Part shown: piece after piece, positions 1 through 45,849 of the stretch
How positions within the stretch are numbered: the stretch's first letter is position 1
How the letters are laid out: each line of letters begins with the position of its first letter
Source of the DNA: Flavobacteriia bacterium
Lineage (GTDB): Bacteria; Bacteroidota; Bacteroidia; Flavobacteriales_D; Crocinitomicaceae
DNA length: 45,849 bases
Direction of reading: 5' to 3'
Assembly: GCA_947463445.1 (NCBI GenBank)
Contig: CANHRS010000012.1
Coordinates: 1 to 45,849 of the forward strand
The notes under the pieces: model-generated
Told to the model about the DNA's origin: nothing
The model's input: only the letters and a program-made list of their open reading frames with translations
Databases searched by the model: none
Position numbers and translations under genes: made by a program

Positions 1-651
1 CAGGAATTTGCATCCCTTATTTTTTCCGAAGCGTTTGATTTGGATTTTCAATTGAGAAATATTTTTATTTCTGCTGAAATAGAAGCAGGAGAATCCCCTT
101 TGTCTGTAATTTCTGTAAAAATTCACCACTTACTAGAATCTTTAATCAATCAATTTCAAAAGAAAATAGATAAAAAAGGATTGAAGTTAACGTGGAAAAA
201 CACCTTAGATGTAAACCAAATAATTAAAACAGATGCTGAAAAATTACATTTGGTTTTGAGTAATTTACTTGCAAATGCAATACAATTTAATGCCGAGGGA
301 GGTACCATTGGAATTGATAGTTTTTTAGAAAATGAGTTACTAGTGCTAAAAGTGAGAGACGCTGGTATCGGTATAAGTAAAGATCAACAAGAGAAAATAT
401 ACGATCGTTTTTATCAAATAGAAGAAGGTTCTACAAAAACCTATGGAGGACATGGTTTAGGATTATGTATCACAAAAGCACTTTTGGAAATTTTGGAAGG
501 TACAATTCAATTGAAGAGTGAATTAGGACAAGGCACAGAGTTTACGTTGACGATTCCTAATTTGGATGTAAACACCTCCAACGAAGCAACTTTTTCTTCA
601 GATGGAAATGATTTTCTGTTTGAAAATGATGATGACGATATGTTATTTTAA
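1..651 (+). CDS. Sensor histidine kinase, C-terminal part (5' truncated by window edge)
   Basis: The frame is open to base 1, so only the last 216 residues are visible. They cover the end of a HisKA dimerisation helix (an 'EIEAGE' stretch) followed by a complete HATPase_c domain. The N box reads LHLVLSNLLANAIQFN, the G1 box DAGIGI, and the G2 box GGHGLGLCI. The protein ends in an acidic tail (NDFLFENDDDD). By family knowledge this is a bacterial sensor kinase that autophosphorylates on histidine. The phosphorylated histidine and the sensor region lie outside the window. The ATPase is of the ordinary PAS-kinase type, not CheA. It is the first visible gene of a same-strand run with cheD, cheB and the receiver genes, so it may phosphorylate those receivers (inference). 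The internal TTG at base 40 is not a likely start. Confidence 0.9.
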   Translation, partial: QEFASLIFSEAFDLDFQLRNIFISAEIEAGESPLSVISVKIHHLLESLINQFQKKIDKKGLKLTWKNTLDVNQIIKTDAEKLHLVLSNLLANAIQFNAEGGTIGIDSFLENELLVLKVRDAGIGISKDQQEKIYDRFYQIEEGSTKTYGGHGLGLCITKALLEILEGTIQLKSELGQGTEFTLTIPNLDVNTSNEATFSSDGNDFLFENDDDDMLF

Positions 652-707
652 TTAGGAACTAATATTTAAACAAATTGGAACTTTTACTCAATAAACAAAA
701 GGTAAAA

Positions 708-1169
708 ATGGACGAAGAGTTAGGTAAACACTATTTATATCCTTCTGCATTATTTGCGGAGAAAAAACCGTATTTAGTGGATACTGTTTTGGGTTCTTGT
801 GTTGCCGTTTGTTTATTTGATACCCGATTGAAAATTGGAGGCATCAATCATTACATGCTCCCACTGTGGAATGGTAATGGATTAGCATCTCCAAAATTTG
901 GTAATATAGCAACTGAAAAATTGATTGAAAAAATGCTGCGAAATGGATCTAATACTTCAGATCTTATCGCAAAAGTATTTGGTGGAGCAAATCAAATGAA
1001 TAGTTCCATGGAAATCGGCGCGCGAAATATTGAAATAGCGAAAGAAGTATTAGCAAATCACGGGATTAAAATTATTGCTGAAAATGTTGGTGGATCTGTA
1101 GGTAGAAAATTAAAATACCATACGGGAACCGGACAAGTGATGATGAAATTTTTGACTAAAAGCGTGTAA
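708..1169 (+). CDS. cheD: CheD, chemoreceptor glutamine deamidase
   Basis: This 153-residue protein matches the CheD family, which deamidates receptor glutamines and in Bacillus works with CheC. The catalytic cysteine is in LGSCVAV and the catalytic histidine is 17 residues later in GGINHYMLP, the same spacing as in known CheD proteins. A threonine sits just before the cysteine segment (VDTVLGSC), and the FGGA and NVGG segments are also typical. I chose the ATG at 708. An in-frame TTG at 675 would add 11 residues and cannot be excluded. It sits between the kinase and cheB, with its stop two bases before the cheB ATG, so translation of the two is probably coupled. No chemoreceptor substrate is visible in the window, so its real target is unknown. 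Confidence 0.92.
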
Positions 1170-1171
1170 TT

Positions 1172-2257
1172 ATGGATAAAGTAAAAGTACTTATTGTAGA
1201 TGATTCGGCTTTGGTTAGACAAACATTGGTTTCCATTTTAGAAACGGATCCAATGATAGAAATTATCGGTGTTGCTGCGGATCCTTTTATTGCTGTTGAA
1301 AGAATCAAAGAATGCAAACCAGATGTTATTACTCTAGACATAGAAATGCCACGTATGGATGGACTAACTTTCCTCAAGAAGTTAATGTCTCAGCATCCAA
1401 TTCCAGTGGTTGTTATTTCTACCTTGACAGAAAAAGGGACAGATTCTGCATTATTAGCATTAGAATATGGAGCGGTAGAAGTCATCGCTAAGCCAAAAGT
1501 AAATACCAAAGCATTATTAGAACAATCCACCATTGAATTATGCGGTAAGGTAAGGGCAGCAGCACAAGCACTAATCCGTAAAAAATCAAATCTAGGTTCG
1601 GATCGTACAAGTAATGGTGTTGAACCTAAATTGTCTGCGGATGCCATTATTAGCAAAGCCAAATATGCCAGCATGATTCAAACAACAGAATCAGTTATTG
1701 CAATTGGTGCATCTACTGGTGGAACAGAAGCTTTACGTATCGTTTTAGAAGAGTTCCCTGCTGATAGCCCTGGTATTGTTGTCGTACAACACATGCCGGA
1801 AATGTTTACCAAACAGTTTGCTAAACGATTAAATGATCTGTGTAAAGTGACGGTAAAGGAAGCGGAAAATGGCGACAAAGTAATTCGTGGTCAAGTACTT
1901 ATTGCTCCAGGTGGAAAACACATGTTAGTTAAACGTAGCGGTGCCATGTACCACGTAGAAATTATGGATGGTCCATTAGTAAATCGTCATCGCCCTTCGG
2001 TAGATGTATTATTTAGATCTGTAGCTCGTTTCGCTGGAAAAAATGCCGTTGGAGCAATTTTAACTGGAATGGGGGATGATGGAGCTGTGGGGATGTTAGA
2101 AATGAAAGAAGCAGGTGCATATACAGTTGCACAAGATGAAAAAACTTGTGTTGTTTTCGGGATGCCAAAAGAGGCAATCAAACGTGGAGGTGTAGAAAAA
2201 GTTGTACCTTTATCGGAAGTAACAAAAACACTTTTAAGTAAAGTTAAAGTATTGTAG
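1172..2257 (+). CDS. cheB: CheB, protein-glutamate methylesterase/deamidase response regulator
   Basis: This 361-residue protein has the standard two-domain CheB layout. The N-terminal receiver (about residues 4-120) has acidic residues D10/D11, phosphoacceptor D56 in TLDIEMP, and the conserved lysine in AKPKV. The C-terminal methylesterase domain (about 170-361) has its catalytic serine in IGASTGG (S181), histidine in VVQHMP, and aspartate in TGMGDDGA. CheB removes methyl groups from receptor glutamates when its receiver is phosphorylated. It follows cheD by two bases and precedes the CheY-like gene by 25 bases. No CheR methyltransferase is seen in the window, so a partner must be elsewhere or the modification chemistry may differ. 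The family call is very secure; the pathway it serves is inferred only from its neighbours. Confidence 0.96.
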
Positions 2258-2282
2258 AACAAATATTTAAAACTATTTATAC

Positions 2283-2645
2283 ATGAAAAAAGTATTAATT
2301 GTAGATGATTCGTTATATATGCGAACGTTAATTAATTCAGCATTAATTGCAACAGGGAGATACGAAGTTATTGGTCAAGCAGGAACTGGAAGCCAAGGGA
2401 TTGAATTAGCATTGGAACACGAACCAGATTTAATCACTATGGACAACATATTGCCAGACATGATTGGTATCGATATTGTTAAAGAATTACGTGCAGAGGG
2501 TCTTACTTCCAAGATTATCATGGTGAGTGCTGTTGGACAAGACGATGTTGTGGAAGAAGGAAGAAGTAATGGAGCTGATGATTATTTAGTTAAACCATTT
2601 ACTGCGGAGATTTTGGTGGAACGTATCGATAATTTGTTCGCCTAA
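2283..2645 (+). CDS. CheY-like single-domain response regulator
   Basis: A 120-residue stand-alone receiver with every key residue present: acidic pair D8/D9, phosphoacceptor D54 (LITMDNILP), switch serine S82 (IIMVSAVGQ) and lysine K104 (YLVKPF). It has no output domain, so it acts by protein contact, as CheY does. The downstream CheC-like phosphatase is the natural candidate to dephosphorylate it, and the upstream histidine kinase is the natural donor. Both links are inferred from gene order. Because no flagellar or CheW/MCP genes are seen, its downstream target is unlikely to be a flagellar motor. The downstream SpoIIE/Sia switch is a plausible target. Confidence 0.93.
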   Translation: MKKVLIVDDSLYMRTLINSALIATGRYEVIGQAGTGSQGIELALEHEPDLITMDNILPDMIGIDIVKELRAEGLTSKIIMVSAVGQDDVVEEGRSNGADDYLVKPFTAEILVERIDNLFA

Positions 2646-2665
2646 TCAATTAAGTTGCAATACAC

Positions 2666-3286
2666 ATGTTAGAATTAAAAACAAAAGAGCTAGAATTAGC
2701 AAGAGACATTATTTCTCAAGGACTTGTTAAAGCAGCTGAATCGTTGTCTTTCTTTATGAATGAAACGATTACTTTGCAAGAGTTTGACCAAGAGAAACAA
2801 TTAAGTTCTCCACCACCTGAAATAAATAAAAAAGACCAAACAAATATTCAATTGCTTATTACCAAGGTGATAGGAGAATTAAATGGTGTATGTTGTTTGA
2901 TTTTTTCGGAAGAAGAAGCGAATCAATTACGTCAATCTGCATTACCTCCTGAAATTTTAAATAGTCCGGAAATGATGGCAGAAATGAGTGATGGGATTTT
3001 ACTGGAAGTAGATAATATTATTTCAGCATCCGTAATCACGCAATTTTCCAATATCTTAAAAGTAAAAATTCATGGCGGTGTACCTGCTTTACGTAAAGTA
3101 AATTATGCCGAGTTGGAAGAATATATTCATCATGAAATTAGTAATGAATTATATTTGATTAGTTTTAAAACAAGTTTCAAATCTTCGCATGTAAGTTTTG
3201 CTCCTGAGTTTGTGTGGTTGTTTGATGATTCATTCATTCAAAACATAAAAAACTTAGCAACAAAAGAGGAAGAAGGAACAAATTAA
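2666..3286 (+). CDS. CheC/CheX-family phosphatase-like protein
   Basis: This 206-residue protein resembles CheC, which dephosphorylates CheY~P and in other bacteria also binds CheD. The second CheC-type active-site helix is preserved: GILLEVDNII gives E-x2-N, followed exactly 22 residues later by the family's conserved proline (HGGVP). The first helix aligns as RDIISQGLVKAAESLSFFM, where the usual E..N pair is replaced by D..S, so only one catalytic centre appears intact. GELNGVCCLIFS is the typical core strand. It sits between the CheY-like receiver and the SpoIIE phosphatase, with gaps of 20 and 13 bases. I am confident of the fold family and less so about CheC versus CheX. Activity toward the upstream receiver is inferred. 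Confidence 0.8.
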   Translation: MLELKTKELELARDIISQGLVKAAESLSFFMNETITLQEFDQEKQLSSPPPEINKKDQTNIQLLITKVIGELNGVCCLIFSEEEANQLRQSALPPEILNSPEMMAEMSDGILLEVDNIISASVITQFSNILKVKIHGGVPALRKVNYAELEEYIHHEISNELYLISFKTSFKSSHVSFAPEFVWLFDDSFIQNIKNLATKEEEGTN

Positions 3287-3299
3287 TTTAATCAAGCAC

Positions 3300-4625
3300 A
3301 TGAATCAAGAAGTATTAAAAGTAGTAATTGTAGAAGATGACCTTTCGGTTTCTACCTTACTCACGGAATATGCAACAAGTTGGGGATTTGAAGTACTTCA
3401 TGTAGCAATAGATGGTCAAAACGCTAAAGAAGCGATTGAATTAACTCAACCAAACGCCTTGTTTATTGATGCTGAGATAGGTGGCGCAATACAAGCAAAA
3501 GAATTGGTGGAAACTATTCGTAAAACCTCGGATGCATTAATTTTCTTTTTGGTTGACGCAACAAAAGAGGATGTAATCGCTGAATTAAGTACTTTACATC
3601 CAAATGGATTTATACACTTACCTTTAGAGCCAGCAATAGTTAAGAATACAATCGAAGCTGCTTGGAACACATTTTTAGTTTGGAATAAAAAAGTGCAAAA
3701 AATGCATGGTGAACTCGAGATGTCTTCGATGCAGATTCAAGAATTGACCGAAACAAATGCACATTTGATAACTGCTACGTTTAGAGAAAGAGCATTAAAA
3801 CAAGAGTTAGAAGCTACCAAAATATTAATTGAAGCCCAAGCAAAAAAGATTCAAGACAGTATCAATTATGCGAAAAGTATTCAAAACTCCATTCTTCCTA
3901 AAGAATTAGTTTTGAAAGATTTATTTCCAGATTCTTTTTTATTGTTTCGTCCCAAAGACATCGTTAGTGGGGACTTTCCATTTATTTATGCGAAAGACGA
4001 TATGGTGTATGTGGCAGCAGTAGATTGTACAGGACATGGAGTTCCAGGTGCATTATTGTCACTCATCGGTTCGCTATTAATTCAAGAAATTGTGCATTAT
4101 GGAAATCCTTCACCGGCTGTATTGCTCGACAAATTGCACGATGCGGTTGTGAAAACATTAAGACAAGGGCAAGAAGGAGGAGAAAATGAACGTGATGGAA
4201 TGGATGTCGGTATGTGTTTATTTAATCGTGTAACTGGAGAATTCCAATTTTCGGGCGCACATCGACCTTTATATATAATTCGAAATAATGCGAAAGCAGA
4301 CGAAGAATTAGAAGAATTAAAAGGAGATAAATATCCAATTGGTGGTGTACAGTATAGAGGTAGAGAATCCTTTACCAATATAAGTACACAACTAGAAAAA
4401 GGAGATCGTGTATTTGTATGTTCAGATGGTTATCCAGATCAATTTGGCGGACCAGATGCTACGGATTTGAAAAAAATAGGTCCAAAACGAATTCGTCAAA
4501 TTTTGATTGAAAATAAAGCTGCAAAAATGAATGTTGTGCAAGACGCATTGTCTAATTTCTTTGAATCTTGGCAAGGAGTTCACAAGCAAATGGATGACGT
4601 TTTATTTATAGGAATAGAATACTAG
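3300..4625 (+). CDS. Degenerate receiver + coiled coil + SpoIIE/PP2C serine phosphatase (SiaA-like role)
   Basis: The 441 residues divide into three parts. Residues 5-125 form a receiver with E12/D13/D14 and D57, but the switch Thr/Ser is replaced by V85 and the conserved lysine by L107. Residues 130-195 look like a coiled-coil linker ending in the NYAKSIQNSILP segment common before Bacteroidota SpoIIE domains. Residues 200-441 are a PP2C/SpoIIE phosphatase with metal-binding aspartates in SGDF, DCTGHG, SDGYPDQ and MDDVLF. SpoIIE phosphatases remove phosphate from anti-sigma-antagonist-type proteins. Here the SiaB-type kinase and SiaC-type substrate follow directly, matching the SiaA-SiaB-SiaC order known from Pseudomonas. 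Pseudomonas SiaA is a membrane protein with a sensory domain; here that input is replaced by a cytoplasmic receiver. Confidence 0.9.
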   Translation: MNQEVLKVVIVEDDLSVSTLLTEYATSWGFEVLHVAIDGQNAKEAIELTQPNALFIDAEIGGAIQAKELVETIRKTSDALIFFLVDATKEDVIAELSTLHPNGFIHLPLEPAIVKNTIEAAWNTFLVWNKKVQKMHGELEMSSMQIQELTETNAHLITATFRERALKQELEATKILIEAQAKKIQDSINYAKSIQNSILPKELVLKDLFPDSFLLFRPKDIVSGDFPFIYAKDDMVYVAAVDCTGHGVPGALLSLIGSLLIQEIVHYGNPSPAVLLDKLHDAVVKTLRQGQEGGENERDGMDVGMCLFNRVTGEFQFSGAHRPLYIIRNNAKADEELEELKGDKYPIGGVQYRGRESFTNISTQLEKGDRVFVCSDGYPDQFGGPDATDLKKIGPKRIRQILIENKAAKMNVVQDALSNFFESWQGVHKQMDDVLFIGIEY

Positions 4626-4650
4626 CCGAACGAAATATAATTAATTAGCA

Positions 4651-5268
4651 ATGGAAGAATTAAAAAATACAGGAGCAACAAATAGATCAGAGTACATGAA
4701 TTTTGTTGTGAAGTTTCATAAAATGATGTTAGACAAAAAAATAACATTGATATATGAAGGGGAAGTAACACAAGAAATTACGAAGGCTTTTACTTCGATG
4801 ACAGAAAAAAATCTGGATAAAGTGGAAGAAGATGGTAAGATTAAGAAAAAAGTGTACCATGTGATGGTAGAGTGTTTGCAAAATATTTCGAAACATGCAG
4901 ACGACGATGCACAAACTGCTTCGGATAGTTTGGAAGAAGGTTTGGCGAAAACAGGAATTTTCTTAATTGGGAATGACCAAAGTCAATATTTTATCACCTC
5001 AGGAAACGGTATTTCCAATGAAAATATTCCTGCTTTAAAAGGGTTAATTGATAATATTAATTCGTTAAATCAAGACGAGTTAAAACAATTACACAAAGAA
5101 AAAATGCGCGAAACTGCAATTTCAGATAAAGGAGGAGCAGGACTAGGATTTATTGATATTGCACGTAAAACAGGAAATCCGTTGGAATATCATTTTGAGC
5201 CAATTGATGAGAATACTTCTTTTTTCTTGTTAAAAACCATTATTAGTAGAAATTCAAAAGAACAATAA
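4651..5268 (+). CDS. SiaB-family protein kinase (DUF6272-type)
   Basis: This 205-residue GHKL-type ATPase matches the SiaB family, which phosphorylates SiaC on a threonine. The N-box-like helix reads KVYHVMVECLQNISKHA, and the glycine-rich lid reads DKGGAGLGFIDIARKTG. There is no histidine-kinase dimerisation domain, as expected for an anti-sigma-type kinase. It lies between the SpoIIE phosphatase (25 bases) and the SiaC-type substrate (21 bases), so kinase, phosphatase and substrate are encoded side by side. The partner-switch role is known for the family. The identity of the final output in this organism is not visible, because no diguanylate cyclase (SiaD) follows. Confidence 0.88.
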   Translation: MEELKNTGATNRSEYMNFVVKFHKMMLDKKITLIYEGEVTQEITKAFTSMTEKNLDKVEEDGKIKKKVYHVMVECLQNISKHADDDAQTASDSLEEGLAKTGIFLIGNDQSQYFITSGNGISNENIPALKGLIDNINSLNQDELKQLHKEKMRETAISDKGGAGLGFIDIARKTGNPLEYHFEPIDENTSFFLLKTIISRNSKEQ

Positions 5269-5289
5269 TATTAAATTTTATATATCGCT

Positions 5290-5664
5290 ATGGAAGCATT
5301 AATTATTAAAAAAACAGAAGATACGCCAGCAGTACATTTAGATAAAAACGAAGGGGTTTTTGAATTTTCCGGTAAATCTTTACCAGAAGATGTTACCTCT
5401 TTCTACGGACCAGTTTTTGATTGGATCGCGGAATATGGTGAAGCGCCAAATTCTTCTACCAAAGTAGTTTTTAAAATGACTTACTTTAATACCGCTTCAT
5501 CAAAAATTATTTTAGATATTTTAATGAAATTGGAAGAATTACACGAGGCTGGTAATGAAGTTATGATTGAATGGCATTATGAAGAAGATGATGAGGATAT
5601 GCAAGAAGCGGGAGAGGAATATTCTGAAATCGTAGAGGTACCGTTTTCGTTTATGGAAGATTAA
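5290..5664 (+). CDS. SiaC-family regulatory phosphoprotein (DUF1987)
   Basis: This 124-residue protein matches the SiaC/DUF1987 family, STAS-like switch proteins toggled by phosphorylation. The family's phospho-threonine falls in KMTYFNTASSK at T68, the same number reported for Pseudomonas aeruginosa SiaC. Unphosphorylated SiaC there binds and activates the cyclase SiaD to promote aggregation and biofilm. Here the next gene is instead an ABC transporter with a TerB-like domain, 143 bases downstream and beyond a hairpin, so the partner may differ (inference). The acidic C-terminal stretch (EEDDEDMQEAGEE) is notable. It is the last gene of the signalling operon. Confidence 0.88.
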   Translation: MEALIIKKTEDTPAVHLDKNEGVFEFSGKSLPEDVTSFYGPVFDWIAEYGEAPNSSTKVVFKMTYFNTASSKIILDILMKLEELHEAGNEVMIEWHYEEDDEDMQEAGEEYSEIVEVPFSFMED

Positions 5665-5686
5665 TAACAACTGATTGTTATTGGAT

Positions 5687-5718
5687 AATGCTAGATGGTT
5701 TTACAACGATCTAGCATT
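5687..5718. terminator. 10-bp perfect inverted repeat after the Che-Sia operon
   Basis: AATGCTAGAT (5687-5696) pairs perfectly with ATCTAGCATT (5709-5718) around a 12-nt loop. It lies 23 bases after the SiaC-type stop codon. There is no strong T tract, so it may be a weak terminator, an attenuator or a 3'-end processing hairpin. It could set the expression ratio between the signalling genes and the transporter/adhesin genes. Confidence 0.45.
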
Positions 5719-5807
5719 TCCTGTATATTAGAGCTGTTGTTAGATTAAACAAAACAATAATTTACTAAAGTGTTTTTGCACAGTAAGTTAATACAATTTT
5801 TTAAAGC

Positions 5808-8800
5808 ATGTCTGAAGAAATATTAAAAGCACTTATGCAATTATTTGCAATCATCGCAAAACAAGATGATGGTGCTTCACAAAGTGAACGAAAATTTGTA
5901 GAAGAATTTTTAGTTTTTCAATTAAGTGAAGATTTAGTAAAAGAATATCTTGCCCAATACGATGAATTTGTAGGTCCAGTTGAGCTAGATGAAGATGGAA
6001 ATCACGTGAAGAAATTAACTTCCGTGAAAGATTCTGTGCGAACTTTAGGTATATGTAAAAAGATTAATAAAACGCTTACGCAAAAACAAAAAGTAATTGT
6101 TCTTGTTCGTTTATTAGAATTGATTGCTGCAGATCGTTCGTTTTCAGAACAACGTATGGCAATTATCCATACAGTTTCGGAAGTTTTTAAATTTGAAGAT
6201 TCAGAATTCCAGGCAATTGTAAATTTTTGTGTAAAAGAAACAGAAGAACTTAAATCGGTGCCAGAAATCATGGTTATTGATAGTTCGGATGAAACGTGGA
6301 ACTTTGCGTGTAAACATATTTCTTCCAAATTAGACGGAAATATCGTTATTCTAAAAGTTATTTCGGAAGATTTATACTTCTTAAAATATACTGGAAAAAG
6401 TGATATTTTCTTAAATGGATTACCTGTGAATCCAATGCGGATGTATTTATTCGCTGCTGGTAGTACGGTAAAAGTACCTGGTGGTAAACCAATCTTTTAT
6501 TCGGATGTGGTTGCTAATTTTATGGCAGATAAGGATGGACTTAAATTATCATTTCACGCGGATAATGTAGCATTCACATTCCCAAATGGTACTGTTGGAT
6601 TACGAGATATCAATATTTCGGAGGGATCTGGTAAACTGATAGGTTTAATGGGTGCTTCTGGTGCAGGAAAAACGACATTGTTAAATGTACTTTCTGCCAT
6701 AGAACCGGTTACCGAAGGACAAGTATTAATTAACGGAATTAATATTCATACCGAAAAAGAAAAGGTGAAAGGCTTAATTGGTTACATCCCACAAGATGAT
6801 TTACTCATTGAGGAACTAACCGTTTTTGAAAACCTATTTTATAACGCAAAATTATGTTTTAAAGACCTTACTGATTCAGAAATTACAGATTTGGTAATGA
6901 AGGTGTTGAATAACCTTGGTTTGGCGGAACGTAAAGATTTAAAGGTTGGATCTCCACTTCAAAAAACGATTTCAGGTGGACAAAGGAAGCGATTAAATAT
7001 CGCATTAGAATTAATTCGGGAGCCTGCAGTTTTATTTGTAGATGAACCAACTTCTGGTTTATCTTCCCGAGATTCGGAGAATGTAATGGATTTATTGCGC
7101 GAACTTACCTTAAAAGGAAAGTTGATTTTTGTAGTTATTCACCAACCTTCCTCAGACATTTACAAAATGTTTGATAAAATAATTTTCCTGGATGTAGGTG
7201 GTTATCAAATTTACTATGGTAATCCAGTTGAGGCAGTTGTATATTTTAAAAAAGCGGACCATCAAGTAAATGCAGATCAAGGGCAATGTTTAATTTGTGG
7301 GAATGTAAACCCAGAAATTATTTTCAATATCATTGAGGCAAAAATTGTCGATGATTACGGAAATTACACGAAGAATCGCAAAGTAACTCCTGAACAATGG
7401 AAGCAACTGTATGATAAACATGCGATGTATACCCGTTCCGAGGATATCAAAGAGTTGCCTTCATTTAGCTTAAGTATACCATCTTGGTTAAAACAGACCA
7501 AAATTTTTGCTACTAGGGATTTATTTTCCAAGATTAGTAACAAACAATACCTATGGATTAACTTATTAGAAGCACCATTGTTGGCGCTTGTCCTTTCGTA
7601 CATTATTCGGTATGTTGAAATTCCTGGGACAGACTATATTTTTAGAACAAATGAAAATATTCCTGCCTTTATCTTCATGAGTATCATCGTAATGCTCTTT
7701 ATTGGTTTGACCGTTTCTGCGGAAGAAATTTTTAGAGATCAGAAAATACTAAAGCGTGAAAAATTCTTGAATTTAAGTAAGTCGAGTTATTTAATTTCTA
7801 AAATAGGCATCTTATTTACTATATCTGCTATACAATCTTTCCTATTTGTATTGATTGGCAATACGATAGTTGGTATTTCAGGAATGTACTGGGATTATTG
7901 GTGGATGTTGTTTACTGTTTCGTGTTTCGCGAACCTATTAGGACTTAATATTTCTGCTAGTTTTAATTCTGCAGTAACGATTTACATTTTAATACCAATT
8001 ATTGTAATTCCACAGATGATTTTGGGGGGAGCAATGTTTAGTTTCGATAAATTAAATGATTCCATTGGTGGAGGCAAACAAGTACCACCAATGATAGCTG
8101 AAATAATGGTTTCCCGTTGGGCGTATGAGGGTTTAATGGTGGATCAATTTAAAAATAATCCATTAGAGCGCGAAGTGTTCGACTTTGACCAAAAGGAAAG
8201 CATGTGTAGTTACAAACAGGCATTTTTCCTACCTAAATTACAAGAATATACGGATGAATGTATCTCATTAATTCATGTGATTGGAGATTCTGCAGATAGC
8301 GTCATGAAAGATCGTTTATGGGTAATTCGTAAATCCTTAGAATCAGAGAAAAAATTAGTACCTAGAGTAGCCATCGAAAATATTGAAAAATTTAATTTTA
8401 ATGAATTTGATGACGCAGAAGGGGAACGTTTAAAAGGAATTCTTGATGAGTTAATGAATTATTACACGGAAATTTTTAATGTAGTAAATGGTAAAAAAAT
8501 GATGTTTTTAACCAAATTACAAGATAGTCCAAGTAAACAAAAAGAATATGTACAAGCAAAAGATGATTATTTGAATGATTATCTAACTGAAATTGTTACA
8601 AAATCTACCGAGAAGGATAAAATAAGTATACAAAATCATCAAATCATTCAAAAGAAAGATCCGATTTTTATGGATCCATCAACGGAGAGTGTAATTAGTT
8701 TCAGAACGCATTTCTTCTCCCCAACCAAAAATTTATTTGGTTCATTGGTAGGAACATTTGGATTTAATATTTTGATTATTTGGGCTTTTACATGCTTTTT

Positions 8801-8864
8801 ATACATTGTTTTATATTACGATGGACTTAAAAAAGCATTGCAATTATTTGGGAATAAAAATTAA
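5808..8864 (+). CDS. TerB-like domain + ABCG-type ABC transporter (ATPase-permease fusion)
   Basis: This 1018-residue protein starts with a TerB-like helical region (about 1-145), followed by an FHA-like or linker region (about 150-250). The ABC ATPase spans about 255-490: Walker A GASGAGKTT near 281, Q-loop YIPQDD, signature ISGGQRKR near 387, Walker B FVDEPTSGL near 409, and switch histidine VIHQPSS. An ABC2-type permease follows, with about five membrane segments between 583 and 745. A large hydrophilic, mostly helical segment (about 750-965) comes next, then a last membrane helix near 975-1000. ATPase-before-permease order with one polypeptide per half transporter is typical of the ABCG/White group. 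Substrate is unknown. The giant T9SS adhesin gene begins 18 bases later, so the two are probably co-transcribed. The TerB-like module could be the docking point for the upstream switch (inference). Confidence 0.85.
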   Translation: MSEEILKALMQLFAIIAKQDDGASQSERKFVEEFLVFQLSEDLVKEYLAQYDEFVGPVELDEDGNHVKKLTSVKDSVRTLGICKKINKTLTQKQKVIVLVRLLELIAADRSFSEQRMAIIHTVSEVFKFEDSEFQAIVNFCVKETEELKSVPEIMVIDSSDETWNFACKHISSKLDGNIVILKVISEDLYFLKYTGKSDIFLNGLPVNPMRMYLFAAGSTVKVPGGKPIFYSDVVANFMADKDGLKLSFHADNVAFTFPNGTVGLRDINISEGSGKLIGLMGASGAGKTTLLNVLSAIEPVTEGQVLINGINIHTEKEKVKGLIGYIPQDDLLIEELTVFENLFYNAKLCFKDLTDSEITDLVMKVLNNLGLAERKDLKVGSPLQKTISGGQRKRLNIALELIREPAVLFVDEPTSGLSSRDSENVMDLLRELTLKGKLIFVVIHQPSSDIYKMFDKIIFLDVGGYQIYYGNPVEAVVYFKKADHQVNADQGQCLICGNVNPEIIFNIIEAKIVDDYGNYTKNRKVTPEQWKQLYDKHAMYTRSEDIKELPSFSLSIPSWLKQTKIFATRDLFSKISNKQYLWINLLEAPLLALVLSYIIRYVEIPGTDYIFRTNENIPAFIFMSIIVMLFIGLTVSAEEIFRDQKILKREKFLNLSKSSYLISKIGILFTISAIQSFLFVLIGNTIVGISGMYWDYWWMLFTVSCFANLLGLNISASFNSAVTIYILIPIIVIPQMILGGAMFSFDKLNDSIGGGKQVPPMIAEIMVSRWAYEGLMVDQFKNNPLEREVFDFDQKESMCSYKQAFFLPKLQEYTDECISLIHVIGDSADSVMKDRLWVIRKSLESEKKLVPRVAIENIEKFNFNEFDDAEGERLKGILDELMNYYTEIFNVVNGKKMMFLTKLQDSPSKQKEYVQAKDDYLNDYLTEIVTKSTEKDKISIQNHQIIQKKDPIFMDPSTESVISFRTHFFSPTKNLFGSLVGTFGFNILIIWAFTCFLYIVLYYDGLKKALQLFGNKN

Positions 8865-8882
8865 TATTTTGTAAATTCAAGT

Positions 8883-11800
8883 ATGAGCAACAGACATCTA
8901 CATACATTTATTTTAAAGAGAAAAATTGCTTTTTTAGTAGTTTTATGTAGTGTGTTTGGTCGATATAATACCGTTTTTTCTCAATGTACACCGGTGATAG
9001 AATACAACACAACTTCCGGAACATTGAGCGGCTGTGCACCATTTACAGTTTCTTTTAAAGACCCTAATAATACATCCACCCGTTTGTGGGATTTTGGCAA
9101 TGGTAAAACTTCTGGTTCTCAAAATCCAACACACGATTTTGAAGCTGGTGTTTTGGGAGATACGACATATACTGTTACTCTAACAAAAAATTGTAATGGA
9201 GGTGTTTCTACAAATGTTAAAGTTACTGTATTTGGAAAACCAAAGGTTGATTTTATTGCAGATACAACTTCGGTATGTGCTATCAACGATCAAATAAAAT
9301 ATAAATCCTTAGGTGATCTTGGTGTTTATTTGTGGAATTTCGGTGATAATACTTCTTCTACGCTGCAAAATCCTACAAAAACATATAATACTGGAGGTAG
9401 TTATACTGTGTCATTGAAAGTCACTAACATTCATGGATGTGAAGATACGAGAACAAAGGTAAAGTATATGACTGTTAATTCTTTACCTAGTCCTGATTTT
9501 ACCTTAAGTAAATATTCTGGATGTGTTCCTTTACCTGTATCTTTTATCAATACTACAGATACCTCAGTTGTACAAATAAAAAAATGGGAATGGAATTTAA
9601 GTAACGGTGGTGGTATTGATAACAATTTTGAACCTTCTACTGTAGTATATACTAGTCCTAGTACTAAATTGCTAAGTTTAACAGCAACAAGTATTTTAGG
9701 CTGTAAAAGTAGTTCTTCCATACAAGTGAATGCTATATCCTCTCCAACAGCAGGATTTACCATTTCCCCAATAGAAATTTGTTCTAGTGATTCTTTACTA
9801 GTTACTTATACTGGTAGCGCAGGTGTAAATGCGAATTTTGCTTGGAGCTTAAATGGAGGAGTTGGAAATCCTGGAATAGGAAGGGGACCACATTGGATAA
9901 ATTGGGAAAAAGGAGGAGTTAAAACGATAAATCTTACTGTAACGGATAGTACGTGTTCTGCGAATTCTTCAAAACAAACTACGGTATTAGTAAGTCCTGT
10001 GATCACTTTTACGGCTTCTAATGATACCATATGTACTGGGGATGAGGTTACATTTACAACAACACCAGCATCCTTAGTGGATTACAAGGTATACAAAAAT
10101 GGCGCTTTGTATCAGACTATGGTGGAAAATGAGTTTTCCACAACTACTATTGCTTCAGGGGATAACTTCTACGTAGTGGCAAGTGATGTAAAAGGATGTA
10201 AATCTAAAAAAAGTAATACAGAAAAATTAATTGTAAAAACTAGACCTTCCGTTTCTTTATTAAGTACGGATGCAGATAATATAATTTGCTCGGGTGATTT
10301 AGTAACTTTTAGTGGTACCCCAACCAATTATTCGAGTTACACGTTTTACAATTTTAGTCAACCATTACAAATAGGGGTTTCTACGACATTTAACACTTCT
10401 TCTTTAACGGATAATGACTCCATCTTTGTAGAAGCTACAAATTTCAATGGTTGTGCGAAAATGTCTAGTAATGCATTTGTGATGCATGTAAAACCTCCTT
10501 TACCAAAACCGATTGTAAATTGTGGTGCTTCTACAGATAGTCAAGTGTCTTTTGTATGGGGGGAAATTTCAGGTGCAGCAGGATATGAAGTAAGTGTAAA
10601 TGGCGGAGCCTTCCAATCTCCAAGTTCGGGTCCTAATGGGTTAAGTCATGTATTTGGCGGATTGTCTAGTGGAGATTATACCAAAATTGTTGTAAAGGCT
10701 CTTGGTTCATTTTCGTGTGCAACAAGTTTAGTATCTAAAGAAAAAGCATGTATTTCTAAAGTATGTACCCCATTTTCGATGAAATATGTTCCGTTTGATA
10801 CAATTTGTAATGGTGAAACGGTGAAGTTACGGGTAGACAATATTTCTGCTACAAACTATTCTGTAGCTTGGAATGGTGGCACACCTGGAAAAGATACTAC
10901 GTTTACCTTTAAACCTTCCGTGGATAAAGAAATTACTGCGGTAATAAAGGATTCAGCGCAATTATCCTATTGTTCAACATTTGATGCAACATTCCGAATC
11001 AAGGTGCATCCATTGCCTGTAGTTACATTAGAATCAAGTTTGAAGTCAATAAATTGTAAGGGAGATGTAGCTAAGTTAAAGGCTACTCCTGCCAATTATG
11101 ATTTTTACTCGTTTTACAGCGGAAATGAGTTACTCCAATCAGGTTGGAAAAATTATTATACCTTAAAAAATGTAAAAAATGGTGTTCCATTAACTGTTGT
11201 AGCAGAAAACTTTGGCTGTAAAGCGAGCTCTGTCAATACAATTACGAACACGGTAATACAACCATTAGCACAACCAGTAGTTAATTGTGGAGGTTCGACA
11301 ACTTCTTCGATGGAATTTACATGGGATCCAATACCAAATGCAATTGGGTATGAAATTAGTGTTGATGGAGGTAATTGGTCAACACCATCTGCTGGAAGTA
11401 CAGGCTTAAAGCATTTGTTGAATGGCCTAACGCCAGGAACAGCAGCTTATGTATCGGTGAGAGCTTTAGGAGCAACAGTTTGTGGTAATTCCAAAGTGTC
11501 CGTGCAAGCGAGTTGTTTTACCAATCCATGTACCGCAATTTCGTATGCTACTCCTACTAATGTTACTATTTGTCAAGGCACAACCGCAAATTTATCGGTT
11601 ACGGATATTACAATCCCTAAATATGATGTTTCTTGGAATAAATCAAATTATTCTAAATCAACAAATTACAAAGTTAAACCTACAAAAGACACCAATATTA
11701 CGGTCAACATACGTAATTCTTCCGAGTTAAATTGTCCATATGCAACAAAGTATATTCGTATAGACGTTATTGAACAACCAAATGTATCTCTAACAATCTC

Positions 11801-14800
11801 ACCAACTTCGAATTGTTTTGGTGATTCGTTAAGTTTGATTGCTACACCTGTCAACTATGAATCTTATCGATTTTTTAATGGATCATCCTTACTTTATGCA
11901 GGGTATAAGAGTACATTTAAATCCGACAAATTAAAATCAGGATCGCAGTTGAAAGTAGTAGCACGGAATGGTAGTTGTGTAGATACCTCAACTGTTTTAC
12001 CGTTGGTTGTTTCGATACCCCTAGAAAAACCAGTAGCAAATTCTGGATATATTGATTCTGCGTCCATTGATTTTGTATGGGATTCAATTTCAAATGCAAC
12101 TGGGTATATGGTAAGTGTCAACAATACGCCATATGTAATCCCTTCTTCTGGAAGTGTAGGTTTGCATCATACGGTCAAAGGACTTGGAAAAGGTCAATTT
12201 GTGAGTTTTAAAGTAATAGCACTTGGAAGTTCTGCATGTGGCAATAGCCCAGAATCAGATACGATACTAAGGCATACAACCTATTCGCCGGATTCTATAT
12301 GTACTGCAATTAACTTTAATAAAATAGCGAATCCTTCTATCTGTGAAGGAGATAGTGTACTACTTTCTATCCAAAACATTAATATTCCAGTATATAAAAC
12401 CTTCTGGGAAAATAAAGCAAAAGGAAATGAAACTAGCTATTTATTTGATTTAACGTATTCCGATACTATTTCTGTTAGTGTAAAAAAAACCAACGAACCA
12501 GAATGTCCAGCTGTAACCAAATTTATTAAGGTGACGGTTAACCCTAAGCCAGTTGTAGATATTTTTTCGTCAATTTTACAAGATAGTATTTGTGAAGGGG
12601 AAGCTATTACATTTTCTGCAATTCCAAATGGATATGCGCAATACGATTTTAGACAAAAAAATACACTTCTGCAATCTTCCAACGGGAATGAGTTCGATGT
12701 GTCTACGGTTTCCGCTTCCTTGGATTTGACTGTTTTGGTAAAAGATGAAATTGGTTGTACTGCACTTAGTGATGTGTTTAAAATGACGATGGTCGAGAAA
12801 CCTAAAATATCCATTACAAGTAATACGGTAAATGGAGGTATTTGTATCGGAAAAGATTTGAAGGTAACAGCAAGCCCAAATACGTATAAAAAATATAATT
12901 TTTATGCAAGTGGTGTTCAGGTTCAGTCTAGTAATAGCAGTTTATATTCCCGACTTGCAATTCAATCTGGTTATTCGATTACTGCAAATGCAATTAATGC
13001 TTTTGGTTGCATAGGTGAAAAAACAGCAGCTCTTCCTATACAAATGTTTCAATTGCCAAAAGTTTCAATTCTTTCTTCCGATATAGATAATAGCATCTGT
13101 GATGGAGATAATTATTCAATTACTGCATCCCCAAGTAATCTTACTAAATATGTGTTTTATGAAGATGCCAAACCGGTTCAAACTTCTGCATCAAATTTAA
13201 AAACATATGCTTCATTGAATGTAAATAAATCCATTCATCTTATTGCTACGGATAGTAACACATGCGAAAGTAAAAGTTCAGATACATTAAAAGTAGTTGT
13301 TAACCCAATTCCTGCCATGACGAGTACATCTTCATTAACAATGTGTAGTGGATTTGAAGTCAACATACCATTAAAAAGTAATTTACCAGCAACTTTCACT
13401 TGGAAAGCAACTAACAACCCAAATATTATAGGTGAGAGTGTTACGCTACAAACTACAGCAACGTTGAAAGATTCATTGAAGAATAAAAATATCTTAAAAG
13501 ATAGTATTTTATATACGGTGGTGCCAACATCCATTCCGGGTTGCGTCGGTCAACCACAAACAGTGAAAATTTATGTAAACCCGAGTCCTGAAATAGCTTA
13601 TATCGTAGATACTATCTGTAGCGGCACTTCATTTGATATTCAACCGAAGAATGGAATACCGTTAGGAAACATAATTCCTTCTAATACTAATTATACATGG
13701 AGTTTACCACAAATATCCGCACCAAGTTCCATAACTGGCGCAAGTGCTCAAGTTATGGGAGTGCCAAAAATTACCCAAACACTTATTAATGAAACTAATA
13801 CTATTAAAAAAGTATCTTATTCAATTACGCCAAAATCAGGATTAAGTGTAGGTTGTACAGGCAAAACATTTACGCTAGATGTATACGTTAATCCGACCCC
13901 AGCTATCCCTTCTTATAGTTCGGATTCTGTTTGTAGTCAAACTACTTTTAGTAAATTACCAATAAATGCACAACCTACAAAAGCCACCATTGTTCCTTCA
14001 AATACGATGTATACCTGGACTACTCCAAATATTCAACCTACAAACAGTGTGGGTGGTGCTTTGGCTCAATTGACAGGTGTTACTAGTATTTCACAAACCT
14101 TGGTAAATGACTCTTCATTCCCAGTTAAACTGGGGTATGTTGTTACACCAAAAGCTGGTAGTTGTATTGGAAAAGATTTTACAGTGAACGTAGCGCTGCT
14201 AGCAATTCCAAATCCAGTTGTTAGCTCTGATGTATTTGGTATTTGCAAAGGGGCCTCGGTACAAATTACGACACAATTAGATAATGAAACAAATTTCCCA
14301 AATACACAATATTCATGGAGTGATGGTCAAAAGAAAAAAAATATTTCGGTAAAACCATCGATTACTACTAATTATATTTTAACTGCCACAAGTAATGGCT
14401 GTACCAGTAAAGCAGATACAATTCAGATATTCGTAGAAGTAAATGTCCCAAAAGCCGATGCAGGAAAAGATTTTATTATATGTAGATACGATACTGCTAC
14501 TTTGCAAGCTACAGGAGGTAAATCGTATGAATGGGAGGATCAATTCGGAATCGTAAACAAAAATTCAGCTTCACCAAAAGTTGCCCCTATTGTTACTACT
14601 TCCTATAAAGTGCATGTAAAGAATGATTATTGTGAATCAGTAGATGAGATTGAGGTCGTAGTAGATCGTTGTTTAAAGGAACTTCAGACTAAAATACCAC
14701 AAATTTTCACACCGAATGGGGATAATGCGAACGATGCATTTACTATAATTGACATCGATTATTTTACTAAAAGTAACTTGATTGTTTTTAACCGTTGGGG

Positions 14801-14951
14801 GAATATTGTGTATCAGGCTGCACCTTATGTAAATTCGTGGGATGGTAAAAATGAAAATGGAGACGAGCTTCCAGATGGAACCTATTATTATTCCTTAGAT
14901 TTAGGAAATGGCCATGAACCATATAAAGGGTTTGTTGTAATAACGCGATGA
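8883..14951 (+). CDS. Giant secreted PKD/Ig/FN3 surface protein with T9SS type B sorting domain
   Basis: This 2022-residue protein begins with a signal peptide (hydrophobic core IAFLVVLCSVFG, cleavage near FSQ|C). Two PKD domains follow (about 38-118 and 119-200; WDFGNG and WNFGDN motifs), then Ig-like modules. An approximately 252-residue supra-repeat is anchored by three FN3-like segments starting near 542 (PIVNCGAST), 797 (PVVNCGGST) and 1048 (PVANSGYID). Two related PKD-like repeats lie near 1565-1675 and 1675-1780. The last 85 residues form the gliding-motility-associated type B CTD (FTPNGDNANDAF, FNRWGN, WDGKNENG, LPDGTYYY, FVVITR). By family knowledge it is exported through the T9SS and displayed on the surface with help from a PorP/SprF protein, which is the next gene. 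It is probably an adhesin; the ligand is unknown. Confidence 0.93.
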   Translation: MSNRHLHTFILKRKIAFLVVLCSVFGRYNTVFSQCTPVIEYNTTSGTLSGCAPFTVSFKDPNNTSTRLWDFGNGKTSGSQNPTHDFEAGVLGDTTYTVTLTKNCNGGVSTNVKVTVFGKPKVDFIADTTSVCAINDQIKYKSLGDLGVYLWNFGDNTSSTLQNPTKTYNTGGSYTVSLKVTNIHGCEDTRTKVKYMTVNSLPSPDFTLSKYSGCVPLPVSFINTTDTSVVQIKKWEWNLSNGGGIDNNFEPSTVVYTSPSTKLLSLTATSILGCKSSSSIQVNAISSPTAGFTISPIEICSSDSLLVTYTGSAGVNANFAWSLNGGVGNPGIGRGPHWINWEKGGVKTINLTVTDSTCSANSSKQTTVLVSPVITFTASNDTICTGDEVTFTTTPASLVDYKVYKNGALYQTMVENEFSTTTIASGDNFYVVASDVKGCKSKKSNTEKLIVKTRPSVSLLSTDADNIICSGDLVTFSGTPTNYSSYTFYNFSQPLQIGVSTTFNTSSLTDNDSIFVEATNFNGCAKMSSNAFVMHVKPPLPKPIVNCGASTDSQVSFVWGEISGAAGYEVSVNGGAFQSPSSGPNGLSHVFGGLSSGDYTKIVVKALGSFSCATSLVSKEKACISKVCTPFSMKYVPFDTICNGETVKLRVDNISATNYSVAWNGGTPGKDTTFTFKPSVDKEITAVIKDSAQLSYCSTFDATFRIKVHPLPVVTLESSLKSINCKGDVAKLKATPANYDFYSFYSGNELLQSGWKNYYTLKNVKNGVPLTVVAENFGCKASSVNTITNTVIQPLAQPVVNCGGSTTSSMEFTWDPIPNAIGYEISVDGGNWSTPSAGSTGLKHLLNGLTPGTAAYVSVRALGATVCGNSKVSVQASCFTNPCTAISYATPTNVTICQGTTANLSVTDITIPKYDVSWNKSNYSKSTNYKVKPTKDTNITVNIRNSSELNCPYATKYIRIDVIEQPNVSLTISPTSNCFGDSLSLIATPVNYESYRFFNGSSLLYAGYKSTFKSDKLKSGSQLKVVARNGSCVDTSTVLPLVVSIPLEKPVANSGYIDSASIDFVWDSISNATGYMVSVNNTPYVIPSSGSVGLHHTVKGLGKGQFVSFKVIALGSSACGNSPESDTILRHTTYSPDSICTAINFNKIANPSICEGDSVLLSIQNINIPVYKTFWENKAKGNETSYLFDLTYSDTISVSVKKTNEPECPAVTKFIKVTVNPKPVVDIFSSILQDSICEGEAITFSAIPNGYAQYDFRQKNTLLQSSNGNEFDVSTVSASLDLTVLVKDEIGCTALSDVFKMTMVEKPKISITSNTVNGGICIGKDLKVTASPNTYKKYNFYASGVQVQSSNSSLYSRLAIQSGYSITANAINAFGCIGEKTAALPIQMFQLPKVSILSSDIDNSICDGDNYSITASPSNLTKYVFYEDAKPVQTSASNLKTYASLNVNKSIHLIATDSNTCESKSSDTLKVVVNPIPAMTSTSSLTMCSGFEVNIPLKSNLPATFTWKATNNPNIIGESVTLQTTATLKDSLKNKNILKDSILYTVVPTSIPGCVGQPQTVKIYVNPSPEIAYIVDTICSGTSFDIQPKNGIPLGNIIPSNTNYTWSLPQISAPSSITGASAQVMGVPKITQTLINETNTIKKVSYSITPKSGLSVGCTGKTFTLDVYVNPTPAIPSYSSDSVCSQTTFSKLPINAQPTKATIVPSNTMYTWTTPNIQPTNSVGGALAQLTGVTSISQTLVNDSSFPVKLGYVVTPKAGSCIGKDFTVNVALLAIPNPVVSSDVFGICKGASVQITTQLDNETNFPNTQYSWSDGQKKKNISVKPSITTNYILTATSNGCTSKADTIQIFVEVNVPKADAGKDFIICRYDTATLQATGGKSYEWEDQFGIVNKNSASPKVAPIVTTSYKVHVKNDYCESVDEIEVVVDRCLKELQTKIPQIFTPNGDNANDAFTIIDIDYFTKSNLIVFNRWGNIVYQAAPYVNSWDGKNENGDELPDGTYYYSLDLGNGHEPYKGFVVITR

Positions 14952-15907
14952 GAAAACAAAATAAAAATAATCAGTTAGTAAAGCAATTCCTGTTGTTACT
15001 GGGTATTTTATTTTCTGTTTTTTACATAAACGCACAACAAGAACCAATGTATACCCAAAATAATTTTGATCGATTAACATTTAATCCGGCATATGCTGGA
15101 AGTTCTAATTGGATTGTAACATCGATAAAACACCGTAGTCAATTTGTTGGTTTAGAAGGCGGACCTGCGACGGATATTGTAACAATACATGCACCTTGGC
15201 AAGCACGTTCGGTTGGTTTTGGAGGAAAATTTGTTTCGGATCGTTTGGGTGCAACGACGCAAACAAGTGTGAGTGCTATTGGCTCCTACCATATAGGTTT
15301 GGGTAAAGGTAAAATGTCGGGAGGCATAGAATTTGGAATATTTAATCAAGCAATAGATTTTTCGACGCTATTTAAAAATGATAAGATCGATAATGCTATT
15401 CCACCAGGTAAAACTGCAAAAACAAGATTAGATGGAGCGTTTGGATTACAATACCAAACCAAAAATTATTTCCTTGGGTTTTCTGTACAACACTTATTTG
15501 GCGGATCTTTAAATTTCACAGATTTTGATAGATCTATTGTTGCTAATTTACATCGCCATTGGTTTCTTTCTGGTGGATATGTAAAAGACATAACGAAAAC
15601 ACTATCTGTTCAGCCCTGTTTTCTCCTAAAAAAAGTTGCAGGTGTACCAATGCAAGTGGATCTATATACCAATTTTATCTATCAGGATAAATATACGTTA
15701 GGTGTCGGCTACCGAACAGGGGATGCATTAACATTCGCTGCTAAAATCCACATTACTGATGCGATTCGTGTTTCCTATTCGTATGATTTTAGAATTTCTC
15801 CAATTGCTAAATATTCCGGTGCAGCTCACGAGTTTATGCTACGATATGGAATAAAATTATTACCGCCACAACAAATCAAAGAAATTAATCCTCGCTACTA
15901 TTTCTAA
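14948..15907 (+). CDS. PorP/SprF-family T9SS outer-membrane protein
   Basis: A 319-residue beta-barrel protein with a signal peptide (LLLLGILFSVFYINAQQ) and the diagnostic PorP/SprF opening: QEPMYTQNNFDRLTFNPAYAGSS, then VTSIKHRSQFVGLEGGP. SprF-like proteins are specific partners for the export or anchoring of type B CTD proteins. Its ATG overlaps the adhesin stop as ATGA, which strongly suggests translational coupling and a dedicated pair. The OmpA gene follows after three bases. I leave the symbol blank because Flavobacteriales genomes usually carry many PorP/SprF paralogues and this one cannot be assigned to core PorP or SprF. Confidence 0.93.
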   Translation: MRKQNKNNQLVKQFLLLLGILFSVFYINAQQEPMYTQNNFDRLTFNPAYAGSSNWIVTSIKHRSQFVGLEGGPATDIVTIHAPWQARSVGFGGKFVSDRLGATTQTSVSAIGSYHIGLGKGKMSGGIEFGIFNQAIDFSTLFKNDKIDNAIPPGKTAKTRLDGAFGLQYQTKNYFLGFSVQHLFGGSLNFTDFDRSIVANLHRHWFLSGGYVKDITKTLSVQPCFLLKKVAGVPMQVDLYTNFIYQDKYTLGVGYRTGDALTFAAKIHITDAIRVSYSYDFRISPIAKYSGAAHEFMLRYGIKLLPPQQIKEINPRYYF

Positions 15908-15910
15908 ATT

Positions 15911-18739
15911 TTGAAAACACAGCAACAACATACAAGTTTTTTTAAGCATTTCCTCTTAGGATTGCTGTTTTCTTTATGTTTTGTGTTTTCTAGTTTTTCT
16001 CAAAAGGGAAATATGGAAAAAGGGGATCGTTACTTTGATTTAAATTTATTTTCGGAAGCAATTCCATTTTACCTAGATGCTTCCCAAGAAGGTAAACCGC
16101 AGGAGAAAGAAGCCGCAATGATTCAATTAGGAAATTGTTATCGGATTACCGGACAATTCGAGGAAGCGGAAAAAACATTCCAAAAGATTCTAAAAAATAA
16201 AAAAACACCCGCAACAAGTTATTTAAATTATGCTTTGGCACTTAAAGCGAGTTCAAAATATACAGAGGCTATCGAAAGCTTTGTAAAATATCGGACTAAA
16301 AACCCAGCTGATTCTGTAACCGCAAATCGTATGATTCAATCGTGTTTATTAGCACAACGTTGGTTAGACGAAGAAATAGAATACGATGTAAATTTAGTAG
16401 AGAAGTTAAATACGAGTGCTCCAGATTTTGCAGCTAACTATTATGAAAATGGCGTCTTTATTTGTTCTTCGCGGGAAGGAAGTATTAAACCATGGATAAA
16501 TTTTAATGGGGGAGATGCTAGTGCTGCTTTAGATTATTATTTTATGGATATTTCAGGTCCAGTTGATTCCATCAAAGAACCAGTCCAATTCCCAGGCTTA
16601 TTAAATTCTATTTCGCATGAAGGACCAGGTACTTTCACGAAAGATTTTAGCACCTTGTACATTACCAAAACGGTAACAAGCGCCAAGTCAAAATCCCAGA
16701 AAAGATTGAAAACACTTCAAATTTTTGTTACTACAAAAGATTCTGCAGGCAACTGGCAACTACCAATTACGGCATTTAACTTTAATAGTTTTCAATATTC
16801 TACTGGACATCCATCAATTACCAAAGATGGTAATCGGATTTATTTTATGTCGGATATGCCTGGTGGGATTGGTGGTACAGATATTTATTACACTCAAAAA
16901 CAAAAAAATGGTACCTGGGGAAAACCGGTGAATGTTGGAAAACCTGTAAATACTACGGGCAATGAATTGTTTCCTTTTATTAGTGATGATTCTGTATTAT
17001 ACTTTTCATCGAACATGCACCTAGGTATGGGTAAATTAGATATTTTTTCAACGCGCCAATTATCCGATACGTTATGGGAACAACCTGAAAATATGCGTCC
17101 ACCAATAAATACCATTGGGGATGATTTTGCTTTTGTGAAAGATAGTAAAGGAAATAGAGGTTTACTAAGCTCAGATAGGTTTAATGGTAAAGGAGCGGAT
17201 GATATTTATACCTTCAGTCATCATGAACCATTTGAAATACAAGTTGAGGGACCAAAAATTCAACTATTAGATCAAACGTTTTACGATGGTGTAATCTATA
17301 AATTGGTAAATGATAGTACGAAAGCAGAACAAATATTGCCATCAGAAAAAGGCTATTATTCAGCGTTATTAGAACCAAACACTAGTTATACTTTAGTTGC
17401 ACGAAAAAATGGTTTTAGATATGCCAAAGTTACTTTGATTCGTCAAGTACCTCCTCAAGGAAATGAAATTTCTTTTTTACTACGTCCAATGGATAAAACA
17501 GTAAAGGTTGCAGGTACACTTTTTAAATTAGATAGTGCGCAAACAAGTATTGTTTCTAAACTACCCAATTCTCCAGTAAGTCTTCAAGAAAATGACACGG
17601 AAATCGCAAATAAACGAACTGATACAACAGCACATTTTGCATTTAATTATGAATTGACTTCTGGAAATACGTATCTGTTGATTGATAAAGAGAGTATGCA
17701 ACTTCCGGTCACCGCTGATTCTTCACTAGTTTTGGATAGTGTTGCCTTACTAACGGATAGTATCGGTGGTGTGGTTACACAAGATCTTATGCGTAATTCC
17801 GATTCTACGCAGATAATTCCTACTCCAAAAGTCTATACAATTGATACGAATATCGTTGCAGAAAATGTACTATTTAAAGGGATGTTGAATTCGGATGGTA
17901 AGAAAATGAGTAATGTGACGCTAAAACTCTATAATGGTGATTCGTTACAACAAAGTGCAAAATCGGATGGAATGGGGTTATTTCAATTTACTTTAAATAC
18001 ACAGGTGCCCAAATACACCATTTTCGCCTCCAAACCGGGATACGAGAGTAAAGAGATTACGATAATTACAAGTGATTATAAAAATACAAATACTGCGATT
18101 ATTCGAATAGAAATGATTGAAAAAGAACGATTGGATGTCAATGGTGTAATTAAAACACGAGATACGGTGGTCGTAAATGCGCAAATTGATTTGTATTCCA
18201 ACATGGAGGAAATGAAAACGCAATTGACAGACAATAATGGCGCTTTTAAATTTTCTTTAAATCCAGATGGAGAGTATAGTATGACCGTTAATAAAAAAGG
18301 AATGCTTCCGAAAAAAGTAGATATTGCGATAGAAAATATTGGTGAAAATGGGGACCTAGATCTAGCGATTGAAATGGATTCTATCAAAGTGGATGAGGTT
18401 TTGACGATGAATATATATTATGAATTTGATAAGTCGGATATTAAACATGCTTCAGAACTAGAATTAGATAAATTTATCGCATTCATGAAAATTAATCAAA
18501 GCGTACAAATTGAAATAAGTGCCCATACGGATGAAAAAGGAACGGATGCCTATAATTTAAATTTGTCGAAAGAAAGAGCAAGAAATGTGATGAATTATTT
18601 ATTGGAAGAAGGCAGAATAAATAAAAAACGAATCTTTTCAAAAGGATACGGTGAATCGATGTTATTGATAAAAAATGCACAAACAGAAGACGAGCATCAA
18701 AAAAATCGTAGAACTGAAATTAAAATTATAGGTTTATAG
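15911..18739 (+). CDS. OmpA-family protein with TPR, PD40 propeller and carboxypeptidase-regulatory-like domains
   Basis: This 942-residue protein starts at TTG: no ATG precedes the signal peptide (FFKHFLLGLLFSLCFVFSSFSQ), so the rare start is well supported. TPR-like helices run from about 35 to 150. WD40-like/PD40 repeats run from about 165 to 430 (TKDGNRIYFMSDMPGGIGGTD, SDDSVLYFSSN). Carboxypeptidase-regulatory-like beta domains fill about 500-800. The OmpA peptidoglycan-binding domain is at about 815-942 (YYEFDKSDI; HTDEKGTDAYNLNLSKERARNV with the conserved D and R). This resembles PorE-like proteins, which anchor T9SS outer-membrane partners to peptidoglycan. With the preceding adhesin and PorP/SprF it forms a familiar three-gene set. 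It probably links the barrel to the cell wall in the periplasm (inference). Confidence 0.92.
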   Translation: MKTQQQHTSFFKHFLLGLLFSLCFVFSSFSQKGNMEKGDRYFDLNLFSEAIPFYLDASQEGKPQEKEAAMIQLGNCYRITGQFEEAEKTFQKILKNKKTPATSYLNYALALKASSKYTEAIESFVKYRTKNPADSVTANRMIQSCLLAQRWLDEEIEYDVNLVEKLNTSAPDFAANYYENGVFICSSREGSIKPWINFNGGDASAALDYYFMDISGPVDSIKEPVQFPGLLNSISHEGPGTFTKDFSTLYITKTVTSAKSKSQKRLKTLQIFVTTKDSAGNWQLPITAFNFNSFQYSTGHPSITKDGNRIYFMSDMPGGIGGTDIYYTQKQKNGTWGKPVNVGKPVNTTGNELFPFISDDSVLYFSSNMHLGMGKLDIFSTRQLSDTLWEQPENMRPPINTIGDDFAFVKDSKGNRGLLSSDRFNGKGADDIYTFSHHEPFEIQVEGPKIQLLDQTFYDGVIYKLVNDSTKAEQILPSEKGYYSALLEPNTSYTLVARKNGFRYAKVTLIRQVPPQGNEISFLLRPMDKTVKVAGTLFKLDSAQTSIVSKLPNSPVSLQENDTEIANKRTDTTAHFAFNYELTSGNTYLLIDKESMQLPVTADSSLVLDSVALLTDSIGGVVTQDLMRNSDSTQIIPTPKVYTIDTNIVAENVLFKGMLNSDGKKMSNVTLKLYNGDSLQQSAKSDGMGLFQFTLNTQVPKYTIFASKPGYESKEITIITSDYKNTNTAIIRIEMIEKERLDVNGVIKTRDTVVVNAQIDLYSNMEEMKTQLTDNNGAFKFSLNPDGEYSMTVNKKGMLPKKVDIAIENIGENGDLDLAIEMDSIKVDEVLTMNIYYEFDKSDIKHASELELDKFIAFMKINQSVQIEISAHTDEKGTDAYNLNLSKERARNVMNYLLEEGRINKKRIFSKGYGESMLLIKNAQTEDEHQKNRRTEIKIIGL

Positions 18740-18774
18740 TAGTAATACAACATGGAAAAAAAGGGATCGAAAAA

Positions 18775-18804
18775 TTGTTTACATCAGGCAGTATGTTATT
18801 TTTG
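18775..18804 (+). promoter_or_regulatory. Bacteroidota-type promoter upstream of the secreted protein/lipoprotein pair
   Basis: TTG at 18775-18777 and TATTTTTG at 18797-18804 are separated by 19 bases, fitting the Bacteroidota -33 TTG / -7 TAnnTTTG consensus and its usual spacing. The first downstream ATG is at 18843, giving a leader of about 30 bases. This promoter would let the last two genes of the block be expressed separately from the adhesin operon. Confidence 0.7.
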
Positions 18805-18842
18805 TAAGAATAAATTATTTCGTTAATCTCAAAGTACCGTAT

Positions 18843-19304
18843 ATGATAAACAAAATGAAACATAGTATTAATTATGCATCTTTTCTGAAAGGAATTAGCG
18901 CTTTGGCCTTTGTTTTTATAACTAGTTCTTTAAGCGCCCAATGCAGTTCCGATGCATTTATGGATAATTGTTCGAATGCATTAGATGATTTTAATTTTAT
19001 CAAATCGTTCGAATATACCAATCCAAAAGGAGGAGCAAAAGCAGAATACTCTTATGTTTTTTCAAAAGGATCCACCTATCGCATTGTTGTTTGTGATGAG
19101 AATATTGCAGGAAATAAAATGATTATTTCCCTGTATGATCGTAACCACAAATTGATTGCTTCTAATTTTGACAAGGCTTCCAAGAAAGTGTTCCCAGCAT
19201 TGACATACCCATGTTCTGCTACAGGAGTTTACTACATTGAATACTCGTTTCAGGGTGATAAAGCAAAATGTGGTATAAATATTTTAGGATTTACAAAAAA
19301 TTAA
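18843..19304 (+). CDS. Small secreted protein, unknown function
   Basis: This 153-residue protein starts with a signal peptide (ISALAFVFITSSLSAQ|C), preferably read from one of two close methionines, at residue 1 or 5. The mature part is about 115 residues with at least five cysteines (QCSSD, DNCSN, VVCDE, YPCSA, KCGIN). It has a beta-rich pattern: a segment like STYRIVVCDENIAGNKMIISLYDRNHKLI resembles PPC-type or C2-like secreted beta-sandwiches, but I cannot name the family. The cysteines suggest disulfide bonds in the periplasm or at the cell surface. It has its own promoter and is followed 11 bases later by a lipoprotein gene, so the two are probably a functional pair. Function is unknown. 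Confidence 0.75.
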   Translation: MINKMKHSINYASFLKGISALAFVFITSSLSAQCSSDAFMDNCSNALDDFNFIKSFEYTNPKGGAKAEYSYVFSKGSTYRIVVCDENIAGNKMIISLYDRNHKLIASNFDKASKKVFPALTYPCSATGVYYIEYSFQGDKAKCGINILGFTKN

Positions 19305-19315
19305 TAATTACACGG

Positions 19316-20218
19316 ATGAAAAATAAATTTTTAAAAATATACTTACCATCATTTGTTGCAGCTGCAATGCTTGTTGCGTGCGGAGGAAAAGGAAATTCTT
19401 TAGATGCAGAATTAGGAGACCCAACGTTACTAGTGAATTCTAAGAAACAAGCGAAAATGTTAGATGAATTAATTCAATCTATCCCTTCTCCAATCGAGAT
19501 GAATACCGTAATTAAATCTACAGGAGCTGCTTTTAATGCGAACATTATGCATAAAACTGCAGCGGCTAAAAAGTACACTACAAACTACCAACAAGCATAC
19601 AACGTAGGTGTGTATACTGCAGATATGGGCTATATTAATGCATATGATAAAACGATGTATTCCATTTCTTGTATTACTGCAGTAAAACAATTATCCGATG
19701 CAATTCAAGTTGGACAATTCTTTGATTTTGATGCTTTACAACGTTTGTCTAAAAACAGTAACAATGTAGATTCGCTGCAATACATTAGTATTAATAGTTT
19801 CAACAAAATGGATGCTTACTTACGTTCTCAAAATAGAGGAGAATTAAGTGTTTTAATCGTTTCTGGAGCTTGGTTAGAAGGATTACACATTGCAACGCAA
19901 ACCATGAAAGCAAAAGCAAACGATGAATTGCGTGAAAAAATTGGGGAGCAAAAAATTGTATTAGAGAGTTTATTGAAAGTCTTAAAGATGTGTGATAAAA
20001 TCGATTATGTGAAAAATGTCTTAACCAAATACGAAAAATTAAACGACTTATTCGCAAACGTAAAAATCGAATATATCCAAGGCGAACCAGTGACGAAAAT
20101 TGTAGATGGTCAAATGATTATTGAAGATAGTTCTACTTCTAAAATTATCATGACGGATGCACAATTAACTGAAATTACGGCATTGGTGGAATCTGTAAGA
20201 ACAGACTTGTTGAAATAA
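19316..20218 (+). CDS. Lipoprotein, unknown function
   Basis: This 300-residue protein has a clear lipoprotein signal ending in AMLVACGGKG (lipobox LVAC), which decides the start at 19316. A longer in-frame reading from 19268 would bury the signal and overlap the previous gene. The mature part is predicted to be almost entirely helical (for example ANDELREKIGEQKIVLESLLKVLKMCDKIDYVKNVLTKYEKL), with no enzyme motif I recognise. It follows the small secreted protein by 11 bases and is closed by a strong terminator. It would sit in the inner leaflet of the outer membrane or in the inner membrane. Its position at the end of the adhesin block suggests a supporting role (inference). Confidence 0.8.
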   Translation: MKNKFLKIYLPSFVAAAMLVACGGKGNSLDAELGDPTLLVNSKKQAKMLDELIQSIPSPIEMNTVIKSTGAAFNANIMHKTAAAKKYTTNYQQAYNVGVYTADMGYINAYDKTMYSISCITAVKQLSDAIQVGQFFDFDALQRLSKNSNNVDSLQYISINSFNKMDAYLRSQNRGELSVLIVSGAWLEGLHIATQTMKAKANDELREKIGEQKIVLESLLKVLKMCDKIDYVKNVLTKYEKLNDLFANVKIEYIQGEPVTKIVDGQMIIEDSSTSKIIMTDAQLTEITALVESVRTDLLK

Positions 20219-20274
20219 TATAATTTGTAGGCATTTGGCTTGCCTTAGATCTACGAACTCATTATAAACTATTT

Positions 20275-20308
20275 AAATCGGATGACTTTTAAGTTATCCG
20301 ATTTTTTT
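20275..20308 (+). terminator. Rho-independent terminator closing the adhesin block
   Basis: A 14-nt arm AAATCGGATGACTT (20275-20288) pairs with AAGTTATCCGATTT (20291-20304), with one G-U pair, a tight loop and a T tract continuing to 20308. It lies 57 bases after the lipoprotein stop. It marks a clear end to transcription from region 2. Confidence 0.85.
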
Positions 20309-20396
20309 ATATACTAAAATGTTAAAAAGCAACGTTAATATAAATAGATACGTCTAATTGATAAGAATGGACTAGTAACATTTAATACCGAAAGCC

Positions 20397-20756
20397 ATGA
20401 GACCTTATTTATATTCCGATTTTTTATCTACCTATGTGAAATCCATATTTACAGATAGAAATATCCCAGTAAACGAGCAGTTTTTAGAGGAATTATATGC
20501 GTATATCTCAGCGAATAAAGATACGTGTGTCAATAAATATGGTGAGTTTTTAGAATCGACAATACATGCTACTGTTGTGTTTAATTACCTAAAACATTAT
20601 TTTATTCACGACCGTTTGGACAATGAGAAATATACGTTTTTAGTGTGTTTAGCTTCTGAAAAACAAGTGAAATCTTTGTCTGCAAACTTGTTATATTCTG
20701 GGGATTTTTCGAACCGAATTCAGCGCGCCTTGTATGAAACGTATGCCTTGAATTAA
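20397..20756 (+). CDS. Small hypothetical protein
   Basis: This 119-residue protein has no signal peptide, membrane segment or motif I recognise. It appears mainly helical and soluble, with a tyrosine-rich pattern (RPYLYSDFLSTYVKSIF, EELYAYISANKD, FNYLKHYFIHDRLDNEKYTF). Codon use looks like that of its neighbours. It stands alone on the + strand, between a strong terminator and the convergent UbiA gene. Its start is the first ATG and no clear promoter box was found. It is called a gene because the frame is free of stops, fills the gap well, and shows no better competing frame. Function unknown. Confidence 0.6.
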   Translation: MRPYLYSDFLSTYVKSIFTDRNIPVNEQFLEELYAYISANKDTCVNKYGEFLESTIHATVVFNYLKHYFIHDRLDNEKYTFLVCLASEKQVKSLSANLLYSGDFSNRIQRALYETYALN

Positions 20757-20805
20757 TAAAGTGTGGTCATAATTACCTCTTTACTTTATACTTTCAAAAT
20801 TTCCA

Positions 20806-21795
20806 CTAAAATACCCACCAGTAAAAAGGCGTCATAATACCCACTAACATTGCTAGTTTAATTAGCTTATCTACTACTTTTAGGTTTTTAGGTGTAGTTT
20901 GCAGAAATAGCAGCAATACTAGAGCAACCACTATAAGTAACGAAGCACCAAATACCGGTAAAGTAGCAAGAATATGGGTGAATTGATGGTCTGCAATGAG
21001 AAGCATTAAAAATAAAATGTAAAACAGAGGTACCGTGCTTAAAATGCATAGTGCAATCCATTTCGCGGCCGTATTTCCCAATACAATTGGAATGGTTTGT
21101 GCATGTAATTGTTTATCTCCTTCTACATCTTCCATGTCTTTCACAATTTCGCGTCCTAAATTGAGTACAAATGCGAAAAAGCAGAGTATAAAAATAAAAT
21201 TCCCAGCATCCAAAAATAGATTTTTCCAATAGATAATTGCTTGATTTAAAGATTTCGAAATGGTAATTTTTGCTTCTAAAATAGGATGAAGTTCATAACT
21301 ACAAACATGGTAGAAGTGAAAACCGCTAAGAAGTACCACCAAGGCAGTGAGAGAGGCGATTAATACATTTCCAAGTACAAATTTCCGTTTGAAATACACG
21401 GAGTATAACCATAGTACATTGATAGAAATAAGATGTATAAATGCATACCAAAACGTTTGATAGAAAACACTTAAATAACAAGCGATGATAAATCCAATTC
21501 CGTTGAGTGTCCAATGCCATATAATTGCTCTGCGTTTGGAAATATGTTTGGTAACAATCAATTTTTCCGGACGATTAATTTTATCTGCTTTTACATCAAA
21601 GTAGTCGTTGATTATGTTTCCTCCTGCAGCTATACACACGGTTGAAAATGTAAGCAAGAAAAAATGAATTTGTTCAAAAAACGGATGGACATCTATTTTT
21701 CCGCCAATGGTAAAATAAAAAAAGCGTACTGCATACATCGTTAATGCGATGATAATTAGATTTTTTACGCGGATTAATCGCAAGAAGTGTATCAT
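20806..21795 (-). CDS. UbiA-family prenyltransferase
   Basis: A 329-residue membrane protein with about nine hydrophobic helices and both UbiA aspartate motifs: NIINDYFDVKADKINRP (NDxxDxxxD) near residues 63-80, and DMEDVEGDKQ in the second half. The family transfers polyprenyl groups to aromatic or glycerol-phosphate acceptors within the membrane. Bacteroidota homologues of this size are often labelled geranylgeranylglycerol-phosphate geranylgeranyltransferase. MenA-like activity is the other option, and the acceptor cannot be told from sequence alone. Its ATG overlaps the stop of the upstream OmpA gene as ATGA, so the two are coupled, although no functional link is obvious. Confidence 0.87.
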   Translation of the reverse strand: MIHFLRLIRVKNLIIIALTMYAVRFFYFTIGGKIDVHPFFEQIHFFLLTFSTVCIAAGGNIINDYFDVKADKINRPEKLIVTKHISKRRAIIWHWTLNGIGFIIACYLSVFYQTFWYAFIHLISINVLWLYSVYFKRKFVLGNVLIASLTALVVLLSGFHFYHVCSYELHPILEAKITISKSLNQAIIYWKNLFLDAGNFIFILCFFAFVLNLGREIVKDMEDVEGDKQLHAQTIPIVLGNTAAKWIALCILSTVPLFYILFLMLLIADHQFTHILATLPVFGASLLIVVALVLLLFLQTTPKNLKVVDKLIKLAMLVGIMTPFYWWVF

Positions 21796-23795
21796 TGAGC
21801 TAAAAATTTATATTCGGTTCTACGGTTAGATTGATGCGCTTTTTCGATTTCTTTAGGGGAGGTTAATTTTGCAATTTGTGCGTCGTTCACTTTTGGTTGA
21901 CTCTCCCCATATCCTTTAGCAAGAAGTCGTGTTCCATCAATTCCTTGTTGGATTAAATAATTACGCACGGAATTAGCACGCCCATCGGATAATGTTTGAT
22001 TTTCAGTTGCATCGCCTCTAGTATCGGTATGTCCGCCAATTTCGATACGTAAATTCGTGTTTTTCACTAATAAATCGCGTAATTTGTTTAACTCCATAAA
22101 CGATTCTGAACGTAATTCCGTTTTGTTTAAATCAAAGAATACATTTGCTAATACTACTGGAATATCACTTCCAATTGGTACTAACTCAATATCCATGTGA
22201 ACAGCCTCTTGGTCTTGACCAGGTAACATATTAAAATTGGAAGAGTAAAAGTTATAACCAGGATAGGAGACACTGAGTGCGTATTCTTGGTTAATCGGTA
22301 AGGACACCAAAAATTCACCTGTCACTTGATCCGCTTCTGAACGAATAACTTCTTTTCCGGTTTTAACATTTACTAACTGAAATTTACCTGGTATTGGTTT
22401 TTTGGTCGTTGCATCAATTACTAAACCTTCAAAATAGAGGGTTTTGATAGGTTGAACCGTTTTTGGCATTTCAAAAAAGTAAATATCTAAATCTCCAAAT
22501 CCCCCTTCACGGTCAGATGCGAAAAATCCAATTTCTCCATCTGGACTTACCATTAACGAGTTTTCATCGTTTTTGGTGTTGATTGGATAACCTAAATTGA
22601 TTGGCGCGGACCAATTTCCTTGCTCGTCCATACGCGAAACAAATAAATCCGATCCACCTAATCCAATATGTCCTTTAGACGCGAAGTATAATGTTTTACC
22701 ATCTGGGTGTATTAAAACGGATTCTTCTTCTTGGGGAGAATTAATCGTGTTAGGTAATTTGACTCCAGGTCCCCAGGTTCCATTTTCTTGTAAAGTAGAA
22801 ACATAGATATCTGAACTTCTTGTACCATTTGGTAAACGAACACCACGAATAAAATACAGCGTTTTTCCATCCGCTGATAGCGACGGTTGTGTTTCCCAAT
22901 TTTGTGAGTTAGGTAAACCAGGTAAATTTAGTACTTGTCCCCAGGAAGATCCTATTCTTTTAGTGATAAACATATCGCAGCTTCCTCTACCTAATCTACC
23001 AGCACCATATTCTCCTGCTGGATCGGGACAAGCAATAAAAATAAGCGATCTACCGTCTGCCGCAATTGTTGGAGCACCTTCATTGTTTGCAGTATTTATA
23101 TGACTTGGCATCGGTTCCGCTTTAGACCAAGCATTTCCTTTTAAATGCGAGATGTAAAAATCTTCTTGTTCTTTCACAGGTCCAGAAACGCGGGTATCTT
23201 TAATACGTCTTGTGAAAAGGATGGTTTTTCCATCTACCGTTATAGTAGGGAAATATTCTGGCGCTTCTGTATTTATTGCTGGGCCAAGGTTGATAGGTTT
23301 AAAGTTGTTTGGATTTTTCATCGATTCGATAGCAAAATAGGAAGATTGAATTTTCTGATTTGCTAGTGGAACATTCTGTGGATTCGCTTGTTTGTTTTTT
23401 GTATACATGTCCAAGGTTTGTATACACTTTGTATAATCACCAACTTCAAAATAAAGCATCCCTAAAAAGAAATAGGTACTTCCTGTGCTATTATGTAGCG
23501 GGTTTATTTGTATGGCCTTTTCATAAAACTCGATGGCTACTTTGGGTTGATTGGTATATTCTGCATATTCACCAGCCAACAAATATGCTTCCCAAAAGGT
23601 AGGATCTTTTTCGATTGCCTTATTTAAGATTTCTAATCCTAAGGTATAATTTTCTCTCCCATATTGGTCTTTGTTTAAACGAGGAGCATCCATTCCTTCT
23701 TCAAAAAGAGAAATCGCTTTTTTGCTTTTAGAAGAATATTTTTGTTGCGCGAAAGTCGCTGAGGCAACGAGAAGTAAAAGAAGTAATAATTTCAT
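21792..23795 (-). CDS. OmpA-family protein with TPR and PD40 repeats
   Basis: This 667-residue protein starts at the ATG at 23795, which gives a clean signal peptide (MKLLLLLLLVASATFAQQ). A longer reading from 23843 would place it behind 16 unlikely residues and inside a repeat array. TPR helices span about 35-140 (FWEAYLLAGEYAEYTNQPKVAIEFYEKAIQ). PD40 beta-propeller repeats span about 155-450 (TVDGKTILFTRR, SADGKTLYFIRG, HPDGKTLYFASKGHIGLGGSDLF). A carboxypeptidase-regulatory-like domain follows, then a C-terminal OmpA domain (VFFDLNKTELR; GHTDTRGDATENQTLSDGRANSVRNYL). It shares its architecture with the 15911-18739 protein but stands without an adhesin or PorP/SprF neighbour. A peptidoglycan-anchoring periplasmic role is expected from the family. 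Confidence 0.92.
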   Translation of the reverse strand: MKLLLLLLLVASATFAQQKYSSKSKKAISLFEEGMDAPRLNKDQYGRENYTLGLEILNKAIEKDPTFWEAYLLAGEYAEYTNQPKVAIEFYEKAIQINPLHNSTGSTYFFLGMLYFEVGDYTKCIQTLDMYTKNKQANPQNVPLANQKIQSSYFAIESMKNPNNFKPINLGPAINTEAPEYFPTITVDGKTILFTRRIKDTRVSGPVKEQEDFYISHLKGNAWSKAEPMPSHINTANNEGAPTIAADGRSLIFIACPDPAGEYGAGRLGRGSCDMFITKRIGSSWGQVLNLPGLPNSQNWETQPSLSADGKTLYFIRGVRLPNGTRSSDIYVSTLQENGTWGPGVKLPNTINSPQEEESVLIHPDGKTLYFASKGHIGLGGSDLFVSRMDEQGNWSAPINLGYPINTKNDENSLMVSPDGEIGFFASDREGGFGDLDIYFFEMPKTVQPIKTLYFEGLVIDATTKKPIPGKFQLVNVKTGKEVIRSEADQVTGEFLVSLPINQEYALSVSYPGYNFYSSNFNMLPGQDQEAVHMDIELVPIGSDIPVVLANVFFDLNKTELRSESFMELNKLRDLLVKNTNLRIEIGGHTDTRGDATENQTLSDGRANSVRNYLIQQGIDGTRLLAKGYGESQPKVNDAQIAKLTSPKEIEKAHQSNRRTEYKFLAQ

Positions 23796-23819
23796 AAGTG
23801 TCGTTTTTTTGTCAGACTT

Positions 23820-23873
23820 AGCGGAGTTTTTTAGCCAGTTCAAGCGGAGTTCTTTAGTCAGATTGAGCGGAGT
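23820..23873. repeat. Three-unit 23-bp tandem repeat in the OmpA gene leader
   Basis: The core AGCGGAGT recurs at 23820, 23843 and 23866, exactly 23 bases apart. The intervening sequence is nearly the same each time (TTnTTTAGnCAGnTT). The last unit runs into AGCGGAGTCGAAATCC. Read on the minus strand, the motif is CGACTCCGCT, which resembles a short repeat often seen between genes in Flavobacteria (from memory). It lies within 80 bases upstream of the minus-strand OmpA start, so it would be in its leader or promoter. The rest of the 23796-23901 gap holds no gene. Confidence 0.85.
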
Positions 23874-23901
23874 CGAAATCCTACTAAACGAAGTCGAAGC
23901 A

Positions 23902-24525
23902 TCATGGAATGTCTAAATATTTATGTGTTTGCAAAGAAATTCGCCATTTAGGGTTATTCTTCACATAGTCAACGATAAGAGGTAGGTTTTTATTTTGTTT
24001 AGACCATTCGGTTTGTAAATAAAGTTTGCACGAAGGCTTCACTTTTTCGGCATGTTCCTCCGCCCATGCAATATCGGAAGGGTGAAAAATCACCACTTTA
24101 AGTTCGTCTGCCTTTTCGTATGCTTCTGGAACTGGGTCTTTAAATTTTTTCGGGGAAAAACAGTACCAATCGATATTGCCTTTTAAGGGATAACATCCAG
24201 AAGTTTCTATGGCAACTTTGTAATTATTGGCATGTAAAACATCTATTAGTGCATGTAGATCATACATGGCTGGTTCTCCACCGGTGATAACAACAAAATC
24301 GGTAGGTGTTTGTTTTATTGCGTCGAGTAGGGTGGCGATAGATAAAAGTTTGTGTTTTTGTGCTTCCCAACTTTCTTTTACATCACACCAAACACAACCA
24401 ACATCACACCCAGCGATACGTATGAAATAAGCGGCACGTCCGGTATAATTTCCTTCTCCCTGAATGGTATAAAAATGCTCCATGATAGGAAGGGAGAGGG
24501 ATGCTGATTTTGCTGAAATGTCCAT
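23902..24525 (-). CDS. queE: 7-carboxy-7-deazaguanine synthase QueE (radical SAM)
   Basis: A 207-residue radical SAM enzyme with the short QueE layout. MEHFYTIQGEG marks the start of the core and GCDVGCVWCDVKESW contains the CxxxCxxC iron-sulfur motif. VITGGEPAMYD is the SAM-binding glycine motif and TSGCYPL follows. QueE converts 6-carboxy-tetrahydropterin to 7-carboxy-7-deazaguanine in queuosine/deazapurine synthesis. The start at 24525 keeps the usual short N-terminal extension. A TAnnTTTG box on the minus strand (24530-24537) lies only four bases upstream, so the mRNA may be nearly leaderless or start at the internal ATG 24483. No preQ1 riboswitch-like element was noticed. Other queuosine genes are not in the window. 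Confidence 0.93.
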   Translation of the reverse strand: MDISAKSASLSLPIMEHFYTIQGEGNYTGRAAYFIRIAGCDVGCVWCDVKESWEAQKHKLLSIATLLDAIKQTPTDFVVITGGEPAMYDLHALIDVLHANNYKVAIETSGCYPLKGNIDWYCFSPKKFKDPVPEAYEKADELKVVIFHPSDIAWAEEHAEKVKPSCKLYLQTEWSKQNKNLPLIVDYVKNNPKWRISLQTHKYLDIP

Positions 24526-24529
24526 ATTT

Positions 24530-24537
24530 CAAAAATA
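24530..24537 (-). promoter_or_regulatory. Candidate -7 box for queE
   Basis: On the minus strand the sequence is TATTTTTG, a match to the Bacteroidota TAnnTTTG box. It ends four bases before the chosen queE ATG. No good -33 TTG was seen at the usual distance, so this is tentative. Confidence 0.35.
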
Positions 24538-24569
24538 CGAAAATAATTGAATGGAAGATTTTATACTTT

Positions 24570-25211
24570 CTATTCTATGCCATATTTCACCGCAAATTTT
24601 ACTAACCCTACTGCTGATTTAGCACCAATTTTTTCCATGATTTTATTGCGATGCCCATCGACAGTTCGTTTGCTAATAAATAAATAGTCCCCAATTTCTT
24701 TAGATGTCATTTCTTTTACCAACATGGAAATAATTTGAATTTCACGCAGGGTCAAATTAAACTCATTTTGTATAAGGGTTGGAATCTCCTCGTTGGTGTG
24801 ATTAATTAATATTTCAGCGACTTCATTGGATAAATATCGGTCGCGTTTTATAGTCGAAATCATTGCTTTTGTGATTTCGTCGAGACTAGAGTTTTTTAGT
24901 ATGTAACCTGCACCATTGGACAATGCATCGCGAATTAAATCTTCCTCTTTGTGCATGGATAACATCAATACTGGAATGGTAATTGCTAGTTCTTTCAATT
25001 TTTTTAGCGTAGAAATACCATCTAAGACAGGCATATTTACATCCAAAATAATTAAATCAAAATGTTGTTCTTTGGCTAGTTTAATAGCTTCTTTACCATG
25101 ATTCGCTTGTGTAATTTGTAAATCAATTTTTTTCTGGGTTTGCAGCATGAGAGTCAGCCCTTTGCGAACCAATTCATGGTCATCGACTAATAATAAGTTA
25201 ATTTTTTTCAT
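24570..25211 (-). CDS. LuxR/NarL-type response regulator
   Basis: A 213-residue two-domain regulator. The receiver (about 3-120) has the acidic pair in LLLVDDHE, phosphoacceptor in LIILDVNMP, switch serine in LMLSMHK and lysine in YILKNSS. The C-terminal LuxR helix-turn-helix (about 145-210) reads LTLREIQIISMLVKEMTSKEIGDYLFISKRTVDGHRNKIMEKIG. Its start overlaps the histidine kinase gene by 14 bases, so the pair is translated together and is a cognate two-component system. Likely targets include its own operon and the divergent barrel gene; the direct-repeat boxes upstream of the barrel are candidates (inference). Confidence 0.94.
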   Translation of the reverse strand: MKKINLLLVDDHELVRKGLTLMLQTQKKIDLQITQANHGKEAIKLAKEQHFDLIILDVNMPVLDGISTLKKLKELAITIPVLMLSMHKEEDLIRDALSNGAGYILKNSSLDEITKAMISTIKRDRYLSNEVAEILINHTNEEIPTLIQNEFNLTLREIQIISMLVKEMTSKEIGDYLFISKRTVDGHRNKIMEKIGAKSAVGLVKFAVKYGIE

Positions 25212-26475
25212 ACACGGTAAAAGTTAAAGAGGTACCATCCGTTGCGTTGCTTTCCCATGCATACTCTGCTTGTAGCACTTCCAATCGTTGTGTAATGTTT
25301 CGCAAGCCGTTGTTTTTTTGCACAGCATGCAATTCAAATCCGGTGCCGTCATCGATGAGTTGAATGGTCAATTGTTCTTTGGTTTGTTGTAATTTGACAT
25401 AGAGATTTTCAGCATGCGCATGTTTAATCGTATTATTAAAAAATTCTTGTACAATACGATAGATAATTGCTTCTTCTTTTTTGTCTTTTCGGACTATTTT
25501 TTTTGCATTCTCGGAAAAATGAACATGTAAAGGATGAATGGTATTTGTTTGGTTACACAGTTGTTCAATAGCTTTGTTTAAGGTGTTGTTTTCAAGTACG
25601 AAAGGCATTAAGTCAAAAGTGATTTCTCGCACCGAAGAAATGGAATCATTGACCATGCGATCAATTTCTTCTAAACATTCTAAATATTCAGTGGAATCTT
25701 TTTGCATTAATGACAGGGATCCTATGAAAAATTTAATTGCACCTAATTCTTGTCCAAGTGAATCATGTAAATCAGAAGCTAATCGTTTACGTTCTTGATC
25801 TTGCCCTAAAATGATGGCTTTTAAACGATCTAATTCTGCGTTTTTTTGTAAAGTTATGTCTTTCGCAATGAGTAATATTTGTTTTTTTTGTTCGAAATCT
25901 ATATGTATTAAGTTGATTTCTAAATGTATCGTTTCTTGCAGTTTGTTTTTGTAAGTAAAATGAAATTCACTATTGGATTTTTGCTTTATTTTAAATGCTT
26001 CAATTTTTTCCAATAAACCTTTGGGGATAAATTCGTCCAATTGGAAATATTTTTTTATCACTTTTTCATTCAAAAAGGGTTCCCCTTCACAATTGGCATA
26101 GAAAATATAATTTTTATAGTCAAATACAAAAATGCGTTCAGGAAGTGTTGTTAAGATTAAATTGAAATTTTCTTTATTGATCGTATTAATTTCAAGTTCA
26201 TCGATATAGGCATTTATTCCTTCTCCTAATATTTGAAATTCGTAATTAAATAGTTCCGCAGGAAATTTTTCATAGAGGTTTCCTGCCATATTATGATGTA
26301 AATGATCTACGATTGCATTTCGAAGTTTTTTCTCTTCTTGATTTTTGGATTCAAGCAGATGTAACTCTTCTAAAAGACTTTCAAGGGTATTTTCGTTTGT
26401 TAAATTAGGAACAAATTCATCCTTATTCAATGCTCGAAGTCTACCTATAATTCCATCAATTGCTTTTTGATTCAT
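25198..26475 (-). CDS. PAS-containing histidine kinase, HisKA_3 (NarX/DesK-like) type
   Basis: This 425-residue kinase has no membrane segments, so it is probably cytoplasmic. The N-terminal 100 residues are helical and match nothing I can name. A PAS domain follows at about 103-215 (LILTTLPERIFVFDYKNYIFYANCEG, then ILLIAKDITLQKNAELDRL). The HisKA_3 helix at about 220-290 carries the phospho-histidine near 237 (ERKRLASDLHDSLGQELGAI). The ATPase domain has N box RIVQEFFNNTIKHAHA, G1 IDDGTGFE and G2 GLRNITQRLEVL. It overlaps the upstream paralogue gene by 20 bases and the regulator gene by 14. A cytoplasmic kinase coupled to three small soluble paralogues suggests the latter feed signals to it (inference). 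Confidence 0.93.
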   Translation of the reverse strand: MNQKAIDGIIGRLRALNKDEFVPNLTNENTLESLLEELHLLESKNQEEKKLRNAIVDHLHHNMAGNLYEKFPAELFNYEFQILGEGINAYIDELEINTINKENFNLILTTLPERIFVFDYKNYIFYANCEGEPFLNEKVIKKYFQLDEFIPKGLLEKIEAFKIKQKSNSEFHFTYKNKLQETIHLEINLIHIDFEQKKQILLIAKDITLQKNAELDRLKAIILGQDQERKRLASDLHDSLGQELGAIKFFIGSLSLMQKDSTEYLECLEEIDRMVNDSISSVREITFDLMPFVLENNTLNKAIEQLCNQTNTIHPLHVHFSENAKKIVRKDKKEEAIIYRIVQEFFNNTIKHAHAENLYVKLQQTKEQLTIQLIDDGTGFELHAVQKNNGLRNITQRLEVLQAEYAWESNATDGTSLTFTVYEKN

Positions 26476-26860
26476 TTGCTTTTTTATGTTTTAACAACCA
26501 GTTTTTTGCTTCTTTTTTATTCGTAAATGCACGAAAAGGGACATGTGGCTTTTTTATGGCTATAAAAATATTCACGATATATTTTTGTAGATGATTATGC
26601 ACTAGTGCAGCTGTAGCATGTAAAAAATCTTGTCCATACTTGTCTGCGTAGGCTTTACCCTCGCTTGGCATACTTTTGATATTATTGAAGTCGTACAACC
26701 AATATTGTTTCTCACCTCCAGATATTTCATGCCGCAATGCAATACATTGTTTACATATAGGAACGTTTATTTCTATTTCTTTTTTAAAAATAGAGTACAA
26801 TATTCCCTCTTTATCAATCCAAAGTTTTGAAAGGTCATCTTCTAATTCTTTTACGATCAT
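26456..26860 (-). CDS. Small paralogous protein, copy C (possibly SpoIIAA/STAS-like, DUF7793-type)
   Basis: This 134-residue soluble protein is the third of three tandem paralogues and the most divergent. Shared landmarks are LWIDKEGILYSIFKKE, ALRHEISGGEKQYWLYDFNNIKSM, ADKYGQDFLHATAALVHNHLQKYIVNIFIAIKKP and FTNKKEAKNWLLKHK. The alternating strand/helix pattern with a W..(E/D)GI(L/M)YS opening resembles a SpoIIAA or STAS/SEC14-like fold, perhaps DUF7793, but this is from memory and uncertain. It overlaps copy B as ATGA and the kinase gene by 20 bases, so it is translationally coupled to both. It carries two cysteines (ICKQC) that the other copies lack. Function is unknown; it may be a partner or ligand-sensing input of the adjacent kinase. 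Confidence 0.75.
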   Translation of the reverse strand: MIVKELEDDLSKLWIDKEGILYSIFKKEIEINVPICKQCIALRHEISGGEKQYWLYDFNNIKSMPSEGKAYADKYGQDFLHATAALVHNHLQKYIVNIFIAIKKPHVPFRAFTNKKEAKNWLLKHKKANESKSN

Positions 26861-27243
26861 AGTTCGTTTTTTGCTTTAAGTTCTAACAACCAGTTTTTTG
26901 CTTTGACTTTATCTGTAAAAATCCGCATCTTTACTTTCGGTTTTTTAACTGTGATAAAAGTATTGATTATAAATTTTTGTAAATGGGAATGAACGATAAT
27001 TGCTGCTGCATGTAAATAGTTATCCCCGTATTTTGCTGCATAATCTTTCGCATCTTTCGACATGGATTGTAGATTATTTAGATCATACAACCAATATTGA
27101 CTTTCCTCGTTTGAAAATGTATGTCGCAAATTGATTAAAGCAATACAATAATCCAGGTCTAAATGAGTATCGTGTAAGAAGTTAGAATGCATAATTCCAT
27201 CTTCCATCCAAAATTTTGTAAAATGATTTGAACTTTCTTGCAT
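26857..27243 (-). CDS. Small paralogous protein, copy B (possibly SpoIIAA/STAS-like)
   Basis: This 128-residue protein is the second of three tandem paralogues, about as long as copies A and C. Its opening (FTKFWMEDGIMHSNFLHDTHLDLD) and its core (LRHTFSNEESQYWLYDLNNLQSMSKDAKDYAAKYGDNYLHAAAIIVHSHLQKFIINTFITVKKPKVKMRIFTDKVKAKNWLLELK) align along the full length with copy A. There is no signal peptide or membrane segment. Its stop overlaps the start of copy C (ATGA) and its start lies 20 bases after copy A's stop. The gene triplication followed by divergence, kept within one operon, suggests each copy has kept a job. Confidence 0.78.
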   Translation of the reverse strand: MQESSNHFTKFWMEDGIMHSNFLHDTHLDLDYCIALINLRHTFSNEESQYWLYDLNNLQSMSKDAKDYAAKYGDNYLHAAAIIVHSHLQKFIINTFITVKKPKVKMRIFTDKVKAKNWLLELKAKNEL

Positions 27244-27263
27244 CGTTAGGATTACTTATTTTT

Positions 27264-27650
27264 TTAGTGAAATGATTTCTGTTTTAGTTCGAGTAACCAT
27301 TTTTTAGCACTTTCTTTATTGGTGAAAATAGATGTTTTAACATTTGGTTTTTTTACGATGATGAAGGTGTTAAAGAGAAATTTTTGCAGGTGTGTATGTA
27401 CAATAATGGCTCCAGCGTGCAGGAATTCTTGACCATATTTATCGCCATATTCTTTTGCATCTTTTGTCATTATTTTTAATCCGTTCAAATCGTGTAACCA
27501 ATATTGTTTTTCTCCTTGAGAGAATTCATGTCTAAATTGTATAAATTCCTGGATGCATTCTAAATCTAGTTGCACCTCTTTTAGGAAACGGGAATACATG
27601 ATACCGTCTTCCATCCAAAATTTCACGAAATCATTAGAAGCTTCTCGCAT
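27264..27650 (-). CDS. Small paralogous protein, copy A (possibly SpoIIAA/STAS-like)
   Basis: This 128-residue protein is the first of three tandem paralogues. I chose the ATG at 27650 because it aligns with the start of copy B (MREASNDFVKFWMEDGIMYS against MQESSNHFTKFWMEDGIMHS) and lies just downstream of a -7 promoter box. A longer reading from 27686 would begin upstream of that box. The core is RHEFSQGEKQYWLHDLNGLKIMTKDAKEYGDKYGQEFLHAGAIIVHTHLQKFLFNTFIIVKKPNV and then FTNKESAKKWLLELK. It leads the five-gene operon of three paralogues, kinase and regulator. No catalytic motif is apparent, so a binding or sensing role is more likely than an enzyme. Confidence 0.78.
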   Translation of the reverse strand: MREASNDFVKFWMEDGIMYSRFLKEVQLDLECIQEFIQFRHEFSQGEKQYWLHDLNGLKIMTKDAKEYGDKYGQEFLHAGAIIVHTHLQKFLFNTFIIVKKPNVKTSIFTNKESAKKWLLELKQKSFH

Positions 27651-27662
27651 CGTTTTTTTATA

Positions 27663-27670
27663 CAAAGATA
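27663..27670 (-). promoter_or_regulatory. Candidate -7 box for the five-gene minus-strand operon
   Basis: On the minus strand TATCTTTG matches TAnnTTTG and lies 12 bases before the ATG of copy A. A TTTTG lies upstream, but at about 25 bases, which is longer than usual. The implied leader is very short. Confidence 0.45.
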
Positions 27671-27704
27671 CCAAGCATTTTGTCATTTTCTATTTCAAAA
27701 GTAT

Positions 27705-27718
27705 AGGTATAAATACCT
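27705..27718. promoter_or_regulatory. 14-bp palindrome between divergent promoters
   Basis: AGGTAT-AA-ATACCT is a perfect short inverted repeat. It sits midway between the minus-strand operon promoter and the barrel gene promoter, where an operator controlling both directions could lie. Such a short AT-rich palindrome could be chance. Confidence 0.35.
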
Positions 27719-27719
27719 G

Positions 27720-27790
27720 TTTTTAGTCGTATTTGTACCCGAAACATGGACTTTGAATAGGTTTTTAAACTTCTTTGAATGTAGATTTGC
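27720..27790 (+). promoter_or_regulatory. Barrel gene upstream region, copy 1: direct repeats and -7 box
   Basis: This 71-bp stretch is repeated with about 80% identity (by eye) at 28549-28620. It holds two CTTTGAAT boxes 22 bases apart, a GAAACAnGnAC element before the first box, and TAGATTTG (27782-27789), a match to the Bacteroidota -7 consensus. The barrel ATG is at 27815. Repeats about two helical turns apart are the kind of site a dimeric regulator could bind; the response regulator at 24570-25211 is a candidate (inference). Confidence 0.65.
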
Positions 27791-27814
27791 TATCTAAATT
27801 TAAAAATAAATAAT

Positions 27815-28447
27815 ATGAAAAAAATTGTATTGCCGTTACTAATAATGACTATTACATTGTTTGCCTTTGATTCAAATGCACAAAAAAAAGGAGGAAAATC
27901 TTCAGGCCTAAGTGAAGGTACAATATTACTAGATGGTTACTATGGATATGGTAATTTATACAATGCAATTTTTAAAGCAATTGTATCTAATAGTTCTGAA
28001 TCTACTTTCTCAAGTATTGGTCCATTAGGTATTCGAGGGGAGTATTTACTTTCCAATAAAATTGGTTTAGGAATTGATATTGGGTTTAATTCATCTAAAA
28101 TTCAATATAAAGAATCAGGTTTCGATGCGAACATGAACTTAATTAATTATGATGCAAGTTTACTTACATCCAAATTAGGAACTATGCTTACTTTTAATTA
28201 TCACTTTATCAATAATAGTAAATTTGATTCTTATTTTGTGTTTGGTTTGGGTTACGGAGGTAGAACTTTTACGTCTAAATCTGATTATGTTGGGTATGTT
28301 TCACCAACTGCTAAGTCTTCATTACCAGTAGCTTCTAAACTAGGTTTTGGTTTTAGATATTTCTTTACAGAAAACATTGGGATGAATTTAGCATTAGGCT
28401 TAGGCCAAGGAGGTCTTGTCAATGCTGGAATAACAGCTAAGTTTTAA
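27815..28447 (+). CDS. Outer-membrane beta-barrel protein
   Basis: A 210-residue protein with a signal peptide (LPLLIMTITLFAFDSNAQ|K) and alternating hydrophobic/polar strands typical of small OmpW/porin-like barrels. Examples are GIRGEYLLSNKIGLGIDIGFNSS, MLTFNYHFINN and VASKLGFGFRYFFTENIGMNLALGLGQGGLVNAGITAKF, with a final phenylalanine as expected for outer-membrane insertion. The gene is divergent from the five-gene signalling operon and has a well-formed promoter region and terminator. A second copy of this whole transcription unit lies directly downstream in broken form. Cargo or function is unknown. Confidence 0.82.
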   Translation: MKKIVLPLLIMTITLFAFDSNAQKKGGKSSGLSEGTILLDGYYGYGNLYNAIFKAIVSNSSESTFSSIGPLGIRGEYLLSNKIGLGIDIGFNSSKIQYKESGFDANMNLINYDASLLTSKLGTMLTFNYHFINNSKFDSYFVFGLGYGGRTFTSKSDYVGYVSPTAKSSLPVASKLGFGFRYFFTENIGMNLALGLGQGGLVNAGITAKF

Positions 28448-28500
28448 TTTAGTTACGTTCAATTAAAGACTGGTGAATCCATAAAAGTTCAAAAACTAAG

Positions 28501-28534
28501 AAAATCCCAATCAGCATTTGTTGATTGGGATTTT
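28501..28534 (+). terminator. Terminator of the barrel gene
   Basis: AAAATCCCAATCA (28501-28513) pairs perfectly over 13 bp with TGATTGGGATTTT (28522-28534), around an 8-nt loop. It lies 53 bases after the barrel stop. The ATCCCAATnA stem is shared with the terminator at 29602-29637. Confidence 0.8.
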
Positions 28535-28548
28535 CAAATAGATATCTA

Positions 28549-28620
28549 TTTTTAGAAGTATATGTACTCGAAACACGTACTTTGAATACGTTCTTAAAGA
28601 GTCTTTGAATATAGATTTGC
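28549..28620 (+). promoter_or_regulatory. Upstream region copy 2, now driving the lipoprotein gene
   Basis: This is the second copy of the barrel promoter region. It again carries two CTTTGAAT boxes (23 bases apart here), the CGAAACA element and TAGATTTG (28612-28619). The lipoprotein ATG is at 28643, 23 bases after the -7 box; in copy 1 the corresponding gap is 25 bases. Confidence 0.65.
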
Positions 28621-28642
28621 CTATAATTTTAAATTAAATTTT

Positions 28643-29449
28643 ATGAAAAAAATTATTATATTAGTTAGTATTGTATTACTAGCAGTTGCGTGTAAAAAAG
28701 CTACACCAACACCAAATAACCCTAGTCAAACCAATGTGGATGGGGAGAAATTGATAATGGTTGTCTCTAACAACAATGAATATTTAGATACTAATAAATA
28801 TGTTTACGATAGTAATAATAAAATAATTCAAATTTATTCCTCTTCAAAATATCTACCTGGTTCATCAAATGGAGGTGATTATCATATTTGGAAAACGAAT
28901 ATTTCATCGAAATTTGATAGTGTAATATTTGATTCAAAATATACTAATAACAATAATGCTCAAGATCAAGATATTAATTATATTGTATTGAATCAAAATG
29001 GTACTATTAACAAATTAGGAACTATAGGAGATAAAGAGATAGTTTTATTTGAATATAGTTCTAATAAACTTTCAAAAGTAAGTGAATCAGGCTTTTTTAA
29101 TGATACTTCAGTTGTATTGAATTGGAAGGATGAAAACCTCATTTCTATAGGAAATTCAAGTTTTGAGTATTATTTAGACAAACAAAATAATATAAGTTCT
29201 GTTTTAGAATTTGTTGACAGACTCGGTCTCGGTGATGGTGATGGTGGATTTTTTGTGAGAGGCTATGATAGTGGTTTATACACAAAAAATTTAATTAAAA
29301 GAGAAACATATACAAATGAAGACAAAAGCGTCGACACCTATTTATATACTTATAAATTTGATACTTATGGTCGAGTAATAGAACGGACTATCCAAAATGA
29401 AAAGGATGCATCAGATATTATAACTTACAAATACACTTGGTCAAAATAG
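28643..29449 (+). CDS. Lipoprotein, unknown function
   Basis: A 268-residue protein with a lipoprotein signal (IIILVSIVLLAVACKKA; lipobox AVAC), followed by a proline/threonine-rich linker (ATPTPNNPSQTN). The body has repeated short beta motifs such as KYVYDSNNKIIQIYSSS, LFEYSSNKLSKVSES and YKFDTYGRVIERTIQNEKDASDIITYKYTW, resembling YD/RHS-like lipoproteins common in Bacteroidota. It lies between a duplicated barrel promoter and a remnant of the barrel 3' end, which suggests it replaced the interior of a duplicated barrel gene. It is noticeably AT-rich and asparagine-rich. Function is unknown. Confidence 0.8.
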   Translation: MKKIIILVSIVLLAVACKKATPTPNNPSQTNVDGEKLIMVVSNNNEYLDTNKYVYDSNNKIIQIYSSSKYLPGSSNGGDYHIWKTNISSKFDSVIFDSKYTNNNNAQDQDINYIVLNQNGTINKLGTIGDKEIVLFEYSSNKLSKVSESGFFNDTSVVLNWKDENLISIGNSSFEYYLDKQNNISSVLEFVDRLGLGDGDGGFFVRGYDSGLYTKNLIKRETYTNEDKSVDTYLYTYKFDTYGRVIERTIQNEKDASDIITYKYTWSK

Positions 29450-29450
29450 T

Positions 29451-29540
29451 ATTTTCTTTATAGAAAATATTGGTGTGAACTTAGCGTTTGGTTTAGGCCA
29501 AAAAGGACTTGTCAATACAGGAATAACAGCTAAGTTTTAA
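29451..29540 (+). pseudogene. Remnant of a duplicated barrel gene (last 30 codons)
   Basis: Read in frame, this 90-base stretch gives IFFIENIGVNLAFGLGQKG and then LVNTGITAKF before a stop. The last residues of the intact barrel gene are YFFTENIGMNLALGLGQGG and then LVNAGITAKF, so this is clearly a second, decayed copy of its 3' end. No start codon precedes it and the lipoprotein stop is one base upstream. A related terminator follows, as in the intact unit. Confidence 0.9.
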
Positions 29541-29601
29541 ATGATTTACAAGTAATTAAGTAAGGAGAATACATTTTTATAATTCAAATTCTTTCATAAT
29601 T

Positions 29602-29637
29602 AAATATCCCAATTAATTCCAATTAATTGGGATATTT
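29602..29637. terminator. Terminator after the barrel remnant
   Basis: AAATATCCCAATTAATT (29602-29618) pairs perfectly over 17 bp with AATTAATTGGGATATTT (29621-29637) around two bases. Its position, 61 bases after the remnant stop, and its ATCCCAAT core match the terminator of the intact barrel gene, as expected from duplication. Confidence 0.75.
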
Positions 29638-29722
29638 GTATTTAATCAATTTATACTTCTTTTTTATTATTTACCATTAAAATAGTTGTTTAAAAAAACG
29701 ACTTTAAAACAAAAAATTCATT

Positions 29723-29730
29723 TATATTTG
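29723..29730 (+). promoter_or_regulatory. Candidate -7 box for the dksA-like gene
   Basis: TATATTTG matches TAnnTTTG and lies 27 bases before the ATG at 29758. No convincing -33 TTG lies at the usual spacing. Confidence 0.5.
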
Positions 29731-29757
29731 TTTTTCAAAAATGAAAACAATATTCCG

Positions 29758-30138
29758 ATGGAAAAAGAAAAAAATAGATATTCAGACACTGAACTTCAGG
29801 AGTTTAAGGAATTAATTTTAGAAAAATTAAAAGAAGCAGAACACGATTACTCCTTATTAAGCAAATCGCTTTCTTTATCGGATGACCATGGTACAGATGA
29901 TACAGGCCGTACCTTCAATATGATGGAAGATGGTTCAGAGACATTATCCAGAGAGGAAGTTGCCCAATTAGCTGCTCGTCAAGAACAATTTATCCAAAAT
30001 TTACGTAACGCCTTGGTTCGTATTGAAAACAAAACATATGGTGTTTGCCGCGAAACAGGTAAATTAATTCAAAAAGAACGTTTACGTCTAGTTCCACATG
30101 CAACCTTAAGTATTGAAGCTAAAAACATTCAGAAATAA
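29758..30138 (+). CDS. DksA/TraR-family protein lacking most zinc-finger cysteines
   Basis: This 126-residue protein has the long helical pair of DksA (LQEFKELILEKLKEAEHDYSLLSKSL, then EVAQLAARQEQFIQNLRNALVRIENKTYG) and the C-terminal globular end GVCRETGKLIQKERLRLVPHATLSIEA. DksA-type proteins bind the secondary channel of RNA polymerase. Only one zinc-finger cysteine remains, a loss I recall as usual in Bacteroidota members. The ATG at 29758 follows a -7 box; a longer reading from 29686 would include that box and is rejected. It sits one base upstream of lspA, so the two are cotranscribed. Confidence 0.88.
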   Translation: MEKEKNRYSDTELQEFKELILEKLKEAEHDYSLLSKSLSLSDDHGTDDTGRTFNMMEDGSETLSREEVAQLAARQEQFIQNLRNALVRIENKTYGVCRETGKLIQKERLRLVPHATLSIEAKNIQK

Positions 30139-30139
30139 T

Positions 30140-30826
30140 ATGTTTCGTAAAAAATTAATCATTGTAGGGGCTGTAGTGGCCCTTATTTTGTTTTTAGACC
30201 AAGCGATGAAAATTTACATGAAGTCATCGATGGTTGCGGTAAATGAACCTATTAATCTTCTTGGTTCCTGGTTGCGCTTACAATATATCGAAAACCCTGG
30301 AATGGCATTTGGTACTACTTTCGGAAGTGGTATGCTAGCAAAATTATCCTTAAGTATATTTAGAATTATAGCAATCGGAGGAATTGCTTGGTATTGGGTA
30401 AAACAAGCCAAAGAAAATGCGCGTATCGAATTTTTAATTGCCGTAGGGTTCATCTTTGCTGGTGCTTTAGGAAATTTGATCGATTCTATGTTCTACGATT
30501 TTATCTTCCCTTTTGATGCGTGTTCTGGTTACAACCAATTCCCTGGATCAGGAGTGAAGGCTATTTGTAATTATTTCGGAACTAATCCAGTAGAAGTAGA
30601 AGTGCGACACCAAGGGTTTTTATTGGGAAATGTAGTAGACATGTTTCAATTTAATGGTACTTGGCCAACTTGGGTTCCTTTTTTAGGAGGAAATGAAATG
30701 TTTCCAGCGATTTGGAATTTAGCAGATGGATCGATAACGGTCGGTGTGGTTATGGTATTGATTCGCCAGCGCACCTATTTTCCAAAGGAAAAAAAGGAAG
30801 AACGTTTGGAAACTTCCGAAGATTAA
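30140..30826 (+). CDS. lspA: Lipoprotein signal peptidase (signal peptidase II)
   Basis: A 228-residue inner-membrane aspartyl protease that cleaves prolipoproteins after lipid attachment. Family motifs are present: LFLDQAMKIYM in the first helix, ENPGMAFG, GALGNLIDS with the first catalytic aspartate, VVDMFQF, and PAIWNLADGSITVGV with the second. It is longer than the Escherichia coli enzyme because of an insert (about 125-170, including DACSGYNQFPGSG) that I recall as usual in Bacteroidota. I chose the ATG at 30140, one base after the dksA-like stop. The start of the next gene follows its stop by 11 bases. Several lipoproteins in this window would be its substrates. Confidence 0.95.
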   Translation: MFRKKLIIVGAVVALILFLDQAMKIYMKSSMVAVNEPINLLGSWLRLQYIENPGMAFGTTFGSGMLAKLSLSIFRIIAIGGIAWYWVKQAKENARIEFLIAVGFIFAGALGNLIDSMFYDFIFPFDACSGYNQFPGSGVKAICNYFGTNPVEVEVRHQGFLLGNVVDMFQFNGTWPTWVPFLGGNEMFPAIWNLADGSITVGVVMVLIRQRTYFPKEKKEERLETSED

Positions 30827-30837
30827 ACGAAACGACG

Positions 30838-32094
30838 ATGTTACTTGCTCCTGGCGCAAAAGGTTGGATAACCAAATACGAAGATTTACTCAACAAAGGG
30901 GAAATTATCGTATCGGTTGAAAAACCAAAAGGATTAAGTGTAGAGCATTTCGCGCATCTACATCTTTCTCAATCCGGTATTGTATTCGGATTTCCAACCG
31001 AAGTATTATTCGCTACCGAAGTGGATGGTAATTCCTGGACTACGGAAGAAAAATTAACCTTACTCTTATTTGAATCGCACCTGTTTATCTTTGTGTTAAA
31101 TGGGGGAGATGCTGTACAGGATTTTGATAATTTTATCGCTTCTTTACTCGCATTTTACGGAAAACATAATGCGCCTACCATCAGTAAATTAATGGGGTTT
31201 TTCAAAAAAGAATCTGCAGTTGAAAAATTGGAGAATATTTTAGAAAAACGCACGGATATCAAACTGAATTTGTTAGAAAATGCTTTGTGGGTGAATTATT
31301 TAAGTAATTCTTTCGTCTATTTAGATGTGATTTTATACCACGAGTATATCAAAACGAAAAAAACGATTGTAGAGTCTAATTATGAAGAATTAGCATTGGA
31401 TGTTCTTAAAACAATTGTGTTTACAGGCTATTCCGATGGGGAAATTCAACCTTCAGAAAGAGCAATGTTTGACGTGTTTTTGGCTTCTGCAAATTTACAT
31501 GAACACCGAAAAAAACAAGCTATATATTACGTAAAGAATGGAGCTTCGTTAACCGATTTGTCTGCCATCTTTTCCCATATATGGTTGTTTAAACGTTTCC
31601 TAATTGATATTTCGGTTCTTACTATTTATACCAATCAAGAAACCTTAGTACATGAAAAAGAATTTTTGTTGAAATTCTGTGATTTCTTGCATATTCCTCG
31701 GGAAGAATTAAACGAAACGATCGTTTCTATCGAACAATTTGTATTAAACCATACCGACAAAATTTCCTTTCTACAAAACAAAAATGCGGTAGAACATTTA
31801 TATGGCAATGTATCAAAACGTTGGATTAAAATTTTAGGAAGAAATAAAGATAAATTAGCTTTAGAATTAAAACAGAGCAAAGAATTAATGCTGCTAATTA
31901 AAAAATCTACCAACCAAGAATTGACCAAAGAGGAGAAGGAAAAAGTAAAAACACAATTCCTGGATTTGTTAAAAACGATGCCTGCGGTTACCATTTTTAT
32001 GCTGCCTGGAGGCGCTTTATTATTACCAATTGTCCTAAAAATAATTCCAGATTTAATTCCTTCCGCATTTAGAGATAATGAAATTGAAGATTAA
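30838..32094 (+). CDS. LETM1-related protein with TerB-like segment
   Basis: This 418-residue protein starts at the ATG at 30838; a longer reading from 30712 runs inside lspA. The middle has a TerB-like helical stretch (VLKTIVFTGYSDGEIQPSERAMFDVFLASANLHEHRKKQAIYYV). The end has a LETM1-like segment (FLDLLKTMPAVTIFMLPGGALLLPIVLKIIPDLIPSAF) that would form one membrane helix. Flavobacterial homologues carry the label 'LETM1-related biofilm-associated protein', as I recall, but the mechanism is not known to me. It shares the TerB-like theme with the ABC transporter at 5808. It follows lspA by 11 bases and precedes the next gene by one base, so it is in the same operon. Confidence 0.8.
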   Translation: MLLAPGAKGWITKYEDLLNKGEIIVSVEKPKGLSVEHFAHLHLSQSGIVFGFPTEVLFATEVDGNSWTTEEKLTLLLFESHLFIFVLNGGDAVQDFDNFIASLLAFYGKHNAPTISKLMGFFKKESAVEKLENILEKRTDIKLNLLENALWVNYLSNSFVYLDVILYHEYIKTKKTIVESNYEELALDVLKTIVFTGYSDGEIQPSERAMFDVFLASANLHEHRKKQAIYYVKNGASLTDLSAIFSHIWLFKRFLIDISVLTIYTNQETLVHEKEFLLKFCDFLHIPREELNETIVSIEQFVLNHTDKISFLQNKNAVEHLYGNVSKRWIKILGRNKDKLALELKQSKELMLLIKKSTNQELTKEEKEKVKTQFLDLLKTMPAVTIFMLPGGALLLPIVLKIIPDLIPSAFRDNEIED

Positions 32095-32095
32095 A

Positions 32096-32932
32096 ATGAA
32101 AAAAACGATAATTCTATTTTTCTTTAGCTGTCAGTTTGTATTTACCCAAGAAATTCGAAGTATTGCTTCCCTTCCAAATTCTATGGAAGAATCTTCTGGA
32201 CTTACTTTCTACAACGACTCCATTTTCATTACACACAACGATAGTGGCGACAAACCAATGCTTTACTTTATCAATGTAAAAGGTAAATTAATCCATCAAG
32301 TCCTCATTGAAAATGCACATAATGTGGATTGGGAGGACATTTGTTCGGATGGAAAAGGACACCTATATATTGGAGATATTGGCAATAATAAAAACGATCG
32401 CCGGGATTTAAAAATATATAAGGTTGCTTCAGCCAATTTACTCACGAAACAAAAAGTAATGGCGGAAGTTATTAGTCTATCCTATTTCGATCAACAAGCA
32501 TTTCCTCCTGCAGATTCTTTATTGAATTACGATGCAGAAGGATTAGCGTTTCACCAAGATAGCTTATTAATTTTCACTAAATGTCGCGCAAACCCATTTA
32601 ATGGATATTCCTATTGTTACAAAATACCATCGAAACCAGGAACCTACAAAGCACACAGAAGTTTTCAATTGTATATCGGCAATAAGGGATTTACAAAAGA
32701 CGCGGTAACTTCTGCTTCAATTTGCAAAAATAGTTTGTATCTCTTGACGTATAATCGTTTTTTGATTTATCAATTGGTACAGGGTAAATGGACCTATAAA
32801 GAACAACATTATACCAAGCCATATACTCAGAAAGAGGCAATTACGACAAAAGATAATCGTACAATATTTCTAACCGATGAAGTACAAAAAATTGTAGGAG
32901 GCGGTAAACTGTACAAAATGGAAATTAAATGA
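32096..32932 (+). CDS. Secreted beta-propeller-like protein, unknown function
   Basis: A 278-residue protein with a signal peptide (TIILFFFSCQFVFTQ|E) starting at ATG 32096; a longer start at 32078 overlaps the previous gene. Motifs such as SGLTFYNDSIFITHNDSGDKPMLYFI, VDWEDICSDGKGHLYIGDIGNNKNDRRDLKIYKV and YDAEGLAFHQDSLLIFTKCR look like blades of an NHL/SdiA-regulated-type beta-propeller with possible metal-binding DWED/GDIGNN sites. An esterase or phytase-like role is possible but not shown. The stop overlaps the following HAD gene as ATGA, so they are coupled. Confidence 0.75.
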   Translation: MKKTIILFFFSCQFVFTQEIRSIASLPNSMEESSGLTFYNDSIFITHNDSGDKPMLYFINVKGKLIHQVLIENAHNVDWEDICSDGKGHLYIGDIGNNKNDRRDLKIYKVASANLLTKQKVMAEVISLSYFDQQAFPPADSLLNYDAEGLAFHQDSLLIFTKCRANPFNGYSYCYKIPSKPGTYKAHRSFQLYIGNKGFTKDAVTSASICKNSLYLLTYNRFLIYQLVQGKWTYKEQHYTKPYTQKEAITTKDNRTIFLTDEVQKIVGGGKLYKMEIK

Positions 32933-33603
32933 ATGAGCAACTAAGAATAAGCGATTTTGAGGCGGTAATTTTTGATATGGATGGAGTGTTAATAGACTCG
33001 GAGCCAGTATGGAAAATTGCGATGGGGGAGGTGTTTCATGCCGTTGGTTGTCCATTAACAGTCAAAGATTTTCAACAAACTGTTGGATTACGGATTGATG
33101 AGGTGATTGCGTTTTGGTACAAACATTCCCCATGGGAAAATGTTACGCCACAAGAAGTGGAACAGCGTATTGTAGCCAAGATGGTGGAATTGATTTCTGC
33201 GCAAGGTAAGCCGCTGATAGGTGTTATTGAAACTTTACAATTCTTGAAAGACCAAGGGATAAAGATAGGCTTAGCTACTTCTTCATATTCGGTGTTAATC
33301 GATTGTGTATTAGAAACTTTAGCAATCAACTCTTTTTTCGATTTCACCCATTCTGCAGAACACGAATCGTATGGGAAACCGCATCCAGCAGTGTACCTAA
33401 CAACAGCAGAAAAGTTAGGAGTCAATCCGTTAAAATGTTTAGTAATCGAGGATAGTATCAATGGTGTTATTTCTGGAAAAGCTGCACGCATGAAGGTAGT
33501 TTGTATTCCTGAAAAAACACATTATCCAAACCCCAAATTAATACTTGCAGATTATACCTTTGACACGATGGAGGAGATGTTGAATCAACTTAAAAATACC
33601 TAA
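32929..33603 (+). CDS. HAD-family sugar phosphatase, hexitol phosphatase HxpB-like
   Basis: A 224-residue HAD hydrolase of the beta-phosphoglucomutase/phosphatase subfamily. Motif I is FDMDGVLIDSEP (nucleophile and acid/base aspartates), motif II ATSSYS, motif III GKPHPAVYL and motif IV VIEDSINGVISGKAA. The helical cap follows motif I. Length and sequence fit E. coli YniC/HxpB, which dephosphorylates 2-deoxyglucose-6-phosphate and hexitol phosphates. The true substrate here is not certain. It starts inside the stop of the preceding secreted-protein gene and is followed by a DUF3109 gene 40 bases later. Confidence 0.88.
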   Translation: MNEQLRISDFEAVIFDMDGVLIDSEPVWKIAMGEVFHAVGCPLTVKDFQQTVGLRIDEVIAFWYKHSPWENVTPQEVEQRIVAKMVELISAQGKPLIGVIETLQFLKDQGIKIGLATSSYSVLIDCVLETLAINSFFDFTHSAEHESYGKPHPAVYLTTAEKLGVNPLKCLVIEDSINGVISGKAARMKVVCIPEKTHYPNPKLILADYTFDTMEEMLNQLKNT

Positions 33604-33643
33604 CTTTTATTTTTATTAATTTTACAAAAAATCGATCTTCATT

Positions 33644-34246
33644 ATGCTCCTAGAAATTCAAGATAAAATCGTTTCCCTAGACCTTTTTGAAAAAAAATTC
33701 GTGTGTGACTTAAGTGCGTGTAAAGGCGCTTGTTGTATCGAAGGTGATTCAGGAGCACCATTGACCTTCGAAGAAGTTTCGATAATCGAGGATAATCTAG
33801 AAGCTATTAAACCATACATGCGTCAGGAAGGATTAGATGCGGTGGAAGAAACAGGAGTTTTCTACATGGATTGGGATAACGAACCGGTGACGACTTTAGT
33901 GAACGAAAAGGAGTGTGCTTTTGTTGCTTTTGATGAAAAAGGGACCGCTTTGTGTGCTATTGAACAAGCGCATAAAGATGGAAAATTAGATTTCAAAAAA
34001 CCAATTTCATGCCATTTATACCCAATTCGCGCAAAGAAATTTAAAGAGTTTGAAGCCCTAAATTACAATACGTGGGATATTTGTTCTCCTGCTTGTGCTT
34101 GCGGGGAACAGTTAGATGTGAAGGTATACAAGTTTTTAAGAGAACCACTAATTCGCGCGTATGGGGAAGAATTTTACCAAGAATTAGAAGTGGTAGATAA
34201 AGACATCGAAGAGCAAAAGAAAAACGGGGAATTTCCTCAGGGATAA
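33644..34246 (+). CDS. DUF3109-family cysteine-rich protein
   Basis: A 200-residue soluble protein with the DUF3109 cysteine pattern: VCDLSACKGACCIEGDSGAPLTFEE near the start, SCHLYPIRAKKF in the middle and CSPACACGE near the end. These clustered cysteines probably bind a metal, as suggested for related CxxxCxxCC (YkgJ-like) proteins. The biochemical function is not known to me. It is followed by a good promoter for the dehydrogenase gene. Confidence 0.88.
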   Translation: MLLEIQDKIVSLDLFEKKFVCDLSACKGACCIEGDSGAPLTFEEVSIIEDNLEAIKPYMRQEGLDAVEETGVFYMDWDNEPVTTLVNEKECAFVAFDEKGTALCAIEQAHKDGKLDFKKPISCHLYPIRAKKFKEFEALNYNTWDICSPACACGEQLDVKVYKFLREPLIRAYGEEFYQELEVVDKDIEEQKKNGEFPQG

Positions 34247-34247
34247 T

Positions 34248-34279
34248 TTTGATATTCTAAACCAAAAGGTATAACTTTG
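34248..34279 (+). promoter_or_regulatory. Bacteroidota-type promoter for the aldehyde dehydrogenase
   Basis: TTTG (34248-34251) and TAACTTTG (34272-34279) are separated by 20 bases, matching the -33/-7 arrangement of Bacteroidota. The ATG is at 34301, 21 bases after the -7 box. Confidence 0.72.
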
Positions 34280-34300
34280 TTTTAACTTAAAAACAAAATT

Positions 34301-35857
34301 ATGGCTGAAGTACAAGCAGGTTTAGAAATTCAAGAAATATTAGATCAATTAGGAATTGAAGCTACAAATAGTGGGGCTTCTACAGGGAGTTATTGGTATG
34401 AAACGAAAGGAGAAACCATTGATTCTTATTCTCCAGTAGATGGAAAATTAATTGCATCCGTTACTGCTGCAACTGAAGCAGAATACCAAAAAATTGTAGA
34501 CAAAGCGCAAAAAGCGTTCAAACAATGGAGACAAGTTCCTGCACCGAAACGTGGTGAAGTTGTTCGTCAATTAGCAGAGAAATTACGCGAATATAAAGAA
34601 CCACTTGGTAAATTGGTTTCTTACGAGATGGGTAAATCCTTACAAGAAGGGTTAGGGGAAGTACAAGAAATGATTGACATTTGCGATTTCGCAGTAGGTT
34701 TATCCCGTCAATTATATGGTTTGACCATGCATTCAGAACGTGAAGGACATAGAATGTATGAACAATACCACCCACTTGGATTAGTAGGTATTATTTCTGC
34801 ATTTAACTTCCCAGTTGCCGTTTGGAATTGGAATACCGCTTTAGCTTGGGTATGTGGAGACGTTTGTATTTGGAAACCATCCGAAAAAACGCCATTAACT
34901 GCTATTGCATGTCAAAAAATTACCGAAGAAGTATTTACAGATAACGATGTTCCAGAAGGGGTATCTAACTTAATTATTGGTGGTGCTGAAATCGGAAAAT
35001 TATTAACTGCAGATACACGCGTTCCTTTAATTTCTGCAACTGGTTCTACTCGTATGGGTAAATCCGTAGGGGAAGTGGTAGGTGCTCGTTTAGGAAAATC
35101 CTTATTAGAATTAGGTGGTAACAATGCGATTATCATTACTCCAACTGCAGACCTAAAAGTGGTTGTTCCAGGAGCTGTATTTGGAGCTGTTGGTACTGCT
35201 GGTCAACGTTGTACTTCTACACGTCGTTTGATTATTCATGAGGATGTGTATGATGTTGTTCGCGATGCAATTGTGAAAGCATATGGTCAGTTAAAAATTG
35301 GAAATCCATTAGATACTAATAATCACGTTGGTCCACTTATCGATAAAGATGCGGTTGTAGCATACGAACATGCATTGAAACAAGTTGTTGCAGAAGGTGG
35401 TAAGGTATTAGTAGAAGGAGAAGTACTTTCAGGAGAAGGATATGAATCTGGATGTTACGTTCGCCCAGCGATTGCTGAGGCAGATAATTCCTTTAAAATT
35501 GTGCAACACGAAACATTTGCGCCAATTTTATATTTAACAAAATATTCGGGTGGTGTTGAAAATGCAATTGAAATTCAAAATGCAGTACCTCAAGGTTTAT
35601 CTTCTGCGATTATGACGAACAATTTGAAAGAAGCAGAAGCGTTTTTAGCAGCTTCCGGTTCGGATTGTGGTATCGCGAACGTTAATATCGGTACTTCTGG
35701 TGCTGAAATTGGTGGTGCTTTCGGAGGTGAAAAAGAAACTGGTGGTGGACGTGAGTCTGGATCCGATGCTTGGAAAGTATACATGCGCAGACAAACAAAT
35801 ACGATAAATTATTCCGATAGTTTACCTTTAGCACAAGGGATTAAGTTTGATTTATAG
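34301..35857 (+). CDS. ALDH7-type aldehyde dehydrogenase (aminoadipate-semialdehyde/P6C dehydrogenase-like)
   Basis: A 518-residue NAD-dependent aldehyde dehydrogenase. The N-terminal region is like ALDH7A1/AmaB (GSYWYETKGETIDSYSPVDGKLIASV). The cofactor segment has SAFNFPVAVWNWN and KPSEKTPLTA, the general base is in LELGGNN, and the catalytic cysteine is in GTAGQRCTSTRRL (about residue 304). The ending GAFGGEKETGGGRESGSDAWKVYMRRQTNTINYS is characteristic of the ALDH7 group. Such enzymes oxidise alpha-aminoadipic semialdehyde/piperideine-6-carboxylate in lysine degradation. No other lysine-pathway gene is near. It has its own promoter and terminator. Confidence 0.92.
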   Translation: MAEVQAGLEIQEILDQLGIEATNSGASTGSYWYETKGETIDSYSPVDGKLIASVTAATEAEYQKIVDKAQKAFKQWRQVPAPKRGEVVRQLAEKLREYKEPLGKLVSYEMGKSLQEGLGEVQEMIDICDFAVGLSRQLYGLTMHSEREGHRMYEQYHPLGLVGIISAFNFPVAVWNWNTALAWVCGDVCIWKPSEKTPLTAIACQKITEEVFTDNDVPEGVSNLIIGGAEIGKLLTADTRVPLISATGSTRMGKSVGEVVGARLGKSLLELGGNNAIIITPTADLKVVVPGAVFGAVGTAGQRCTSTRRLIIHEDVYDVVRDAIVKAYGQLKIGNPLDTNNHVGPLIDKDAVVAYEHALKQVVAEGGKVLVEGEVLSGEGYESGCYVRPAIAEADNSFKIVQHETFAPILYLTKYSGGVENAIEIQNAVPQGLSSAIMTNNLKEAEAFLAASGSDCGIANVNIGTSGAEIGGAFGGEKETGGGRESGSDAWKVYMRRQTNTINYSDSLPLAQGIKFDL

Positions 35858-35879
35858 TCAACTAATTACACTCTTTTTA

Positions 35880-35906
35880 GGCGATTGCATAGCAATCGCC
35901 TTTTTT
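35880..35906 (+). terminator. Rho-independent terminator of the dehydrogenase gene
   Basis: GGCGATTGC (35880-35888) pairs perfectly with GCAATCGCC (35892-35900) around ATA, followed by six T residues. It lies 22 bases after the stop. Confidence 0.92.
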
Positions 35907-35980
35907 ATTTCCTACAACCTTTGTTTTTATACTGCATTTTTACGCTTTATTTTTTGTCGTGCATTGTTATGATCCGTAAA

Positions 35981-36050
35981 CTCGGGCCAGTTCGGTCCAG
36001 TTCGGGTTAGTTCGGGTTAGTTCGGGTTAGTTCGGGTTAGTTCGGGTTAG
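35981..36050. repeat. Seven-unit 10-bp tandem repeat (TTCGGGTTAG)
   Basis: Five perfect copies of TTCGGGTTAG at 36001-36050 are preceded by two variant copies, CTCGGGCCAG (35981-35990) and TTCGGTCCAG (35991-36000). Identical units at one end and decayed units at the other suggest recent expansion. There are no spacers, so it is not CRISPR. Confidence 0.95.
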
Positions 36051-36063
36051 TCGCGACTAACCC
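36044..36063. repeat. 20-bp perfect palindrome at the end of the repeat array
   Basis: GGGTTAGTCGCGACTAACCC reads the same on both strands, and its left half is the end of the last 10-bp repeat. It could form a cruciform/hairpin or be a binding site for a dimeric protein. Confidence 0.9.
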
Positions 36064-36165
36064 CTCACCCCCCTCACTCGTCACACGTCACTCACCACTC
36101 ACCCCCTCATAATCTTCATTTGTCGATTATTCCCTAGGTAAATATTCTTTCAGGTATTTAATATT

Positions 36166-36173
36166 TATCTTTG
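36166..36173 (+). promoter_or_regulatory. Candidate -7 box for the efflux operon
   Basis: TATCTTTG matches TAnnTTTG and lies 43 bases before the TolC-like ATG. A clear -33 TTG at the usual spacing was not found. Confidence 0.5.
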
Positions 36174-36216
36174 TTCTCATTAATTCATTTATATTTTACT
36201 AATTAATTATAAGTAC

Positions 36217-37515
36217 ATGAAAAACAGTATATTATTACTATTCATTTTGCTTGTAACCTACGGTGCTAAATCGCAAGTTTTAAACCTAGAGCAATGCTTA
36301 AAAATGGCGGATACTGCCAATGTAATCATACGAAATGCACGAGTGGATGTAGCAATGAGTGCAAGTCAAATTGACGCGTATCAATCTGCATTATTACCGA
36401 AGATTTTCTATGCTGGAGATTACAGGTATAATGCCGTAATTCCTGGACAGCTAATTCCTGGACAAATTGCAGGTGGGGCACCTGGAACCTATGTTGCGGT
36501 GCAGTTTGGTGTTCCGGTAAATATTAGTAATACGGTACAGTTAAACCAAGTCTTGTACAACCCGCAATTAAATGCTGCAATTAAAACATTAAAAATCAAT
36601 CAAGAAGTTTCTGAAATTCAAGCAGGATTAACGGAGCAAAATGTGAAGTACCAATTGATTCAAACCTATTACAACCTACAAGCGATCCATAAACAGCTTT
36701 CTTTTGTTCAAGAAAATAGTCTGAATATGGACAAAATGATTGCTAATATGAAAGTAATGGTTGAGCAAAAAATGGTGATTGCTACAGAGTTAGATAAGTT
36801 AAATATTACACGTTTAACGTTAAAAAATCAAGAACAAAACTTGATTTCTACTAAGGAAAAGACAGAGAATTACTTGAAGTTAATGATTGGTAAAACTATT
36901 AATGACAAAGTGGAATTTCAACAAGAAGGTGCTGTGCAACGCACTATTTTAAACGAAATCAAATCTATAAATGCACGTGAAATTCAATTATTACAAGCTC
37001 AGCAACGTTTAAATTTAGTAGAGAGAAAAGGGATAAAAATGGCATACCTACCTGTTTTATCCATGTATGGAACCTACCTGTATAGTTACAACTACCGTCC
37101 AGAAAATAAATTTGGAAAAGGTATTGATGGAGCTTTGGTCGGGTTAAAGTTAGATTGGACACTTTTTGATGGTTTTGAAAAACACCATAAATTGAAAGTG
37201 AATATGTTTCAACGTGCTAAAATGGAAGATCAAATTGATTATTCCAAAAAACAATTGGATGTGAACATCATTAACGCACAAAAACAAGTAGAGATCCAAA
37301 CACAATCCTTGCAAATTTCTCAAGACCAATTAGTATTGGCAGAAAAGATTCAAAAGCAATCAAAATTTTCGTTCGAACAAGGAGTTATCAGTTCGAATGA
37401 TTTATTGAAAAGTGAAAATGATTTGTATCAAGCACAAACAAATGTAGTAGTTGCTTTTGTGCAATTACGTCAAGCAGAATTAGAAGTATTAAAATTAACC
37501 GGTAACATAAAATAA
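36217..37515 (+). CDS. TolC-family outer-membrane efflux protein
   Basis: A 432-residue protein with a signal peptide (ILLLFILLVTYGAKSQ) and long coiled-coil helices typical of TolC/OMF (LNLEQCLKMADTANVIIRNARVDVAMSASQI at the start; QLDVNIINAQKQVEIQTQSLQISQDQL and LYQAQTNVVVAFVQLRQAELEVLKLTG at the end). It would form the trimeric outer-membrane duct of a tripartite pump. The adaptor gene starts one base after its stop codon and the RND pump follows, so all three parts are encoded in order in one operon. Substrates are unknown. Confidence 0.92.
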   Translation: MKNSILLLFILLVTYGAKSQVLNLEQCLKMADTANVIIRNARVDVAMSASQIDAYQSALLPKIFYAGDYRYNAVIPGQLIPGQIAGGAPGTYVAVQFGVPVNISNTVQLNQVLYNPQLNAAIKTLKINQEVSEIQAGLTEQNVKYQLIQTYYNLQAIHKQLSFVQENSLNMDKMIANMKVMVEQKMVIATELDKLNITRLTLKNQEQNLISTKEKTENYLKLMIGKTINDKVEFQQEGAVQRTILNEIKSINAREIQLLQAQQRLNLVERKGIKMAYLPVLSMYGTYLYSYNYRPENKFGKGIDGALVGLKLDWTLFDGFEKHHKLKVNMFQRAKMEDQIDYSKKQLDVNIINAQKQVEIQTQSLQISQDQLVLAEKIQKQSKFSFEQGVISSNDLLKSENDLYQAQTNVVVAFVQLRQAELEVLKLTGNIK

Positions 37516-37516
37516 G

Positions 37517-38572
37517 ATGAATAAGAGAGTATTAACTATTATTGGAATTGCAATTGTATTAGTGGTAATCAGTGTTGTTAAATTAAAAAGCAACAAGCAA
37601 AAAGTACAAGCTAAATTATACATTCACGATACAACTACTGCTATCTTGGTTAACGTAGCAAAACCTAAATTTCATTCTTTCGAAAATTCTTTTTCGTATT
37701 TAGGTACCTTCGATCCAAATAAACAAAACTTAATTGGTTCGGATGTTGCAGGAAAAATCATTCGTATGAACGTACAAGATGGGGATAAGGTTTCTAAAGG
37801 TCAAATTTTAGCAAAGTTAGACGATGAAATGTTAGAGTTACAATTAGAAAATGCTGCAATTCAAGTAGAAAGTCAAAAAAATGATGATGCTAGAAATAAT
37901 TTTCTAATTAAAGAAAATGCGATAACTGGGGTACAAAATGAGAAAACAAAACTGGCACTTAAAGCTGCAGAAGCAAATTACAAACTAATTAAAAAACAGT
38001 TTAAAAATACTGCTATAGCAGCTCCATTTTCTGGGGTTATTTCTAAAAAAATGGTAGATCTTGGTAGTGTAATTGGAATTGGGACACCACTATTTGAAAT
38101 TACAGATATTTCTTCTGTAAAATTAAGTATTTCGGTTCCTGAGCGGGATATCTTAAAATTTAAAGAAGGTCAAAAAGTAACCATCAATGTGGATGTGTAT
38201 GATAACATCGATTTTGAAGGTACGGTTTCTTCCATCGGTGTAAAAGCAGATGCAAGTCACAATTTTAAAGTAGAAATTGCAGTTAGAAATTCGGGAAAAA
38301 ACCGCATTATGGCAGGTATGTACGGTTCGGTGAAATTGCAAAATGCAACTGCAAAAAACGCACTTTCTATCTCTCGTAAAGCATTGGTAGGTTCTACAAA
38401 ACACCCTCAATTATATGTAGTAAGAAATGGGAAGGCAAAATTAATCTCCTTTACTGCCGGTACAAGCGATGCTGCATTTATCGAAGTGGTAGACGGATTA
38501 TCGGCAACGGATGTTGTAATCGTAAAAGGACAAATTAATTTACAAAATAATTCAAACGTACTTATTAAATAA
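37517..38572 (+). CDS. RND efflux periplasmic adaptor (membrane fusion protein)
   Basis: A 351-residue HlyD/AcrA-type adaptor. It has an N-terminal membrane anchor (VLTIIGIAIVLVVISVV) without a lipobox. A split lipoyl domain (GSDVAGKIIRMNVQDGDKVSKGQILAKLDDEMLELQ, later APFSGVISKKMVDLGSVIGIGTPLFEITD) flanks a short helical hairpin. A beta-barrel domain follows (KLSISVPERDILKFKEGQKVTINVDVY). It bridges the pump and the TolC duct. It sits one base after the TolC-like gene and nine bases before the pump gene. Confidence 0.93.
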   Translation: MNKRVLTIIGIAIVLVVISVVKLKSNKQKVQAKLYIHDTTTAILVNVAKPKFHSFENSFSYLGTFDPNKQNLIGSDVAGKIIRMNVQDGDKVSKGQILAKLDDEMLELQLENAAIQVESQKNDDARNNFLIKENAITGVQNEKTKLALKAAEANYKLIKKQFKNTAIAAPFSGVISKKMVDLGSVIGIGTPLFEITDISSVKLSISVPERDILKFKEGQKVTINVDVYDNIDFEGTVSSIGVKADASHNFKVEIAVRNSGKNRIMAGMYGSVKLQNATAKNALSISRKALVGSTKHPQLYVVRNGKAKLISFTAGTSDAAFIEVVDGLSATDVVIVKGQINLQNNSNVLIK

Positions 38573-38581
38573 TTTAGTATC

Positions 38582-41500
38582 ATGACTATTACGGAAATTT
38601 CCATAAAAAGACCTTCCTTAATTATTGTAATTTTTACAATTCTTATTGGGGGAGGTATGCTAAGTTATAACCAACTTAGCTATCAATTATTACCAGATTT
38701 TTCTCCTCCTTTATTAACAATCACTACCCCGTATCCTGGTGCTTCGCCTTCTATCGTGGAAAGTCAAGTTTCTGAACCAATGGAGGATGCATTGAGTGGT
38801 TTGGAAGGAATCAAAGAGGTTACTTCGTTCTCGTTAGAAAATGCATCGCTGGTGCTTTTAGAATTTGAACATGCTACAGACCTAGAACAAGTCATGCAGG
38901 ATGCACAGCGTAAAATTGAAGGGTTAAAAAAGAACCTGCCAAATGATGCTGAAACACCCGTTATTTCTAAAATTGAACCAAATGCTTCTCCTGTTCTACA
39001 AGTAAGTGTTACTGCCAACAACCTAGAAGATCGTGCTTTCTTTGAACTAATGAAGGAAGATATCTTGCCGATGCTGAAACAAACGCAAGGGGTAGGTGAA
39101 ATCAATGTGTTAGGTGGTGACGAACGTGAAGTACGCGTTAATATTGATAAACAAAAAGCAAAATTAGCAGGGCTTTCATTAGCGGCTATTAATCAAGCTA
39201 TTGCTTCTGCAAATATCGAATTCCCTACAGGTAAAGTAAAAGATTTAAATGAGCAAATGACTGTTCGTTTGGCTGGGAAATATAAAACGGTTGCGGAATT
39301 GCAAAATTTGGTGTTAGGTTCAAATGGTTCTTCAACGATCAAATTAAAAGATGTAGCGGAGGTGTACGATGGTATTAAAGACCAATTGACAATCAGTAGG
39401 TATAATGGAATCAACGGTATCGGTTTGCGTATCAAAAAACAATCGGATGCAAATGCGGTTATTCTTTCTAAATTGACACAAGAGAAGTTTAAGTCCTTGG
39501 AGAAAAAATACAAGAAAGAAGGCTTAAAATTTGAAGTTGCGACTGATACTTCTGTACCTACCATTCAAGCGGTAGATGCGGTATTCCATGACTTAGAATT
39601 AGCAGTTTTTCTGGTAGCATTGGTAATGATTCTTTTCTTACATAGTTTGCGTAATGCATTTATCGTATTAGTTTCGATTCCTGCTTCGTTGATTTCCACC
39701 TTTATTGCGATGTATTTATTGGGGTATACCTTAAACTTAATGACTTTGTTAGCAATGTCTTTGGTAATTGGTATTCTTGTGGATGACTCGATTGTGGTGT
39801 TGGAAAATATCTACCGACACTTAGGTATGGGGAAAGATAAACGTCAAGCTGCTTTAGATGGACGAAATGAAATCGGATTTACTGCACTTGCAATCACCTT
39901 TGTGGATGTCGTAGTATTTACACCGGTAGTATTTGTGCAAGGAACCATTTCGGATATCCTGCACCAATTTTCCATCGTAGTTGTAATTTCTACCTTGATG
40001 TCCTTATTTGTATGTTTTACGTTAACTCCGTGGTTGGCCTCTCGTTTTGCAAAAGAAACGGTGTTGAAACATTCTAATCCGTTGCACCGTGTATTGATGT
40101 GGGTTGAACGTAGGATTACGATTTTTACGGATCAATATGTATTATTAGTTGCTTGGGTATTGAAACACAAGTTAATTACATTAGTTGGTATTTTACTATT
40201 GTTTGTTGCTACAGGTGCGGTGATGTCAACCGGTATCGTAGGACAAGAATTCGTTGCACAAGGAGATCAAGGTAAATTCATGGTCAAATTGAAATACGAT
40301 AAGAGTACGCCATTCGAAGAAAATAACGCTACAACTTATGCCATCGAGCAATTTATTTTAGCGCAAAAAGATGTTAAAATGGTTTTCTCTAACGTAGGTG
40401 GACCAAGCGCTGGGATGGGTGCTGCTTCTTTCGGAAATGAATCGCGTTCTGAATTAACGGTTAAGTTAAACGATCATGTACAAGATCAATTTCCTACTGC
40501 CGAATATATGAGTAAAATCCGGGAGAAAATTGAACATAAATTCCCTGGTATTGAAGTGAAAACAATCAATATCGGGATGGTGGAATCGGAAGAAGCGCCG
40601 ATTGAAATCTTCCTTTCTAGTAATGATACGGATTTGTTGATGGAAGAGGCAAGACGTTTAAAAGCAGCGATATTATTGATGCCTGGAGCGAAAGATCCAA
40701 CCATTTCAACAGACGATATTACACCGGAGATTCGCGTAGAATTAGACCGGGAGAAAATGGGACAATTAGGATTACCAATTGCCGTGGTAGGGATGCAATT
40801 ACAAAATGCGCTTTCTGGAAACTCATCGTCTAATTTCTCGGAAAATGCCAATGAGTATGACATACGAGTTATGTTAGACCAAGGGGACCGTAAGAATGTA
40901 GATGATATCAAAAACATGAGTTTTACAACCACGAAAGGAAATGTGGTAGAATTGGAAGAATTCGCAAATATTGTTATTGAAAATGGCTTTGGTTCTTTGG
41001 AACGTAAAAACCGTTTAAGTTCTACTACAGTTCGTGCGTATGTACTTGGAACTGCTGGTGGAACTTTAGCACAAAAAATTAACGAATTCTTAGAGAAAGA
41101 ACCACTCAATGAAAATGTGAAACTAACATGGGGTGGGGAAGTAAAACGTCAACAAGAAGGTTTTGGTGCAATGGGAACAGCAATGTTGATTGGTTTGATT
41201 CTTGTTTACCTTATCATGGTTGCTTTATACGATAATTTCGTCTATCCATTTGTGGTATTATTCTCGATTCCAGTGGCGTTAATTGGTGCATTATTGGCCT
41301 TAAATTTCTCTTCTTCCAATATCGGTATTTTCACAATGTTAGGGATGATTATGTTATTAGGTTTGGTGGCTAAAAATGCGATTTTAATTGTCGATTTTAC
41401 AAATCATTTAAAAAAGACTGGTAAAAACACAACAGAAGCTTTATTAGAATCGGTGAAAGAACGTATGCGCCCTATCTTAATGACAACAATCGCCATGGTG

Positions 41501-41674
41501 ATAGGAATGGTTCCAATTGCAATCGCAAAAGGTTCTGGTGCAGAATGGAAGAATGGTTTGGCATGGGTATTAATCGGTGGATTATTAAGTTCCATGTTCT
41601 TAACCATCATTTTAGTTCCGATGATGTATTATGTTGTAGATGCAGTGAAATTCAGAATCGAAAAACGTAAGTAA
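38582..41674 (+). CDS. RND-family efflux pump permease
   Basis: A 1030-residue inner-membrane RND transporter of the AcrB/HAE1 kind. It opens with ITEISIKRPSLIIVIFTILIGGGMLSYNQL. The proton-relay aspartate pair lies in GILVDDSIVVLENIYR (about residues 398-400), the usual place for RND pumps. The relay lysine is in LGLVAKNAILIVDF near the C-terminus. Two large periplasmic loops contain the expected porter domains (DFSPPLLTITTPYPGASPSIVESQVSEPMEDAL). It uses the proton gradient to expel hydrophobic compounds. Drug, bile-salt-like or lipid substrates are all possible. It is the last gene of the operon. Confidence 0.95.
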   Translation: MTITEISIKRPSLIIVIFTILIGGGMLSYNQLSYQLLPDFSPPLLTITTPYPGASPSIVESQVSEPMEDALSGLEGIKEVTSFSLENASLVLLEFEHATDLEQVMQDAQRKIEGLKKNLPNDAETPVISKIEPNASPVLQVSVTANNLEDRAFFELMKEDILPMLKQTQGVGEINVLGGDEREVRVNIDKQKAKLAGLSLAAINQAIASANIEFPTGKVKDLNEQMTVRLAGKYKTVAELQNLVLGSNGSSTIKLKDVAEVYDGIKDQLTISRYNGINGIGLRIKKQSDANAVILSKLTQEKFKSLEKKYKKEGLKFEVATDTSVPTIQAVDAVFHDLELAVFLVALVMILFLHSLRNAFIVLVSIPASLISTFIAMYLLGYTLNLMTLLAMSLVIGILVDDSIVVLENIYRHLGMGKDKRQAALDGRNEIGFTALAITFVDVVVFTPVVFVQGTISDILHQFSIVVVISTLMSLFVCFTLTPWLASRFAKETVLKHSNPLHRVLMWVERRITIFTDQYVLLVAWVLKHKLITLVGILLLFVATGAVMSTGIVGQEFVAQGDQGKFMVKLKYDKSTPFEENNATTYAIEQFILAQKDVKMVFSNVGGPSAGMGAASFGNESRSELTVKLNDHVQDQFPTAEYMSKIREKIEHKFPGIEVKTINIGMVESEEAPIEIFLSSNDTDLLMEEARRLKAAILLMPGAKDPTISTDDITPEIRVELDREKMGQLGLPIAVVGMQLQNALSGNSSSNFSENANEYDIRVMLDQGDRKNVDDIKNMSFTTTKGNVVELEEFANIVIENGFGSLERKNRLSSTTVRAYVLGTAGGTLAQKINEFLEKEPLNENVKLTWGGEVKRQQEGFGAMGTAMLIGLILVYLIMVALYDNFVYPFVVLFSIPVALIGALLALNFSSSNIGIFTMLGMIMLLGLVAKNAILIVDFTNHLKKTGKNTTEALLESVKERMRPILMTTIAMVIGMVPIAIAKGSGAEWKNGLAWVLIGGLLSSMFLTIILVPMMYYVVDAVKFRIEKRK

Positions 41675-41686
41675 TTGTTTTACCAT

Positions 41687-41718
41687 CCGTAGAGACGCGA
41701 TGCATCGCGTCTCTACGG
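41687..41718. repeat. 32-bp perfect palindrome (GTAGAGACGCGATGCATCGC type)
   Basis: The sequence from CCGTAGAGACGCGATG to its exact reverse complement gives a 32-bp perfect palindrome. Similar GTAGAGACGC...GCGTCTCTAC elements are scattered between genes in many Bacteroidota and cyanobacteria (from memory), so it is probably a REP-like or MITE-like mobile repeat. It lies 13 bases after the pump stop codon. Confidence 0.88.
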
Positions 41719-41742
41719 GGCAAACAAAATATAAATTTCATT

Positions 41743-41766
41743 AAAGGGGCTTAGGCCCCTTTTTTT
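41743..41766 (+). terminator. Rho-independent terminator of the efflux operon
   Basis: AAAGGGGC (41743-41750) pairs with GCCCCTTT (41755-41762) around TTAG, followed by T residues to 41766. It lies shortly after the palindrome and before the DUF3108 gene. Confidence 0.9.
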
Positions 41767-41816
41767 GGCACTTATTTTGATTACATTAGAAATAAGAATT
41801 TTTAAATTTATTTGCC

Positions 41817-42623
41817 ATGAAAAAGATCATCCTTTTATCCGCAATCACCGGTTTGCTATCGTTTACAACCGCTACTATAGATCCAATTTATACAGGAATT
41901 TCCTCCAAAGAGTTGCGTAAAATTGAAAATCAATCGTTTCGTGCCGGTGAGCAATTAGAATATGTCATTCACTACGGTATTATCGATGCTGGAACTGCAC
42001 GTTTAGAATTAAAGAAAGAAGATATAAAATTGAACGGTAGAGAAGTACTACATAGTGTAGGAACCGGTAGAAGTTTAGGGGCATTTGATTGGTTTTTTAA
42101 AGTGCGTGATAAATACGAAACATTTATCGATGAGGAAGGCGTTTTCCCACATGTGTTCAAGCGCGACGTGGATGAAGGAGGGTATAAAATCAACCAAGAA
42201 TATAAATTCTACCAACATGCCAATGTGATTGATAACGGGAAAGAAAAAGTGAAAGATGCACCGAGCTATGTGCAAGACATGCTTTCTTCTTTTTATTATG
42301 CACGTACATTCGATTATGAAAAAGCAAAAAAAGGAGATGTGTTTGTAATCAACTCGTATGTAGATGAAAAAGTATTTCCGATAAAAATTAAATACAAAGG
42401 AATCAAAACAATTGAAATCCGAACTGGAAAATACAAATGCTATTTGTTTAATCCGGTAGTACAAACTGGCCGTATTTTTAAACACGAAGAGGATTGTAAC
42501 TTCTACATAACTGCAGATGCCAACAAAATTCCATTATTAATCGAAGCAAAATTAATGGTAGGATCCATTAAAATGGAGTTGAGTGGATACAAAGGATTGT
42601 TGGAGCGCCTGACGAAAGTATAA
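41817..42623 (+). CDS. DUF3108-domain secreted protein
   Basis: A 268-residue protein with a signal peptide (IILLSAITGLLSFTTATI). The DUF3108 body opens with the typical FRAGEQLEYVIHYGIIDAGTARLELK and continues with SLGAFDWFFKVRDKYETFIDEEGVFPHVFKRDVDEGGYK. The predicted fold is a beta-rich periplasmic protein. Its function is not known to me. It is a stand-alone gene between the efflux terminator and the broken EamA transporter. Confidence 0.88.
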   Translation: MKKIILLSAITGLLSFTTATIDPIYTGISSKELRKIENQSFRAGEQLEYVIHYGIIDAGTARLELKKEDIKLNGREVLHSVGTGRSLGAFDWFFKVRDKYETFIDEEGVFPHVFKRDVDEGGYKINQEYKFYQHANVIDNGKEKVKDAPSYVQDMLSSFYYARTFDYEKAKKGDVFVINSYVDEKVFPIKIKYKGIKTIEIRTGKYKCYLFNPVVQTGRIFKHEEDCNFYITADANKIPLLIEAKLMVGSIKMELSGYKGLLERLTKV

Positions 42624-42749
42624 GATACCTTCACACTAGAAAAATGAATTGTTAGAGAATAGTTGTTAATTTTAAGGGCGCAAGAAAACTGAAAAATGAA
42701 TGCATCTGTTTTCAACGTATCAATTTACTAGTAACGCTTATTTCAGACT

Positions 42750-43639
42750 ATGAAAAAATGGATTCCCCATGCATCACTATTAATTTGCTGTATGATTTGG
42801 GGAACCACATTTGTAGCAATCAAAAAAATTTCGCATTTAATTGATCCCTATTTATTAGCAACCTTACGAAGTTTATTGGCGGTTTTAGTATTATTTCCAA
42901 TACTAATTGTCACCAATAAAAGCATGTCTTTTTCAATAAACAGGCCATAAAATATGGGTTTATTACTGGACTTATATTAGGGGGTATATATGTAATCCAA
43001 ACAACAGGGATGCAATTCACAAGCTCGAATCATAGTGCGTTTATTACGAGTTCAGCAGTAATTATGGTTCCGTTAATATTAGTGGTAGCAGGAAAACAAA
43101 AGTTACATTTTACACAAATAGCGTGTATCGTATTAATTGCTTTCGGCTTATATTTTTTAACAAATACCAAGGATAATCAACCGTATAATGTTGGAGATGT
43201 TATTACTTTTTTTGGAGCTATTGTTTGTGCTTCCCATATTATTTTATCTGGTCATTATGTCCGTAAAACAGAATTTTTAGGGCTAATTTTTTATCAGTTT
43301 CTATTCGCTACGATAATTTCCTTTTTAGGATTACTTATCAATAATGGTATTAATCATACTGAAGTTAATTTTTCCCCAACGGTTATTAACAACGTGTTAT
43401 ATCTTGGATTTTTTGGTACATTACTTTGTTTTTTTGTCACAGTTTGGGCACAAAAGTTTGTGAGTACAATTACAACTGCGATGATTCTATCGCTTGAACC
43501 TATTTTTGCTGCAACAACAAGTTTTATCGTATTACAAGAAAGCCTTTCTTTACTTGAAATCATAGGGGGAATAGCAATTATTCTAGGATTAATTACCTAT
43601 AATCTTCTAGATGCTAAATCAGGATTAGGTTCAAATTAA
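42750..43639 (+). pseudogene. EamA/DMT-family transporter with a frameshift
   Basis: Two parts of one transporter lie in different frames. The first (42750-42950) has MIWGTTFVAIKKISHLIDPYLLATLRSLLAVLVLFPILIV, a typical EamA opening. The second frame reads NKAIKYGFITGLILGGIYVIQTTGMQFTSSNHSAFITSS from about 42935 and runs to 43639 through the remaining helices. Joined, they give a normal protein of about 295 residues with ten helices. The shift fits loss of one T in the T run at 42929-42933 (six T instead of five would restore the frame). It is either a true pseudogene, a phase-variable tract or a sequencing error. Confidence 0.85.
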
Positions 43640-43663
43640 ATGATATAATTACTTAATCCTGAT
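43618..43663. terminator. Possible hairpin at the end of the EamA gene
   Basis: ATCAGGATTA (43618-43627) pairs perfectly over 10 bp with TAATCCTGAT (43654-43663) around a 26-nt loop, overlapping the stop codon. It lies between convergent genes and could end transcription, but it has no T tract. The rest of the 43640-43753 gap holds nothing else I can identify. Confidence 0.35.
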
Positions 43664-43753
43664 ATTATTGCGTTTATTTCATCAAACTAGGTAGAGATTT
43701 TTCTTAGTGTAAAATGAGATATAGTTTATTTTGCTTAGTTATTTCTAATTAAT

Positions 43754-45849
43754 TTATTTAACGAACTCTACAAATCCTGATATTACTTGCTCTCCATTCC
43801 CTTTATCTATAATATAAAAATAGGTACCTGTTGGAAGGAATTCACCGTTCATATTTTTTCCATCCCAATTATCTTTGTAAGGCTTATCACTTTCAAAGAC
43901 TTTATTACCCCATCTGTTCATTATTTGTACTGAAACATTTGGATATTTTTCATAATAACCTAATACCCAAAAATCATTTTTTGAATCATTATTTGGTGTT
44001 ATTATATGTGGGATTTCACTAGGAATACAATCATTTAATTCGATGTTTTTAGAACGCACACAACCATTATCATTAATGACAATTTTAAATTCACCTTTAT
44101 CCAACCCTTTTAAAGCAACAGAATTATCACTTAACAGAATATTGTCTTTATACCAAGTTATTATAGCGTTATTAGGATAACTTGTAAGTTTTATATACCC
44201 ATTTTTCTTCCCGCAATTTGAAAAATGAGTTTCAGTTTCTAATGCTGGTTTATTCACATTGACATTAATTGTAGTAAAATTATCACTATAACAGGTCGTA
44301 TTAATTAGGACTTTTTTAGTTTTTATATAATAAGGAGCAGAGATTAATTTTTCTACTAAATCCAATTTTGCATTTGGATTTGATGCTTCTGAAAAAACTT
44401 GAATTTCTGAGCTATTGTAAGGTAAAAAATTTAAATCCGAAACAAATCTAACTGGTTCATAACAAAAATCTTGATTCGTTTGACTTAATGGTAAAATCGG
44501 ATTCACAGTTACAGTTACTAAATTCATTGGTAAAAGTTCCTTTATGTCACTTGAACAAAGCTGTGTATTAATAGGAACATACATAGCATAATAAGATTTT
44601 GTAAAATCTACTTTATCATTTTTAGATAGTGATTGACCAACGATCGGTAATGTATTATCATTATACCATTTAATTGTTCCTTTTGATAAGTCATTTGTAA
44701 CACTCTTATCTAAATAAGCTACTGTATAACTGGTATTTGAACACAAACCAAACAAGGGATTAAGTTGTATGTTTTCGCCTGAATTTAATTTTACGACAAT
44801 AGGAAATCTTGTTTCATTCATGCAATTAGTAACGTTATCCATTATTGAAAGATAATACGTAGTATTTGTATTTGTAACTTTCGTTGATTTAATTATTGGA
44901 TTAAGATCATTACTAGTTGCATACCAAGAAACTGTACCTGCTGGTAAACTTGCTTTTGACTCAACTAGAGCTAAATCTGGCTTTTCATTTTGACACATAA
45001 CTACATCTGAAAGTGGATTAGTTAATGTTGGTCCCGGATTTAATTCGATATCTGTTGGGAAGTTAAAGGTCAATTTATCACCCAAACATTCACCGTCGAA
45101 AAATGCTACTTGATAATTTCCATTTGCATTATTTAGAAGTTCAGGTAATATAGGTAACCCAGCTTTATAAAAAACAAAATATTGCTGACTTGAAGCTATA
45201 GCGGGAGACGTAAATTTAATATTTGTAAAATTTAAACTAATATCTGATTTACAATAAACTTTTGTTTTGTCTAACGTTGGCGCTTGAGGTAGTGGATTGA
45301 CTTTGATTGTCGACTCTGTACCATCTGCTAAATTACATCCAGACACTGTACTTGTATATACTGGTCGATAATAAAAATTACCTGTCGTGGATTCTGTATT
45401 TGGTGTTGTAACTGTTGCTCCTACACCCCCCGTAGTTGTTGCTCGATTCCATGTAATTGAATTACCTAATCCTCCTGATACTGTTGCATTAAATGTAACA
45501 TCACTTCCCAAACAAACAGTTGTTGGTGTCACGGAATTAGTTAACCATGTTGGGTCTGCTTTTACTTCTAACGATATTACTGAACTAGTTACTGTTGTAC
45601 ATCCACTTCCTGCATCACTAACCACACATTTGTAATAATAACCTGAACCTGCTGCAATATTCCCTGTAATACTTAAGTTTGCTGTGGTACCGTTACTGTA
45701 TGTTGCATTTGAAGGGGTACTGTTGGCTACATCCGAATAAATTCCTCCACTTGTTGTAGAATACTGCCATTGATAGGTTAAACTTGTTCCGCCAGTTACT
45801 GTTACACTTGGTGAATACGTTCCCCCTTCACAGATAGAACCTGCTGTCG
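43754..45849 (-). CDS. Large Ig-like surface protein with T9SS type B sorting domain (5' part beyond window)
   Basis: The frame on the minus strand stays open to the right edge, giving at least 698 residues without the N-terminus. A GTG at 45625 is internal, because the residues upstream of it (GSICEGGTYSPSVTVTGGTSLTYQWQYS) continue the same Ig-like repeat pattern. The C-terminal 80 residues are a type B CTD (IITPNNDSKNDFWVLG, IMNRWGNKVF, WDGKNMNG, LPTGTYFYI, ISGFVEFVK). It would be secreted by the T9SS and displayed on the cell surface, probably as an adhesin. No PorP/SprF partner lies on its 3' side, so either its partner is upstream or it uses a distant one. Confidence 0.92.
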   Translation of the reverse strand, partial: TAGSICEGGTYSPSVTVTGGTSLTYQWQYSTTSGGIYSDVANSTPSNATYSNGTTANLSITGNIAAGSGYYYKCVVSDAGSGCTTVTSSVISLEVKADPTWLTNSVTPTTVCLGSDVTFNATVSGGLGNSITWNRATTTGGVGATVTTPNTESTTGNFYYRPVYTSTVSGCNLADGTESTIKVNPLPQAPTLDKTKVYCKSDISLNFTNIKFTSPAIASSQQYFVFYKAGLPILPELLNNANGNYQVAFFDGECLGDKLTFNFPTDIELNPGPTLTNPLSDVVMCQNEKPDLALVESKASLPAGTVSWYATSNDLNPIIKSTKVTNTNTTYYLSIMDNVTNCMNETRFPIVVKLNSGENIQLNPLFGLCSNTSYTVAYLDKSVTNDLSKGTIKWYNDNTLPIVGQSLSKNDKVDFTKSYYAMYVPINTQLCSSDIKELLPMNLVTVTVNPILPLSQTNQDFCYEPVRFVSDLNFLPYNSSEIQVFSEASNPNAKLDLVEKLISAPYYIKTKKVLINTTCYSDNFTTINVNVNKPALETETHFSNCGKKNGYIKLTSYPNNAIITWYKDNILLSDNSVALKGLDKGEFKIVINDNGCVRSKNIELNDCIPSEIPHIITPNNDSKNDFWVLGYYEKYPNVSVQIMNRWGNKVFESDKPYKDNWDGKNMNGEFLPTGTYFYIIDKGNGEQVISGFVEFVK

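Follow-up and report, generated by a model that had tools for sequence, protein, structure and literature searches.

The chemosensory and Sia-type genes at the start of the window

The window is the whole stretch of DNA analysed, 45,849 nucleotides from a Flavobacteriia bacterium. It starts at base 1 of contig C12, and so at a contig end. Eight genes, all on the plus strand, run from the end of a kinase-like gene to a SiaC-type gene. The original prediction named the same eight, and open reading frames (ORFs) with Pfam and NCBIfam matches confirm them. The gaps, given there as 2 to 57 bases, measure 2 to 25 bases when the listed ORF starts are used; the first becomes 56 if CheD starts at ATG 708. 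The features, with the downstream neighbours, are as follows.

1..651, plus strand: HisKA/HATPase protein, 3' part; the 5' part lies at the end of contig C37
675..1169, plus strand: cheD, receptor deamidase family (Pfam CheD 7.2e-27; solved CheD of entry 2f9z 5.8e-24); alternative start ATG 708
1172..2257, plus strand: cheB, REC and methylesterase (Pfam 4.4e-68; NCBIfam PRK00742 448 bits, cut-off 293)
2283..2645, plus strand: cheY2, stand-alone receiver (Pfam 2e-24; usual Asp, Ser and Lys sites by eye)
2666..3286, plus strand: CheC-like gene; second E-x2-N site kept, first altered
3300..4625, plus strand: SiaA-like gene; degenerate receiver, coiled linker and SpoIIE/PP2C phosphatase
4651..5268, plus strand: SiaB-family protein kinase (DUF6272; NCBIfam SiaB_fam_kinase 176 bits, cut-off 85)
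5290..5664, plus strand: SiaC-family phosphoprotein, T68 conserved (Pfam SiaC 3.1e-43)
5808..8864, plus strand: TerB, small beta domain, ABC ATPase and ABC-2 membrane protein; candidate SiaC effector
8883..18739, plus strand: giant PKD-type (by eye), PorP/SprF-family and OmpA-type (by eye) proteins; the less certain part
18843..19304, plus strand: P150, small exported protein (by eye), conserved in Sia-ABC cassettes
19268..20218, plus strand: Lp300, lipoprotein (by eye), conserved in Sia-ABC cassettes; likely start 19316

The original prediction described an adaptation module alone, with no CheA, CheW or MCP in view. This is correct within the window but not for the genome. Contig C37 of the same genome terminates within the same kinase gene and shares a 14-base exact, in-frame overlap with C12. 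Just upstream of the overlap it carries genes for an MCP, ParA and a STAS-like protein, then cheY, cheA, cheW, two MCP genes and cheR. In a relative, G010, the whole cluster lies on a single contig (G010:C13). Judged by this overlap, the absence of CheA, CheW and MCP from the window is an assembly artefact, and the undivided G010 cluster helps to rule out an orphan module. The pathway set (CheA with Hpt, dimerisation, HATPase and CheW domains; CheW, MCP, CheR and CheB) is thus present in one genome and one cluster, both in C37/C12 and in G010:C13. We lean slightly toward a complete, non-flagellar chemosensory operon of which the window start is the downstream half and a Sia-type partner switch the output arm. 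As the back half of such an operon, the switch would have CheA as its kinase input.

At sequence level the inventory comprises PAS-type chemoreceptors, CheA, CheW, CheR, CheD, CheB, two CheY, a CheC-like protein, a His-less kinase-like protein, REC-SpoIIE, SiaB, SiaC and a TerB/ABC transporter. The receptor PAS matches the solved PAS of an aerotaxis receptor (3.2e-23); by this resemblance, the receptors probably sense a redox or energy signal. Both stand-alone receivers, CheY1 and CheY2, have intact sites by eye. The STAS-like gene before cheY1 is a weak match (E 0.027).

The kinase-like gene is not CheA. It encodes a small HATPase protein with no apparent membrane segment, and the HisKA phosphoacceptor His is replaced by Asn in its 5' part on C37 (FLSNIRNEINNP). 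Aligned solved kinases have His at this site, and Asn is found in all 14 genomes with the H-box in the fetched DNA. Fusion of this kinase to MCP or HAMP domains, which the original prediction had proposed to check, is rejected: with ORF starts as taken, the full gene codes for just 288 to 334 residues in 12 loci.

CheC phosphatases are defined by two E-x2-N active sites. The CheC-like protein scores below the Pfam cut-offs (14.4 and 15.7 bits), but a search of solved structures with its family profile returns Thermotoga CheC (E 3.3e-5). Its second site (E114, N117) is invariant in 8 of 8 aligned rows. The first varies, with E-x2-N in the G015 row only and Ser for Asn in the 7 window-genus rows. 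The protein is a probable CheY-P phosphatase. A search of viral contigs for relatives found none.

The three switch proteins fall below the NCBIfam equivalog cut-offs (SiaA 156.7 of 700, SiaB 73.2 of 225 and SiaC 96.5 of 150 bits) and pass the broader SiaB-family and Pfam SiaC cut-offs. SiaC matches the Pseudomonas aeruginosa SiaC structures (3.3e-19) with T68 aligned, as it also is in the family alignment, and is predicted to carry this phosphorylatable residue. The receiver of REC-SpoIIE scores 27.5 bits against a Pfam cut-off of 30.2. It keeps the Asp, while Thr is changed to Val and Lys to Leu. By eye, the receiver sites are kept in L074, L075, L077, L078 and G015 and are degenerate in L076, L080 and L087. 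Direct phosphotransfer from CheA to the window's SpoIIE receiver, which lacks the usual Thr and Lys, is doubtful.

Linkage of Che and Sia genes across genomes

CheC-like loci number 21 in all, 19 of them readable downstream. Twelve of the 19 continue into SpoIIE-SiaB-SiaC, one into SiaC only and three (Aureispira) into STAS; three have no switch. Two of the Aureispira loci (L085, L086) hold a STAS-SpoIIE-RsbW-like HATPase set in place of Sia, and one switchless locus belongs to a genome with its Sia set on another contig. Of the 299 genomes of the order, 12 have CheW. In 8 of these 12 the Sia cassette comes immediately after cheC or cheR; G009 lacks this adjacency and contig ends obscure the other three. 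The cassette occurs behind two different che gene orders, and the CheB and Sia trees disagree. The pairing therefore seems recurrent, and the discordant trees suggest that it had several origins or replacements.

The original prediction would have taken unrelated positions of the two gene sets as a sign of a chance link, and by this test the answer is mixed. Unlinked cases do occur: G009 has both modules on different contigs, as probably does G005, whose Sia cassette starts, like that of G009, with a membrane-type SpoIIE; L082 is unlinked too. Some Sia-ABC cassettes have other inputs, and some belong to genomes that gave no CheW match. Such cases would fit two chance neighbours that work independently and at most share a promoter. 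We regard this as very improbable in view of the same-strand adjacency in 12 of the 19 readable loci (13 with the SiaC-only locus), the two che gene orders and the discordant trees. Even for SiaC-rich G015, whose 4.4 Mb contain 13 copies, we estimate that chance would place a copy on the same strand within 3 kb in well below 1% of cases. Judged from gene order, the Che adaptation genes and the Sia-type switch belong together, as originally proposed, in one recurrent unit whose link is very probably not chance.

Candidate outputs of the switch

The presence of SiaA-, SiaB- and SiaC-type proteins, the last with T68, could point to control of c-di-GMP synthesis as by SiaABCD in Pseudomonas. However, no GGDEF match was found in the 13 genus genomes, several of them incomplete, nor in any of the 6 that are at least 90% complete, whereas 8 of 14 control genomes have one. 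No SiaD candidate, absent from view already in the original prediction, came up in these genomes. SiaC hardly works through SiaD here, since GGDEF is without a match in 13 genomes, and the c-di-GMP output is nearly refuted, its chance being extremely small.

A flagellar output is rejected as well, in line with the original prediction. The export family PF00771, the sole flagellar family searched, is over its cut-off in none of the 13 genus genomes; G012 has one weak fragment with stops. Given the recurrent unit and no flagellar export genes found, receptor-type adaptation could bear on SiaC. With no detectable flagellar genes and the switch adjoining a transporter, the target of this sensing probably lies in the cell envelope and is not a swimming motor.

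Among the best-scoring 30 TerB/ABC loci fetched, SiaC precedes the ABC gene in 14, is not there in 15 and is unreadable upstream in 1. Several families also have Lp300 and P150 behind the ABC gene. This conserved neighbour, the TerB/ABC transporter with two exported proteins, is the likely SiaC effector. The small beta domain of the ABC protein was modelled by AF2 with a mean pLDDT of 79.7. Its Foldseek FHA matches are weak (E 0.15 and up), with none at E <= 0.001 and no Pfam FHA match at E 1, and a TerB/beta-domain profile found no match among PDB sequences. The Lp300 model is poor (mean pLDDT 56.8). SiaC and the ABC gene are separated by 143 bases that contain the best sigma-70-like match of our scan (5700-5729, 10/12), and they may be transcribed apart. 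Promoter-like matches are no commoner than in shuffles (32 found, 38.6 expected), and the scan gave no terminator-like site in the gap.

In the window genus, the giant PKD-type, PorP/SprF and OmpA-type block lies between the ABC gene and the P150 and Lp300 genes. Such PorP/SprF and giant surface-type genes directly downstream could mean that the che operon steers gliding through an action of CheY on the type IX/gliding motor, and that the Sia cassette serves a parallel second output, to surface proteins and the transporter. GldM-family matches in 11 of the 13 genus genomes (10 over cut-off) agree with this, as do the separate CheY1 and CheY2 proteins, whose sites are intact by eye. Yet L074-L077, L087 and G015 lack the block at the corresponding position, and there Lp300 and P150 come directly after the ABC gene. 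It also stands beside che-unlinked cassettes in G009 and G006, and probably G005, and no gliding gene was noticed among the annotated genes of the che cluster, viewed unsystematically. We consider gliding control unlikely.

Another reading places the target of SiaC elsewhere in the genome, in an anti-sigma factor or a different regulator of transcription, and takes the ABC transporter for a co-regulated neighbour only. The Shewanella partner switch CrsR/CrsA is linked to a chemosensory system and acts on RpoS (PMC9855816). The RsbV/U/W-like set at the same place in Aureispira and the weak STAS-like gene point the same way. Against this, SiaC-ABC adjacency persists across families and input types, and an unsystematic view of annotated cluster genes gave no sigma or anti-sigma gene besides the STAS-like and Aureispira RsbW-like ones. 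We hold regulation of transcription to be improbable.

Proposed pathway and comparison with known systems

The pathway we prefer runs from receptors to transporter. Receptors would set CheA activity and be adapted by CheR, CheD and CheB. CheA would phosphorylate CheY2, whose phosphate would be drained by the CheC-like protein, perhaps also by the His-less kinase. The SpoIIE phosphatase, which would oppose SiaB on SiaC T68, would be altered either by CheY2 or through docking on its receiver-like domain. In P. aeruginosa, T68 phosphorylation blocks SiaC binding to its effector (PMC8457831). Here, dephosphorylated SiaC would act not on a diguanylate cyclase but on the adjoining ABC transporter, which it would bind and gate together with the two exported partners; in the window genus the surface-protein block may also come under SiaC gating. 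In its full form we offer this only tentatively: CheA, adapted by CheR/CheB/CheD, would set SiaC T68 via a receiver-docked phosphatase, and SiaC would directly switch the TerB/ABC envelope exporter and its lipoprotein without c-di-GMP, a sigma factor or a motor. The output cassette would have been re-plugged in evolution between complete che operons and, where CheA is absent, CheR/CheB enzymes next to a membrane PAS phosphatase.

Little is settled about what chemosensory systems do when they drive no motor; stage 1 and 2 F7 systems are given a 'yet-unknown' function (PMC7184735). A similar gene order in another phylum now offers a concrete, testable output in SiaC T68 phosphorylation and the adjoining transporter. 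In this genus, in which the search for GGDEF proteins came up empty, SiaB and SiaC proteins gain a candidate target. The natural input swaps provide material for the study of how signalling modules are rewired.

Our searches of the main texts of open-access papers found no report of a che-Sia cluster, nothing on DUF1987 together with chemotaxis, and nothing on chemotaxis genes and gliding in Flavobacteriales with CheA. In RsbV/RsbU/RsbW partner switches, a kinase and a phosphatase are balanced on a STAS-like protein. The cluster resembles them in this balance, and a similar set replaces Sia in L085 and L086, but the window has the SiaB and SiaC families, not RsbW and RsbV. With SiaABCD of P. 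aeruginosa it shares a PP2C phosphatase, a SiaB-family kinase and SiaC with the same Thr68 (PMC7647112, PMC8457831). It differs from it in having no GGDEF match in the genus and a phosphatase with a receiver-like domain in a che operon.

F7 stage 1 clusters have the order STAS-cheY-cheA-cheW-cheW-aer2-cheR-cheD-cheB-mcpA-STAS-serine phosphatase (PMC7184735). The cluster here has a similar order along the stretch anti-sigma antagonist-cheY-cheA-cheW-PAS receptor-cheR-cheD-cheB, then a serine phosphatase. Relative to that order, the cluster here is from another phylum, with a single cheW, a weak STAS match (E 0.027) and no second STAS. It adds a CheC-like gene, a second cheY, a His-less kinase and the Sia-type kinase and phosphoprotein. 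F7 stage 1 systems have 36H receptors and a CheA of the F7 clade. MCP3, the one receptor counted here, is 34H-like by our count. In the alignment its signalling domain is one heptad per helix shorter than solved MCP I (7 residues missing per helix).

The Shewanella oneidensis che1 locus likewise joins cheA, cheY, cheW, cheR, cheD, cheB and MCP genes to a partner switch, CrsR/CrsA acting on RpoS, and is not that organism's chemotaxis-dedicated system (PMC9855816). Compared with that description, REC-SpoIIE, SiaB and SiaC are here separate proteins with a SiaC-type phosphoprotein, and a CheC-like protein, a His-less kinase and an ABC transporter are additional. We take che1-CrsR/CrsA and the ancestral F7 clusters to be the nearest known systems. 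New relative to them are the Sia-type switch, the conserved His-less 'histidine kinase' and the swappable input.

A che operon split between two contigs

The eight genes that the original prediction placed at the start of the window are confirmed at their coordinates, on a single strand and tightly spaced. Pfam and NCBIfam assign HATPase, CheD, CheB, receiver, SpoIIE, SiaB (DUF6272) and SiaC families. The receiver on the window SpoIIE scores slightly below the Pfam cut-off, and the CheC-like protein falls under the cut-offs, its family profile matching Thermotoga CheC. The reported lack of CheA, CheW and MCP is due to the assembly edge. The window's contig, C12, begins at window base 1, and the missing genes lie on C37 (24,294 bases), a second contig of the same genome. 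The genes, in order, are:

C37 end: MCP
C37 end: ParA-like ATPase
C37 end: STAS-like protein (weak match, E 0.027)
C37 end: CheY
C37 end: CheA, with Hpt, dimer, HATPase and CheW domains
C37 end: CheW
C37 end: MCP
C37 end: MCP
C37 end: CheR
C37 end: kinase gene, first 90 codons
Window 1-651, plus strand: kinase gene, remainder
Window 675-5664, plus strand: CheD, CheB, CheY-like receiver, CheC-like protein, REC-SpoIIE, SiaB, SiaC
Window 5808-8864, plus strand: TerB/ABC transporter gene, next after the Sia cassette (SpoIIE, SiaB, SiaC)

The last 14 bases of C37 are the first 14 of the window, and the reading frame runs on across the junction. In a relative, G010, a single contig carries the whole series, MCP1 through the ABC gene, on the same strand. 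G010 also has an OprB-type porin gene between two MCP genes (locus L017:16974-18236), which is not there in the window's genome. Elsewhere in the window, a histidine kinase and a response regulator of LuxR type, assigned by eye to 24570-26475, have upstream of them three successive similar small proteins of 128-140 aa (26456-27686, minus strand), also seen by eye.

Linkage of che and Sia genes

CheW is rare in the order, found in 12 of 299 sampled genomes, seven of them from the window's genus. A Sia cassette immediately follows cheC or cheR in eight of the 12 (G000, G001, G008, G010, G015, G283, G289 and G292, with G283 taken as locus L077 and G292 as L075 on matching contig numbers and coordinates). 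For G000, G001 and G008, cheA and cheW are on a second contig, which breaks inside the cluster. One CheW genome, G009, is without the linkage, its cassette lying on a different contig, and three (G005, G011, G103) are unreadable here owing to contig ends; the G005 cassette resembles that of G009.

A CheC-profile search of named genomes gave 21 loci, several sharing a genome. Two (L088, L090) stop inside cheC, leaving 19 to read downstream. SpoIIE-SiaB-SiaC follows cheC in 12 (L070-L080, the cluster of L078 stopping inside SiaC, and L087), a count that includes close relatives and does not equal 12 independent events. L083 has a SiaC-family gene alone at this place. Three Aureispira loci (L084-L086) have a STAS protein, joined in L085:11862-13507 and L086:11513-13132 by SpoIIE and an RsbW-like HATPase, another switch type in the same place as Sia; within this set Pfam was run for L085, and L084 stops after STAS. 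No switch was found at three of the 19 (L081, L082, L089), and our script detected no further che gene at L089. The original prediction asked whether the two gene sets occupy unrelated positions in other genomes: they are linked at these 12 loci but not in G009, in a sample made mostly of metagenome bins, some incomplete or unreliably named, with several cases masked by contig ends.

The Sia-ABC module and its inputs

The TerB/ABC profile has matches in 192 of the 299 genomes. Among the best-scoring 30 loci, SiaC lies upstream of the ABC gene in 14 and is absent from the 1.5 kb upstream in 15; one, L103, begins inside the ABC gene. SiaC is also present at the G020 locus, outside the best 30. 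Where sequence extends far enough downstream, the lipoprotein Lp300 and P150, a small exported protein, are found repeatedly (G015, L087, L074-L077, G004, G040, G125, G103, G020 and the window); in the window genus, giant PKD-type, PorP/SprF and OmpA-type proteins intervene before them. Several layouts carry extra copies: a second SiaC/SiaB pair convergent to a separate SpoIIE gene (G000:C11:22661-22996, L050; similar in several genus members), a tandem SiaC-family pair ahead of the ABC gene, the second divergent (L087:14123-14880), and a second, divergent SiaB-family gene (G015, L074-L080).

An alternative input adjoins the cassette in G040, G125, G009 and G006, comprising CheR, a receiver-less CheB catalytic domain and a SpoIIE with PAS domains and, by eye, a membrane-type N-terminus. 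Pfam gave the domains in G009, and similarity those in the other three. A PAS/GAF receptor lies beside it in G125, G009 and G006. G040 and G125 gave no CheW match in the 299-genome search. At L122:175-12500, L123:210-12930 and L047:1351-13107, this arrangement of CheR, receiver-less CheB, membrane-type PAS SpoIIE and Sia-ABC has no CheA nearby, leaving adaptation enzymes minus the kinase; L123 and L047 have the PAS/GAF receptor.

Two different che orders carry the cassette: STAS-Y-A-W-MCP-R-HK-D-B-Y-C (window type) and MCP-W-Y-B-A-C-R (G015/L087 type). FastTree trees, compared by topology and support values, disagree. For CheB, the window genus falls near L074-L078 (support 0.85); for SiaB+SiaC+ABC, it clusters with cassettes not linked to che (G009, G005, G006), distant from a group with support 1.0 that unites L074-L080 with G015. 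The two orders and discordant trees argue for selection on the che-Sia pairing.

The window SpoIIE itself looks like a chimera. In the linker (residues 119-182) it shares 62 to 67% identity with L074, L075, L077 and L078 and 53 to 55% with L076 and L080, but 17% with G009, whose linker may be unrelated; in the phosphatase domain it shares 74% with G009 and 44 to 47% with L074-L078. In G004, the stretch from cheC to siaB (L023:5305-7982) holds a receiver gene of its own and a tandem pair of SpoIIE genes, possibly an intermediate of such an input swap.

Proposed signal route, candidate effector and known systems

CheR, CheD and CheB serve receptor adaptation, and receptors modulate CheA. Here, receptors adapted by these enzymes would modulate CheA, CheY2 or docking would carry the signal to the SpoIIE phosphatase, and SpoIIE against SiaB would balance SiaC T68, as is reported for SiaA and SiaB in Pseudomonas (PMC7647112). 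The signal is likely to be redox or energy, since the PAS domain of the receptor matches that of a solved aerotaxis receptor (3.2e-23). In G015, a chemoreceptor with an N-terminal bacterial globin and PAS repeats adjoins CheW in the che-Sia cluster (L025:13440-16175).

Receiver sites are intact, by eye, in CheY1, CheY2 and CheB. The window SpoIIE receiver keeps its Asp and has lost Thr and Lys, which favours CheY2 or docking over simple phosphotransfer in the window genus; both residues are retained in L074, L075, L077, L078 and G015. The kinase-like gene between cheR and cheD (L005:4023-4294; window 1-651) has Asn for the phospho-accepting His in all 14 genomes with H-box sequence. Solved kinases aligned to it have His there, and a small control, run with the same script, gave His as expected for conventional kinases at three loci in two genomes (L024/L081 of G009, L061 of G289). 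The ATP site is kept and E-x-x-N adjoins the position of the lost His, features that would fit a role as phosphatase or scaffold. Its acidic C-terminus (..DDMLF) resembles those of MCP2 (..DNDFIEF) and MCP3 (..DDAFIDF), possibly a common docking tail.

In Pseudomonas, phosphorylated SiaC is reported to be blocked from binding its effector (PMC8457831). Since no GGDEF match was found in the 13 genus genomes and the TerB/ABC transporter is a conserved neighbour, the transporter is our best candidate effector. A promoter-like site separates its gene from SiaC. Its N-terminal beta domain resembles FHA weakly, so phospho-Thr contact through this domain is speculative.

Neither flagellar export genes nor GGDEF was detected in the genus carrying the che-Sia cluster. 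Partner switches are already known from chemosensory operons: Shewanella che1 has CrsR/CrsA (PMC9855816), and ancestral F7 clusters contain a serine phosphatase as well as anti-sigma antagonists, in an order very similar to that here (PMC7184735). As far as the open-access searches show, the new elements are the Sia-type switch at the partner-switch place, a His-less kinase that is conserved, the block with the transporter as candidate effector and the swapping of inputs.
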